44,911 nt of DNA, from NCBI GenBank assembly GCA_031279695.1, contig JAITIA010000193.1:1-44911 (forward strand), written 5' to 3'. This DNA comes from Prevotellaceae bacterium. GTDB lineage: Bacteria; Bacteroidota; Bacteroidia; Bacteroidales; UBA932. Below, one piece after another: positions 1 to 44,911 of the stretch; within the stretch, counting starts at the first letter, position 1; each line of letters opens with the position of its first letter. The position numbers and the translations under genes were made by a program. The notes under the pieces were generated by a model. It was not told the DNA's origin, ran no database searches, and worked only from the letters and a program-made list of their open reading frames with translations.

Positions 1-19
1 ATTTTTGCGCGTCGTGTTT

Positions 20-62
<43 letters not shown>

Positions 63-222
63 GCGAGCCACTTATTGAACGCGCGCGAAATATACACAAT
101 CTTTTCTTTTTATACACAAAATACATACTCTTTTTCTTCCTTAATCTCAGGAGGCTGGCGAAGTATTACATTCATTTTCAGCACAATACACTGCAAAAAA
201 AATTGGCTGTGTACATGTTTTT

Positions 223-230
223 TATGTTTG
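223..230 (+). promoter_or_regulatory. Bacteroidota-type -7 box (TATGTTTG)
   Basis: TATGTTTG matches the Bacteroidota consensus TAnnTTTG exactly. An ATTG about 17 bp upstream could be a weak -33 element. Transcription from here would start near 237 and put the four 22-bp palindrome units in the leader of the HU-like gene. The call is a motif match only. Confidence 0.45.
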
Positions 231-270
231 GAGGCGCTGTTTTATACGTTCAATCGCAGATGCGCAAAAT

Positions 271-349
271 TTCCATGCTCATGGAAGAAAATTTCCTGTG
301 CACAGAAAAAAAATTTCCTGTGCACAGAAAAAAAAATTCCTGTGCACAG
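271..349. repeat. Four palindromes phased at 22 bp upstream of the HU-like gene
   Basis: Three copies of the perfect palindrome CTGTGCACAG sit at 296-305, 318-327 and 340-349, each followed by an A-tract. A fourth, different palindrome (TTCCATG-CT-CATGGAA, 271-286) is in phase. Their centres are exactly 22 bp apart, about two helical turns, so all would lie on one DNA face. This suggests a multimeric operator or an autoregulatory site for the HU-like protein, or a set of small RNA hairpins if transcribed. Function is inferred. Confidence 0.7.
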
Positions 350-408
350 AAAAAAAATTATCACCAACAGACAATATTATTCAAGAAATTAATATAAAAT
401 AATTCGAT

Positions 409-783
409 ATGAAATTTAAAGTAATTGAGAGGATTAATCCTCAAAACAGAGATCAAAAAAAGTGGTATGCCATTCCTGTTAATACAGGCAAATTTGGCAT
501 CAAGGATTTTTCGAAAGAAATTTCCGGACGGTCGTCGCTGACACGCGGCGACGTAGAAAATGTTATTACCAATTTTACCGACGAATTGCCAACGTTTCTG
601 AAACTTGGTATGAGCGTAAAACTTGGTAACTTCGGCACTCTGCGCCTGACACTGTCGAGCGAAGGCGTGGAAAACAGAGACGACTTTAATTCGTCCAAAA
701 TTAAGGGCGCCAAAGTCGTTTTTACCCCAAGTCCCGAACTGAAAAAAGAACTGGACGATATTTCGTATGAAGAAATGAAATAA
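409..783 (+). CDS. HU-like DNA-binding protein, Bacteroidota type
   Basis: This 124-residue protein belongs to the HU/IHF-related, Bacteroidota-specific group of putative histone-like DNA-binding proteins. It fits a dimeric nucleoid protein that bends DNA. Visible signatures are an N-terminal extension (MKFKVIERINPQNR) followed by an HU-like helical region (LTRGDVENVITNFTDELPTF). Then comes a beta-arm region with VKLGNFGTLRLTLSS and KGAKVVFTPSPELKKEL near residues 62-115. The length is typical of this group and longer than the 90 residues of classical HU. The ATG follows an AT-rich leader without a strong Shine-Dalgarno. The 22-bp phased palindromes just upstream make autoregulation plausible. 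Membership of the family is clear; the exact DNA target is unknown. Confidence 0.85.
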   Translation: MKFKVIERINPQNRDQKKWYAIPVNTGKFGIKDFSKEISGRSSLTRGDVENVITNFTDELPTFLKLGMSVKLGNFGTLRLTLSSEGVENRDDFNSSKIKGAKVVFTPSPELKKELDDISYEEMK

Positions 784-808
784 TGCCGACAGAATGCCTT
801 AATCTTGC

Positions 809-832
809 CCGGGCGGAATTGTTTCTGCCCGG
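809..832 (+). terminator. GC-rich hairpin after the HU-like gene, possible terminator
   Basis: CCGGGCGG and CTGCCCGG can pair over 8 bp (one G-U) around an 8-nt loop, 26 nt past the stop codon. No U-tract follows, so intrinsic termination is uncertain. The rest of the 784-1094 gap is AT-rich, and I see no gene or clear TAnnTTTG box in it. Confidence 0.35.
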
Positions 833-1094
833 AAAAGGTTAAGGGTTAAGAATTGGGTATGGAAAATTATGAACGGTGTAGTTTTCAACGAATAAACAGG
901 TTTTGAATAGTACACAAACAAGTCGGATGAAACAAACAAATTCTTACAGATATTAGATTGTATGACTGTTTGTGTTTTCTCTGAAAAATTGAAGCAAAGT
1001 CGAAATATCAAAACGAAAAACCAAAATTGCGCCGTATGTGGGATTGTTAATTTAATAATCTGAATTATTGAGTAATATATAAAAAAACAGATAA

Positions 1095-2402
1095 ATGATG
1101 AAAAAATTAAGTAAAATATTTTTGTTGATAGCGCTGGCTGCGGCGCTGGCAGGCTGCGGTCGCCCAAACAGGGGTGGCAATACGGCGGTCGAAGGAAAGG
1201 ATACTGTTAAAACAGAGCAAATCAAGCCCTTGATAAATGTTTATATCGAAAATTCGGGAAGTATGGACGGGTATGTCAAAGGTAATACCGAATTTAAAGG
1301 CGCTATTCGCGATTTGTTGGTGATGCTTAAATATCATTATGATGAAAGCAATATAAAGATTTTCTTTATCAACAGCGATGTGCATCCGACGGCAACCGAT
1401 ATCGATTTGACAACCTTTGCGCAGGTGATAAATGTGCACTGGAGAACAGGTAACAGAAGTAATACCAATCTGAACCATATCTTTAAAATGATATTGGACA
1501 AAACGGATAAGCGCACTGTGTCCCTGCTGTTTTCCGACTGTATCTATTCCATTAAAGGCACCGATACGGACGGTTTGCTGAGCAGCGAAAAAAGCCTGAC
1601 CAAGGACGCCTTTCAGTCGAAATGGAAAACAGATTCAATTCCGCTTGCAACAATAATTATGAAAATGAAATCGAAATTCGACGGAACGTATTATCCTTAT
1701 ACAGGGTCGGGTACGAGTTTTTCGGTGAAGAAGGAACTGCCATATTATATATGTATAGTTGGCAACAATAATATTATGCACGATTTCAACAAAACTATGG
1801 AGTTGAAAAAAGGTAAAATAGAAGGTTTTGAAAACAAATATATTCTGTCGCCAAGCAAATCGACGGATATTTACTGGTCGGTGTTGCAAACCTCGTTCAA
1901 TCAGGGACGTTTTAAACCCGACAGAACAAAAAGCGGAGCCGATTATATTCACGGCATCGAGGACGTAAATCTCACAAGAGGCGTCAATCAACTGAGTTTT
2001 GCCATTGCCGTCGATTTTAGCGAAATTCAGGAGGAAAACGATTATATTGTCAATCCGGCAAATTATGCGGTAACAACCGATAATTTTACTGTTACAGAGA
2101 TTGCTCCAATCGACAAAAGTAAAATAAAACCGAACGACTGGAACCGCATCGGCAAAAACAATCCGACGCATGTCATTATTCTGGAAGCCAAGAGCAAAGC
2201 CGCTTCCAGCCTTTCGCTGGCGCTGCAAAAACAGACGCCTCAATGGGTTATGGAGAGTAACACCGAAGACGATACCTCGCCGGAAAAACTGGGGAGTAAA
2301 ACCTTTGGGCTGAAATACTGGGTTGGCGGTATTACCGAAGCCTTTCAAAAAATTTATCCACACGATAAAAACCATTTCGAATGTTCAATTTCAATAAAAT
2401 AA
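1095..2402 (+). CDS. vWA-like lipoprotein, first gene of the tubulin/actin/motor operon
   Basis: A 435-residue predicted lipoprotein. A hydrophobic signal ends in the lipobox LAGC with the modified Cys at residue 21. A von Willebrand A-like fold follows. The strand VYIENSGSMDGY (residues 49-60) aligns with the MIDAS motif DxSxS, but with Glu52 for the usual Asp. The third MIDAS Thr is probably T124 (NTNLNHIF), and the SD strand is TVSLLFSDC near 141-149. vWA domains usually bind partner proteins through a metal ion, so a scaffold role at the envelope is likely. The C-terminal half (about 190-435) is unrecognised. Adjacent ATG codons at 1095 and 1098 make the start ambiguous by one residue. 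The next gene begins 21 bp downstream. Confidence 0.7.
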   Translation: MMKKLSKIFLLIALAAALAGCGRPNRGGNTAVEGKDTVKTEQIKPLINVYIENSGSMDGYVKGNTEFKGAIRDLLVMLKYHYDESNIKIFFINSDVHPTATDIDLTTFAQVINVHWRTGNRSNTNLNHIFKMILDKTDKRTVSLLFSDCIYSIKGTDTDGLLSSEKSLTKDAFQSKWKTDSIPLATIIMKMKSKFDGTYYPYTGSGTSFSVKKELPYYICIVGNNNIMHDFNKTMELKKGKIEGFENKYILSPSKSTDIYWSVLQTSFNQGRFKPDRTKSGADYIHGIEDVNLTRGVNQLSFAIAVDFSEIQEENDYIVNPANYAVTTDNFTVTEIAPIDKSKIKPNDWNRIGKNNPTHVIILEAKSKAASSLSLALQKQTPQWVMESNTEDDTSPEKLGSKTFGLKYWVGGITEAFQKIYPHDKNHFECSISIK

Positions 2403-2423
2403 TCAATTAAAAAATAAATAATT

Positions 2424-2831
2424 ATGAATGATTTTTTTGCTTTTCTTTATGAAACATTGTCGTATCTGAATACTTTTTCGGACGATATGTACAACACAAA
2501 CGCCTACGTGCCAACGGGTCTGAGCTCAGTAGCCATCTCTCTGGCAGGGATGACCATTTATTACTATCTTATCAATCATCCGCGCCTGAACCGCTGGTTT
2601 CACTGGTTTGGAATGTCGCTGATACTTGCCGTAATCAATTTCGGCATTGCATGGATAATGAGCGACAAGGCTCTGTTTGCGCTTTATTCCGAACAGGGAC
2701 AGGAAATGCCCTACGGCTACGAAATATTTACTTTTTCGCTGATAAACGCAGTGTGGACGCTGGTGTTCAATTTTGTGTTTTCGATGATAATAAAATGGTG
2801 GAGCCGCAATTGCGATCATACGCCCTTTTAA
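2424..2831 (+). CDS. Small integral membrane protein of the operon
   Basis: A 135-residue protein of no recognised family. Three hydrophobic segments are visible at about residues 30-50, 58-80 and 98-122, and the protein ends in a short basic tail (KWWSRNCDHTPF). No lipobox or cleavable signal is apparent. Its place between the vWA-like lipoprotein and the tubulin-like gene, with 21- and 56-bp gaps, suggests it is an inner-membrane component or anchor of the same assembly. The ATG follows an A-rich spacer typical of this genome. The coding call rests on length, hydrophobic pattern and operon position. Confidence 0.7.
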   Translation: MNDFFAFLYETLSYLNTFSDDMYNTNAYVPTGLSSVAISLAGMTIYYYLINHPRLNRWFHWFGMSLILAVINFGIAWIMSDKALFALYSEQGQEMPYGYEIFTFSLINAVWTLVFNFVFSMIIKWWSRNCDHTPF

Positions 2832-2887
2832 TCGTAATTTTTACAGACAATTATAATGAATATGAATTTTTTAAATAACTAAAACAG

Positions 2888-4336
2888 ATGAATAAATTAT
2901 ATGTAATAGGAATAGGCGGCACAGGCTCGCGAGTATTGAAATCGCTGACAATGCTGCTGGCTGCCGGCGTGAAAATCAACGCCAGCGAAATAGTGCCGAT
3001 AATTATTGACCCCGACCTTGCCGCCGGCGACCTGGAACGCGCAGTGAGCCATATCCGCAATTATTGTAAAGTGTATGATGCGCTTGATCATAATACGGCA
3101 AGCAGTAATACGTTTTTTGGGACAAAAATAAATACCAGCCTCATCCCTTCGCTGCGCATTCCGGTGAAAAATACGGCGGATGTTGCATTTAAAGATTTTA
3201 TCGGGCTGGCGCTGATGAAGGACGATAAGGCAAACTACAACGCCAACCATGCTTTGGCTTCGATACTTTTCTCTGAACGAAATCTCGACTCCACTATGGA
3301 GGTCGGCTTTAAGGGCAACCCTAATATTGGCAGCGTGGTGTTGAATCAGTTCTCCTCGTCGAAGGAGTTTAAGGATTTGGCTGAGGCAGTCAAAAAGGAC
3401 GACCGTATTTTTATTATCAGTTCCATTTTTGGAGGCACAGGCGCCGCCGGCTTCCCGCTGCTGGCAAAGGAAATACGGAAGGAAAAGTCGAAGGACGAAA
3501 ATGCCGCCCTGCAAAATGTACCCATTGGCGCCGTTACCGTACTGCCCTATTTCGACGTCAAAGCCGACGAAAACAGCGAAATAGACTCTACTCCGTTTTT
3601 CTCGAAAACCAAGGCGGCTTTGTCGTACTACAAAAAAAACCTGAACGAGGTGAACGTGATGTACTATATTGGCGATAAACCCTCGAACCTGTATGCCAAC
3701 TCGGAAGGCGGAGCCGAGCAACGCAACGACGCGCATTTTGTGGAATTGGCGGCAGCGCTGGCTATCATCGATTTTGCTCAATATGGCGACGCCGATTTTC
3801 CGGTACACGAAGGCAAACTGCAACACAGCTCAATATACAAAGAGTTTGGGATAAAAAACGAGGCAAAACAAATTACTTTTGGCGATTTGGACGAAACAAC
3901 AAACCTCATTGTGAAAAAGCCGCTGACGCAGTTTACTCTGTTTTGCAAATATCTGAACGAACAGATTAACGACTCGCTCAAACAGCCCTGGGCTCTGAAA
4001 CACAAATTCGACGAAAACTTTATGACCTCAGCTTTCTACCGCTCCAATTTAAAGGCAGTGAAGGACGCCTATATCGAATGGCTGAGCGAAATGAGCGCCA
4101 ACAGCCGCGCATTCACCCCCTTCCTTTTGGCGGAAAACAAATCGAATGTCTTTGCGCTGATAAAGGACGAAAAACCTAAAAAATCGTTGATTGGAAAATC
4201 GAACTACTCGTTGTTCGACGATGTGCTCAACGACAAACAGCGCAACCTGAATGCCAGCGCATCGCAGCCGCAGCTCTTTATGGAACTTTTTCATGCGGCA
4301 ACACAGAAACTTGTTAAATCAAAATTTAGAATGTAA
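2888..4336 (+). CDS. Tubulin/FtsZ-like GTPase (Tubulin_2-like)
   Basis: This 482-residue protein has the nucleotide-binding landmarks of the tubulin/FtsZ superfamily in the right order. A T1-like loop, GIGGTGSR, lies at residues 8-15 after a hydrophobic strand. A strand then leads to FGGTGAAGFP at 181-190, which corresponds to the GGGTGTG tubulin signature (T4 loop). It resembles the divergent 'tubulin-like domain' proteins rather than cell-division FtsZ. Such proteins bind GTP and can polymerise, but activity has to be inferred here. The C-terminal 200 residues show no FtsZ-type tail. Eight bases separate it from the actin/Hsp70-like gene, so the two are probably co-translated. No membrane segment is seen, so it should be cytoplasmic. 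Confidence 0.75.
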   Translation: MNKLYVIGIGGTGSRVLKSLTMLLAAGVKINASEIVPIIIDPDLAAGDLERAVSHIRNYCKVYDALDHNTASSNTFFGTKINTSLIPSLRIPVKNTADVAFKDFIGLALMKDDKANYNANHALASILFSERNLDSTMEVGFKGNPNIGSVVLNQFSSSKEFKDLAEAVKKDDRIFIISSIFGGTGAAGFPLLAKEIRKEKSKDENAALQNVPIGAVTVLPYFDVKADENSEIDSTPFFSKTKAALSYYKKNLNEVNVMYYIGDKPSNLYANSEGGAEQRNDAHFVELAAALAIIDFAQYGDADFPVHEGKLQHSSIYKEFGIKNEAKQITFGDLDETTNLIVKKPLTQFTLFCKYLNEQINDSLKQPWALKHKFDENFMTSAFYRSNLKAVKDAYIEWLSEMSANSRAFTPFLLAENKSNVFALIKDEKPKKSLIGKSNYSLFDDVLNDKQRNLNASASQPQLFMELFHAATQKLVKSKFRM

Positions 4337-4344
4337 ATATTATT

Positions 4345-7300
4345 ATGAGTTACGTATTTAGACTACACAATCAGGGAACAAAAAACCTTATCGGCTGGGA
4401 TGGCGACGACACAACCCAGTATGGCGACAATGTGATAAAGGAAATAAGCGACAGCTCGCCCAAAAGCGAAATAACCTCCATTCCCTCGCCTTTTGCACGA
4501 ATCGACCTGTTTAAAACCGCCTTCAGAAATGTGGTGAAACTGTGCCGAGAAACAGGAGTGCGACATGTACCCTTAGACGGTAATACCATTTATCATAAAA
4601 TGGTGTCCGCCTGCCTCGACGTCGGGCAAATATTTTTTGAGTTCGAAAAACATCAGGACAAACTGCAAATTCTGGTCTGGGACAAAGAAGGCGATTTGAA
4701 TACCCTGCTGGCTTCGTCGCATTCCGAGCATAAGCAACTTGGCGAAACATACAAAATATTTCTCGAATGCGACCGCGAAACCTATCATTTCGACCGGATG
4801 AACAGAATATTTCTGCTGAATTTAAAGGACGGTCCGGCAGAAATGAATATCATTGGCGCAACCTCGCCCGCCACGCTCTTCTTTTCGCCCGCAAACGACC
4901 TGAATTATGTGGGTAAAAGCATTCAGTTTGGCAATCACAAACCTTTTGGCGACCAGTTGTGCCCGCTCTACAAACGCGACTACGAGTATCAAAAATACTG
5001 GTACCTGCTGCGCAAAACTATTCCCCAGTTCGAGAAACTGTTTCCCGAAGTGGAAGACTATCTGGCAGAATGCCTGAAAAATGTGGACGCCAACGTGAAA
5101 AATTCACTCGCCGGTCAGTTGAATCCGAAGGATATTGAAGTATATTCAAATATCGACCTTAGTTCAATTAACGATTATGTGCATGTGCTCAACAATATCC
5201 CGCTGAAACAGCTCAAATCGAAACCGGAAGAGATTGAACAGACCAGCGGCTTTGTGGTGCAGTCGGATTACAAAGTAAACGGCGTGCGTCCCTTGATTTT
5301 GCCTGTCAGCGAATATCGCCGCGACACCCGATATACAAAAGATACATGGAACAATAAGAACAGAGCGCCATACGAAGATGCAGATCCGAAAACAAAAAAA
5401 GTGCGTCCGCTGGCGGATAGAACACTGCCTTTCGACGGAGCAAAATATCCGTATATCACAATCAGCGATTTGCTGACCGATACCATTGTGCGCATGCCCT
5501 ACGAAATGAACAGAGAACATTTTTTCCATGGAAATATCGAAAAAGCCGGCGGCAAAAGTTATCTGCTGCCGCTGAAAGACCTGTTTTTTCAGATGTTTAC
5601 TCCCCAACAGTTGAGAGAGGGAATAAACGGGCAAAAAATGTTTGAACTCCAAACCAATACCGGAGGAATTACCGCCGTTCTGCGTATTCCCGTACGGGAT
5701 AATATCTTTATCGAATACCGGCGCATTTATTTTGAAGCCCAGCAGCCAAATATTGCAAAGAACGACGGCGCTCTGATAGAAGAAAGTTTTGGACTGGGAA
5801 TTATGCCTTTAGGCAGGTTTGCCGACAATGAACATAAACACTACCGCATTGCCCTGTTTGAAAAAGGGCAGGGCGACCTCCGCCTCGAATGTTACGACGG
5901 CAATCGGCAAATTCCGGCAACGGCGCAGGTGGTGAAACGAAAAAAGGACCTTGGCATGGATGCATGCAGCATAGAATCGTACGTTGTGAACGACAATTTC
6001 GACAGAATAAAAGTAAAAATCGGCGACAAAGAAAACGTGATTGTTCCCATCTACAAAGTTCCCCAAACAAAGAAAAATTTCACCTTTGCGGTGGACTTTG
6101 GAACAACCAATACTCATATTGAATGCAGCGCCGACAAGGGAGCAACCAGCGTTTCCTTCGACATGACTGCCGGTGAAACACAGCTGAAACGCCTGCATCT
6201 GACCTACGCCTCCGAGCCTGATATTGCCAACGCTTTTGTCGATAATTTTGTTCCGACAACAATATCCGACAGCGGCGAATATTTCTATCCAATGCGCACC
6301 ATTCTTGCCGAACAGGGCAATATTGACTACACAAAAGCGCCCCATAGCCTTGCCGACGCAAATATTCTGTTTATTTATGAAAAATTGCGCGTGCCTCAAT
6401 ATTTCAAGCAGGATTTGAACACCGACTTGAAATGGACTATAAAGGACAAGGGACAGGTGCAACTGTATATGGAAAATCTTTGTCTGCTGATGCGCAACAA
6501 GGTATTGCTGAACGGAGGCGCGCTGGAAAACACTAAAATTATCTGGTTCTATCCTGCCAGCATGACCGAAGGGCGATGCAATAAATTGAAGAAAATATGG
6601 GAAGACCTGTATAAAAAATATTTTGGCGACAATCTCGCCAACCTTATCTGCATGTCGGAGTCGGAAGCCCCCTATCATTATTTTGCAAAAAAACAGGGCG
6701 CATTTTCCAATGTGGTAACCATTGATATTGGCGGCGGAACTACCGACGTATATATAATTGAAAAGCGCGAGCCCAAACTGCTGCTCTCGTTCCGCTTTGC
6801 CTCCAATGCAGTGTTTGGCGACGGCTACAACTGGGATTCGGACAACAACGGCTTTGTGAAACTTTATGCAGAAGAGTTTCGGAAAATGTTGGACGACAAC
6901 GGACAACAGGAATTGGGGCAAGTGCTGTCGCAGATAGAAGCGAAAAAAAACTCGCCCGATATTATTGCATTCCTGTTTTCGCTGGCAACCAATATGAGAA
7001 CAAAGGACAACAAATCGCTGAATTTTCTCGACAAACTTGCCGACAACGACAGGCTGAAATATGTTTTTATTATTTTCTATTCCGCCATTCTCTATTTTGT
7101 TGCCAAAACCATGAAGGCAAAAGGCTTGGAACAACCATTGACACTGGCTTTCAGCGGCAACGGCTCAAAAACACTGAGAATACTCTCGAACGACAAAAAC
7201 ACTGTAGGCAAATTTGCCAAACTGATTTTTGACGGCGTTTACGGAACTCCAACCACCAGCATAATGGATGTTAAAATGGAAGACGAGCCTAAAAAGGCAA

Positions 7301-7788
7301 CCTGCAAAGGCGGCATTCAAAGCAAAAGTGAAACCAGCGATTTCGACGCAACCGAGAAAATAAAATATGTGCCCACCGGCAAGGACTGGTGTCTGGGCGG
7401 AAGCAGCGGAACGGACGAAAAAATTTCCTATTCGGAAATTACTCCCGCAATGGAAAAGCAGGTGGAAGACGCCGTTGTCGATTTTGTGGAATTTCTGTTC
7501 AAACTGCACCGCGACAACGATAATTTCCTTGTTAAAAAATTTGTTGCCGACGGCGGCATTACCCAATCGGTAAAGGATATTTGCTCCAACCGCAGTGAGT
7601 TGAAAGAATTTCTTACTCTGGGCTTAAACCGCAAATATGAAGAAATTGCCGGACGACCCTTTGACCAGATAAAAAAAGAAAATTTGATAGAAAATCTGAA
7701 AAAGGACAATAAAATAGAGGAAACTCTGTTTTTCTATCCTTTGCTGGGAATACTCAATAAACTTGCCCGTGAAATCAGTAATTTGTAA
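4345..7788 (+). CDS. Large protein with C-terminal actin/Hsp70-like ATPase domain
   Basis: An 1147-residue cytoplasmic protein. The C-terminal half carries the actin/Hsp70 signatures in order. Phosphate-1 is AVDFGTTNTH near residues 581-590, phosphate-2 is TIDIGGGTTDVY near 792-803, and an adenosine-type motif AFSGNGSKTL lies near 935-944. A further VADGGITQ occurs in the last quarter. These place it in the ASKHA ATPase superfamily. It could act as a chaperone-like switch or a filament former. The N-terminal 570 residues have no family I recognise and contain no membrane segment, so this is an unusual fusion several hundred residues longer than DnaK or MreB. It lies 8 bp after the tubulin-like gene and 23 bp before a membrane coiled-coil gene. 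Confidence 0.75.
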   Translation: MSYVFRLHNQGTKNLIGWDGDDTTQYGDNVIKEISDSSPKSEITSIPSPFARIDLFKTAFRNVVKLCRETGVRHVPLDGNTIYHKMVSACLDVGQIFFEFEKHQDKLQILVWDKEGDLNTLLASSHSEHKQLGETYKIFLECDRETYHFDRMNRIFLLNLKDGPAEMNIIGATSPATLFFSPANDLNYVGKSIQFGNHKPFGDQLCPLYKRDYEYQKYWYLLRKTIPQFEKLFPEVEDYLAECLKNVDANVKNSLAGQLNPKDIEVYSNIDLSSINDYVHVLNNIPLKQLKSKPEEIEQTSGFVVQSDYKVNGVRPLILPVSEYRRDTRYTKDTWNNKNRAPYEDADPKTKKVRPLADRTLPFDGAKYPYITISDLLTDTIVRMPYEMNREHFFHGNIEKAGGKSYLLPLKDLFFQMFTPQQLREGINGQKMFELQTNTGGITAVLRIPVRDNIFIEYRRIYFEAQQPNIAKNDGALIEESFGLGIMPLGRFADNEHKHYRIALFEKGQGDLRLECYDGNRQIPATAQVVKRKKDLGMDACSIESYVVNDNFDRIKVKIGDKENVIVPIYKVPQTKKNFTFAVDFGTTNTHIECSADKGATSVSFDMTAGETQLKRLHLTYASEPDIANAFVDNFVPTTISDSGEYFYPMRTILAEQGNIDYTKAPHSLADANILFIYEKLRVPQYFKQDLNTDLKWTIKDKGQVQLYMENLCLLMRNKVLLNGGALENTKIIWFYPASMTEGRCNKLKKIWEDLYKKYFGDNLANLICMSESEAPYHYFAKKQGAFSNVVTIDIGGGTTDVYIIEKREPKLLLSFRFASNAVFGDGYNWDSDNNGFVKLYAEEFRKMLDDNGQQELGQVLSQIEAKKNSPDIIAFLFSLATNMRTKDNKSLNFLDKLADNDRLKYVFIIFYSAILYFVAKTMKAKGLEQPLTLAFSGNGSKTLRILSNDKNTVGKFAKLIFDGVYGTPTTSIMDVKMEDEPKKATCKGGIQSKSETSDFDATEKIKYVPTGKDWCLGGSSGTDEKISYSEITPAMEKQVEDAVVDFVEFLFKLHRDNDNFLVKKFVADGGITQSVKDICSNRSELKEFLTLGLNRKYEEIAGRPFDQIKKENLIENLKKDNKIEETLFFYPLLGILNKLAREISNL

Positions 7789-7811
7789 AATTTTTTAAAA
7801 TCGAAAAAAAC

Positions 7812-9806
7812 ATGAAAACAAGAGTATTTTTCTGGTCTATGTTATTTATTTTGTGCAGCGTCGCAGGCGCTGCACAGAATAAAATAACTCAAGAAACATT
7901 TAACAAATTGGTTGATTATGCTAATTGTATGTATGTGAGAGGTTATATGGAGGCGAATTATAGAAAAACCCCTGATACGCTCATACAAAATCATAAAAAC
8001 AAAGTTATAGATAGACTTAATCAGTGTTCTCTAAACGATACAGCCACTATAATAGCAGATACTGTGTTATTTAGGTTATTGAAAGATAATAAAAACGGAA
8101 AAGAAAATGAATTAGCACAATATGTTAATAAACTAAAAAACAATTTTAAGACCGATTTGTCTAATTGTGATTTGATATATCTATTACTACCAGAATCATA
8201 TAACGAAATTCGAAGTATAAATAATGCGTGGAAAGCCTTGAAAAAAGAACTTAATGATATATATTGTTCTGACAAAAATAAAGAAGCGGCAGCAACAAAG
8301 ACAACAGAGACAAGTGGAAATCAGCAGACGCTATCAGACCCGTCACCAGATAATAACGACCAACTGAAACGAGCAATCGAAGCAATCAAAGAACAGATTT
8401 ATGAAATAGTGCTAAATGTTACATCCACTATGTGCAAGGCTGGGATAGAGGCTGTAGGAGCGAGCTGGAGTACAATCAAAAAAGAATTTGCAAAAATAGA
8501 AGACGCACTCAAGCTGGTGTCATACATACAAAGCAATACTCTCTCTCAAAAAGCATTATATGCCGCAAACCAAGAATTAGAGAAAGAATTAGAGAAAGCA
8601 AAAAAAGCAAAAGAGAATATATTTACTGCATTAACGAAGAAAGACAATGGCTATCCATGGTCGGAAATTGGGAATATGACCCTTCAAATTGCGTCGTTGA
8701 TTATTGTGTTTTTGATTGTAGTGTTTTTTAGAAAAAAAATATGGCAGTTTTTTAGAGAAAAAGTATGGCAGTTGAATAAAGACCGAACAGTTAAAGACAG
8801 AATCAAAGCAATAAAACAAAACATCCAAACAATGGAATCTGAATACAAAAAAAATACATCTGGCAACCACGAGTTGTCCGAAAAAATTAAAACATTAAAA
8901 GAAGAATGCGAACAACTAAAAAAAGACCATCCTTCGTATTTTTCTAAAATCAATCCGATAATCGAACACTTAAACACATTCCTGAAAACGTTGAATAACA
9001 CAGACAGTGAGTCGTTAATTGAAAATTTGGAAAAAGCAGTCGAAGAAACAAAAACTAAAACAGAAGAATTAGTCGGGCAATTAGAACAAAACAGGGAAAC
9101 TATAGACGCAAAAAGGTTGGAAATAAATCAGTCGAGAGAAAAACTCAACCGATTAAACAATGAAAATCTAACAAGTAATTCTGTACTCCCAACAATCGAA
9201 TATTTAAAAATAGGCGAGGCAAGCATGCAAAATACTATCAAAGAAATAGATGAGTTGAAGAAAAAAATAGAAGAGTTAAAAGCGGAACTCCAAAAAGTCC
9301 GTCCATATCATTCTAAAACAAACAAGTTAAAAAAACAATTAAATGAAGACGAGGATAGATTGGACAGTGCAATCAAAGTCATAAAGGACTTGAACGCAGC
9401 AATAAAACAAGTGAATGCCGACGTCGATGGCTTGAACACAGAAATAAAACAACTGAACGGGAAGATACAGTACAACCAACAACAAAATACTATTGTAGTC
9501 AATGCAGACTCGCCCGTTTTATATGCGTCGTCGATAAATATCGAAACTATGACATTTAATGCTGTCAGTACAGAGTCAAATGTTAAAACAGTTTATGTTT
9601 TACACAAAAAAGGAACAGGCAGAGCAGAATTTGAGGTTTACAGCGGAGCGTTTGCCAAGGTATTGTGCGAACATCATTTTCTTGTCGGCTGCGATTTACA
9701 GACGCTTGGCAACACAAGAGTTGTAACCACCCAAGCCGGCGTTGCCGAAAAGCAAGACGACGAAACATGGAAAATAACCCAACAGGCAAGAGTACAATTT
9801 GAATAA
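7812..9806 (+). CDS. Signal-peptide, single-TM, coiled-coil protein with C-terminal domain shared with next gene
   Basis: A 664-residue protein. It has a cleavable signal peptide (residues 1-21, SVAGAA then Q) and an extracytoplasmic helical region. One transmembrane segment lies near 289-307 (LQIASLIIVFLIVVFF), followed by basic residues and a long coiled coil (about 325-560, many KKKIEELK-type heptads). The last 100 residues form a compact domain (YASSINIE, EFEVYSGAF, HHFLVGCDLQ) that is nearly repeated in the next gene. The topology therefore spans the inner membrane, with the coiled coil in the cytoplasm. Codon use is visibly more A/T-rich than in the preceding genes, except in the last 300 bp. 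It is probably a structural or tethering subunit. The domain family is not recognised. Confidence 0.75.
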   Translation: MKTRVFFWSMLFILCSVAGAAQNKITQETFNKLVDYANCMYVRGYMEANYRKTPDTLIQNHKNKVIDRLNQCSLNDTATIIADTVLFRLLKDNKNGKENELAQYVNKLKNNFKTDLSNCDLIYLLLPESYNEIRSINNAWKALKKELNDIYCSDKNKEAAATKTTETSGNQQTLSDPSPDNNDQLKRAIEAIKEQIYEIVLNVTSTMCKAGIEAVGASWSTIKKEFAKIEDALKLVSYIQSNTLSQKALYAANQELEKELEKAKKAKENIFTALTKKDNGYPWSEIGNMTLQIASLIIVFLIVVFFRKKIWQFFREKVWQLNKDRTVKDRIKAIKQNIQTMESEYKKNTSGNHELSEKIKTLKEECEQLKKDHPSYFSKINPIIEHLNTFLKTLNNTDSESLIENLEKAVEETKTKTEELVGQLEQNRETIDAKRLEINQSREKLNRLNNENLTSNSVLPTIEYLKIGEASMQNTIKEIDELKKKIEELKAELQKVRPYHSKTNKLKKQLNEDEDRLDSAIKVIKDLNAAIKQVNADVDGLNTEIKQLNGKIQYNQQQNTIVVNADSPVLYASSINIETMTFNAVSTESNVKTVYVLHKKGTGRAEFEVYSGAFAKVLCEHHFLVGCDLQTLGNTRVVTTQAGVAEKQDDETWKITQQARVQFE

Positions 9807-10302
9807 ATTCACTAATAAATTAATTTAAAATAAAAGAATTATGAGTAAAATATGCCCAAATGTGAATTGTAACACAGCAAACCCCAGCGATGCAAACTAC
9901 TGCATAAATTGCGGCGCAGCCTTCTCCAAAGAATCCGGAGAAAAACAAAAAACACATAATATATCGGAACAATTACAAATAGAAATTTTCTCACCACCAC
10001 CGGTTTTATATGCTTCGTCGATAAATATCGAAACAGAGACATTTTATTCTGTTACTGCGGCAGCGGACGACACAACAATTTATCGTCTGACAGTAAGAAA
10101 AGGAACGAGCACGGCAGCAGAATTTGAGGTTTACAGCGGAGCGTTTGCCAAAGTATTGAGTGAACATCATTTTCTTGTCGGCTGCGATTTACAGGCGCTT
10201 GGCAACACGAAAGTTGTAACCACTCAAGCCGGCATTGCCGAAAAGCAGGACGATGACGAAACATGGAAAATAACCCAACAGGCAAGAGTACAATTTGAAT
10301 AA
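9511..10302 (+). repeat. Recent intra-operon duplication of a ~100-codon domain
   Basis: The 3' end of the coiled-coil gene (about 9511-9806) and that of the following zinc-ribbon gene (about 9997-10302) are near-identical over their last 180 bp. The match continues past both stop codons into AAATTCACTAAT. The middle of the domain differs more and has small in-frame indels. This pattern suggests recent duplication or ongoing gene conversion. Both copies encode the domain ending in ITQQARVQFE. Confidence 0.85.
9841..10302 (+). CDS. Zinc-ribbon protein with the duplicated C-terminal domain
   Basis: A 153-residue protein with no signal or membrane segment. The N-terminus is a small zinc ribbon (CPNVNC then NYCINCG, residues 5-25), a four-Cys metal site in a C-x4-C / C-x2-C arrangement. 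After a short linker, residues 55-153 match the C-terminal domain of the preceding membrane protein. It may therefore be a soluble counterpart that competes with or bridges that subunit, or an adaptor that plugs the shared domain into the other zinc-ribbon proteins of the operon. A block of five CACTAAT heptamers directly follows the gene. The domain has no known function. Confidence 0.75.
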   Translation: MSKICPNVNCNTANPSDANYCINCGAAFSKESGEKQKTHNISEQLQIEIFSPPPVLYASSINIETETFYSVTAAADDTTIYRLTVRKGTSTAAEFEVYSGAFAKVLSEHHFLVGCDLQALGNTKVVTTQAGIAEKQDDDETWKITQQARVQFE

Positions 10303-10305
10303 ATT

Positions 10306-10340
10306 CACTAATCACTAATCACTAATCACTAATCACTAAT
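10306..10340. repeat. Five tandem CACTAAT heptamers directly before a start codon
   Basis: Units begin at 10306, 10313, 10320, 10327 and 10334, and the ATG of the MotA-like gene follows at 10342. The repeat occupies the whole ribosome-binding region, and no Shine-Dalgarno sequence is present. Loss or gain of a heptamer would change the leader without changing any reading frame. The same heptamer occurs at 16733, 21719 and 33226. Confidence 0.95.
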
Positions 10341-10341
10341 C

Positions 10342-11784
10342 ATGGAATTGCATTATCTAATCATTGCCTCGGTTGTTGTTTTAATTCTGATTTTTCAGAT
10401 TGTAATCTTCTGTTCCAGCCTGCGCAAACAGAAAACCTTTAAAACCGTTTTCCCCAACAAAGACGAGGCTTTTACGCTCGGCAACAGGATTATATATGTC
10501 GATATTGATCCTGTTAATCCGGTGCTGGCAACAATCTGGAAGTCGATTAATAGTTATTTGCGTAATAATTCGGGAGCAGTGAGCGACTATCATCTTATAA
10601 AGGACATTGTGGACAGAAACTGCGACGCCGCCGAAGACGAAATCAGCGCCCAAATTCCCGTGCCGCTCTACTACGGCTTGACGGGAACAATGGCGGGCAT
10701 CCTGATTGGCGTTGGTTTTCTGGTGGAAGGCGGCGGGTTAGACGCCCTTTTGCAATCGTCCAACAGCGGCAAGGGCAGCGAAGGCATACAGGCTCTGATG
10801 GGCGGCGTGGCGCTGGCAATGATTTCCAGCATCGTGGGAATACTGCTGACCACCATCGGCTCATTGCGTTTCAGAACGGCAAAAGCCCGCATGGAACGCA
10901 ATAAAAACGTTTTTCTGAGCTGGATACAAACAACGCTGCTGCCACAACTGTCGAACGATGTGGGCGATATGCTCAATAAAATGGTTGCCAATCTCAGCCG
11001 GTTCAACGAGGTATTTTCGAGCAATACGGGCGATTTGCGGGCGGCGCTCGACACGGTAAACGAATCGGTCAAAAATCAGGCTGAACTGATGACGGGAATT
11101 AATCAGTTGAAAATTCGACAGATTGCCACCGCCAATATAAAGGTTTACGACAAACTGAAAAACTGTACGGCAGAGATTGGACGCTTTGGCAATTATATTC
11201 ACAGCGTCAACGAATATATTGCCAGCGTGCGGGATTTGAACGAAAAATTAGATCGGAACGAAAACCGCACCAAAGCAATTGAAGATATGGCAGTTTTCTT
11301 TAAACAGGAAAAGGAAATATTCGAGGAGCGCCGCGTTGCCATGAATACTGCCGTTGGCAGGATGGACGAAACGCTGCAACGGGCGCTTTCCCAATTGGGC
11401 GACCATACCGAAACACAACTCCGCGAACTGCAAAAAGCAGCCGGCAAACAGCAGGACGCCCTGCAAAGAAAACTTGACGAAACAGGCGTCCTGATTGATG
11501 AACTCAAAAATCTGACCGCCGTAAAAACAGGCGTCAACAGTCTGGAAAAAGCAACGCAGGAACAGAATAAAAAGTTGGACAGACTGATTGTGATAATGGA
11601 AAAAATGGCGGCACAAAAACAGCCGGTACAAAACTTGACCGATGTTCGTCCCACCGATACTTTGACAGAAGAAAATACTGCGAAAAATATCAGTATTCAA
11701 TGGAATTTGAAAATCTTCGTTCTGACAGTCGGCATCCTTATTATATTGATGCTGTTTTATCTAATATTTAATAAATTAATTTAA
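10342..11784 (+). CDS. MotA/TolQ/ExbB-like proton-channel subunit with long coiled coil
   Basis: A 480-residue inner-membrane protein. An N-terminal segment (residues 5-24) is followed by an 85-residue cytoplasmic loop. The two segments diagnostic of the MotA/TolQ/ExbB family come next: YYGLTGTMAGILIGVGFL (110-127) and ALMGGVALAMISSIVGILL (151-169) with the following basic stretch. Residues 180-440 form a long, largely coiled-coil tail, far longer than in ExbB (about 240 residues in total). A final hydrophobic segment lies near 456-477. Such subunits form pentamers around a dimer of MotB-type partners and use the ion gradient for mechanical work. The matching partner is encoded at 15057. The long tail recalls ZorA of Zorya defence systems, but the C-terminal membrane segment differs. 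Confidence 0.8.
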   Translation: MELHYLIIASVVVLILIFQIVIFCSSLRKQKTFKTVFPNKDEAFTLGNRIIYVDIDPVNPVLATIWKSINSYLRNNSGAVSDYHLIKDIVDRNCDAAEDEISAQIPVPLYYGLTGTMAGILIGVGFLVEGGGLDALLQSSNSGKGSEGIQALMGGVALAMISSIVGILLTTIGSLRFRTAKARMERNKNVFLSWIQTTLLPQLSNDVGDMLNKMVANLSRFNEVFSSNTGDLRAALDTVNESVKNQAELMTGINQLKIRQIATANIKVYDKLKNCTAEIGRFGNYIHSVNEYIASVRDLNEKLDRNENRTKAIEDMAVFFKQEKEIFEERRVAMNTAVGRMDETLQRALSQLGDHTETQLRELQKAAGKQQDALQRKLDETGVLIDELKNLTAVKTGVNSLEKATQEQNKKLDRLIVIMEKMAAQKQPVQNLTDVRPTDTLTEENTAKNISIQWNLKIFVLTVGILIILMLFYLIFNKLI

Positions 11785-11792
11785 GAGAAATT

Positions 11793-12269
11793 ATGAGTCG
11801 TGAGTTAAGCAGTGATGAGAGAAAATGTCCAAATTTGAAATGTGAGGCGCCATACGCCGCCACCGCAAATTATTGTTATGATTGCGGCGAAGCCTTATCC
11901 GAAGGAGCCAGAGAAAAACAGAAAAAACAACGGGAGCAGGAAAGGGAATTGAATGCAGCCATTACTAAAATCAACAAATTGGAAGAGAAAAATCAGGGTT
12001 TGGAAGAGAAGATTGACGCTTTGAGAAAAAAAAATGGCATTTTGGAAGAAAGAATTGGCGATTTGAGAAAAACCAATCGAGATTTGGAAAGAAAAATTGG
12101 CGATTTGGAAAAACAGGATCGAGATTTGGAAAAATCAAATAAAGCCCATGACCCAAAGCATAATGAAGAACAGAATAATATTCCTAAATGGTATTATTGG
12201 TCTTTTTTGGGGTTGGCTGTTGGATTTTTAATTTTTTTAATTTTTTTAATTTTTTTATATGAGGGATAA
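11793..12269 (+). CDS. Zinc-ribbon, coiled-coil, tail-anchored protein
   Basis: A 158-residue protein in three parts. A zinc ribbon (CPNLKC then NYCYDCG, residues 13-32) ends in the conserved EALSEGAREKQKK stretch. A regular coiled coil with clear 14-residue periodicity follows (KIDALRKKN, RIGDLRKTN, KIGDLEKQD; residues 55-115). A C-terminal membrane segment lies near 133-156, encoded partly by a 9-bp tandem repeat that gives FLI units. It should be a tail-anchored protein with the ribbon in the cytoplasm. The gene starts 8 bp after the MotA-like gene and overlaps the next gene by 11 bp, so translation is probably coupled. It is probably a linker between cytoplasmic components and the membrane. 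Confidence 0.75.
   Translation: MSRELSSDERKCPNLKCEAPYAATANYCYDCGEALSEGAREKQKKQREQERELNAAITKINKLEEKNQGLEEKIDALRKKNGILEERIGDLRKTNRDLERKIGDLEKQDRDLEKSNKAHDPKHNEEQNNIPKWYYWSFLGLAVGFLIFLIFLIFLYEG
12224..12256. repeat. 9-bp tandem repeat (TTAATTTTT) inside a transmembrane segment
   Basis: About three and a half copies of a T-rich 9-bp unit encode FLI FLI FLI at the end of the tail anchor. Slippage by whole units would change membrane-segment length in frame. Slippage in the T-runs would shift the frame and also alter the overlap with the next start codon at 12259. Confidence 0.8.
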
Positions 12270-13749
12270 AATTATAAAAATTTGTAAACTAATCACGATA
12301 GTAATTCTATGTATAATATTGATAAAATGGGCATTATATCCGGTTTCTGTTGGTATTGTGAGTCGTATCTATTGTTGTGCGTATTTGGGATTTCTTGTTG
12401 GTTGTTTCTTTTTTGTAGAAATACCTCGAATAATAGAGAAATTCAAGAATGGGGAATGGATCGCTATTATTCTTGCTATTAGTGGTCTATTGTCTCCCTT
12501 GTTATTGTTTTCGGAAAATTTAAAAATTCGATTAGACAATACATTTGGAGGAAGAATGAAATATAAAATTGAAAAGATATTTGAAAACAAAGCAGTGAAC
12601 GAAGAACATGTGATATACGGCTTTGATATAACAGAATATAAAAAATCTCCAACGATAGAAGACAACGGGCATTTGCAGCCTTTATATAATCGCTATATTT
12701 CCAATATTGATAGCATTGATAGCAAGGATAGCCTTGTTTTGGTAACGCATCCGGATAGTACAAAAAATATAAAATACAGAGAATTTTCGAGAGCAAAAAT
12801 ATGCGCCGATTTAATCAGGCATCATAAGATGAATAGACAGGGGGCTTTTTCAATATATACAATTGGAACAGAAACTAAACTATTGAACGAAAAATCTAAA
12901 TTTTCAAAAGATAACGTTGAAACTGCTATTCAAAAAATGTTTGAGATTGAATATAAAGACAAAGAAACTCACTTGGAAACATACTACGATACAATATATT
13001 ATATAGTAGGAAAAACAAAAAGAGACAAATATAAATTTGCCAAATATATTTTACATACATACAGCGATTTTGTGCAGGATAAAGGCACACAAAGCACACA
13101 TACAGATAAGGTTAATATAGATAAAATCAGAAAGGGAACAAATCAAAAAAAGGGATTTGGAGATTTGAACATAATAGAAAATTTATTTATTTTGCCACAC
13201 GATAACAAAACAGAACATAACAAAAATGTTGTTATAGATGGCGAAGGTACTTTATACGATAGAAGAATTGATGTTACAAAAGACATTAATACGGATGATG
13301 AGTTTGGCGATGCCATCCATAATATAAAGCATCACAATCATACTTTTTATTATTCTACCCATATAGTCTCCCCAAATATAGAATTCCCTGATGAATTGTA
13401 TCAAATTAAATTACATGGAAAATATCCGGATCATAGCACAGTTAATCTTCAAAACATCGACACAGAAGATGATGAGATTCTGTTGAGTTCAACAACTTTT
13501 GCAAAGATAAACAAAGGAAAATATGCATTTCAAATTAATGGTATTTCTGGCGATAATAAACTTATTACAGATATTGCTCGCGATGATATTCATGTTCGTT
13601 TAGTATTGAATTTGAAGCCAAATAATTTGAATTGGGTATTCAAAATATTTGTTGTTTTGCTTGCTGCAATATGTGGCGCCTGTATTCCGTATTTTTTAGT
13701 TAAATTGTCCAACTATATAAATAATCAAAACACACTAAAAACATCATGA
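12259..13749 (+). CDS. Polytopic membrane protein with probable vWA-like domain
   Basis: A 496-residue protein. Three N-terminal membrane segments lie near residues 8-26, 36-55 and 67-86, and one C-terminal segment lies near 463-486. In the intervening soluble region, VIYGFDITEY (118-127), a Thr at about 237 (KETHLETYYDTIYYI) and YILHTYSD (263-270) fall where the three MIDAS elements of a vWA domain would be, but the first motif is degenerate (DxTxY for DxSxS). The remaining 190 residues are unassigned. The gene is strikingly A/T-rich compared with the MotB-like and tubulin-like genes. It overlaps both neighbours (11 bp and 4 bp). The coding call is sure, the vWA assignment tentative. Confidence 0.65.
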   Translation: MRDKIIKICKLITIVILCIILIKWALYPVSVGIVSRIYCCAYLGFLVGCFFFVEIPRIIEKFKNGEWIAIILAISGLLSPLLLFSENLKIRLDNTFGGRMKYKIEKIFENKAVNEEHVIYGFDITEYKKSPTIEDNGHLQPLYNRYISNIDSIDSKDSLVLVTHPDSTKNIKYREFSRAKICADLIRHHKMNRQGAFSIYTIGTETKLLNEKSKFSKDNVETAIQKMFEIEYKDKETHLETYYDTIYYIVGKTKRDKYKFAKYILHTYSDFVQDKGTQSTHTDKVNIDKIRKGTNQKKGFGDLNIIENLFILPHDNKTEHNKNVVIDGEGTLYDRRIDVTKDINTDDEFGDAIHNIKHHNHTFYYSTHIVSPNIEFPDELYQIKLHGKYPDHSTVNLQNIDTEDDEILLSSTTFAKINKGKYAFQINGISGDNKLITDIARDDIHVRLVLNLKPNNLNWVFKIFVVLLAAICGACIPYFLVKLSNYINNQNTLKTS

Positions 13750-15041
13750 ACATCTGCCCCAAATGTAACACAGCAAACCCCAGCGACACAAATTATTGTT
13801 TTCAATGCGGCGAAGCCTTATCCGAAGAAGCCAAAAGCAGACGTAAGGCATGTCCAAAGTGTAAAACGGAAAATAATATTGACGCAAATTACTGCAAGAA
13901 ATGCAGTACCGCCATTTCCGACGACGCCCGAGAGAAGGAAAAAAATGCACAGAAAAAATGTCCGGAATGTTTCACGGAAAATATCGTCGATGCAAATTAC
14001 TGTAGAAATTGCGGAAGAATATTGACCGACAACAAAGAAGTCCTTGAAATGGATAAATTGAGCAAGGCAAAAGAAACAATTCAACTGCTCAAAAAAGCAT
14101 TCCCCGCAATAGAGGAAAAAAACCGCAATCTGGAAAAAGAAAAAAAGGAACTGACGGAGAAACAGCAGAAACTCACAAAGAAACAGGAGTCTTTGTCGGC
14201 AGAACTGCTGAATGCACAGGTAGAAATTGAATCGCTCAACAACCGGATTCGTCCTTTAAAAAAAGACAGAAACTACTGGATTATATCATTCTTAATAATG
14301 CTGGGTTTATTTGTGACAGTATTAGTATTTCTGATATTTAATCATAACAGTTTATCTGGAAAACAGGAGAAAATAACACAGTTGAGGCAAAACATAGAAA
14401 CGCTTGAACGGAAAAATAAAGAACTTGCCGGAGAAAAAGAAAAGATTGAAAAATTGAAAAGCAATGAGAAAACAAATCTTACAGAATTAAAGAAGAAAGT
14501 AACAGAACTTGAGCAGGCAAATTCACAACTTGTTGATGAAAAAAACAGTTTGACAGAAAAAAACACAGAACTTGTTGATGAAAAAAACAGATTAAAAAAA
14601 GAAAATACACAACTTGCCGATGATAAATCGAAACTTCAAAACCAGATTAATGCGGCTGCGGAATACTGTCCCATTGTGATACAATCAATAAAAGTTTGCA
14701 ATACATATAAAGACGGGACAATAGAAACGGATTACGGCAAAACCATATATGCTTCCAGTTCAATGTTTTTATCTCCTCAAATAGAATATGTCGGCTTAAA
14801 AACAGGTCAAACCATTACGCTGTACACGAAGTTATATGCTGGTAAAATATTACAATATAATGCAAAAGATTCTCTTTCCGGCTATACATATAAAACGGAA
14901 ATAACAGTTTCAAGTACAGGAAAAACAGGCTTGTCCGGTTGGGGCGACGAGAAAAAAGGACATTGGAAAAAAGGCGACTACCGCTACGAAGTCTGGTATG
15001 ACGGAAAACTCCTGAAAAAAATAGATTTTCAATTATATTAA
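13746..15041 (+). CDS. Triple zinc-ribbon, coiled-coil membrane protein
   Basis: A 431-residue protein. Three consecutive zinc ribbons occupy residues 4-95 (CPKC..NYCFQCG, CPKC..NYCKKC, CPEC..NYCRNCG). A coiled coil follows, then a transmembrane segment near 177-199 (WIISFLIMLGLFVTVLVFLI), a second coiled coil with 14-residue repeats (about 210-305), and a C-terminal beta-rich domain. That domain contains IYASSSMFLSPQIEY and GDYRYEVWYDGKLL, a pattern I have seen in other Bacteroidota envelope proteins. The topology puts the ribbons in the cytoplasm and the C-terminal domain in the periplasm, so it could transmit a signal or force across the membrane. The start overlaps the previous stop (ATGA), which indicates translational coupling. 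Confidence 0.75.
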   Translation: MNICPKCNTANPSDTNYCFQCGEALSEEAKSRRKACPKCKTENNIDANYCKKCSTAISDDAREKEKNAQKKCPECFTENIVDANYCRNCGRILTDNKEVLEMDKLSKAKETIQLLKKAFPAIEEKNRNLEKEKKELTEKQQKLTKKQESLSAELLNAQVEIESLNNRIRPLKKDRNYWIISFLIMLGLFVTVLVFLIFNHNSLSGKQEKITQLRQNIETLERKNKELAGEKEKIEKLKSNEKTNLTELKKKVTELEQANSQLVDEKNSLTEKNTELVDEKNRLKKENTQLADDKSKLQNQINAAAEYCPIVIQSIKVCNTYKDGTIETDYGKTIYASSSMFLSPQIEYVGLKTGQTITLYTKLYAGKILQYNAKDSLSGYTYKTEITVSSTGKTGLSGWGDEKKGHWKKGDYRYEVWYDGKLLKKIDFQLY

Positions 15042-15056
15042 TAAAAAAAATAAAAA

Positions 15057-15704
15057 ATGAGTAAAAATAAAAAAGAATCGTTTTTTTGGGCAAGTTATTC
15101 CGACTTGATGACAAGTCTGTTTTTTGTGATGCTGGCGCTGTTTGTCCTGACCGTCGCCTTGCAACACAGCAAAATAGAACAGCAGGCAGTTACTATCGAC
15201 ACATTGGAACGCTTAACGCAAATCGACCGTCAGTTTGAGCCGCTCGTCAAATCGGGCGCGTTTGTATATTATTCGAAAAGCAAAAAATTTGTTGCAAAGG
15301 ATTTAATCGGTCATGAAATATTCGATCCAAACAAAACCGAAATTCTTCCGCAATTTGAAGCCCCAACCATCGCGGTGGGCAAAGCAATCGACAGTCTGCT
15401 AAAACAACTACCGCAGGACAGCTCAAAAATTTCCTATCAATTAGTTATCGAAGGCAATGTGGCAAACAAATGGGATAAAAGTATCGACCAAGACGAGACC
15501 AAGGGCTACAAAATCAGTTACGAGCGGGCGCTGGCAGTATATCTGCTGTGGCTGGCACACGGTATCGATTTGCGCAGTTACAATACCGAAATTCTTATCT
15601 GCGGCAGCGGGTTCAACGGTATGGACAGAGACTCAACAGAAGAAAACAATAAAAGATTTTCGATACAGATAATACCCAAAATAAGTTCACCAAAAGAAAA
15701 ATAA
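15057..15704 (+). CDS. MotB/OmpA-like stator partner
   Basis: A 215-residue protein with the MotB-type plan. A short cytoplasmic N-terminus leads into one membrane segment, FFWASYSDLMTSLFFVMLAL (residues 9-28). Asp16 sits where the ion-carrying Asp of MotB lies, within the S/A-Y-x-D-x-M-T pattern shared with MotB and ZorB. A periplasmic domain related to the OmpA C-terminal peptidoglycan-binding fold follows; its recognisable part is ISYERALAVYLLWLAHGIDL, then ILICGSGFN and NKRFSIQII. It is the natural partner of the MotA-like subunit at 10342, though three genes lie between them. Together they should form an ion-driven stator anchored to the cell wall. Confidence 0.8.
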   Translation: MSKNKKESFFWASYSDLMTSLFFVMLALFVLTVALQHSKIEQQAVTIDTLERLTQIDRQFEPLVKSGAFVYYSKSKKFVAKDLIGHEIFDPNKTEILPQFEAPTIAVGKAIDSLLKQLPQDSSKISYQLVIEGNVANKWDKSIDQDETKGYKISYERALAVYLLWLAHGIDLRSYNTEILICGSGFNGMDRDSTEENNKRFSIQIIPKISSPKEK

Positions 15705-15711
15705 TCAGAAA

Positions 15712-16233
15712 ATGAAAAAAACAGTTTGTATATTGCTGCTTGCAGCATTGATAATTTCCTCGATGCATTCGTGCCGGCAACGGGCAGGGCGCAACAACAG
15801 CCGCTCGTCGAGCAGAGACGCTCAGACAACGGAAACAACGCGCGGCAAAACCGTTGTTAAAATGCGAAAAGAGGGCGGCGTGTATCATGTCCCCTGCAAA
15901 ATTAACGGCGCCGAAATGGAATTTATTTTCGATACCGGCGCCTCCAACATCACAATTTCGCTGGTCGAAGCTCTGTATCTCTACAAGCAGGGAAAGCTTA
16001 AAGACGAGGATTTTCAGGGTACGGCACAATACCAGATTGCCGACGGCAGCATCTCCGAAGGCTCGATTATTCAACTGCGTACAGTAGAAATAGGCGGCAA
16101 AAAACTGACCAATGTCAAAGCGTCCATTGTTCACAACATGGATGCGCCTCTGCTGCTGGGGCAGTCGGCGCTGGCAAAATTCGGCAAAATCTCAATCAAT
16201 TATCAAAAAAACGAAATCATATTTGAACAGTGA
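15712..16233 (+). CDS. Retropepsin-like aspartic protease lipoprotein
   Basis: A 173-residue protein. A signal sequence ends near Cys21 (ISSMHSC), an imperfect lipobox. The mature domain is a single-lobe, clan AA (retroviral-type) aspartic protease. The active-site motif is FIFDTGASNITIS with Asp74, and the C-terminal hydrophobic-hydrophobic-Gly element is APLLLGQSALAKFG. Such single-lobe enzymes act as dimers. It sits 7 bp after the MotB-like gene and ends the operon, so a role in trimming or regulating the envelope components is likely but inferred. Basic, low-complexity residues (RNNSRSSSRD) link the lipid anchor to the domain. Confidence 0.75.
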   Translation: MKKTVCILLLAALIISSMHSCRQRAGRNNSRSSSRDAQTTETTRGKTVVKMRKEGGVYHVPCKINGAEMEFIFDTGASNITISLVEALYLYKQGKLKDEDFQGTAQYQIADGSISEGSIIQLRTVEIGGKKLTNVKASIVHNMDAPLLLGQSALAKFGKISINYQKNEIIFEQ

Positions 16234-16732
16234 TTAATGCCTGCGGCGGTTGTCTGAACTGTAACACCCTAAAAAAATGGTTCAACTGGGATTTGTGTGG
16301 AAAATCCATAGATCCCTTATTTCCAAAAGCGCCCTTAGTAGAGATGCTATTAATCGCGTATCTACGCCCTTATTCCCGTTGTTCGGACGAGGCTGTGCCT
16401 CGTCCGGTTTATCTTGGCAGGCTGCGCCTGCCAACAAAAATGCAAGAGCAGGCACAGCCTGCGTAGATAGAGTGGACAAGGTTCTACCTTGTCCCAACAG
16501 CCGTGGCGGGTTTGCTGCCGGAGGCTAAAGCCACCGGTTAATAAAATGCAGTCCCTGCGGGACTTTCCGCCGCAGAAATCCGACGGCATTTCAATAGGGC
16601 GCGATAAATCGCGCCCCTACGGCGACGCAAACAATCCTGCCAATCTTGTAAATCTTAATAAAATCAAGGTTCAGACAATCACATCAATCACCCAAATCAC
16701 CTTAAAATCACAGGTCAGACAGCCGCCGCAGG
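16234..16732. repeat. Palindrome-rich intergenic repeat mosaic, copy 1
   Basis: No gene is supported in this 500-bp stretch. It contains a chain of short-loop hairpins. Arms are at 16384-16393/16397-16406, 16414-16422/16426-16434, 16448-16453/16457-16462, 16474-16481/16487-16494, 16550-16555/16559-16564 and 16597-16605/16608-16616. Most loops are 2-5 nt. The block 16378-16502 recurs in the same orientation at 28584-28708, with about eight differences over 125 bp. 16279-16335 recurs inverted near 33306-33361 and 27976-28028. The module GCCGCCGCAGGC followed by heptamers recurs at 33215. Confidence 0.85.
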
Positions 16733-16766
16733 CACTAATCACTAATGCCTAATCACTAATCACTAA
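16733..16766. repeat. CACTAAT heptamer array supplying a stop codon
   Basis: Units start at 16733, 16740, 16747 (variant GCCTAAT), 16754 and 16761 (partial). Read on the minus strand the repeat is ATTAGTG. Its TAG at 16765-16763 is the stop codon of the NHL-propeller gene. Because seven is not a multiple of three, the array carries stops in all three minus-strand frames. Confidence 0.9.
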
Positions 16767-17806
16767 AAAAAACCGCAATTGACGGCGCAGTTGGCGCAGG
16801 CGGTGGCGGCGACGGCGTTTCGGTCGAACTGAAATATGGAAATTCGGGTTTCGCCGGCAACAATCAGATTATTATTGACGGCTTTTACGTCGTATGCGCG
16901 TGTGCCGCCACCCATTAGACGGCTGTCGAGGAGAATACTGCGGAAAGCCCCGTCGCCGGCATAGCAGCTTATTCTCGGCTCGCCCTTTTCGGAAGTCAGA
17001 ATATCGCCTCCGGCGGTTTTGGCAAGATGGACGGGGTTACAGCAGCCGGCAAACATGCCTTTTCCTGCGCCCGCTTTGCCAAACGACCCGATATATTCGC
17101 CGTCGAGAGTATATTTTTCCACCTTGTGTCTGCCCGAGTTGGAGCAGTAGAGTGTTTCGTCGATTACCTCAACGCCAAAGGTATAACTTGGTATGATAAA
17201 TCTGTTTGGACTGTTGATAAACCGAACGAAATCGCCGTTTTTGCCATATTTGTGGATGTGTTTATTGGCTGCATCGGCAACAAACACGTGGTTGGCGGAG
17301 AGCGTCATGGAGCAAAAATCCGAATTATCGCTGCAAGCCTGCCATGCGCGGAGTTTGCCGCCCTTATCCGAATACACTTCTACCCCTGTGGCGTGGAGAA
17401 TATATATTTCTCCGCCGTCGATGACAATATCGCGGGCTTCGACGCCGGTATTGATGCTCGATACGAGGCTGCCGAAGAGCTTAGCCACGTCTGCGCCGCT
17501 GTTTTTGTCGGCTACGACGCCGTTATACACCAGCACTTTACCGTTGCAGGCGGCATATATGTGATTATCGTAATAATCGATACATTTCACCGACTCTTCG
17601 ACGGCGAAACCGGCAACCATTTTATATGGTGTGGCAAGTTTTTCGACGTCAACTCTGCTCATTTCGGCATTTTTGTCGATACTGCTGTTTTTGTCGATAG
17701 ATTTTTTGAGCAGCGAGCCGGATACTGCAACAACCGATCCGGTTGCCAGCACTGTTCCAAATCCTCTCAGAAAATTCCTGCGGTCTGTTTTATTTACTTC
17801 TTTCAT
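16763..17806 (-). CDS. NHL-repeat beta-propeller protein with Tat-like signal
   Basis: A 347-residue predicted exported protein. The N-terminus has a twin-arginine pattern, DRRNFLRGFG (Arg9-Arg10), then a hydrophobic stretch (VLATGSVVAVSGSLL), which suggests Tat export of a folded protein. The rest resembles a six-bladed NHL-type beta-propeller with blade motifs such as HIYAACNGKVLVYN, HVFVADAANKHIHKYG and LYCSNSGRHKVEKYTLDG. The protein ends in CANCAVNCGFF with Cys337, 340 and 344, which could bind metal or an Fe-S cluster. Tat export would fit a cofactor loaded in the cytoplasm. Function and substrate are unknown. The stop codon lies in a heptamer repeat, and the upstream region is a 21-bp tandem array. 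Confidence 0.75.
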   Translation of the reverse strand: MKEVNKTDRRNFLRGFGTVLATGSVVAVSGSLLKKSIDKNSSIDKNAEMSRVDVEKLATPYKMVAGFAVEESVKCIDYYDNHIYAACNGKVLVYNGVVADKNSGADVAKLFGSLVSSINTGVEARDIVIDGGEIYILHATGVEVYSDKGGKLRAWQACSDNSDFCSMTLSANHVFVADAANKHIHKYGKNGDFVRFINSPNRFIIPSYTFGVEVIDETLYCSNSGRHKVEKYTLDGEYIGSFGKAGAGKGMFAGCCNPVHLAKTAGGDILTSEKGEPRISCYAGDGAFRSILLDSRLMGGGTRAYDVKAVNNNLIVAGETRISIFQFDRNAVAATACANCAVNCGFF

Positions 17807-17870
17807 TATTCTTTCTTTTTAATCATCTATTACATCTTTTCAATCACATATTTTATCTTTCAATCCACTT

Positions 17871-18131
17871 GCGACGACGTTCCGACCCTTTGCGACGACG
17901 TTCCGACCCTTTGCGACGACGTTCCGCCCCTTTGCGACGACGTTCCGCCCCTTTGCGACGACGTTCCGACCCTTTGCGACGATATTTCCACCCCTGTGCG
18001 ACGACGTTCCGCCCCTTTGCGACGACGTTCCGCCCCTTTGCGACGATGTTTCAACCATTTTTAACAACGTTTCAACCCCTTGCTACGATATTCCGACCAT
18101 TTGCTACGATGTTCCGACCATTTGTAACGCC
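17871..18131. repeat. 21-bp tandem array (about 12 units)
   Basis: The unit is close to GCGACGACGTTCCGACCCTT plus one T. Starts at 17871, 17892, 17913, 17934, 17955 and 17976 are exactly 21 bp apart, one unit is 22 bp, and units continue at 17998, 18019, 18040, 18061, 18082 and 18103. The first eight are nearly identical (position 15 A or C) and the last four have decayed. There are no spacers, so it is not a CRISPR array. The array fills the region upstream of the minus-strand NHL gene and could hold repeated protein-binding sites. Because 21 is a multiple of three, spurious heptapeptide-repeat frames arise on both strands. Confidence 0.95.
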
Positions 18132-18193
18132 ATTTACATGCAATTTTTCTCTTTCGCCATGCAATTCGTCATTGAAAAAATGTAATTGACAGC

Positions 18194-18916
18194 TCATTTA
18201 GTTTCGCTTGTTGGTGTTGTCAGCGGAATTGTGCGGACTTTTTTCTTTAGATTGATGAATGAATACTCGCCTGCTTTTATCGGATTGCTTCCTTTATAGA
18301 TTATGTTGCCTGTTTTCAGAAACTCCATCAACTGTGCATAAAGTTCGTTCAGTTTTCCCATGTTTTCGTAAACAATTCCGCGTCTTTTACCAAAAATTTC
18401 AAACTGTTGCAGGTTATACTGCGTGATTGGCGTTACCGCTGTCGACAGATGATTGATAATTTCGTCGTTTAAACCCACAACTTTCAGTTCCGACATAAAA
18501 GTTCGGATGTTTGTATTCACAAGCATCAGATTATGGCGTACTCCTTCGGCGTCTCGACTGTGAATTTTTTTAGTCAGAAGCGATATTCCAAAGTCTTTAT
18601 CGCTTATTCCTATGCTTGTGCCGGCAAGATGAAGGTATCCGCGCAACTTGTTTAAGGGGTCAGCCAGACCGTCGAGGGTTTCATACAGCTGTTTGGTGAT
18701 TTTTTTCAGCTCTTTTGTTTCTGTTTGTGGCGATACCAGGTCTTCGGCGGCATTTATCATGGTTTCAAAGCCATTAAAATACTCTTCGTTGAACATCGGC
18801 GAGAATGCCGTAAAATCTGCAAGGTCTCGACGTCCAAGCGACAAACCATAACTGCAAATCACTGTAAGTTCTTCGATTTTACAATCGAACTTTTTAGAAT
18901 TTTTTTCGGATTTCAT
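18194..18916 (-). CDS. Conserved-looking cytoplasmic protein, family unknown
   Basis: A 240-residue protein that I do not recognise. It has no signal peptide or membrane segment. The sequence is mostly charged alpha-helix (for example KELKKITKQLYETLDGL near residues 68-84 and NKLNELYAQ-type stretches near 188-200), with a basic C-terminal tail (NLKKKVRTIPLTT). A Shine-Dalgarno-like AAGGAAAG lies just before the ATG on the minus strand, which supports this start. It stands alone between the 21-bp array and a duplicated inverted repeat. No neighbour suggests a function. Confidence 0.6.
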   Translation of the reverse strand: MKSEKNSKKFDCKIEELTVICSYGLSLGRRDLADFTAFSPMFNEEYFNGFETMINAAEDLVSPQTETKELKKITKQLYETLDGLADPLNKLRGYLHLAGTSIGISDKDFGISLLTKKIHSRDAEGVRHNLMLVNTNIRTFMSELKVVGLNDEIINHLSTAVTPITQYNLQQFEIFGKRRGIVYENMGKLNELYAQLMEFLKTGNIIYKGSNPIKAGEYSFINLKKKVRTIPLTTPTSETK

Positions 18917-18960
18917 TTCTCTTTCCTTTTTTTCAATTATTTATTTTAAATTAAATTTCC

Positions 18961-19177
18961 TTTTTTTTTATCATCCGCGCAGCCTCCGCACCGACCATGT
19001 CCACTATTTTTCACTTTTTTTTAAAGATGCGGAGTTGCACGGACTTTTTTTTACTGCTTAAATATTTTTTTTATCATTACATTCACTTTTTTTTATCATC
19101 CGCGCAGCCTCCGCATCTTTTTATATGATTTTTTTTACGACTAATGACCACGATACGGAGTTGCACGGACTTTTTAA
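18961..19177. repeat. Tandemly duplicated ~125-bp unit containing inverted repeats
   Basis: Element A (CATCCGCGCAGCCTCCGCA) occurs at 18972-18990 and 19097-19115. Element B (CGGAGTTGCACGGAC plus T-run) occurs at 19030-19050 and 19155-19175. B is close to the reverse complement of A, so each duplicated unit can fold into a long hairpin followed by a T-run on the plus strand. No plus-strand gene lies upstream to be terminated. The 18917-19225 gap holds no gene. Confidence 0.85.
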
Positions 19178-19225
19178 TTTAATTAATCAAATTCTTATAT
19201 TTTATAAATTCTTTATTTATCTGTT

Positions 19226-20047
19226 TTATCTGAATACCCAGCCTTTGGCGGTAGCAATTTCCTGATTACTGTCCTCTGCCGCGCCTCTATTCCCGACCTT
19301 TATTTCTTTGGTAACGCCTGCAAAAGTGTTGCTGTGCAAAGTTGCATACATTGCATTATAAGCCTCGGTTGTCAGAGCCGTCTCCGAACAGTCAATATAC
19401 CTCAATGCGGGGTTATTGCTAAAATTCAGTTCTCTGATGATGTTATGCCAACATTCAAAATGTTCAAGTGCGGGGTTTTTGCTAAGATCTACGCTTGTTG
19501 CGCCCTGTACTCCGACGTTGAGACAGGTCATATTTACTCCTTCAACGGTTACGGTGTGATTGGCGGCGGTTGTTTTAAACTCATGATTAAAATGAGGGTC
19601 TTCAACAGTAATATCCACAGTATCTTTATCGCCGTCTCCCCAGTCGATGATTGCTGTTCCTGTGCCTTTCAGACCCATGTCGATTGAAGAAACCGTTGTT
19701 ACCACTTTCATCTGCATCAGATTAACAGTTACATTAACCGTTGTGGATGTTCCATTGCTTGCGGAGGCAGTAATGGCGGCTGTTCCGGATGCAATGCCCA
19801 AAACCACGCCGTTATTATCGACTGTGGCAACGTTGGTGTCGCTACTTGCGAAATTAATGGTTTTATTTGTGGCATTATCGGGGTACACCGAGGCTTTGAC
19901 AGTGTCCCTTGCGCCAACATAAATGCTCATGGCGTTTCTTTCAACAATCACGCTTTCAACAGGAACACCTTCGTCGTTCTTGTCCTTGCTGCAGGATGCA
20001 AATGCAACAACGCCTGCGATTACCATGTAGAATAAATTTTTTTTCAT
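19226..20047 (-). CDS. Surface lipoprotein with Ig-like (BIG2) and leucine-rich-like domains
   Basis: A 273-residue predicted lipoprotein with a lipobox ending at Cys19 (FASC). Residues 30-108 resemble a bacterial Ig-like group 2 domain (VYPDNATNKTINFASSD, VATVDNNGVVLGIASGTAAIT). A region follows with the PKD-like IDWGDGDKDTVDITV motif and then short leucine-rich-type repeats (VDLSKNPALEHFECWHN, LNFSNNPALRYIDCSE). The C-terminus is the common cap ending in ATAKGWVFR. It is paralogous to the next two minus-strand genes but has the extra Ig domain and fewer repeats. The likely location is the outer membrane or cell surface, with a binding or adhesion role that is inferred. Confidence 0.75.
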   Translation of the reverse strand: MKKNLFYMVIAGVVAFASCSKDKNDEGVPVESVIVERNAMSIYVGARDTVKASVYPDNATNKTINFASSDTNVATVDNNGVVLGIASGTAAITASASNGTSTTVNVTVNLMQMKVVTTVSSIDMGLKGTGTAIIDWGDGDKDTVDITVEDPHFNHEFKTTAANHTVTVEGVNMTCLNVGVQGATSVDLSKNPALEHFECWHNIIRELNFSNNPALRYIDCSETALTTEAYNAMYATLHSNTFAGVTKEIKVGNRGAAEDSNQEIATAKGWVFR

Positions 20048-20119
20048 TACCGATTTGTTTTACTTTTAATTATACATTATTTAGATATAGTTACATTTTT
20101 TATTTTCATCCTGATACAT

Positions 20120-20782
20120 TTAATTTACAGTCCATCCTTTATCGGTTGCTATTGTTTTTTTGCAGGCGTCTTCGCCGGGATTGTGACGGATATTGAGGTC
20201 TTTGGTTTGCCCCTGCGGTGCATTTTTGTGGAGCGACTGGAACATTGCGTTCAAAGCGGGAGCGCTGAGGTTGTTGGCGGCGCAACTCAGGGATTGCAGC
20301 TCGGAATTTCTGCTCAAATCGAGCGATGAAATCCGGTTTTCGTCGCATCCAAGTTCTTTCAGGGCGTAATTTCTGTTTACATCGAGGCGTTCGAGGCGGT
20401 TGCGACGGCATTCGAGAACAGTCAGATACGGACTTTGGCTGACATCGAGTTCGGTCAGGTCGTTATCTTCGCAAAACAGGGCGGTAACATTTGCTCCGAC
20501 AATTTTCACAACACGTGCGGCGACGTTTGTGGCGTAATCGTGTTCCACAAAATCGCCCTGAACGGTTAGCGAGAGGCGTTTCGTTTGGTTATCGCCCCAA
20601 TAAATTGTAACAATGCCCGTTCCGGCAATCACCATGCGGATTTTCCGAATATCGCCGGAGGCGCTCATGCTGATTTGCGGCTCGTTGTTGTTTTTTGCCG
20701 CGACGCTTCCGCAGTTCGCAAGCGATGCCAAAGCCATTGTGAAAGCCACTGTTACACCCAAATTCAATACTTTTCTTTTCAT
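20120..20782 (-). CDS. Secreted leucine-rich-like protein, paralogue 2
   Basis: A 220-residue exported protein. The signal region ends ASLANCGS; Asn at -1 makes the lipobox poor, so it may be secreted rather than lipidated. After a WGDN-containing beta domain (IVTIYWGDNQTKRLSL), four repeats of about 21 residues follow the pattern L-x-x-L-x-C-x-x-N-x-L-x-x-L-D (LTVLECRRNRLERLDV, LKELGCDENRISSLDL, LQSLSCAANNLS). The C-terminal cap (NAMFQSLH, ATDKGWTVN) matches its paralogues. It lacks the Ig-like domain of the 19226 gene. Gene order and orientation suggest tandem duplication. Ligand unknown. Confidence 0.75.
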   Translation of the reverse strand: MKRKVLNLGVTVAFTMALASLANCGSVAAKNNNEPQISMSASGDIRKIRMVIAGTGIVTIYWGDNQTKRLSLTVQGDFVEHDYATNVAARVVKIVGANVTALFCEDNDLTELDVSQSPYLTVLECRRNRLERLDVNRNYALKELGCDENRISSLDLSRNSELQSLSCAANNLSAPALNAMFQSLHKNAPQGQTKDLNIRHNPGEDACKKTIATDKGWTVN

Positions 20783-20860
20783 CTTAATAATTTTTTACTG
20801 TGCTCAACAGATACGGATAACTGCGTTAAATGTTTCATTTTTGACAGGATTTTTTTCCTC

Positions 20861-21601
20861 TCATTCTTCGGACGCCTCCATAAACATCCATCCTTTTCCC
20901 TGCGCCGGCACTTTGTTACAGCCCGACGAGCCCGCATTTCTCTCAATCCAGATTTCTTTTTGATTGTTACGCGGAGGATTTCCGTGCAGTGAACCAATCA
21001 TTGCGTCCATCTCGGTAAGACCGATGTAGTTACTTTCGCAGTTTACGGTCTGCAACCCTGTATTTTGGGTTAAATTGAGCGCCGACAGATAGTTTTTACG
21101 GCACAACAGGAGTTGAAGAAGGGGATTTTTTTCCAAATTGAGCGACATTATCTGATTGTCGCTGCAATAAAGATATTCCAGAGCGGGATTTTTGCCGACG
21201 TCGAGCCTGCTGATTTTGTTATTCTCGCAGTTCAGAAAAACCAGATGCGGACTTTGAGTAACATCGAGACTGATCAGGCGGTCGCTGTTGCAGCTCAAGC
21301 CCGTAACATTTGTTCCGGTAACAGAAATATCGGCGGTGTCGCGCACTGGCGAGTAAGTATGTTCCACCACAATACCGTCGGCATTTAAGGTGAAATTCTG
21401 CGTTTTACCGTCGCCCCAATCGATGACGGCTTCGCGCGTTCCGATGAGCCCTATACGCACTTTTTCGACCGTTCCAACGGCTTTCATGACGATTGCGGTA
21501 TCTTGATACTCGGTATCGTCGTAATCGCTCTGGTCTTTGCATCCCATCATGGCGATTGTTACTAATACTATGGCAATTAAGCCGGAAATGTTTCTTTTCA
21601 T
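20861..21601 (-). CDS. Surface lipoprotein, leucine-rich-like, paralogue 3
   Basis: A 246-residue predicted lipoprotein with lipobox Cys21 (AMMGC) followed by an acidic spacer (DQSDYDDTEYQD). The beta domain contains AVIDWGDGKTQNFTL. The repeats are LISLDVTQSPHLVFLNCEN, ISRLDVGKNPALEYLYCSD and LQLLLCRKNYLSALNL, and the C-terminal cap runs from NAGSSGCNK to GKGWMFMEAS. It is the upstream-most of the three co-directional paralogues, with gaps of 78 bp to the second and 72 bp from the second to the third. No promoter consensus is clear in its upstream region. Together they look like a small family of surface-binding proteins produced by duplication. Confidence 0.75.
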   Translation of the reverse strand: MKRNISGLIAIVLVTIAMMGCKDQSDYDDTEYQDTAIVMKAVGTVEKVRIGLIGTREAVIDWGDGKTQNFTLNADGIVVEHTYSPVRDTADISVTGTNVTGLSCNSDRLISLDVTQSPHLVFLNCENNKISRLDVGKNPALEYLYCSDNQIMSLNLEKNPLLQLLLCRKNYLSALNLTQNTGLQTVNCESNYIGLTEMDAMIGSLHGNPPRNNQKEIWIERNAGSSGCNKVPAQGKGWMFMEASEE

Positions 21602-21718
21602 TACAGATTCTTTTAATTAAAAATACGTTTTTTTTAATCCTGATATTATAGATGTATGTTTGTCGATTTTCGTTGCATGGAGTTTGAAATTTTTTTAATA
21701 TCCTCTTACGATTGCTGC

Positions 21719-21744
21719 CACTAATCACTAATCACTAATCACTA
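21719..21744. repeat. CACTAAT heptamer array overlapping the end of queG
   Basis: Units start at 21719, 21726 and 21733, with a partial unit at 21740. On the minus strand the repeat encodes the last four residues (VISD) and the TAG stop of queG. The array has therefore entered, or defines, the 3' end of the reading frame. Confidence 0.95.
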
Positions 21745-22648
21745 TATTTCGTTTCAGTCCCGAATATTTTGTGCGTTTCACTGCCGAATGTCTGAACAGT
21801 TTTTGAAAATTCTCTTCGCTCAGGTTTTGCCATTCGATTGCGGTTTTGTTCAGCAGTTCGGCGGGCGGATTAAATTGGGGTTCAGTATTTTCCTTTGCAA
21901 AACGGATATTGTGCGGGCAAACGTCCTGACAAATATCGCAGCCGAAGATGCGTGAAGCAAGATTTTTACCCGTGTCGGGCAGTGCATCGCGGTGTTCTAT
22001 TGTGAGATACGAAATACATTTCATCGCATTGAGCACGTATGGCTCAACAAGCGCTCCGGCGGGGCAATTGTCGATGCATCGCGTACAGTCGCCACATTTT
22101 GAAGTTATTGGACTGTCGTAGTTCAGTTCGATATTCAGCACCAGTTCGGCAAGAAAATGAAACGAGCCTTTTTTATCGACAATCAGACAGGTATTTTTGC
22201 CAATCCAGCCTGTTCCAGCGCGTTGTGCCCATGCTTTTTCGAGTATTGGCGCAGAATCGACAAAGGCTCTGCCTTCCGTTTCCCTGTTTTCGTGTTTTAT
22301 GAAGTTCAGCAGTTGATAAACTTTTTCCTTAACAACAAAATGATAATCACGACCGTAGGCATATTTCGATATTATTGGCGCTCCGGAGGTCTGTTTTTTT
22401 GCTGAATAATAGTTATATGCAAGCGACACAACCGATTTTGCGCCTTCCACAAGTTTTGCAGGATTGAGACGCATTTCTCGCCTGTTTTCCATATATTTCA
22501 TGCCGGCATGATAATTCTGTTTCAGCCATTTATCCAGTATTGCGGCTTCGTTTTCCAGAAATTCGACTCGGGCTGTGCCGCAGGCTGAAAACCCAAGTCG
22601 AAACGCCTCTGCCTTAATTTTATCCGTAAGCGTCTTTATCTCCTCCAT
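21728..22648 (-). CDS. queG: Epoxyqueuosine reductase QueG
   Basis: This 306-residue enzyme catalyses the last step of queuosine biosynthesis, the reduction of epoxyqueuosine in tRNA, using cobalamin and two 4Fe-4S clusters. Both ferredoxin-type motifs are visible: CGDCTRCIDNCPAGAL near residues 185-200, and CISYLTIEHRD followed by FGCDICQDVCPHN near 235-247. The N-terminal region (GFSACGTARVEF, YHAGMKYMENRREMRLNPA) is typical of QueG. I chose the ATG at 22648 (MEEIKTLTDK); an in-frame TTG five codons upstream is less likely. The gene follows the YD-repeat-like gene by 24 bp and is probably co-transcribed. The C-terminal VISD is encoded by a heptamer repeat, so the native end may have been altered. 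Confidence 0.9.
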   Translation of the reverse strand: MEEIKTLTDKIKAEAFRLGFSACGTARVEFLENEAAILDKWLKQNYHAGMKYMENRREMRLNPAKLVEGAKSVVSLAYNYYSAKKQTSGAPIISKYAYGRDYHFVVKEKVYQLLNFIKHENRETEGRAFVDSAPILEKAWAQRAGTGWIGKNTCLIVDKKGSFHFLAELVLNIELNYDSPITSKCGDCTRCIDNCPAGALVEPYVLNAMKCISYLTIEHRDALPDTGKNLASRIFGCDICQDVCPHNIRFAKENTEPQFNPPAELLNKTAIEWQNLSEENFQKLFRHSAVKRTKYSGLKRNIVISD

Positions 22649-22672
22649 TTCCCGAAAAATCAATCAATTACA

Positions 22673-23503
22673 TCAGTAATAAGTGATAATTCTGATTTGC
22701 AGGGAATACGTCTGTTCGTTCGACAGCGACCGTTTATTTATCCAGTTTTTTTGATCGTCGTATTCGTAAACATACGAAAAATAAGTGAGTTCGTTGCCTC
22801 GGTATTTTGCCCGTTCGACGCTTGGATTGTCAAATTCATCATATTCATAATCAAATTCATAGTCGATACCGCCACGGTGATTGTATTCAACTTTGCGTGT
22901 CAGCCGGTCTCGCTCGTCGTAAACGTATTCGGTTTTGCGATATTCTGCGCCGTCGTTGTGAATTTCTTCAATCAGCCGGTTTTTGTCATCGTATTTATAT
23001 TCAAATTTTTCGTTGTTGATATCCAGCAAACCGAGTTTCTTTTTTATTTCCATCACTGCCACATTTCCATTGCTGTTGTAGGTATAATGGTTTGTGGATA
23101 TGAGTCTTCCACGCGAAAAGAGTTCTTTGGTCGATAAACGGTTCGAGGCGTCGTATTTATATTTGTATATAAAATCGGCTTCAACGTCAGAGTTTTGGCG
23201 GATTTCGGAACTGATTTTTCCCGCTTTGTTGTACGATATTTCGTGTCGGTATTTTATATCGCCGCCAACCTCGTTCGATATTTCTTTGGTTTTGCGGCAG
23301 TTTTTGTTGAACGAAAAGTCGGTCAGCACAATTTCGTTCAGTCCGGGATTGACCTCGTTCAGTTTATACTGCGATTCGCTGATACTCTTTACATTGCCTT
23401 TTAATTGCATTTCCTTGCAGGTGGTTTTGTACTGTGCCGCTGCGAGGTTTGTCATCAGAAGGGCAATCACTGTAATTATCTCAATTTTACTCTTTTTCCT
23501 CAT
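22673..23503 (-). CDS. Exported YD/RHS-like repeat protein
   Basis: A 276-residue protein with a cleavable signal peptide (IITVIALLMTNLAAAQ, cleavage before Gln). The mature part has repeated tyrosine-rich motifs of the YD/RHS type: YKYDASNRLSTKE, YKYDDKNRLIEEIHNDG, YVYDERDRLTRKVEY, YEYDEFDNPSVER and YEYDDQKNWINK, spaced about 20-30 residues. It has far fewer repeats than Rhs toxins and no toxin-like C-terminus, so it is probably a small beta-rich envelope protein. The chosen ATG overlaps the end of hisIE by 17 bp; an upstream TTG would add 15 residues that spoil the signal peptide. It lies in the corA-hisIE-queG transcription unit. Confidence 0.75.
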   Translation of the reverse strand: MRKKSKIEIITVIALLMTNLAAAQYKTTCKEMQLKGNVKSISESQYKLNEVNPGLNEIVLTDFSFNKNCRKTKEISNEVGGDIKYRHEISYNKAGKISSEIRQNSDVEADFIYKYKYDASNRLSTKELFSRGRLISTNHYTYNSNGNVAVMEIKKKLGLLDINNEKFEYKYDDKNRLIEEIHNDGAEYRKTEYVYDERDRLTRKVEYNHRGGIDYEFDYEYDEFDNPSVERAKYRGNELTYFSYVYEYDDQKNWINKRSLSNEQTYSLQIRIITYY

Positions 23504-24134
23504 AATTTTTCTGTTTTTCCTTTTTATTAATAATATGTCTTGATGCAAGTTCGTCGATAATATCGCTTAATTTGACGTTCTGATTGACCATCAACACCAT
23601 AAGATGATAAATCAAATCTGCAATTTCGTAAACCATTTCTTTGTCGGAATTTTTGGCGCCAATTATTACTTCGGTGGTTTCTTCGCCCACTTTTTTCAGA
23701 ATTTTGTCCAGTCCCTGTTCAAACAAATAGCTTGTATATGAGCCTTCTGGACGGGTTTCGCGGCGTTCGACAAGCAGGTCGAAAAGGGCGTTGAGCGAAA
23801 AGCGGCGTATTTCGTCGGAAACAAAAACAGGAGTGTAGAAACAGGACTCTTCGCCTGTGTGACAGGCTGGTCCGTCTTTTACAACTTCCACAACCAGCGC
23901 ATCGCCATCGCAGTCGGCATAAATGCTTGCAATATGTTGCCAATTGCCCGAAGTTTCGCCTTTGCGCCACAATTCTTTGCGACTGCGGCTGTAGAAGCAG
24001 GTTTTTTTCTCGGCAATGCTGATTGCCAGGCTTTCGGCGTTCATATACGCCAATGTAAGCACTGCCTTAGTGTAATGGTCCTGAACGATTGCGGGAATCA
24101 GTCCATTTTCGTCAAAATTGAGTTTATCAATCAT
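23487..24134 (-). CDS. hisIE: Bifunctional HisI/HisE (phosphoribosyl-AMP cyclohydrolase / phosphoribosyl-ATP pyrophosphohydrolase)
   Basis: A 215-residue bifunctional enzyme for the second and third steps of histidine synthesis. The HisI domain (1-110) shows AYMNAESL, YSRSRKELWRKGETSGNWQ and the metal-binding DCDGDALVV and GPACHTGEESCFY motifs. The HisE domain (about 118-205) shows LDKILKKVGEETTEVIIGAKN and EIADLIYHLMVLM. No other his gene is in this window, so the locus is detached from a his operon. Its ATG directly abuts the corA stop codon, and its 3' end overlaps the next gene by 17 bp. The C-terminal tail (INKKEKQKNYEEKE) is lysine-rich. Confidence 0.95.
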   Translation of the reverse strand: MIDKLNFDENGLIPAIVQDHYTKAVLTLAYMNAESLAISIAEKKTCFYSRSRKELWRKGETSGNWQHIASIYADCDGDALVVEVVKDGPACHTGEESCFYTPVFVSDEIRRFSLNALFDLLVERRETRPEGSYTSYLFEQGLDKILKKVGEETTEVIIGAKNSDKEMVYEIADLIYHLMVLMVNQNVKLSDIIDELASRHIINKKEKQKNYEEKE

Positions 24135-25082
24135 TTATAATAATTTTTTTCGTTTAAAGATGTAAAGCGTTCCGACTGCCGAAACCAGTATCAAAAGCAA
24201 ACTGAACAGGTAGCCGTATTTCCATTCTATTTCGGGCATTGCGCGGAAATTCATTCCGTAGATTGAGGCTATTAGGGTTGGCGGCATAAAAATCACTGAG
24301 GTTACGGTGAATATTTTGATGATTTTGTTCTGTTCGACGTTGATTAGTCCAAGCACTGTATCCTGCAAATATTCAAGTCGTTCAAACCCAAAATCGGCGT
24401 GATTGAGCAGCGAATTTACGTCGCCAATCATCACGCCCACTTTTGTTTGAATATCGGACGGGAAGAGATTGCTTTTCAGTATCGACGAGAGCGTGCGCTG
24501 TTTGTCGATGATATTTTCTCTGATTGTCATAATATTTTCCTGTAACTGGCTCAAATACACGAGTGTGGCTTTTTCAACCGTGCCGGTTATTATTTTGCGG
24601 GTCAATTGGGTGATTTCCTTTGCAATACCCTCAATCATGTCGGCGTCGAGGTCGATTCTGTTTTCGAGTATCGATATAAGCAGGTGATAGCCTGTGATAT
24701 AAGCATTATGCGTTGAAAGGAGTTTTCTGCCCACTTCCGAGAGTGTTCTCAGGTCGGTGTTGCGGGCGGTAATAAGTATTCCTTCGCAGATTGTAAACGA
24801 CACTGGTTCTTCGACATAGCCGTCGCCCTGAGAGAGGAGAAAATTTGTATTTCCGTAAACAGTATCGTCGGATTCCGAGTATCGCGAACTGCTTTCAATT
24901 TCTTCTGCCTGCGCTCTGGTTTGCAGTTCCGTATTCAGAAATGCCTCAATTGCACGCTTTTCCTTACCCAGCGGGTCGTTCAAATCAATCCACACAATAT
25001 CTTCAAACCCCAAATCGTTCAGCAGTTTGAGGTCGGCGCTTTGCAGGATTTTAGTTCCTGATTTATAGAAAAATAATACCAT
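24135..25082 (-). CDS. corA: CorA-type magnesium/cobalt transporter
   Basis: A 315-residue protein of the CorA metal-ion transporter family, which forms a pentameric Mg2+ channel in the inner membrane. The hallmark YGMNF lies at the end of the first of two C-terminal membrane segments (FTVTSVIFMPPTLIASIYGM), and the second segment is GYLFSLLLILVSAVGTLYIF, followed by a basic KRKKLL end. The N-terminal 240 residues form the usual cytoplasmic alpha/beta and helical funnel domain. Length fits the family. It is the first gene of a tight minus-strand cluster with hisIE, the YD-repeat gene and queG. Confidence 0.9.
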   Translation of the reverse strand: MVLFFYKSGTKILQSADLKLLNDLGFEDIVWIDLNDPLGKEKRAIEAFLNTELQTRAQAEEIESSSRYSESDDTVYGNTNFLLSQGDGYVEEPVSFTICEGILITARNTDLRTLSEVGRKLLSTHNAYITGYHLLISILENRIDLDADMIEGIAKEITQLTRKIITGTVEKATLVYLSQLQENIMTIRENIIDKQRTLSSILKSNLFPSDIQTKVGVMIGDVNSLLNHADFGFERLEYLQDTVLGLINVEQNKIIKIFTVTSVIFMPPTLIASIYGMNFRAMPEIEWKYGYLFSLLLILVSAVGTLYIFKRKKLL

Positions 25083-25147
25083 ATCTTTTTTGTCAATTAT
25101 TAAAAATGAATACCGTTAATTAAAAAGTTGTTTTATCAAGATAAAAT

Positions 25148-25184
25148 GCCCGTGTTAAACCGCGCAAAACGTGGTTTAAAGGGC
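25148..25184 (-). terminator. Hairpin terminator after mqnA
   Basis: On the minus strand a stem of about 10 bp (TTAAACCACG / CGCGGTTTAA, one G-U) is enclosed by an outer GCCC/GGGC pair and followed by ATTTTAT. It begins 3 nt past the mqnA stop codon. The short T-run makes it a moderate terminator. It separates mqnA from corA. Confidence 0.55.
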
Positions 25185-25186
25185 TA

Positions 25187-25954
25187 TCAACTTCGGTATT
25201 TTGACTTCAATTTCAACACCATATTCCAAAACAGGACAAGGGCTTTGTGTTTAGCGAAATTGAAATCATAATCAATATTTTCTGTAAGATATTTAATAGC
25301 ATCGTTATAGTTCAGCACTTTGCGGTGTTCCGCAACAGCAGCCGGAATATTGTTTACACCAGTCGAAAGGGCGTGGTTAAACTCCGATATAAAACTGTTT
25401 GTCAGCGGAGTAACGGCAGCCCATGTTGCAAAAACGAAAGGCAGTCCGGTAAAATTTTGCCATGCTTCTGCCAAATCCTCTTTGTATTTGAATTTATGCT
25501 CATAATCAAAGACTTTGTCGCCAATCAGAACAAAAGCCGCGTCCTTTCTGTCGGGATTTATTTCATCAGTCGAATTAAGTGGCAACATGGAAACATCTGT
25601 TTTCCAGTAGTCTTTCAGCAGCAGTTGCGCCAGCAGGGTCGATGTACGCGATTCTCCGTCAAGATAGATGTTTTTAACGGCATCAACAGGCTGATTTGCA
25701 AGCAATACCACAGACCGCACTTTGCCTGAAGCGCCTATGCAATAGTTCGATATTATTTTTCGGTCGGGTATCGAAGGCAGCATTGCCGCAGGAACAATAC
25801 CCGCATCGACGTCCTTCTCCTTCAATCGCATTGCACATTCGGCGGGCGTATCATAGCAAAGGTCGATAAAATCAATCAGTTTCGAGCGTTTCAAGCCATA
25901 CACAAATGGCGAAGTGTTCAGATATGATATGACCGATATTTTTATCTTTTTCAT
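25187..25954 (-). CDS. mqnA: Chorismate dehydratase MqnA (futalosine menaquinone pathway)
   Basis: A 255-residue protein of the MqnA/MqnD periplasmic-binding-protein-like fold. MqnA dehydrates chorismate to 3-enolpyruvylbenzoate, the entry step of the futalosine route to menaquinone. Family signs are the N-terminal SVISYLNTSPFVYGL, VDAGIVPAAML, the SGKVRSVVLLANQ strand, DGESRTSTLLAQLLL and the GLPFVFATWAAV motif near residue 170. Length is typical. No other mqn gene is in the window, so the rest of the pathway lies elsewhere. A -7 box about 115 bp upstream and a strong hairpin in the leader suggest regulated expression. Confidence 0.85.
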   Translation of the reverse strand: MKKIKISVISYLNTSPFVYGLKRSKLIDFIDLCYDTPAECAMRLKEKDVDAGIVPAAMLPSIPDRKIISNYCIGASGKVRSVVLLANQPVDAVKNIYLDGESRTSTLLAQLLLKDYWKTDVSMLPLNSTDEINPDRKDAAFVLIGDKVFDYEHKFKYKEDLAEAWQNFTGLPFVFATWAAVTPLTNSFISEFNHALSTGVNNIPAAVAEHRKVLNYNDAIKYLTENIDYDFNFAKHKALVLFWNMVLKLKSKYRS

Positions 25955-26020
25955 TTGAATATCTGTTATTTAAATGAACAAACCTGTGATTTGTCCCCGA
26001 TTATCAGTAATATAATTTTC

Positions 26021-26052
26021 GATATTTTTCCGGCGCATTTCCGGAAAATATC
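26021..26052 (-). promoter_or_regulatory. Leader hairpin upstream of mqnA
   Basis: GATATTTTTCCGG and CCGGAAAATATC pair over 12 bp with one bulged base and a 7-nt loop. The element lies between the putative promoter at 26069-26076 and the mqnA start, so it should be transcribed in the leader. No T-run follows on the minus strand. A repeated CCCGATTATCAG also occurs at 25996-26007 and 26126-26137. No known riboswitch was recognised. The remainder of the 25955-26306 gap is AT-rich and holds no gene. Confidence 0.4.
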
Positions 26053-26068
26053 TTCTAAAAAAACGGCG

Positions 26069-26076
26069 CAAAATTA
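26069..26076 (-). promoter_or_regulatory. Bacteroidota-type -7 box (TAATTTTG) for mqnA
   Basis: On the minus strand TAATTTTG followed by CGCC matches TAnnTTTG. Transcription would start near 26062, giving a leader of about 108 nt. A clear -33 TTTG is not seen. Confidence 0.5.
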
Positions 26077-26306
26077 TAAAATAGTTATGAATTTCGTGCA
26101 ATTTCTTTTCCAAAAATCATAATTGCCCGATTATCAGATACCAATTAAAGCCACCAAACTGCAAACAGAGAGAATTGCATTGAATTTTCCGGCAATATTT
26201 TCCAAAAATTGCCCTTTGAAAATTGCCAAAAAAACGGTTGAAAAAAGTTTGAGGCGTTATTGACAGAGAAATCAAAAATCAAAAATCGTCAATCAAAAAT
26301 CGTCCT

Positions 26307-27518
26307 TTAAAACATAAAATTGCCGAAAGGATAGCGTCCGGCGTCTATTTCGACCACCATTTTATAAATATCGTTCCGCATTTTGTCGATATTCGATTTT
26401 TCTTTGGCGGAGACAAAGATGCAGGGCGAATTTTCCTTTGCCAGCCAGGTATTTTTCATATCGTCGAGACTGATATTTGCCGGAGTTGGGGGCGTCAGGT
26501 CATACTCGTCCTTTGCCTCGAAAGTATAGGCGTCGATTTTGTTAAACACGAGATATACAGGCTTGTCGCCTGCGCCAATTTCGTGCAGAGTGTCGGCAAC
26601 CACACGTATCTGCTCCTCGAAATTGGGATGCGAAATATCGGCAACATGCAGCAAAATGTCGGCTTCGCGCACCTCGTCGAGCGTCGATTTGAACGATTCG
26701 ACCAGCTGATGCGGCAACTTGCGGATAAAACCCACCGTATCCGACAGCAGAAAGGGAAGATTTTCGATAACCACCTTGCGCACTGTTGTATCGAGCGTTG
26801 CAAAAAGTTTGTTTTCGGCAAAAACGTTCGATTTGCTCAGCAGATTCATAATTGTCGATTTGCCTACATTGGTATAGCCCACCAGCGCCAACCGCGTGAG
26901 GCTGCCGCGATTACCGCGCTGCGACGCCATTTGACGGTCGATTTTTTTCAACTGTTCTTTCAGTTTCGTGATGCGGGTGAGAACAATCCGGCGGTCGGTT
27001 TCGAGCTGTGTTTCGCCCGGTCCGCGCATGTTCAAGCCGCCCGAGCCGCCACGCTGACGTTCGAGATGCGACCACATCCGTTTCAGGCGCGGCAACAGGT
27101 ACTGATACTGTGCCAGTTCGACCTGTGTTTTTGCATACGCCGTTTTTGCCCGCTGAGCAAAGATATCCAAAATCAGCGCCGTGCGGTCGAGTATCGAACA
27201 GCCCAATTCGCGTTCCAGACTGCGCAGTTGCGAAGGCGTCAGTTCGTCGTCGAAAATCACCAGACCAATTTCCGCCTCTTCGATAAATGCCTTTATCTCC
27301 GCCACTTTGCCCGTGCCGATAAAAGTCCGCGAATCGGGACGCTGCAAACGCTGCGTGAAACGTTTCGACACCCGTGCGCCGGCGGTTTCGGCAAGAAATT
27401 CCAGCTCGTCGAGATATTCTTCCGACTGATTTGCCTTCTGAGCCTCTGTGATTATCCCCACCAGCACCGCCGGCACTGCTTCGGTGGGTTTCAAACCCGT
27501 TGTGTTTTTATCTATCAT
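26307..27518 (-). CDS. hflX: Ribosome-associated GTPase HflX
   Basis: A 403-residue GTPase that binds the 50S subunit and helps split or rescue stalled ribosomes. The N-terminal HflX domain ends in the family motif GGSGGLNMRGPGETQLETD. The G domain has G1 GYTNVGKST near residue 211, G3 DTVGF, G4 NKID and G5 SAKEKS. I chose the ATG at 27518 (MIDKNTTGLK). An upstream in-frame TTG would add 22 residues but lies inside a perfect promoter box, so it is unlikely. The gene stands alone, with long gaps on both sides. Confidence 0.9.
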   Translation of the reverse strand: MIDKNTTGLKPTEAVPAVLVGIITEAQKANQSEEYLDELEFLAETAGARVSKRFTQRLQRPDSRTFIGTGKVAEIKAFIEEAEIGLVIFDDELTPSQLRSLERELGCSILDRTALILDIFAQRAKTAYAKTQVELAQYQYLLPRLKRMWSHLERQRGGSGGLNMRGPGETQLETDRRIVLTRITKLKEQLKKIDRQMASQRGNRGSLTRLALVGYTNVGKSTIMNLLSKSNVFAENKLFATLDTTVRKVVIENLPFLLSDTVGFIRKLPHQLVESFKSTLDEVREADILLHVADISHPNFEEQIRVVADTLHEIGAGDKPVYLVFNKIDAYTFEAKDEYDLTPPTPANISLDDMKNTWLAKENSPCIFVSAKEKSNIDKMRNDIYKMVVEIDAGRYPFGNFMF

Positions 27519-27581
27519 AAAAAAAATAATATTCGCAGTATTTGTTTGTTTCTGCGTGTTTTTACCTTCGATTTCGGGCGG

Positions 27582-27589
27582 CAAAATTA
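27582..27589 (-). promoter_or_regulatory. Bacteroidota-type -7 box (TAATTTTG) for hflX
   Basis: TAATTTTGCCG on the minus strand matches TAnnTTTG exactly and lies 64 bp before the chosen hflX start. It also argues against translation starting at the TTG that overlaps it. Confidence 0.55.
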
Positions 27590-27660
27590 TATCAATTTTT
27601 TCGATTTTTTTTATTTCTCTGTTTTTTGGGGTAAAAAAAGTTTGAGGCGCTATTGATTTA

Positions 27661-28440
27661 TGCAGAAAACTCCGCCATGTCCAAAGTCCCTGCGGGACTT
27701 GGCGTGGGTGGAGAGCGCTGTCCGTCCGCAGGCTAAAGCCAGCGGTTATTAAAGTGCCGTCCCTGCGAGACTTTTGATTGCTATGACGTGCATTTCTTAA
27801 TAATATTGTTATAGATGATTTAGCCGTGCGTCAGCCCCTGTTACTCTTGGCTGGGATGCCTCTTCCAGGCTGGGAGACTTAGTAGAGACGCTATTAATCG
27901 CGTCCCTACCCCTTATTCCCTTATTATTTCCTCTGAGAGTAAAATAAGGGCGATTTACCTTGGGTATCAGGACTACTAAGGGATCTTTGGGAAATAAGGT
28001 TTTTTTCCACACAATTTCCAGTAGAACCGAATAATTGAATAATTGAATTCGTAATTCGTAATCGAAGAGATGAGGCAAAAAAAGCCCCCTCCCGCGCCAG
28101 AGGCAGGATGTGGAGGCGGCACGATGACCGCATGAGAGATTAAGACGACTTATCAGCATTCCAAAAACAACAAGATAAATTTAACATTAAAATCAATCCT
28201 ATTTTTTCGCCTTAAAAGTCCATGGACACACATAAAAAATAACGATGTGTACCACTCATCATATTAATTTCAACGGCGCAAAAGTACACAATAAAAATAT
28301 ATAAAAGTGTTAAAAAATCATAAAAAGAATTATATCGCTGAAAACAAATAAGTTTTAGATGCAAAAATCATAAGGCGTCGTCTGTTTTTCAATAAAAGGC
28401 ATAAAAATTTTTATAAAAAATTCACATTTTGCCGGTTTTT
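27661..28440. repeat. Palindrome-rich intergenic repeat mosaic, copy 2
   Basis: No gene is supported here. Pieces of the 16.3-kb mosaic recur. AGTCCCTGCGGGACT is at 27680, and a CTAAAGCCAGCGGTT-type element is near 27733. The stretch CTTAGTAGAGACGCTATTAA runs on to the CCTTATTCCC end (27878-27920), matching 16334-16376. An inverted copy of the GGTTCAACTGGG / GATCCCTTATTTCC piece is at 27976-28028. The two halves are in opposite orientation here, unlike copy 1, which shows rearrangement. GACTTTTGATTGCTATGACG at 27760 recurs inverted at 33170. From 28150 to 28440 the DNA is AT-rich and I see nothing definite. Confidence 0.75.
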
Positions 28441-28444
28441 TTTT

Positions 28445-28472
28445 CAGAGGTCAGAGGTCAGAGGTCAGAGGT
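28445..28472. repeat. Four tandem CAGAGGT heptamers
   Basis: Units start at 28445, 28452, 28459 and 28466 and are followed by CAGTGGCAG. This is a second heptanucleotide tandem repeat, distinct in sequence from CACTAAT but also at the edge of a palindrome-rich mosaic. Confidence 0.95.
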
Positions 28473-28760
28473 CAGTGGCAGTTTCTGTGGCGGCGGATGG
28501 TCTGAACTGTGATTTTCGGGTGATTTGATTGATTTTTGTGATTGTTTGCCGCGTGTTGTTTGTCGCAATGTAGGGGCGTTGCGTTGTTCGGACGAGGCTG
28601 GGCCTCGTCCGGTTTATCTTGGCAGGCTGCGCCTGCCAACAAAGGTGCAAATACAGGCACAGCCTGCGTAGATAGAGTGGACAAGGTATAACCTTGTCCC
28701 AACAGCCGGTTCCGTCCCCGCAGGGACTTTGGGACATAGCAGAGTTTTCTGCATAAATCA
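28473..28760. repeat. Palindrome-rich intergenic repeat mosaic, copy 3
   Basis: The stretch GGTCTGAACTGTGATTTTCG, GGTGATTTGATTG (28499-28550) matches the reverse complement of about 16660-16720. The four-hairpin block 28584-28708 matches 16378-16502 in the same orientation. GTCCCCGCAGGGAC follows at 28713. TCTTGGCAGGCTGCGCCTGC and the GGACAAGG/CCTTGTCC hairpin are conserved, with substitutions clustered in loops. A single CTAATCACTAAA trace lies near 28787. Confidence 0.85.
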
Positions 28761-28823
28761 ATAGCACCTCACAAAAAGATTTAGCCCTAATCACTAAAAA
28801 AGTTTTTATTTCCAAAAAAGTAT

Positions 28824-28831
28824 TACCTTTG
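28824..28831 (+). promoter_or_regulatory. Bacteroidota-type -7 box (TACCTTTG)
   Basis: TACCTTTGCGGC matches TAnnTTTG, about 53 bp before the oxidoreductase start. A T-rich stretch near 28803 may act as the -33 element. Confidence 0.55.
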
Positions 28832-28883
28832 CGGCGTCAATTTATATTGAAATATTAATTTATTTAGTTATATAATAAGTATT

Positions 28884-29459
28884 ATGAGACATTTAATAGT
28901 TACGGCGCATCCGAATTACGAAAGTTTTTCGATTTCGATGGCTAAGGAATTAAACAACCATTTGATTGCCGAAGGACACGAAGTCCGGTTGCGAAATCTG
29001 TATGAAACAGGCTTCGACCCTGCGCTAAGCGCCAGTGATTTTCAGACAATTGCCAGCGGTCAAACGCCCGCCGATATAAAAGCCGAACAGGAACATATTC
29101 TGTGGTCTGACCATATAATATTTATATTTCCAGTATGGTGGGGCGGAATGCCGGCAGTGCTGAAAGGCTATGTGGACAGAGTTTTTGCCGAAGGATTTGC
29201 CTATCGTTACACCGACATGGGCGGCGAAGGTTTGCTTGCACCGCGCTACGGCTCAACAATTTGTGCCACCGGCGAGCCTTACGAACAGGGCGGAAAAATG
29301 CATCAGGCAATGAACCTGATTTTTGAATCAACAATATTCGGATATTCCGGCATGAAACCCTGCAAACGCCTGTTCTATGGCGAAGTACCAACAGTATCGC
29401 AGGAAACCCGACAGTTGTATATCGAAAATGCCAAAAAAGAATTTACCAACCTGCTCTGA
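28884..29459 (+). CDS. NAD(P)H-dependent oxidoreductase, flavodoxin-like fold
   Basis: A 191-residue FMN or FAD oxidoreductase of the NQO1/KefF/MdaB-like flavodoxin-fold family, a quinone or electrophile reductase. Visible signatures are the N-terminal LIVTAHPNYESFSISMAKEL, a phosphate-binding strand and loop, IIFIFPVWWGGMPAVLKGYVDRVF (residues 76-99), and the glycine-rich TICATGEPYEQGG. Length is typical. It shares one base with the next start codon (TGATG), so the two genes are probably translated together. The pairing with an MBL hydrolase suggests a detoxification role, which is inferred. Confidence 0.85.
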   Translation: MRHLIVTAHPNYESFSISMAKELNNHLIAEGHEVRLRNLYETGFDPALSASDFQTIASGQTPADIKAEQEHILWSDHIIFIFPVWWGGMPAVLKGYVDRVFAEGFAYRYTDMGGEGLLAPRYGSTICATGEPYEQGGKMHQAMNLIFESTIFGYSGMKPCKRLFYGEVPTVSQETRQLYIENAKKEFTNLL

Positions 29460-30142
29460 TGAACGATTCTTCGTATTTATCCTATCCTGATATACGGATT
29501 AAAAAATTCACATTCAATCCGCTCCGCGAAAATACTTATGTGATTTTCAGCGAAACAAAACATGGCATTATTATAGACCCCGGATGTTCCTCTCAGAGCG
29601 AGCAAAACGCTCTGAAACAGTTTGTTGTGGAGGCTGAAATTAAACCCGTCATGGTTTTGAATACACACTGCCATTTCGATCATGTTTTCGGAAACAATTT
29701 TGTGTGTAAAGAGTACAATATAAAAGCCTGCGCTCACGCAGGCGAAGAAGCAAACATTAAACGCTTTACGGCAAGCGCCGCGCTGTTCGGGCACGCCGCG
29801 GAACAGGTCGATGATCCGGAATATTCACTCACCGACCGACAGATAATAAAATTAGGCGACGAAGATATCGAAGTTATTCATACTCCGGGTCATAGCGAAG
29901 GTTCGGTTTGCTTTTACTACAGTGCCCAAAAAATACTGATTTCGGGCGATACGCTCTTTGCCGGCAGCATCGGGAGAACGGATTTGCCGGGTGGAAATTA
30001 TGAAAAAATTGTCCAAAGTCTGAAAAAATTAGTCCTTTTGCCCGACGATACGCAGGTTTTTTGCGGTCATGCCCATGATACTTATATAGGCGTCGAAAAA
30101 CTTAATAATCCGTTTATTATAGAATTTTTGGATGATTATTGA
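29459..30142 (+). CDS. MBL-fold hydrolase, glyoxalase II-like
   Basis: A 227-residue metallo-beta-lactamase-fold hydrolase. The metal-binding motif THCHFDHVFG (HxHxDH), HTPGHSEGSVCFY, the Asp in LISGDTLFAGSIGRTDLPGG and the final His in FCGHAHDTYIG are all in order. This arrangement fits the small GloB/YcbL-like subgroup that hydrolyses thioesters; the C-terminal helical domain of true glyoxalase II is absent. No signal peptide is seen, so it is cytoplasmic. The start overlaps the oxidoreductase stop by one base. The substrate is not determined. Confidence 0.85.
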   Translation: MNDSSYLSYPDIRIKKFTFNPLRENTYVIFSETKHGIIIDPGCSSQSEQNALKQFVVEAEIKPVMVLNTHCHFDHVFGNNFVCKEYNIKACAHAGEEANIKRFTASAALFGHAAEQVDDPEYSLTDRQIIKLGDEDIEVIHTPGHSEGSVCFYYSAQKILISGDTLFAGSIGRTDLPGGNYEKIVQSLKKLVLLPDDTQVFCGHAHDTYIGVEKLNNPFIIEFLDDY

Positions 30143-30196
30143 ACAGCAAAATAAAAAATTTTTTTATAAAAATGATGAAAATTGAAAAATTAGCAG

Positions 30197-30204
30197 TACT
30201 TTTG
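30197..30204 (+). promoter_or_regulatory. Bacteroidota-type -7 box (TACTTTTG) for infC operon
   Basis: TACTTTTGCGGC matches TAnnTTTG exactly and lies 48 bp before the proposed infC start. No good -33 TTTG is visible. Confidence 0.6.
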
Positions 30205-30251
30205 CGGCTCGAAATTTTTGAAATTAATATTAATTTAAAGGAGGTAACGTT

Positions 30252-30842
30252 ATAGCAACATCTTTTAAAAAACCTAACGTAATAAGGAGAAACTATTACA
30301 ACAGGTCGGGAGACAGAAAAACCCCCGAAAATTCGGTAAGAATAAATCGGGAAATTCAGGCAAAGGAAGTGCGTGTGGTAGGCGAAAACATCGAAAATCC
30401 GGGAGTTTATCCTCTCTTTACGGCTATCGCAATGGCAGAGGCAGAAGGAATGGATTTGGTCGAAATTTCGCCAAACGCCGAGCCGCCTGTGTGCCGTATT
30501 GTTGATTATCAGAAGTATCTGTATCAACAGAAAAAACGGCAAAAAGAAATGAAGGACAAGGCTGTAAGAACAGAAATGAAGGAAATACGGTTTGGTCCGA
30601 ATACCGATGAACATGATTATCAGTTTAAACTGAAACATGCCAGAAACTTTCTCGAAAATGGCGACAAAGTTAAGGCTTTTGTGTTCTTCAAGGGACGTTC
30701 CATACTGTTTTCCCAGCAGGGCGAAATTCTGCTCCTGCGGCTGGCAAACGAGCTGGAAGATGTCGGTAAAGTTGAATTTTTGCCGAAACTCGAAGGGAAA
30801 AGAATGATACTGATTATTGTTCCCAAATCGAAGAAAAAATAA
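30252..30842 (+). CDS. infC: Translation initiation factor IF-3, probable AUA start codon
   Basis: A 196-residue IF-3, which binds the 30S subunit and discriminates against wrong start codons. The N-terminal domain has [35 protein letters not shown] and [15 protein letters not shown]. The C-terminal domain has [20 protein letters not shown] and [15 protein letters not shown]. No ATG, GTG or TTG fits the expected N-terminus. A strong AAAGGAGG at 30237-30244 is followed after 7 nt by ATA GCA ACA in frame, giving (M)[20 protein letters not shown], as in related IF-3 proteins. The GTG at 30369 would delete essential residues. A rare start codon allows IF-3 autoregulation, as with AUU in Escherichia coli. 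rpmI and rplT follow. Confidence 0.9.
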
Positions 30843-30875
30843 GAATATCAGGATAAAAATTAAATATTAAGGAAA

Positions 30876-31070
30876 ATGCCCAAAATGAAAACAAATTCCG
30901 GAGCAAAAAAACGTTTTGACGTTACCGGAACAGGAAAAATTAAACGTAAACATGCCTTCAAAAGGCATATTTTGACAAAAAAATCAACAAAGCAGAAACG
31001 CAATCTGACCAAATTCGGCATAATTGCCGATGTGGACAAATCGCGCGTCAAAAAAATGTTGGTAATGTAA
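30876..31070 (+). CDS. rpmI: Ribosomal protein bL35
   Basis: A 64-residue basic protein with the bL35 sequence pattern [20 protein letters not shown], then [20 protein letters not shown] and a C-terminal RVKKMLVM. It binds 23S rRNA in the large subunit. It lies 33 bp after infC in the conserved infC-rpmI-rplT order. Confidence 0.95.
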
Positions 31071-31106
31071 TTTATTAATTTAAAGAGTTTTTTTAGTTTT
31101 AAACCC

Positions 31107-31155
31107 GAAAACCAGAGCAAATAAGATTTTCGATAAAACGAAAGCGCCGGTTTTC
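31107..31155 (+). promoter_or_regulatory. Possible structured leader between rpmI and rplT
   Basis: GAAAACC (31107-31113) can pair with GGTTTTC (31149-31155), enclosing an inner hairpin TTTCG-ATAAAA-CGAAA (31128-31143). The 101-bp gap is long for this operon. The structure could relate to the known autogenous control by L20, but that link is conjecture. Confidence 0.25.
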
Positions 31156-31171
31156 AAAAAAAAGAGAAATT

Positions 31172-31516
31172 ATGCCAAGATCAGTAAATGCAGTTGCTTC
31201 AAGAGCACGAAGAAAAAAGATTTTAAAACAGACAAGAGGTTATTTCCTGGCACGCGCAAATGTGTGGACGGTTGCCAAAAATACCTACGAAAAAGGTTTA
31301 ACCTACGCCTATCGCGACCGTAAAACAAAGAAACGGAATTTCCGCTCATTGTGGATACAGCGCATAAATGCAGCCGCCCGTATGCACGGATTGACTTATT
31401 CGCAATTTATCGGTAAACTTGCCGCCAGCAATATCCAGCTGAACCGCAAAGTGCTTGCCGACCTTGCAATGAATCATCCGCAGGCATTTGAGGCAATAGT
31501 TAAATCATTAAAATAA
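31172..31516 (+). CDS. rplT: Ribosomal protein bL20
   Basis: A 114-residue basic protein with the bL20 pattern [60 protein letters not shown] and [17 protein letters not shown]. It assembles early on 23S rRNA and is a translational repressor of its operon in several bacteria. It is followed by a strong intrinsic terminator. Confidence 0.95.
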
Positions 31517-31542
31517 AACAGTTTTACATCCTGATAGAATAA

Positions 31543-31575
31543 GGAGACGGTCATTAATCTGGCTGTCTCTTTTTT
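31543..31575 (+). terminator. Intrinsic terminator of infC-rpmI-rplT
   Basis: A 10-bp stem (GAGACGGTCA / TGGCTGTCTC, two wobble pairs) with loop TTAATC is followed by six T. It begins 28 bp after the rplT stop codon and is the best intrinsic terminator in the window. Confidence 0.85.
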
Positions 31576-31648
31576 GTTTGATGCAAAAACAGGCTGGTTG
31601 ATACGGGATTTTGAATGTCAAACAGAAAGACTTTTAATAACCGTACTG

Positions 31649-32890
31649 TCAAATTTTACGTTTGCGCAGACTTGTAACTGAAAACAGAACAAACAGCAAA
31701 GCAATCAAACCGATAATAACATGGTTTATAGTATTGTAATATTTATAGTGATTGGCGATTACTGTTTTCGGTGGCAATGCCATTAACTGTTTCAACTCAT
31801 CGATTGAAGGAAAATCGTTATAATTCCATTTTTTCAGAATGGTATTGTCTTTGAGCAGAATCATGCCCGGATTTGCTCTCACCATGCTTTTCAGTATTGT
31901 GGCGTCGGTGAAATAAACGGGGCAGTTCAAGCCATTTTCGCGGGCATAAACTTCGTTTGTCTGGTCCGACGAGCCCGAAAGCATGATGCAGTTCACGCCA
32001 TTTTGGGCGGCATATCCGGCAATTTCGTTCATCTGAGCAAGTTTGCCCGTTTTCATTTTGGTAATATCGACAGCGGTAATGAAGATTGCGTATCCTCCTG
32101 TGGCAAAGATATTTTCGTGAATATTGCCTTCCGGTGACGAAATCGAAAAGTCGTGTGCCGGAGCCACATAGCCTTTTTTCAGCAGTTTGGGCTTGGGCGC
32201 ATCGACAAATATCCATGTGCTGTCGGGAAGATTGTCGATGGTAAATGTTTGCTGTTCACCGTTTTTTTCGTAGATATATTTGCCGGCTTCGTATTCGTCC
32301 ACCGGAGCATTTTCGGGGACAGTCATTGCTTCGGGAATATTTACGCCAACTTTGTAGGCAATAAAGTCTATCAGAGGTAAATGCCGGTAACAGAACAGCG
32401 CCAGCCCCGCCGTTGCAACAACCATCATTGCCAGCGTCGCCCATTCTGTTTTGGGCGTTACAATCTGTCTGTATTTTTTGCGTTCAACAAAAATATAGAC
32501 AACAAAGGGGTCGATAATCAGGTTTTTATAGAATGTTTGCCAGTTGGTCAGTTTGATGGCGTCGCCAAAACAGCCGCAATCCTGCACCAGATTGGTGAGG
32601 GCGAGAACAAAAGTCAGTCCCGTCATGAATGTCATGAACAAAACCGACACCAGCGAGGCGAGCCGTATATGCAAGCCGAAAAGGAAACATAAGCCCGTTA
32701 TGAGCTCGACCATAGCGAGCAAAACACCGAAAATCAAAGATCCCGAAACTAAAAAATGTGTTCCGAAGGCTTCAAAATATTCTCCGAATTTAATTGCCGA
32801 CCCAACAGGGTCAATTGCCTTTACGTAACCGGAATAGACGAACAAAATTCCTATAGCAATTCTTATAACCGTTCTAACAATACAACTCAT
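31649..32890 (-). CDS. DoxX/MauE-like membrane protein with periplasmic domain
   Basis: A 413-residue inner-membrane protein. The N-terminal 150 residues resemble the DoxX/MauE four-helix family: IRIAIGILFVYSGYVKAIDP at residues 8-27, later segments near 50-72 and 80-102, and the Cys pair in LVQDCGCFGD. Another membrane segment (WATLAMMVVATAGLALFCY) precedes a periplasmic domain of about 200 residues with a thioredoxin-like feel (YAIFITAVDI, NCPVYFTDATILKSMVRANPGMILLKDN) but no CxxC. A final segment lies near 382-402. MauE-type proteins support disulfide or cofactor maturation, so a thiol-redox role is plausible. The gene is monocistronic with its own promoter box. Confidence 0.75.
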   Translation of the reverse strand: MSCIVRTVIRIAIGILFVYSGYVKAIDPVGSAIKFGEYFEAFGTHFLVSGSLIFGVLLAMVELITGLCFLFGLHIRLASLVSVLFMTFMTGLTFVLALTNLVQDCGCFGDAIKLTNWQTFYKNLIIDPFVVYIFVERKKYRQIVTPKTEWATLAMMVVATAGLALFCYRHLPLIDFIAYKVGVNIPEAMTVPENAPVDEYEAGKYIYEKNGEQQTFTIDNLPDSTWIFVDAPKPKLLKKGYVAPAHDFSISSPEGNIHENIFATGGYAIFITAVDITKMKTGKLAQMNEIAGYAAQNGVNCIMLSGSSDQTNEVYARENGLNCPVYFTDATILKSMVRANPGMILLKDNTILKKWNYNDFPSIDELKQLMALPPKTVIANHYKYYNTINHVIIGLIALLFVLFSVTSLRKRKI

Positions 32891-32912
32891 AATGTCAAAA
32901 ATTTTCAGGGCG

Positions 32913-32920
32913 CAAAGTTA
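32913..32920 (-). promoter_or_regulatory. Bacteroidota-type -7 box (TAACTTTG)
   Basis: TAACTTTGCGCC on the minus strand matches TAnnTTTG and lies 23 bp upstream of the DoxX/MauE-like start, giving a very short leader. Confidence 0.55.
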
Positions 32921-33158
32921 GACAATATTTTTGTTTTTACATTTTTCGACTGAAATATTGTTGCCTTCGCCCGTCCTCTGCAAAGCAAAATATTGTGATT
33001 ATATGCAAAATAGAGCATATACTGCCATCAACAGAAATTTGTGTTCGTACTGTTTGCTATGCTGCGATTTTTTGTTTTTAACGCAATAATATGCTTGAAT
33101 GTGATTAATTTTTCGAGACGCAAGGTGCAAAAATACGGTATTCATATTTGTTTATTCA

Positions 33159-33381
33159 GAAATGAACGTCATAGCAATCAAAAGTCCCTGCGGACATTAC
33201 GGCTCAGCCTGTCAGCCGCCGCAGGCATTAATCATTAATCACTAAACAGTTAGAACGCACCCTGTCCAAACTGAAATCCTCCGCCTGAAAAAGAGTTACA
33301 TAAGAGGGCGCCTTTGGAAATAAGGGATCTATGGATTTTCCACACAATTCCCAGTTGAACCGAACAATAAGGGTTTTGTCG
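33159..33381. repeat. Intergenic repeat mosaic, copy 4
   Basis: AACGTCATAGCAATCAAAAG at 33168 is the inverse of 27760-27777. AGTCCCTGCGGACATT follows, then GCCGCCGCAGGC and the degenerate heptamers CATTAAT, CATTAAT and CACTAAA (33226-33246), as at 16722-16766. The piece 33306-33361 is the inverse of 16279-16335. The 32891-33158 stretch before it holds no feature beyond the promoter box. Confidence 0.8.
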
Positions 33382-33567
33382 CGCCGGCGCTGACGGGAAA
33401 ACTTTTATTGACTTTTGATGCCGCCTCCGATTGCTCAGCCGTTCATTTCATGAAATAATATGCTAATCGACGTTTTTAACAGTCTCTAATCATAGCGGCT
33501 CAACCCCTTTTTCAGCATAAAAACAGTCAAAAATTGCGTCCTGTAATACGCAGTAACACAAAAACAT

Positions 33568-33618
33568 ACTCGTGAGTATGGTAAAATTTACCATAAAATA
33601 TGGTAAATTTTACCATAC
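33568..33618. promoter_or_regulatory. Nested perfect palindromes (ATGGTAAAATTTACCAT pair)
   Basis: Two 20-bp arms, 33576-33595 and 33599-33618, are exact reverse complements around AAA. Each arm is itself palindromic (ATGGTAAA-A-TTTACCAT). A third small palindrome, CATACTC-GT-GAGTATG at 33567-33582, overlaps the left end. The structure could be a paired operator, a large cruciform or a small mobile-element relic. No gene lies within 600 bp downstream. Confidence 0.75.
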
Positions 33619-34280
33619 AACCTGATGATATATGCCGTAATTTTGCAGAAAATTTGTAAACTCATTTTTATGATTTTTGAAAAGAAAAATATTGCAATAA
33701 CCCGAAAGAGCGGCTCAATAAAGCCGGCAAATAAACCGCTCAAATTGAGCGTATTACTCCGAGTGGACGGGTTCGGCAGTCGAGTTGTTGAGTCTGTAAC
33801 GAACTGGATAAACGGCGATTTTGGGGCTGTAAAAACCGACATTTTTTCTGTAAAAAACAGAAAAAATCGAAAAAAGTTCGCAAATGAACCGAAAAAAATC
33901 GGAAATTTTAACACTTCGACAACTGTCGGACGACAAATTTCCGAAAAACGAGGTGTATCCGTTTATTCAAATCGGCATATTTTTTCCATTCTTTACCTAT
34001 TATATATGTACAGGCAAAGTCTCGAACAGGAAGCAAAAGTTTATTAAATAAAAATAATTAAAAAAAGTATAGATATGATTAGATATGGATAACCCGGACA
34101 GATGAAAAGCGTGAGGCAGGCAAGGTTCCTGTACAACAAGCGCAAAACGAGGATAAATTAAAATATTTGATTTTCCTTAAAAACTAATCACATAATTGTG
34201 AGGTTGTTTTTTAAATTATGTTTTTTAAGTATATATTAGATTATTAAATAGAAAATAAATAAATAAAATTTTTTTCGACT
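33619..34280. other. Non-coding stretch upstream of susC
   Basis: A 140-codon frame at 33625-34047 crosses this stretch, but it lacks a recognisable family, has low-complexity FSVKNRKNRKKF-type composition and starts at the palindrome, so I do not call it. The last 130 bp before susC are very AT-rich and probably hold its promoter and leader. I see no anti-sigma factor or sigma gene here, and no perfect TAnnTTTG box. Confidence 0.4.
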
Positions 34281-37200
34281 ATGAGAATTAAGATTATTTT
34301 AGTCATCTTTCTTATGTCGCTGTGTTCCGGCGGATTTGCACAAATCAAAAAGGTAACAGGGCATGTGAAGGATGCAAACGATGGCTCCCCTTTGTCGGGA
34401 GCGTCCGTGGTGGTGAAAAACACTACTAACGGAGTGGTTACGGATACTGACGGTGCATTTGCAATAAGTGTATCGGACAGTGATACACTCGTTTTTTTCC
34501 TGATGGGAAAAAAGGAGGTGGTTCAAATTGTGGGCTCAAGAACCACATTTGAAATCACATTAGCCGATGACGAAGAACAACTTGAAGAAGTTACTGTTGT
34601 CGCCTTCGGTACGCAAAAGAAATCGAGCGTGGTTTCGTCCATTACTACTGTAAAGCCTTCGGAATTAAGAGTTCCGGCGCATAATTTTACCAGCGGTTTT
34701 GCAGGCAGAATACCGGGCATGATTTCCTACCAAACTTCAGGCGAACCGGGCAACGACCTCGCCGAGTTCTTTATTCGCGGTGTTACGACTTTCGGCTATA
34801 CGAAAAGTCCTCTGATTTTGATTGACGGATTTGAGTCAAGTCCAACGGAATTGGCGCGATTACAGGTGGACGACCTCGAAAGTTTCTCCATATTTAAGGA
34901 TGCCTCGGCTGCCGCCCTTTACGGAGCACGCGGAGCCAATGGGGTTTTGTATGTTATAACCAAAAGTGGAAAACAAGGCGCCGTATCGTTGAATGTAAGG
35001 CTTGATACGCATATTGCAACCCCAACCAAAATGATAGAAATGGTTGATGGAGTACGATATATGCGTCTGTACAACGAAGGGGTTGTAACCCGAGACCCTC
35101 TTGCGGGCAAGTACTACAACGAACAGAAAATTCAATCGACCATCAACAACGAAAATCCAATGATTTATCCTAATGTGGATTGGTACGGTGAGTTGTTCGA
35201 CAAAACAACTGTCAACAAACGGGCTTATCTCAGTTTGTCGGGAGGCGGAACAGTGGCGAAATACCATGTTTCCGGCGGTTTTGAAAACGAAAATGGTTTG
35301 TTGAAGGAAGATCCGCTTAACAAATTCGACTCGAATATCCGCATCAACCGTGTGCACATGCGAAGCAATGTGGTTTTTGAGTTATCAAAAACCACCACTC
35401 TGGACACAAGAATTCAGGCAGAATTTGAACGTTACAATGGTCCCTTTGAAAAGGCTGTTGATATTTTTGGTTCAGTGATGGATGTGAATCCTGTCGATTT
35501 TCCTGCTGTTTATGAGCCCGATGCAGCCAACAGGTTTACTAACCATACGCTTTTCGGCAGCACACTGATAAATGGGAATATACAGAAAAACCCATACGCC
35601 GAAATGGTCAAAGGTTATAGAGCAACAAATACCAACATTGTTACCGCAATGGCTACGCTGCGGCAGAATTTTGACTTTATTACCAAAGGGTTGATATTTG
35701 AAGGTAAGATGTCGGTCAAAACCGACGGCACAACTACACAGACAAGAAGTTTTAAACCCTTCTATTATTCTGTGGAGCAGTATAATCAGATTACACAGCA
35801 GTACAAATTGTATGCACTCAACCGTCTTGCTGGAGATATCGGTATGGGAGAAATTTCCGCCACAAATTCCCGTGGTTCTTCCTATTATTTTGAAGGACGA
35901 TTGAACTGGAATCGCAGATTCGGCGTGCACAATCTGGGAGCAATGGCAGTAGGAACCATGCAGGAAAACGCCAACCTTGTTGCCGGTACTGTATTTACCG
36001 CCTTGCCCGCGCGAAATATGGGCTTGTCGGGACGTGCTACCTACGATTATGATGACCGTTATTTCCTTGAATTTAACTTTGGTTACAATGGTTCGGAAAA
36101 ATTTACCGGAGATAAACGTTACGGCTTTTTCCCCTCGGTGGGACTTGCATACATGATATCTAACGAAAAGTTCTGGGAACCCATGAAACCGGTTATTAAT
36201 CTGCTGAAATTGCGTGCAACTTATGGCAAAAACGGTAACGATGGTATTGCAAAAGCAGCCGACCGCTTTAACTTTATTTCGGATATCACAAAAAGCGGCG
36301 GATCTTATGTCTGGGGATTGCTTCGCGACCACAGCGGCAGCGGTTATTCCATTAAGCGTTATGCCAATGCAAATATTTCGTGGGAAGTAGCCCGTAAAAT
36401 CAATTTCGGGATGGAAATTAGCGCCCTGAATAATATGTTCAAATTCCAGATTGATGCATGGAAGGATTTCCGCAGCGAAATCTATCAGGAACGTAAGGTT
36501 TTTGCAGCAACTACCGGATTGATTGAAAATGATCTCAAAATTTTCGGCAATGTCGGTAAGGTTGAAAGTACAGGCTTTGAAAGCTCGCTCGACATAGAAA
36601 AAATGTTCAACAACAGTGCATGGTTGATGGGACGCTTTAATTTTACATATTCCACAAATAAAGTCATCTTCAAAGATGAAGAACAGTTCCGTTACAGCTA
36701 TCAGAGCGCTATTGGGAAAACCACCAATTTGTTGCGCGGCTTGGTTGCCGAACGTCTCTTTGTTGATGCTTATGAAGTGGCAAACTCACCGCGTCAGGAT
36801 TGGGGCTTTTATGAGGCAGGCGATATTAAGTACAAGGATGTCAACAATGATGGACGAGTGGATAATAACGACGCAATTCCAATGGGTTATCCAAGTTCTC
36901 CGGAAATACAGTATGGATTTGGACTTTCCGGCGGATTTAAAAATTTCGACGTCTCGTTCTTCTTCCAGGGAAACAGTCGAGTATCGTTCTTTATCGACCC
37001 AGACGGAATAGCCCCGCTCTACAATCACCGCAATGCTCTTGAAATTGTGGCACGCGACTATTGGACGGAAACCAATCCCAATGTGCATGCTTTCTGGCCC
37101 CGCCTTTCGACGTCCAAAATCAACAACAACGTGCTAAAAATCAGCGACGACGAAGTGCTAGGCTCTTCATGGTGGCTGCGCGACGGCACTTTTCTGCGTC

Positions 37201-37394
37201 TGAAAACCGTAGAATTAGGATATAACATCAAAAATCTGAAAAAATTACTCCTGCAATCGGGTAGAGTTTATTTCAGCGTTGAAAATGTATTTTATATAAG
37301 TACGTTCAAACTATGGGATCCTGAAATGGGTAATTCCGGTCGCGGCTATCCGCCCAACAGACGGTTTAACATTGGACTACAATTGCAATTCTAA
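34281..37394 (+). CDS. susC: SusC/RagA-family TonB-dependent receptor
   Basis: A 1037-residue outer-membrane receptor that takes up large nutrients, usually glycans, with TonB energy. A signal peptide (1-21, SGGFA then Q) precedes a carboxypeptidase-regulatory-like Ig domain (25-100; VTGHVKDANDGSPLSGASVV). The plug has the SusC signature VDDLESFSIFKDASAAALYG and GARGANGVLYVITKSG near residues 190-235. The remainder is a beta-barrel ending in NIGLQLQF with the terminal Phe typical of barrels. It lies 20 bp before the SusD gene. No N-terminal anti-sigma-interacting extension is present, so control by a FecI/FecR pair is unlikely. Confidence 0.95.
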   Translation: MRIKIILVIFLMSLCSGGFAQIKKVTGHVKDANDGSPLSGASVVVKNTTNGVVTDTDGAFAISVSDSDTLVFFLMGKKEVVQIVGSRTTFEITLADDEEQLEEVTVVAFGTQKKSSVVSSITTVKPSELRVPAHNFTSGFAGRIPGMISYQTSGEPGNDLAEFFIRGVTTFGYTKSPLILIDGFESSPTELARLQVDDLESFSIFKDASAAALYGARGANGVLYVITKSGKQGAVSLNVRLDTHIATPTKMIEMVDGVRYMRLYNEGVVTRDPLAGKYYNEQKIQSTINNENPMIYPNVDWYGELFDKTTVNKRAYLSLSGGGTVAKYHVSGGFENENGLLKEDPLNKFDSNIRINRVHMRSNVVFELSKTTTLDTRIQAEFERYNGPFEKAVDIFGSVMDVNPVDFPAVYEPDAANRFTNHTLFGSTLINGNIQKNPYAEMVKGYRATNTNIVTAMATLRQNFDFITKGLIFEGKMSVKTDGTTTQTRSFKPFYYSVEQYNQITQQYKLYALNRLAGDIGMGEISATNSRGSSYYFEGRLNWNRRFGVHNLGAMAVGTMQENANLVAGTVFTALPARNMGLSGRATYDYDDRYFLEFNFGYNGSEKFTGDKRYGFFPSVGLAYMISNEKFWEPMKPVINLLKLRATYGKNGNDGIAKAADRFNFISDITKSGGSYVWGLLRDHSGSGYSIKRYANANISWEVARKINFGMEISALNNMFKFQIDAWKDFRSEIYQERKVFAATTGLIENDLKIFGNVGKVESTGFESSLDIEKMFNNSAWLMGRFNFTYSTNKVIFKDEEQFRYSYQSAIGKTTNLLRGLVAERLFVDAYEVANSPRQDWGFYEAGDIKYKDVNNDGRVDNNDAIPMGYPSSPEIQYGFGLSGGFKNFDVSFFFQGNSRVSFFIDPDGIAPLYNHRNALEIVARDYWTETNPNVHAFWPRLSTSKINNNVLKISDDEVLGSSWWLRDGTFLRLKTVELGYNIKNLKKLLLQSGRVYFSVENVFYISTFKLWDPEMGNSGRGYPPNRRFNIGLQLQF

Positions 37395-37414
37395 TCATTT
37401 AAAATTTATTAAAG

Positions 37415-39415
37415 ATGAAATTAAAATTAATAGAAAAAATTTGTTTAACGGTTGTCGTAATAATAGGTTTCACTTCTTGTAACAAATATCTTGACTTGGT
37501 TCCCGACAACCTTCTTCAGGTAGAAGACCTGTTTACAACCCGTGCAGACGCCGATAACGCTCTTGCAAAAATTTACTCGTTTTTGCCTGCTATCGACAAT
37601 ATACACGAAACGCCGTTTATGCTTGGCGACGAATATGTTTGCAATAAAAGATTCGGCGGCGACGACGGTTCAAAACTGCTTGGGCAGAAAATAATGCAGA
37701 GTGTACAGTCCACCAGCAATCCTATTCTGGGTTTATGGTCGGGCACCGGCGGCGGCAAACATTACTATGTTGCGCTCAGGCATTGCGACCTTGTGCTGCA
37801 ACATATTCATCTGGTTCACGATATGAGCGAAACCGAAAAAGAAGAAATGTCGGCTCAGGTAACATTCCTCAAAGCCTACTATGCTTTTCTTCTGATAAAG
37901 CAATATGGACCTATTGTAATTCCTCAATATTTAGAAACAGATGAAACCGATCCGGCAAAACTGTTCCCCAAAAGATCTAATATTGACGAAAGTTTTGACT
38001 ATGTGCTGAATTTGATGAATGAGGCTATTCCCAAACTGCGTCGCAAAGTTGTTTCTGCCGACTATGGACAGGTTGATCAGACCGTTGCCAAATCCATCAA
38101 AGCACGAGTGTTGCTGTTCCGTGCCAGCCCGTTGTTTAACGGGAATAACGACTTGCACGGTCAGTTCAGAAACATTGACGGAACTCTCCTTTTCCCGCCC
38201 GATTACAAAAAGGAAAAATGGAAAGATGCTATTGATGCTATCGACGATGCCATTAAAACTTGTCTCGACGCCGGTGTAAAAATGTATAAGTTCGGGCAAA
38301 ACTTCCCAATGTATGACTCAACATTCTTACAGACTCTTCCCGAACGATCTCAAACGTTCTACGATTTGCGTTATATACTTTGCGATCCGTGGAATACAGA
38401 ACTTATTTGGGGCAAATCGGATATGCATGCGTATGGCGCTAGTTATGATGTTGAAGTTGTTGCCAATGCTTGTAACATTCGTTTACCCGATGATCCGGAC
38501 TATAAGGGCGCAGGATACAGCGAAGCCAATCTGCCGGGAGGCGCATGGCAGTCCGTAGGCGCCTCATATCAGATGTTGGAAAGGTATTATACCGAAAACG
38601 GTTTGCCGATTAATGAAGATAAAACTTTTATTGCCAACGAAAAATACAGGCATACGATTATCCCGTCACGCGAAGATCCTGCGTATGGAAAATATCTGGG
38701 ACTGATGCAGCCCGAGGCAAAAGTAATCAAACTTTACCTCAACCGCGAACTCCGTTTCTATGCCAATCTGGTAATCAACGGAGGTTATTCGCGTTCGCAC
38801 CGCTATTTGATACGGACGGATATGCTTTATGATACTCCGGGAGGGCGCTATGCCTCTAACAATCCGGACGACTATTTCCCCACAGGAATAGGCATACAGA
38901 AAATGGTGCATCCAGAATCCGGCGCCGGACTCTTTTTTGCTCAGGTACGCTATCCAATGTGTTTCATTCGTCTGGCAGATTTGTATCTGATGAAAGCCGA
39001 GGCTTTGAACGAGTATAAAGATGCTCCCGATCAGGAAGTATGGGACGCAATCAATGTTGTGCGTCGCCGAGCAGGAATACCCGATGTGGAAGTGGCATGG
39101 TCGGACGACAGATACGCCATTACTTTGAACAAGCACAAAAACAAATCGGACATGCGTAATATTATCCTTCAGGAACGTTCCATAGAATTTGCTTTTGAAG
39201 GCTCTCATTATTGGGATATGGTGCGGCATAAAAGAGCCACAGCAGAATTTTCACAACCTGTAATGGGATGGAATGTTTACGGAAAAACGCCCGAAGACTT
39301 TTTTGTCCTTGGTCAGGTACAGTCGCGCAGATTTGCGCTGGCAAACTATTTCTGGCCTATTCCGCTTGGAGAACTGAATATCAACAGAAATCTGGTGCAA
39401 AGTCAGGGATGGTAA
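37415..39415 (+). CDS. susD: SusD/RagB-family nutrient-binding lipoprotein
   Basis: A 666-residue surface lipoprotein with lipobox FTSC (Cys22) and the typical start CNKYLDLVPDN. SusD proteins cap the SusC barrel and bind the substrate. TPR-like helical features (ADADNALAKIYSFLP, VTFLKAYYAFLLIKQYGPIV) and the C-terminal family pattern (FICF-like LYLMKAEALNEY, RRRAGIPDV, ILQERSIEFAFEGSHYWDMVRH) are clear. It is about 100 residues longer than classical SusD, with insertions in the middle. Its partner is the SusC gene directly upstream. Confidence 0.95.
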   Translation: MKLKLIEKICLTVVVIIGFTSCNKYLDLVPDNLLQVEDLFTTRADADNALAKIYSFLPAIDNIHETPFMLGDEYVCNKRFGGDDGSKLLGQKIMQSVQSTSNPILGLWSGTGGGKHYYVALRHCDLVLQHIHLVHDMSETEKEEMSAQVTFLKAYYAFLLIKQYGPIVIPQYLETDETDPAKLFPKRSNIDESFDYVLNLMNEAIPKLRRKVVSADYGQVDQTVAKSIKARVLLFRASPLFNGNNDLHGQFRNIDGTLLFPPDYKKEKWKDAIDAIDDAIKTCLDAGVKMYKFGQNFPMYDSTFLQTLPERSQTFYDLRYILCDPWNTELIWGKSDMHAYGASYDVEVVANACNIRLPDDPDYKGAGYSEANLPGGAWQSVGASYQMLERYYTENGLPINEDKTFIANEKYRHTIIPSREDPAYGKYLGLMQPEAKVIKLYLNRELRFYANLVINGGYSRSHRYLIRTDMLYDTPGGRYASNNPDDYFPTGIGIQKMVHPESGAGLFFAQVRYPMCFIRLADLYLMKAEALNEYKDAPDQEVWDAINVVRRRAGIPDVEVAWSDDRYAITLNKHKNKSDMRNIILQERSIEFAFEGSHYWDMVRHKRATAEFSQPVMGWNVYGKTPEDFFVLGQVQSRRFALANYFWPIPLGELNINRNLVQSQGW

Positions 39416-39462
39416 TTTATTAATATTAAATGTATTTAAAATAAAAATTAAAACAAAAAAAT

Positions 39463-40773
39463 ATGAAAACAAAAGAATTTGTATTTTTATTTGGTATTAT
39501 TCTTGTGCTTTTTGCTTCTTGTGCGGAAGCGCCAAGGTATGATATCAATTCCGACGACAAGGTTCCGCCTGCTGCTCCCGTTGTCAGCCGCTACGAACCA
39601 TTGAATGGCGCAGTGCAGATTTTCTATACTCCGCCAGCCGACAGAGATGTGATCAGTGTCGATGCACGGTACACCAGAAAAAGCGATGGCAAGGTTTTCC
39701 GCTATTCGACTTCTTATTTCTCTAATTCGATTCTCGTTTTCGGTCTTGCCGATACCATTGTTTACGACATCCAGTTGTATGCAGTGGACAGAGCGGGAAA
39801 TCATTCTCCCGAAATAACCGTTCAGGTTAAGCCTCTCGAATCGGCACTCATGAAAGTCAAACGCTCGATGATTATTAAAGGCGGTTTCGATGCTCTTTTT
39901 GCCAAATGGGAGAACGAATTGAGAGACAATGTGAATGTTCTTGTCGATTATTCATTCACACTGAATGGCGCCAGCAAATCGTTCACCAAAGTATTTACTT
40001 CAGCGACTTTGGAAAACAGATACTATATTCCGGATTTGGATATCCCGCCAACTTCGCCAATCAAAGTCAGTTTCCGAGTTACCGACGATTACGACAATTC
40101 CACCGTTCCGGTAGAAATAGGCAATCTTTATGTATTAAAGGATACTCTGGTTCCAAAATTTGACGCCGACAGAAATCCCTTGTGGACGTTGCCAGAATCA
40201 AGAACCATTCCTTTGGCTGAGTATGGCGACAATGTGATGCAGGTTTTTGGCAACGATATGGACGGACATATCAAGAAAGTTGTGGACGGCACTATCGACC
40301 AGGACAATAATCTCAATTATCTGTACACAGGGCATCCGTTTGCATCTTTCTATGACCCAAGCACTTATTGGAATGTGATGATTGATTTGGGTAAAGAATA
40401 TGAATTGAGCCGTATTCTGACTCATCAGCGACATACTGCCGGAGGCTATGAAGCAGATCTTGCCAAGCGAGGCGCTTATTATCAGTCGTCCAACGTAGGC
40501 AGGTACAGAATGTATCGCTGGGATAATGAAACCAACAAATGGGACACTATCTCCATGCACAGAATACCTATGCCACAAGGTATGCTTGCCGATTTGGAAT
40601 GGAACCGTCTCGGCAGAGCAGGCGATATTGCCTACATGTATCCCGACGACCCCAAATATACCAAACCAACACGCTGGTTCAGGTATGAAGCAATGTCGGG
40701 CTTTGGTCCCAACTATTCCGACGGTTGCGGATCCTTGTCCGAAATAACTTTGTATTGTAAAAAACAAAATTGA
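39463..40773 (+). CDS. Surface lipoprotein, DUF4959/DUF5126/DUF5000 type
   Basis: A 436-residue lipoprotein with lipobox FASC (Cys20). The architecture fits a recurrent SusC/D-associated family: an N-terminal fibronectin-like domain (PPAAPVVSRYEPLNGAVQIF, ADRDVISVDARY), a second beta-sandwich (about 125-225), and a C-terminal F5/8 type C-like (discoidin) domain with WNVMIDLGKEYELSRILTHQ. The last domain type usually binds carbohydrate or surface ligands. It is probably a surface glycan-binding protein of the uptake system. It lies 47 bp after SusD. Confidence 0.8.
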   Translation: MKTKEFVFLFGIILVLFASCAEAPRYDINSDDKVPPAAPVVSRYEPLNGAVQIFYTPPADRDVISVDARYTRKSDGKVFRYSTSYFSNSILVFGLADTIVYDIQLYAVDRAGNHSPEITVQVKPLESALMKVKRSMIIKGGFDALFAKWENELRDNVNVLVDYSFTLNGASKSFTKVFTSATLENRYYIPDLDIPPTSPIKVSFRVTDDYDNSTVPVEIGNLYVLKDTLVPKFDADRNPLWTLPESRTIPLAEYGDNVMQVFGNDMDGHIKKVVDGTIDQDNNLNYLYTGHPFASFYDPSTYWNVMIDLGKEYELSRILTHQRHTAGGYEADLAKRGAYYQSSNVGRYRMYRWDNETNKWDTISMHRIPMPQGMLADLEWNRLGRAGDIAYMYPDDPKYTKPTRWFRYEAMSGFGPNYSDGCGSLSEITLYCKKQN

Positions 40774-40803
40774 TTGTAAACTTTAATTAAAAATTAAAAA
40801 ATC

Positions 40804-42486
40804 ATGAAACGAATAATTTATTTTTTAACAATTATGATGTTGCCAGCGCTCTATTCGTGCAGCAATCAATACGACAACATCGACCAGTATGCCACCGATG
40901 AAACGGTTTATATAGGTACTTTTTACGAATACCCTTCCGTCAAAATCGGCTACAACCGTGTTGAAATAGATTTGCTCCAATATTTTCCTCTTGAATATTG
41001 GTATGTGGACGATATCCGCGATCTTATCAACACAATACCCGGTACCACTTCAGTGTATCGTCCCTCTCCCGACGAAATCTATATGGGAAAGGCAAGAAAA
41101 ACTATTGTCGAATATTATGAAGGCGATGAACTTCGCAGAATAGTGTTTGATTCGGTTTGTTCATGGGTCAATATCGAAAATCTGACCTCATCCAAAATCT
41201 ACGTTTTCACCATTTATTCCGAAGACGAGTTTGGCAACAAATCAGTACCCGTGGAAGCGACGGGACGCCCATTTACCGACGAAGAACTCGCCGGTTATGC
41301 CTTCCCGCTGCCCTACACCATTGCCACGCCTTCAACCATGGATTTCCGATGGGGCGACAGCATTTCATCGTCAATCTACAAATTTGTCGATCTCGACTAT
41401 TCGTACACCGATCGTAACGATTCTCTGCGAAAAGGCAAATTGACCTCGGATGTGCGTCCTTCGTTCAGCGTAAACGAACTCGGTACCGGCAATGTAGTGC
41501 CTATCAAAGTCAGATGCCGCCTGATTCCGCTTATCGAAGACGTCAACGGCGTGAGAATACCTATTATTGATACCGTTGTCATGGAAAGGATGTTTGATGC
41601 AAAAACCGCTACTGCCGAAGAGTATATAAATGCAAGAGCATTACGCCCAATCCAGTCGGCATTGCTCGACGAAAATAATCTGACGCGAGCCACAGTCAAA
41701 TGGAACGGAACCAGCGACCACCTCGCATGGACAGAAGTTCGCTATCAACTCCTCGATGGCACATGGACAGTTCTTCGTGTAGATAACCGTCAGGGAGAAA
41801 CGGTGTGCGAAAATGTCATGCGCGGCGTAGCCTTCCAAATACGTTGTGCCTACACGCCTCCGGGTACTACCGACGAATATATCTCCGAATGGACAAATCA
41901 CATGACGCCATTCCTTTTGGAGTACAATCGTCGCGATTGGACGGCAGTATCGAGAGGTCGCTTTCACCCATGGGGCGACGATAATGCAGGTCCCGAATGG
42001 GTAGGCGGACATCCAATGACAGTTTTTGACGGAAATTTCCAAAGCGGATGGCATACGCGACTTGGCACGCCGTTTCCACAATATCTTTTGATTGATATGA
42101 AATCAACAAAAACTGTATCAAAGGTTGTAGTGGGAAACAAAAGCGATGAAGATGGTTATTGGAATCATCTTGAATTGTATGTAACCGACGATTTATCGAT
42201 ACCCGGATACACCCCATACACTGTTGACTGGGATGAAGATCCTACACTGCGTCAGGATAGGTTTTTGACATGGCATCACGACATGGCAAACAATCATCTT
42301 CCCGGTGAAATACCCGCTTCGTGGGGAGCGCCGGTTGCTCAGGTTCAGGTCAAGAAATACGGCAGTCATACTTTCGATTTGGCGCAATACAAAGCCGGGC
42401 GGTATTTGATTGTCTTGTTCCCTGATAATAAAATTACTTACGGCACATATATTAATGTAAGAGAAGTAAATGTATTTGGAGATTAA
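40804..42486 (+). CDS. Surface lipoprotein, DUF4998-like with C-terminal discoidin-like domain
   Basis: A 560-residue lipoprotein with lipobox ALYSC (Cys19). The first 200 residues resemble the DUF4998 family found beside SusD genes (VYIGTFYEYPSVKIGYNRVEI, IVEYYEGDELRRIVFDS, YVFTIYSEDEFGNKSVPVEA). The C-terminal 160 residues look like an F5/8 type C domain (VFDGNFQSGWHTRLGTPFPQ, YLLIDMKSTKTVSKVVV, WNHLELYVTDD). The middle has fibronectin-type strands. It probably contributes to ligand capture at the surface. It follows the previous gene by 30 bp. Confidence 0.8.
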   Translation: MKRIIYFLTIMMLPALYSCSNQYDNIDQYATDETVYIGTFYEYPSVKIGYNRVEIDLLQYFPLEYWYVDDIRDLINTIPGTTSVYRPSPDEIYMGKARKTIVEYYEGDELRRIVFDSVCSWVNIENLTSSKIYVFTIYSEDEFGNKSVPVEATGRPFTDEELAGYAFPLPYTIATPSTMDFRWGDSISSSIYKFVDLDYSYTDRNDSLRKGKLTSDVRPSFSVNELGTGNVVPIKVRCRLIPLIEDVNGVRIPIIDTVVMERMFDAKTATAEEYINARALRPIQSALLDENNLTRATVKWNGTSDHLAWTEVRYQLLDGTWTVLRVDNRQGETVCENVMRGVAFQIRCAYTPPGTTDEYISEWTNHMTPFLLEYNRRDWTAVSRGRFHPWGDDNAGPEWVGGHPMTVFDGNFQSGWHTRLGTPFPQYLLIDMKSTKTVSKVVVGNKSDEDGYWNHLELYVTDDLSIPGYTPYTVDWDEDPTLRQDRFLTWHHDMANNHLPGEIPASWGAPVAQVQVKKYGSHTFDLAQYKAGRYLIVLFPDNKITYGTYINVREVNVFGD

Positions 42487-42496
42487 TTTATTAAAA

Positions 42497-43579
42497 ATGA
42501 AAACAATGAAAATTAAAGTATTTTTATTTTACTGTATAGCCGTATGCCTCGTTTTGTGTACGGCATGTAAGGACGACAAGGGGGCTTCAGACCCTTCGTC
42601 TCTATCAATCGACCAAACAACGATTGATGTTTTGCCGGAAGGCGGAAAAACGCTGGTAGGCGTTAGCACAGATTTGTCGTGGACGGCAACTGCTGACGCC
42701 GACTGGGTGAGACTTTCACCCGCATCGGGCAATACTTCGGCAATAGTTGCTGTGGATATTAATGGACATCTGGGACATCATCGCAAAGCAAATATTACCT
42801 TTACCTCCGGTGCGATAACCAAAACCGTAGAAATTTCGCAACGCGGACAGGCGTCTGTATTGGAATTTTCGAGAGATGTTAAACAATGGATTGAGGGTGA
42901 TATCATGTCGAGAGAAGGAGTTCCGGAAGTTGCACTCAATGTAACATCCAATATGGATTGGACGGCTACAAGCAATGTGGACTGGATCACAATTTCGACC
43001 ACATCCGCCACAAATGGTAATGTTTTGCGAAGTAATGCATTTGCCTTTTCTGTTGGTGTAAATACCGATCTACTTTTACGCAAGGGTACAATATTTTTGA
43101 CTTCTGGCAACTATAAGGACAGCCTTGTAATCCAGCAAATGGGTAATAGGATTGTGAATAGTAATGGTTTTGTCGAAATAAATAGTTTTCCGTACCGCGA
43201 AGGAGGACGCTACACTGCCCTTGCAGTTGAATGGGGTGCACTTGGTGAACGTGAATTGGCGGCACCCAATTGGTGGAATGTCGAATATGGCACATTGGGA
43301 TATCAGATTCCGGTAACCAGCGCCGGCAGACTTAAACTTGTCGACAAGGTTACACAACCCGGAACTGACAATATCTGGTTTCTTCTGTACGATGATATCG
43401 GCAAAGTTGGCAATTATTACAACAATGCATTTCTGCTCAGCGCAGACGGAACTTTCGAGTATGACGTGGAGGCGGGTAAAACCTATTATATTCTTGGTCT
43501 TGTGAATTATTGGTATTGGAATCCTCCAGACCCGGTTATGAGTACTCTTAATTACGACATTGAAATCACGTTAAATTGA
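42497..43579 (+). CDS. BACON-domain surface lipoprotein
   Basis: A 360-residue lipoprotein with lipobox CTAC (Cys24). Two tandem BACON domains are visible. The first is at about 33-118 (LSIDQTTIDVLPEGGKTLVG, LSWTATADADWVRLSPASG, KTVEISQRGQ); the second is at about 120-215 (NMDWTATSNVDWITIS, LVIQQMG). The C-terminal 150 residues are a beta-rich region ending TLNYDIEITLN. BACON domains are linked to mucin or glycan binding and spacing. I placed the start at 42497 (MKTMKIKVFLF), 10 bp past the preceding stop codon; a further upstream ATG at 42470 would overlap the previous gene and add a non-signal stretch. Confidence 0.85.
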   Translation: MKTMKIKVFLFYCIAVCLVLCTACKDDKGASDPSSLSIDQTTIDVLPEGGKTLVGVSTDLSWTATADADWVRLSPASGNTSAIVAVDINGHLGHHRKANITFTSGAITKTVEISQRGQASVLEFSRDVKQWIEGDIMSREGVPEVALNVTSNMDWTATSNVDWITISTTSATNGNVLRSNAFAFSVGVNTDLLLRKGTIFLTSGNYKDSLVIQQMGNRIVNSNGFVEINSFPYREGGRYTALAVEWGALGERELAAPNWWNVEYGTLGYQIPVTSAGRLKLVDKVTQPGTDNIWFLLYDDIGKVGNYYNNAFLLSADGTFEYDVEAGKTYYILGLVNYWYWNPPDPVMSTLNYDIEITLN

Positions 43580-43614
43580 ATCTGAATTGAATTTTAATTG
43601 AAAAAAGGGAAATC

Positions 43615-43643
43615 GGGTGCAAATCGAAAACAGATTTGCGCCC
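43615..43643 (+). terminator. Hairpin after the BACON gene
   Basis: GGGTGCAAATC and GATTTGCGCCC pair over 11 bp (one G-U) with a 7-nt loop, 35 bp past the stop codon. No T-run follows directly, so it may act as a processing or 3'-stability element. Confidence 0.5.
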
Positions 43644-43666
43644 AACAACCTTGTTCGTATTTAATG

Positions 43667-43717
43667 ATTTGAGAATTGGAAAATGAATGTTTTTAATTTA
43701 TTTTACAATTCTCAAAT
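43667..43717 (+). terminator. Second hairpin with T-run before the regulator gene
   Basis: ATTTGAGAATTG pairs perfectly with CAATTCTCAAAT over 12 bp across a 27-nt AT-rich loop, followed by TTTTTAA. It could terminate the lipoprotein operon or lie in the regulator leader. The large loop lowers confidence. Confidence 0.4.
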
Positions 43718-43732
43718 TTTTTAATATATAGT

Positions 43733-44734
43733 ATGCAACACATATCATCATTTTACGGAAAATTATCGGATACGGTATTCGCAGACAAAAAAACAGCATG
43801 TCCGTTTGATATTGACCTCATGGGAGCTGCAAACAACGACGCCTCATATGTTCTGGATTTCAGAAACAGGTGTTTTCAAAATGTTTCCAGCCATGATTTG
43901 TTCCTCCGCGGACATAACAGAAAAGAAGTCTTGCGACAGGGTTACAATTTTTACTCACAAATTGTTCATCCCGACGACCTTGCTTTGCTGGCACAAATAC
44001 ATCTGATAATTTTACAGACACTGACCGGCACTAAAAAATATTACGGAGAAATAAGGTGTTTTTCCTTTAATATTAGAATTACGGACAGCGGTAAATATGC
44101 CGACAGCAGGGCTAAATATATTATGGTAGAACATAAACTTGTGCCTGTTTTTGTGGATGGTAAACTCGGATTTGGATTGTGCCTGCTGGCTTGTTCGTAC
44201 ATCCAACAGTCGGGCAATCTGAAACTTTATGGCAAAGACCATTCGTTTTTCCATGAATATTCCTTTCGATACAAAGAATGGCAAAAATGTAAGACTGTGG
44301 TCTTAACCGACAGAGAAAAAAACATTCTAACACTTGGAAAACAGGGATTTATAAACAAAGAGATTGCCGACATACTGTGCATCGGAGAGAATACTTTGAA
44401 GCATAACCGCACAGCTTTGTTCAAAAAGTTGAGAGTACGGAATATGTACGAGGCAATTATTTGGGATACACACAGTTCGGCGCTCTTCACCCTCTGTGAC
44501 TGTGAAATTGAAGAAATTATCGACACCGAGGAGGTTGTTGAGGAAAAGGAGAAAAAGACGAAAAAGAAAAGAAAAACACGGACTTCCGAAATTGAACAAC
44601 AAATTATGTTGATGCATGAAAATGGAGACAACAATTGCGATATTGCAAAAATAGTGGGGTTTGATGAAAAAACCATACGCAATGTTTTGAAACGTTTTTT
44701 GCCTCCAAAAACCGACAACGACTCGGACTTGTGA
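43733..44734 (+). CDS. PAS-like/LuxR-type transcriptional regulator with extra C-terminal helix-turn-helix
   Basis: A 333-residue cytoplasmic regulator. The N-terminal 180 residues resemble a PAS-like sensor (YVLDFRNRCFQNVSSHDLFL, FYSQIVHPDDLALLAQIH, a common 'hPDD' PAS feature). A LuxR-type helix-turn-helix follows at about 190-245 (LTDREKNILTLGKQGFINKE, IADILCIGENTLKHNRTALF, KKLRVRN). An acidic-basic linker (EEVVEEKEKKTKKKRKTR) leads to a second probable helix-turn-helix at 283-325 (IEQQIMLMHENGDNNCDIAK, IVGFDEKTIRNVLKRF). The extra HTH is unusual. It may control the adjacent SusC/D operon, though it could also act elsewhere. No response-regulator receiver domain is seen. Confidence 0.8.
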   Translation: MQHISSFYGKLSDTVFADKKTACPFDIDLMGAANNDASYVLDFRNRCFQNVSSHDLFLRGHNRKEVLRQGYNFYSQIVHPDDLALLAQIHLIILQTLTGTKKYYGEIRCFSFNIRITDSGKYADSRAKYIMVEHKLVPVFVDGKLGFGLCLLACSYIQQSGNLKLYGKDHSFFHEYSFRYKEWQKCKTVVLTDREKNILTLGKQGFINKEIADILCIGENTLKHNRTALFKKLRVRNMYEAIIWDTHSSALFTLCDCEIEEIIDTEEVVEEKEKKTKKKRKTRTSEIEQQIMLMHENGDNNCDIAKIVGFDEKTIRNVLKRFLPPKTDNDSDL

Positions 44735-44836
44735 TTGCGACTGAAAATTCAAAGACGAAATCCGAGCATAAATATCTGATATTGAGGTAAATAAAAAAGG
44801 CACTAATGGGCTATTGCACGATAAAGACATAAGCCG

Positions 44837-44844
44837 TACTTTTG
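44837..44844 (+). promoter_or_regulatory. Bacteroidota-type -7 box (TACTTTTG) for a gene beyond the window
   Basis: TACTTTTG matches TAnnTTTG, and an ATTG lies about 20 bp upstream. The AT-rich leader that follows runs off the window end, so the target gene is not visible. Confidence 0.5.
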
Positions 44845-44911
44845 TACCCGCAAACACTAAGATTTTTTGGTGTTAAAATTAAATTAAGTTCTTATATATT
44901 AAGTAATTAAA

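Follow-up and report, generated by a model that had tools for sequence, protein, structure and literature searches.

Organization of the gene cluster

The window, i.e. the whole analysed stretch of 44,911 nucleotides from a Prevotellaceae bacterium (contig JAITIA010000193.1), contains 12 consecutive genes on the forward strand at positions 1095–16233, as determined by ORF reading. They are referred to below as genes A–L (Table 1). The initial annotation had counted 11 same-strand genes at this site, but the ORF coordinates give 12. Its description of their spacing (under 60 bp or overlapping) was accurate: the intergenic gaps range from −11 to 56 bp and two gene pairs overlap. Transmembrane (TM) segments and lipoboxes were assigned using simple rules, and the genes of related loci were called mechanically.

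Table 1. Genes of the cluster in the window, their predicted products and the evidence for each assignment.
Gene	Position	Strand	Predicted product	Evidence
A	1095..2402	+	Secreted lipoprotein (LAGC lipobox), vWA-like domain, MIDAS-like ENSGSM	Sequence; family alignment; 91 matches in 99 loci
B	2424..2831	+	Small membrane protein; homologues have 3 predicted TM segments	Hydropathy scan; 92 matches in 99 loci, between A and C
C	2888..4336	+	Tubulin/FtsZ-like GTPase (FtsZl1 / Tubulin_2 family)	Pfam, alignments, AlphaFold model, Foldseek
D	4345..7788	+	1147-aa protein, actin/Hsp70-fold ATPase in C-terminal half	Alignments, MreB/Hsp70 profile matches, model, Foldseek
E	7812..9806	+	Membrane protein with long coiled coil	Sequence, domain and hydropathy scans; 87 matches in 99 loci at this place
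F	9841..10302	+	Zinc-ribbon protein; shares a duplicated C-terminal stretch of ~95 residues with E	Pfam Zn_Ribbon_1 6.7e-5; sequences
G	10342..11784	+	MotA/ZorA-like motor subunit, coiled-coil tail and C-terminal TM segment	NCBIfam ZorA 1.4e-6 (partly coiled coil); alignment; TM scan
H	11793..12269	+	Zinc ribbon, coiled coil and TM segment	Sequence, Pfam; homologue at same place in L050, L044
I	12259..13749	+	TM-anchored, vWA-related, MIDAS degenerate	Homologue in L050 (3e-33); VWA_2 protein L141:2203-3606
J	13746..15041	+	Multiple zinc ribbons, coiled coil and TM segment	Pfam DZR 2e-15
K	15057..15704	+	MotB/ZorB-like, pore Asp16, diverged OmpA-like C-terminal domain	PADLOC ZorB1 2.4e-9; 8VVN, 8QYD; residue conservation
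L	15712..16233	+	Retropepsin-like aspartyl protease, probable lipoprotein signal; member of swappable hydrolase slot	Pfam PF13975 1.5e-16; slot survey

Three zinc-ribbon proteins had been noticed in the cluster, and Pfam identified them as the products of genes F, H and J. The same annotation listed two vWA-like proteins. This holds for gene A, since in the alignment of its family the Met/Gly of the ENSGSM motif is invariant and Asp148 is conserved. The product of gene I is vWA-related, being kin to a TM-anchored VWA_2 protein encoded between MotA and MotB in another locus (L141), but its MIDAS motif has been lost.

A scan of GTDB genomes identified at least 80 further loci containing gene C, some of them from MAGs (binning errors might account for the Bacillota cases). 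Across the 99 loci searched with profiles, matches were obtained for C in 98, D in 96, MotA in 71 and MotB in 63 (for A, B and E see Table 1). The order A-B-C-D-E-MotA-MotB-hydrolase is essentially invariant across Bacteroidota, with median gaps of 1.5–15 bp, and since it recurs in most of the 99 loci, the gene order in the window is not a product of chance. Moreover, among 200 genomes of the family, D was found in 16, all of them within the 17 that carry C, and MotB in 14, of which 11 carry C. The genes do therefore travel together, as the initial annotation had supposed.

Tubulin-like and actin-like NTPases

The product of gene C (482 aa) matched the Pfam family Tubulin (5.8e-7) and exceeded the cut-off for Tubulin_2 (28.7 versus 27 bits). 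It contains the loops GIGGTGSR and FGGTGASG; an N-terminal GG[TV]G is present in 94 of 97 homologues and GGTG[AS] in 96 of 97. When its AlphaFold model (pLDDT 87, pTM 0.90) was compared with PDB folds using Foldseek, tubulins were the sole matches at E≤0.001, but with a TM-score of only ~0.25, which indicates that the resemblance to tubulin is confined to the GTP-binding half and that the rest of the protein has diverged. The FtsZl1 family has already been described in these terms, as tubulin-like in the GTPase part and diverged in the remainder (Makarova and Koonin 2010, PMC2875224). The C-terminal third of C is mostly helical in the model, and the protein is too short for the long central coiled coil of FtsZl1.

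By sequence, a domain scan of protein D gave only short matches around the phosphate loop, and MreB/Hsp70 profile matches were also found. The two motifs on which the ATPase assignment had originally been based are well conserved, the DFGTTNTH type in 85 and the DIGGGTTD type in 82 of 88 homologues. An alignment-based AlphaFold model (pLDDT 86) matched Hsp70, MreB and actin in Foldseek at E 2e-8 with a probability of 1.0. Structure prediction thus recovered both of the folds that had been proposed, the tubulin-like one in the GTPase half of C and the actin/Hsp70 one in D.

MotA/MotB-like motor

The best solved relatives of the MotB profile (protein K) are ZorB of the Shewanella type I Zorya system (8VVN, 1.9e-11) and then 8QYD (2.9e-7); flagellar MotB ranks behind the ZorB structures. 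Among the MotB homologues, the pore residue Asp16 and Arg157 (LSYERA) are each kept in 60 of 61, and Arg200 (NQRF) in 57 of 61. Zorya defence requires the pore Asp and the peptidoglycan-site residues (PMC11890865).

The MotA copies, including protein G, have TM segments followed by a long coiled-coil tail, which in most cases ends in one further TM segment. To our knowledge, this terminal segment is not a feature of ZorA. Matches to ZorA are weak and partly due to coiled coil (Table 1; PADLOC ZorA2 1.8e-8 for a sister MotA). Since a PDB profile search with MotA returned nothing but coiled-coil noise, e.g. apolipoproteins, its kinship is based on position, TM layout and these weak ZorA matches. 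The suggested ion-driven MotA/MotB stator resembles the anti-phage ZorB rather than its flagellar counterpart.

Both motor subunits are present in ~47 of 61 uncut loci, and mapping the motor onto the tubulin tree gives a minimum of 9 changes between presence and absence. The motor is a frequent but separable module. Its absence from about one quarter of the uncut loci means that it cannot be the sole trigger of the system.

Exchangeable hydrolase genes

A survey of the last position in the operon revealed that the gene following MotB usually encodes a small predicted lipoprotein, whose enzymatic domain varies (retropepsin-like, Trypsin_2 or Endonuclease_NS). A further predicted lipoprotein, with an SNase, Endonuclease_NS or Exo_endo_phos domain, is encoded next in many loci. 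At least 9 changes of protease type were counted on the tubulin tree, one of them separating the closely related loci L110 and L111. A protease is also found 3′ of A–E in the loci L094, L095, L103 and L046, which lack the motor. The window carries the aspartyl protease only, with no nuclease. The earlier designation of gene L as a retropepsin-like lipoprotein gene agrees with its Pfam match, and its lipoprotein signal is probable, with an atypical lipobox (SMHS-C). The retropepsin-like gene is one option among exchangeable lipoprotein proteases and nucleases, a feature invisible from one locus.

The Asp and Ser protease families, although unrelated, share a basic stretch after the lipobox Cys; the mean net charge of this tag is ~+2.6, versus −0.25 in neighbouring lipoproteins. 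In an N-terminal tag identity test, the match between Asp and Ser tags (24.9) was in clear excess of that obtained with flank lipoproteins (mean 17.1, maximum 20.5), but only modestly above that for shuffled tags (22.2, maximum 24.5), so that the likeness mostly reflects a shared basic composition.

Distribution and mobility

Gene C has a patchy distribution: of 200 genomes in the family, 17 carry it, and of 395 in the phylum, 14. The A-C-D core resides on plasmids of the cyanobacteria Gloeothece and Picosynechococcus, where the B position is occupied by a small gene not recognised by the B profile. Relatives were also found on 4 virus-classified contigs, one of which (L145) carries terminase-like and recombinase-like genes beside the core, as judged by ORF reading. 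Neither C nor D had a match in 50,697 phage genomes, which is expected for host defence, though not diagnostic.

In 7 loci a tyrosine integrase gene lies immediately upstream of A, on the same strand and at a distance of 133–495 bp; the background is ~113 matches to the integrase family in 21 genomes (roughly 2 per Mb), and as the loci are related, this comparison does not amount to a formal test. One locus (L060) is situated between tRNA-Arg and tmRNA genes, and few of the 18 loci scanned for tRNAs were informative. On the tree, the Flavobacteriales loci L089 and L104 are nested inside a Sphingobacteria clade (support 99/96). The operon set has been horizontally transferred.

Comparison with known systems

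The FtsZ-like 1 family has been linked with vWA and OmpA-family genes in predicted membrane-remodelling operons, Bacteroides already included (PMC2875224). Like those operons, the window combines a tubulin-superfamily GTPase with a vWA partner (gene A) and an OmpA-family protein. It differs from them in the addition of a conserved actin/Hsp70-fold partner, a ZorB-like motor and swappable lipoprotein proteases or nucleases, as well as in lacking a P-loop GTPase or kinase and the usual long coiled coil in C. The locus had been interpreted as an extended version of this association, and tubulin-like and actin-like NTPases do co-occur, in a recurring set, with such an ion-driven stator.

With Zorya types I and II (PMC11890865), the cluster shares a MotB with a pore Asp and a peptidoglycan-binding domain and, less certainly, a ZorA-type MotA with a long coiled-coil tail. 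In contrast to Zorya, the MotA tail in the window ends in a TM segment, the cytosolic partners are tubulin- and actin-like, and the hydrolases are predicted lipoproteins. Zorya effectors (ZorC/D, ZorE or type III partners) were found neither by PADLOC (10 proteins, all except F and J) nor by Pfam (all 12), and identity with Zorya was therefore rejected.

Tubulin and HSP70 components have also been proposed as multimerising effectors in predicted GTPase-centric conflict systems, whose variable, effector-bearing operons resemble those described here in combining vWA genes with genes for tubulin and an HSP70-type ATPase (Kaur et al. 2020, PMC7159879). The main text of that article does not mention MotA, and the lone match to "zora" in it is an author name. 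None of the 12 proteins of the cluster matched a P-loop GTPase in Pfam, and no DO-GTPase or GAP1 was recognised; assignment to the DO-GTPase/GAP1 conflict systems was rejected for lack of a GTPase partner.

Another point of comparison is SNIPE, which illustrates the feasibility of attacking DNA in the course of its injection (PMC13190303). The idea of a membrane-associated nuclease acting on phage DNA at injection is common to both, but the proteins are different, and the nucleases considered here are predicted lipoproteins within a motor/cytoskeleton operon. Both Zorya (PMC11890865) and SNIPE (PMC13190303) act from the cytosol or the inner membrane, which speaks against a lipoprotein nuclease at work outside the inner membrane. 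The FtsZl1-vWA-OmpA and tubulin/HSP70 associations are thus already known, as predictions. An incomplete literature search, which covered tubulin or FtsZ in connection with Zorya or anti-phage defence, found no report linking FtsZl1 with a ZorAB-type motor or with lipoprotein nucleases.

Sister stators and predicted function of the operon

Three MotB loci without tubulin were identified in genomes of the family. Two of them (L137, L138) contain DarT, DUF6939, MotA and MotB genes, one also with a trypsin-like protease gene, and in the third (L139) MotAB is flanked by a GajB-like helicase gene (Gabija-like) and TmtA. DarT is a known anti-phage toxin. These sister loci are the strongest context evidence for defence.

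The initial annotation had expected neighbouring defence genes or mobile elements to separate defence from housekeeping. The integrases upstream in 7 loci and the sister stators linked with DarT or Gabija-like genes point to defence. Among 114 flank proteins, restriction-modification and PADLOC candidate genes occur singly, a count that has no matched control.

We consider it fairly probable, on the analysis as a whole, that the operon encodes an envelope system directed against phages (or mobile DNA), with a Zorya-like trigger and execution by lipoprotein hydrolases. The patchy distribution, horizontal transfer, adjacent integrases and DarT- or Gabija-linked sister stators together favour such a defence role over housekeeping membrane remodelling. 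The latter would involve a machine for remodelling or maintaining the envelope, in which the NTPases shape the membrane, the motor passes force to the wall and the lipoprotein proteases trim envelope proteins. This role has already been proposed for the association of vWA, OmpA-like and FtsZ-like proteins (PMC2875224), and a motor with a peptidoglycan-binding domain is suited to force transmission. We nevertheless regard it as unlikely, given that the operon is patchy and mobile, to the point of plasmid carriage, that its proteases are swapped and supplemented with nucleases, which have no obvious part in membrane shape, and that related stators accompany DarT and Gabija-like genes.

The swappable slot for lipoprotein hydrolases could also point to an antibacterial weapon or secretion machine, or to scavenging of nutrients or DNA, with the hydrolases as surface or delivered enzymes. 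The surface-export signal of Bacteroidota lipoproteins is acidic, whereas the tag after the Cys is basic here, and the conserved set includes no immunity-gene pairs, secretion pore or transporter, which makes such roles decidedly improbable. Still less credible is abortive infection, with the infected cell killed by ions leaking through the motor or by tubulin/actin polymers at the membrane and the hydrolases as accessories. In favour of it are the ion-channel subunit with its conserved pore Asp and the multimerising effectors postulated in conflict systems (PMC7159879). However, variability within the operon is greatest in the hydrolase slot, where effectors are expected, and the protease also follows A–E in the motorless loci L094, L095, L103 and L046.

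For the envelope defence system, gene content and the parallel with Zorya suggest the following course of events. The MotA-like and MotB-like proteins would form a Zorya-type 5:2 ion motor, with MotB gripping peptidoglycan. Disturbance of the wall by a phage may lead the motor to bind peptidoglycan, admit ions and rotate its coiled-coil tail, as in Zorya. The tail might then cause the tubulin-like GTPase and the actin/Hsp70-like ATPase, presumably tethered to the membrane through B and E, to switch to an assembled state. This state would license the lipoproteins predicted from their sequences to lie outside the inner membrane, i.e. the vWA protein A and the terminal protease, joined in many loci by a nuclease. 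Close to the point of DNA entry, the protease and nuclease could break down the ejection machinery together with the DNA passing through. We put forward only tentatively this complete chain, from a wall-sensing motor through tubulin/actin assembly to an exchangeable protease-nuclease pair that destroys phage DNA in the periplasm prior to entry; it would constitute a new kind of immune machine.

Significance

The novel elements of this study are the exchangeable last slot and the tubulin-less sister MotAB loci with DarT or Gabija-like genes. The latter suggest that ZorAB-type motors are general triggers, which can be plugged into unrelated effectors (the DarT toxin, the tubulin/actin core, Gabija-like neighbours). 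For the FtsZl1 tubulin family, whose function has been open since 2010, the results provide a concrete and testable context, namely a mobile envelope system that is coupled to a motor and almost always includes an actin-fold partner. Should the defence role be correct, cytoskeletal NTPases would be linked to an ion motor for the purpose of immunity, and the destruction of phage DNA would be periplasmic.

Partly duplicated genes and neighbourhood of the operon

The last ~95 residues at the C-termini of E, a coiled-coil membrane protein, and F, a zinc-ribbon protein (window 7812-10302), are nearly identical, which reflects a recent partial duplication. The TonB-dependent receptor/SusD-like pair encoded elsewhere in the window (see the table) is a nutrient-uptake locus, ordinary for Bacteroidota.

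Basic tags following the lipoprotein cysteine (e.g. CSRSGRR, CAHKSGHR, CKRPNR) are common to unrelated proteases occupying the swappable position after MotB, at loci with the aspartyl protease AspP or the trypsin-like SerP, and perhaps represent a common docking or sorting signal.

Distribution of the core and the stator

Three differing copies of the tubulin-like (C) and actin/Hsp70-like (D) gene pair (L023, L038 and L039) were found in one genome of the same genus (G094). The A-C-D core, with a gene at the B position, was also present on cyanobacterial plasmids (L134 and L135), lacking a recognisable MotAB. The contig of L145, classified as viral, additionally contains one terminase-like and one recombinase-like gene, these flanking identities coming from sequence reading only.

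Features of the window and of related loci
Location	Strand	Feature
window 19226-23548	-	Run of LRR/Ig-like repeat genes, then QueG-like gene and RHS-repeat protein
window 34281-39415		TonB-dependent receptor/SusD-like pair
L145:53-20949		Divergent A-B-C-D-E-type core, then second Hsp70-like gene
L137:3641-7647		DarT-type stator operon
L138:9174-13867		DarT-type stator operon with added trypsin-like protease
L139:4911-10631		ZorB-like MotB and MotA-like gene between GajB-like helicase and TmtA-like protein

The same stator family occurs in a second operon type, composed of genes for a DarT ADP-ribosyltransferase, DUF6939, MotA and MotB. This operon type, seen in L137 and L138, resembles a motor-coupled DarT toxin system, and L139 is possibly another motor-linked defence locus.
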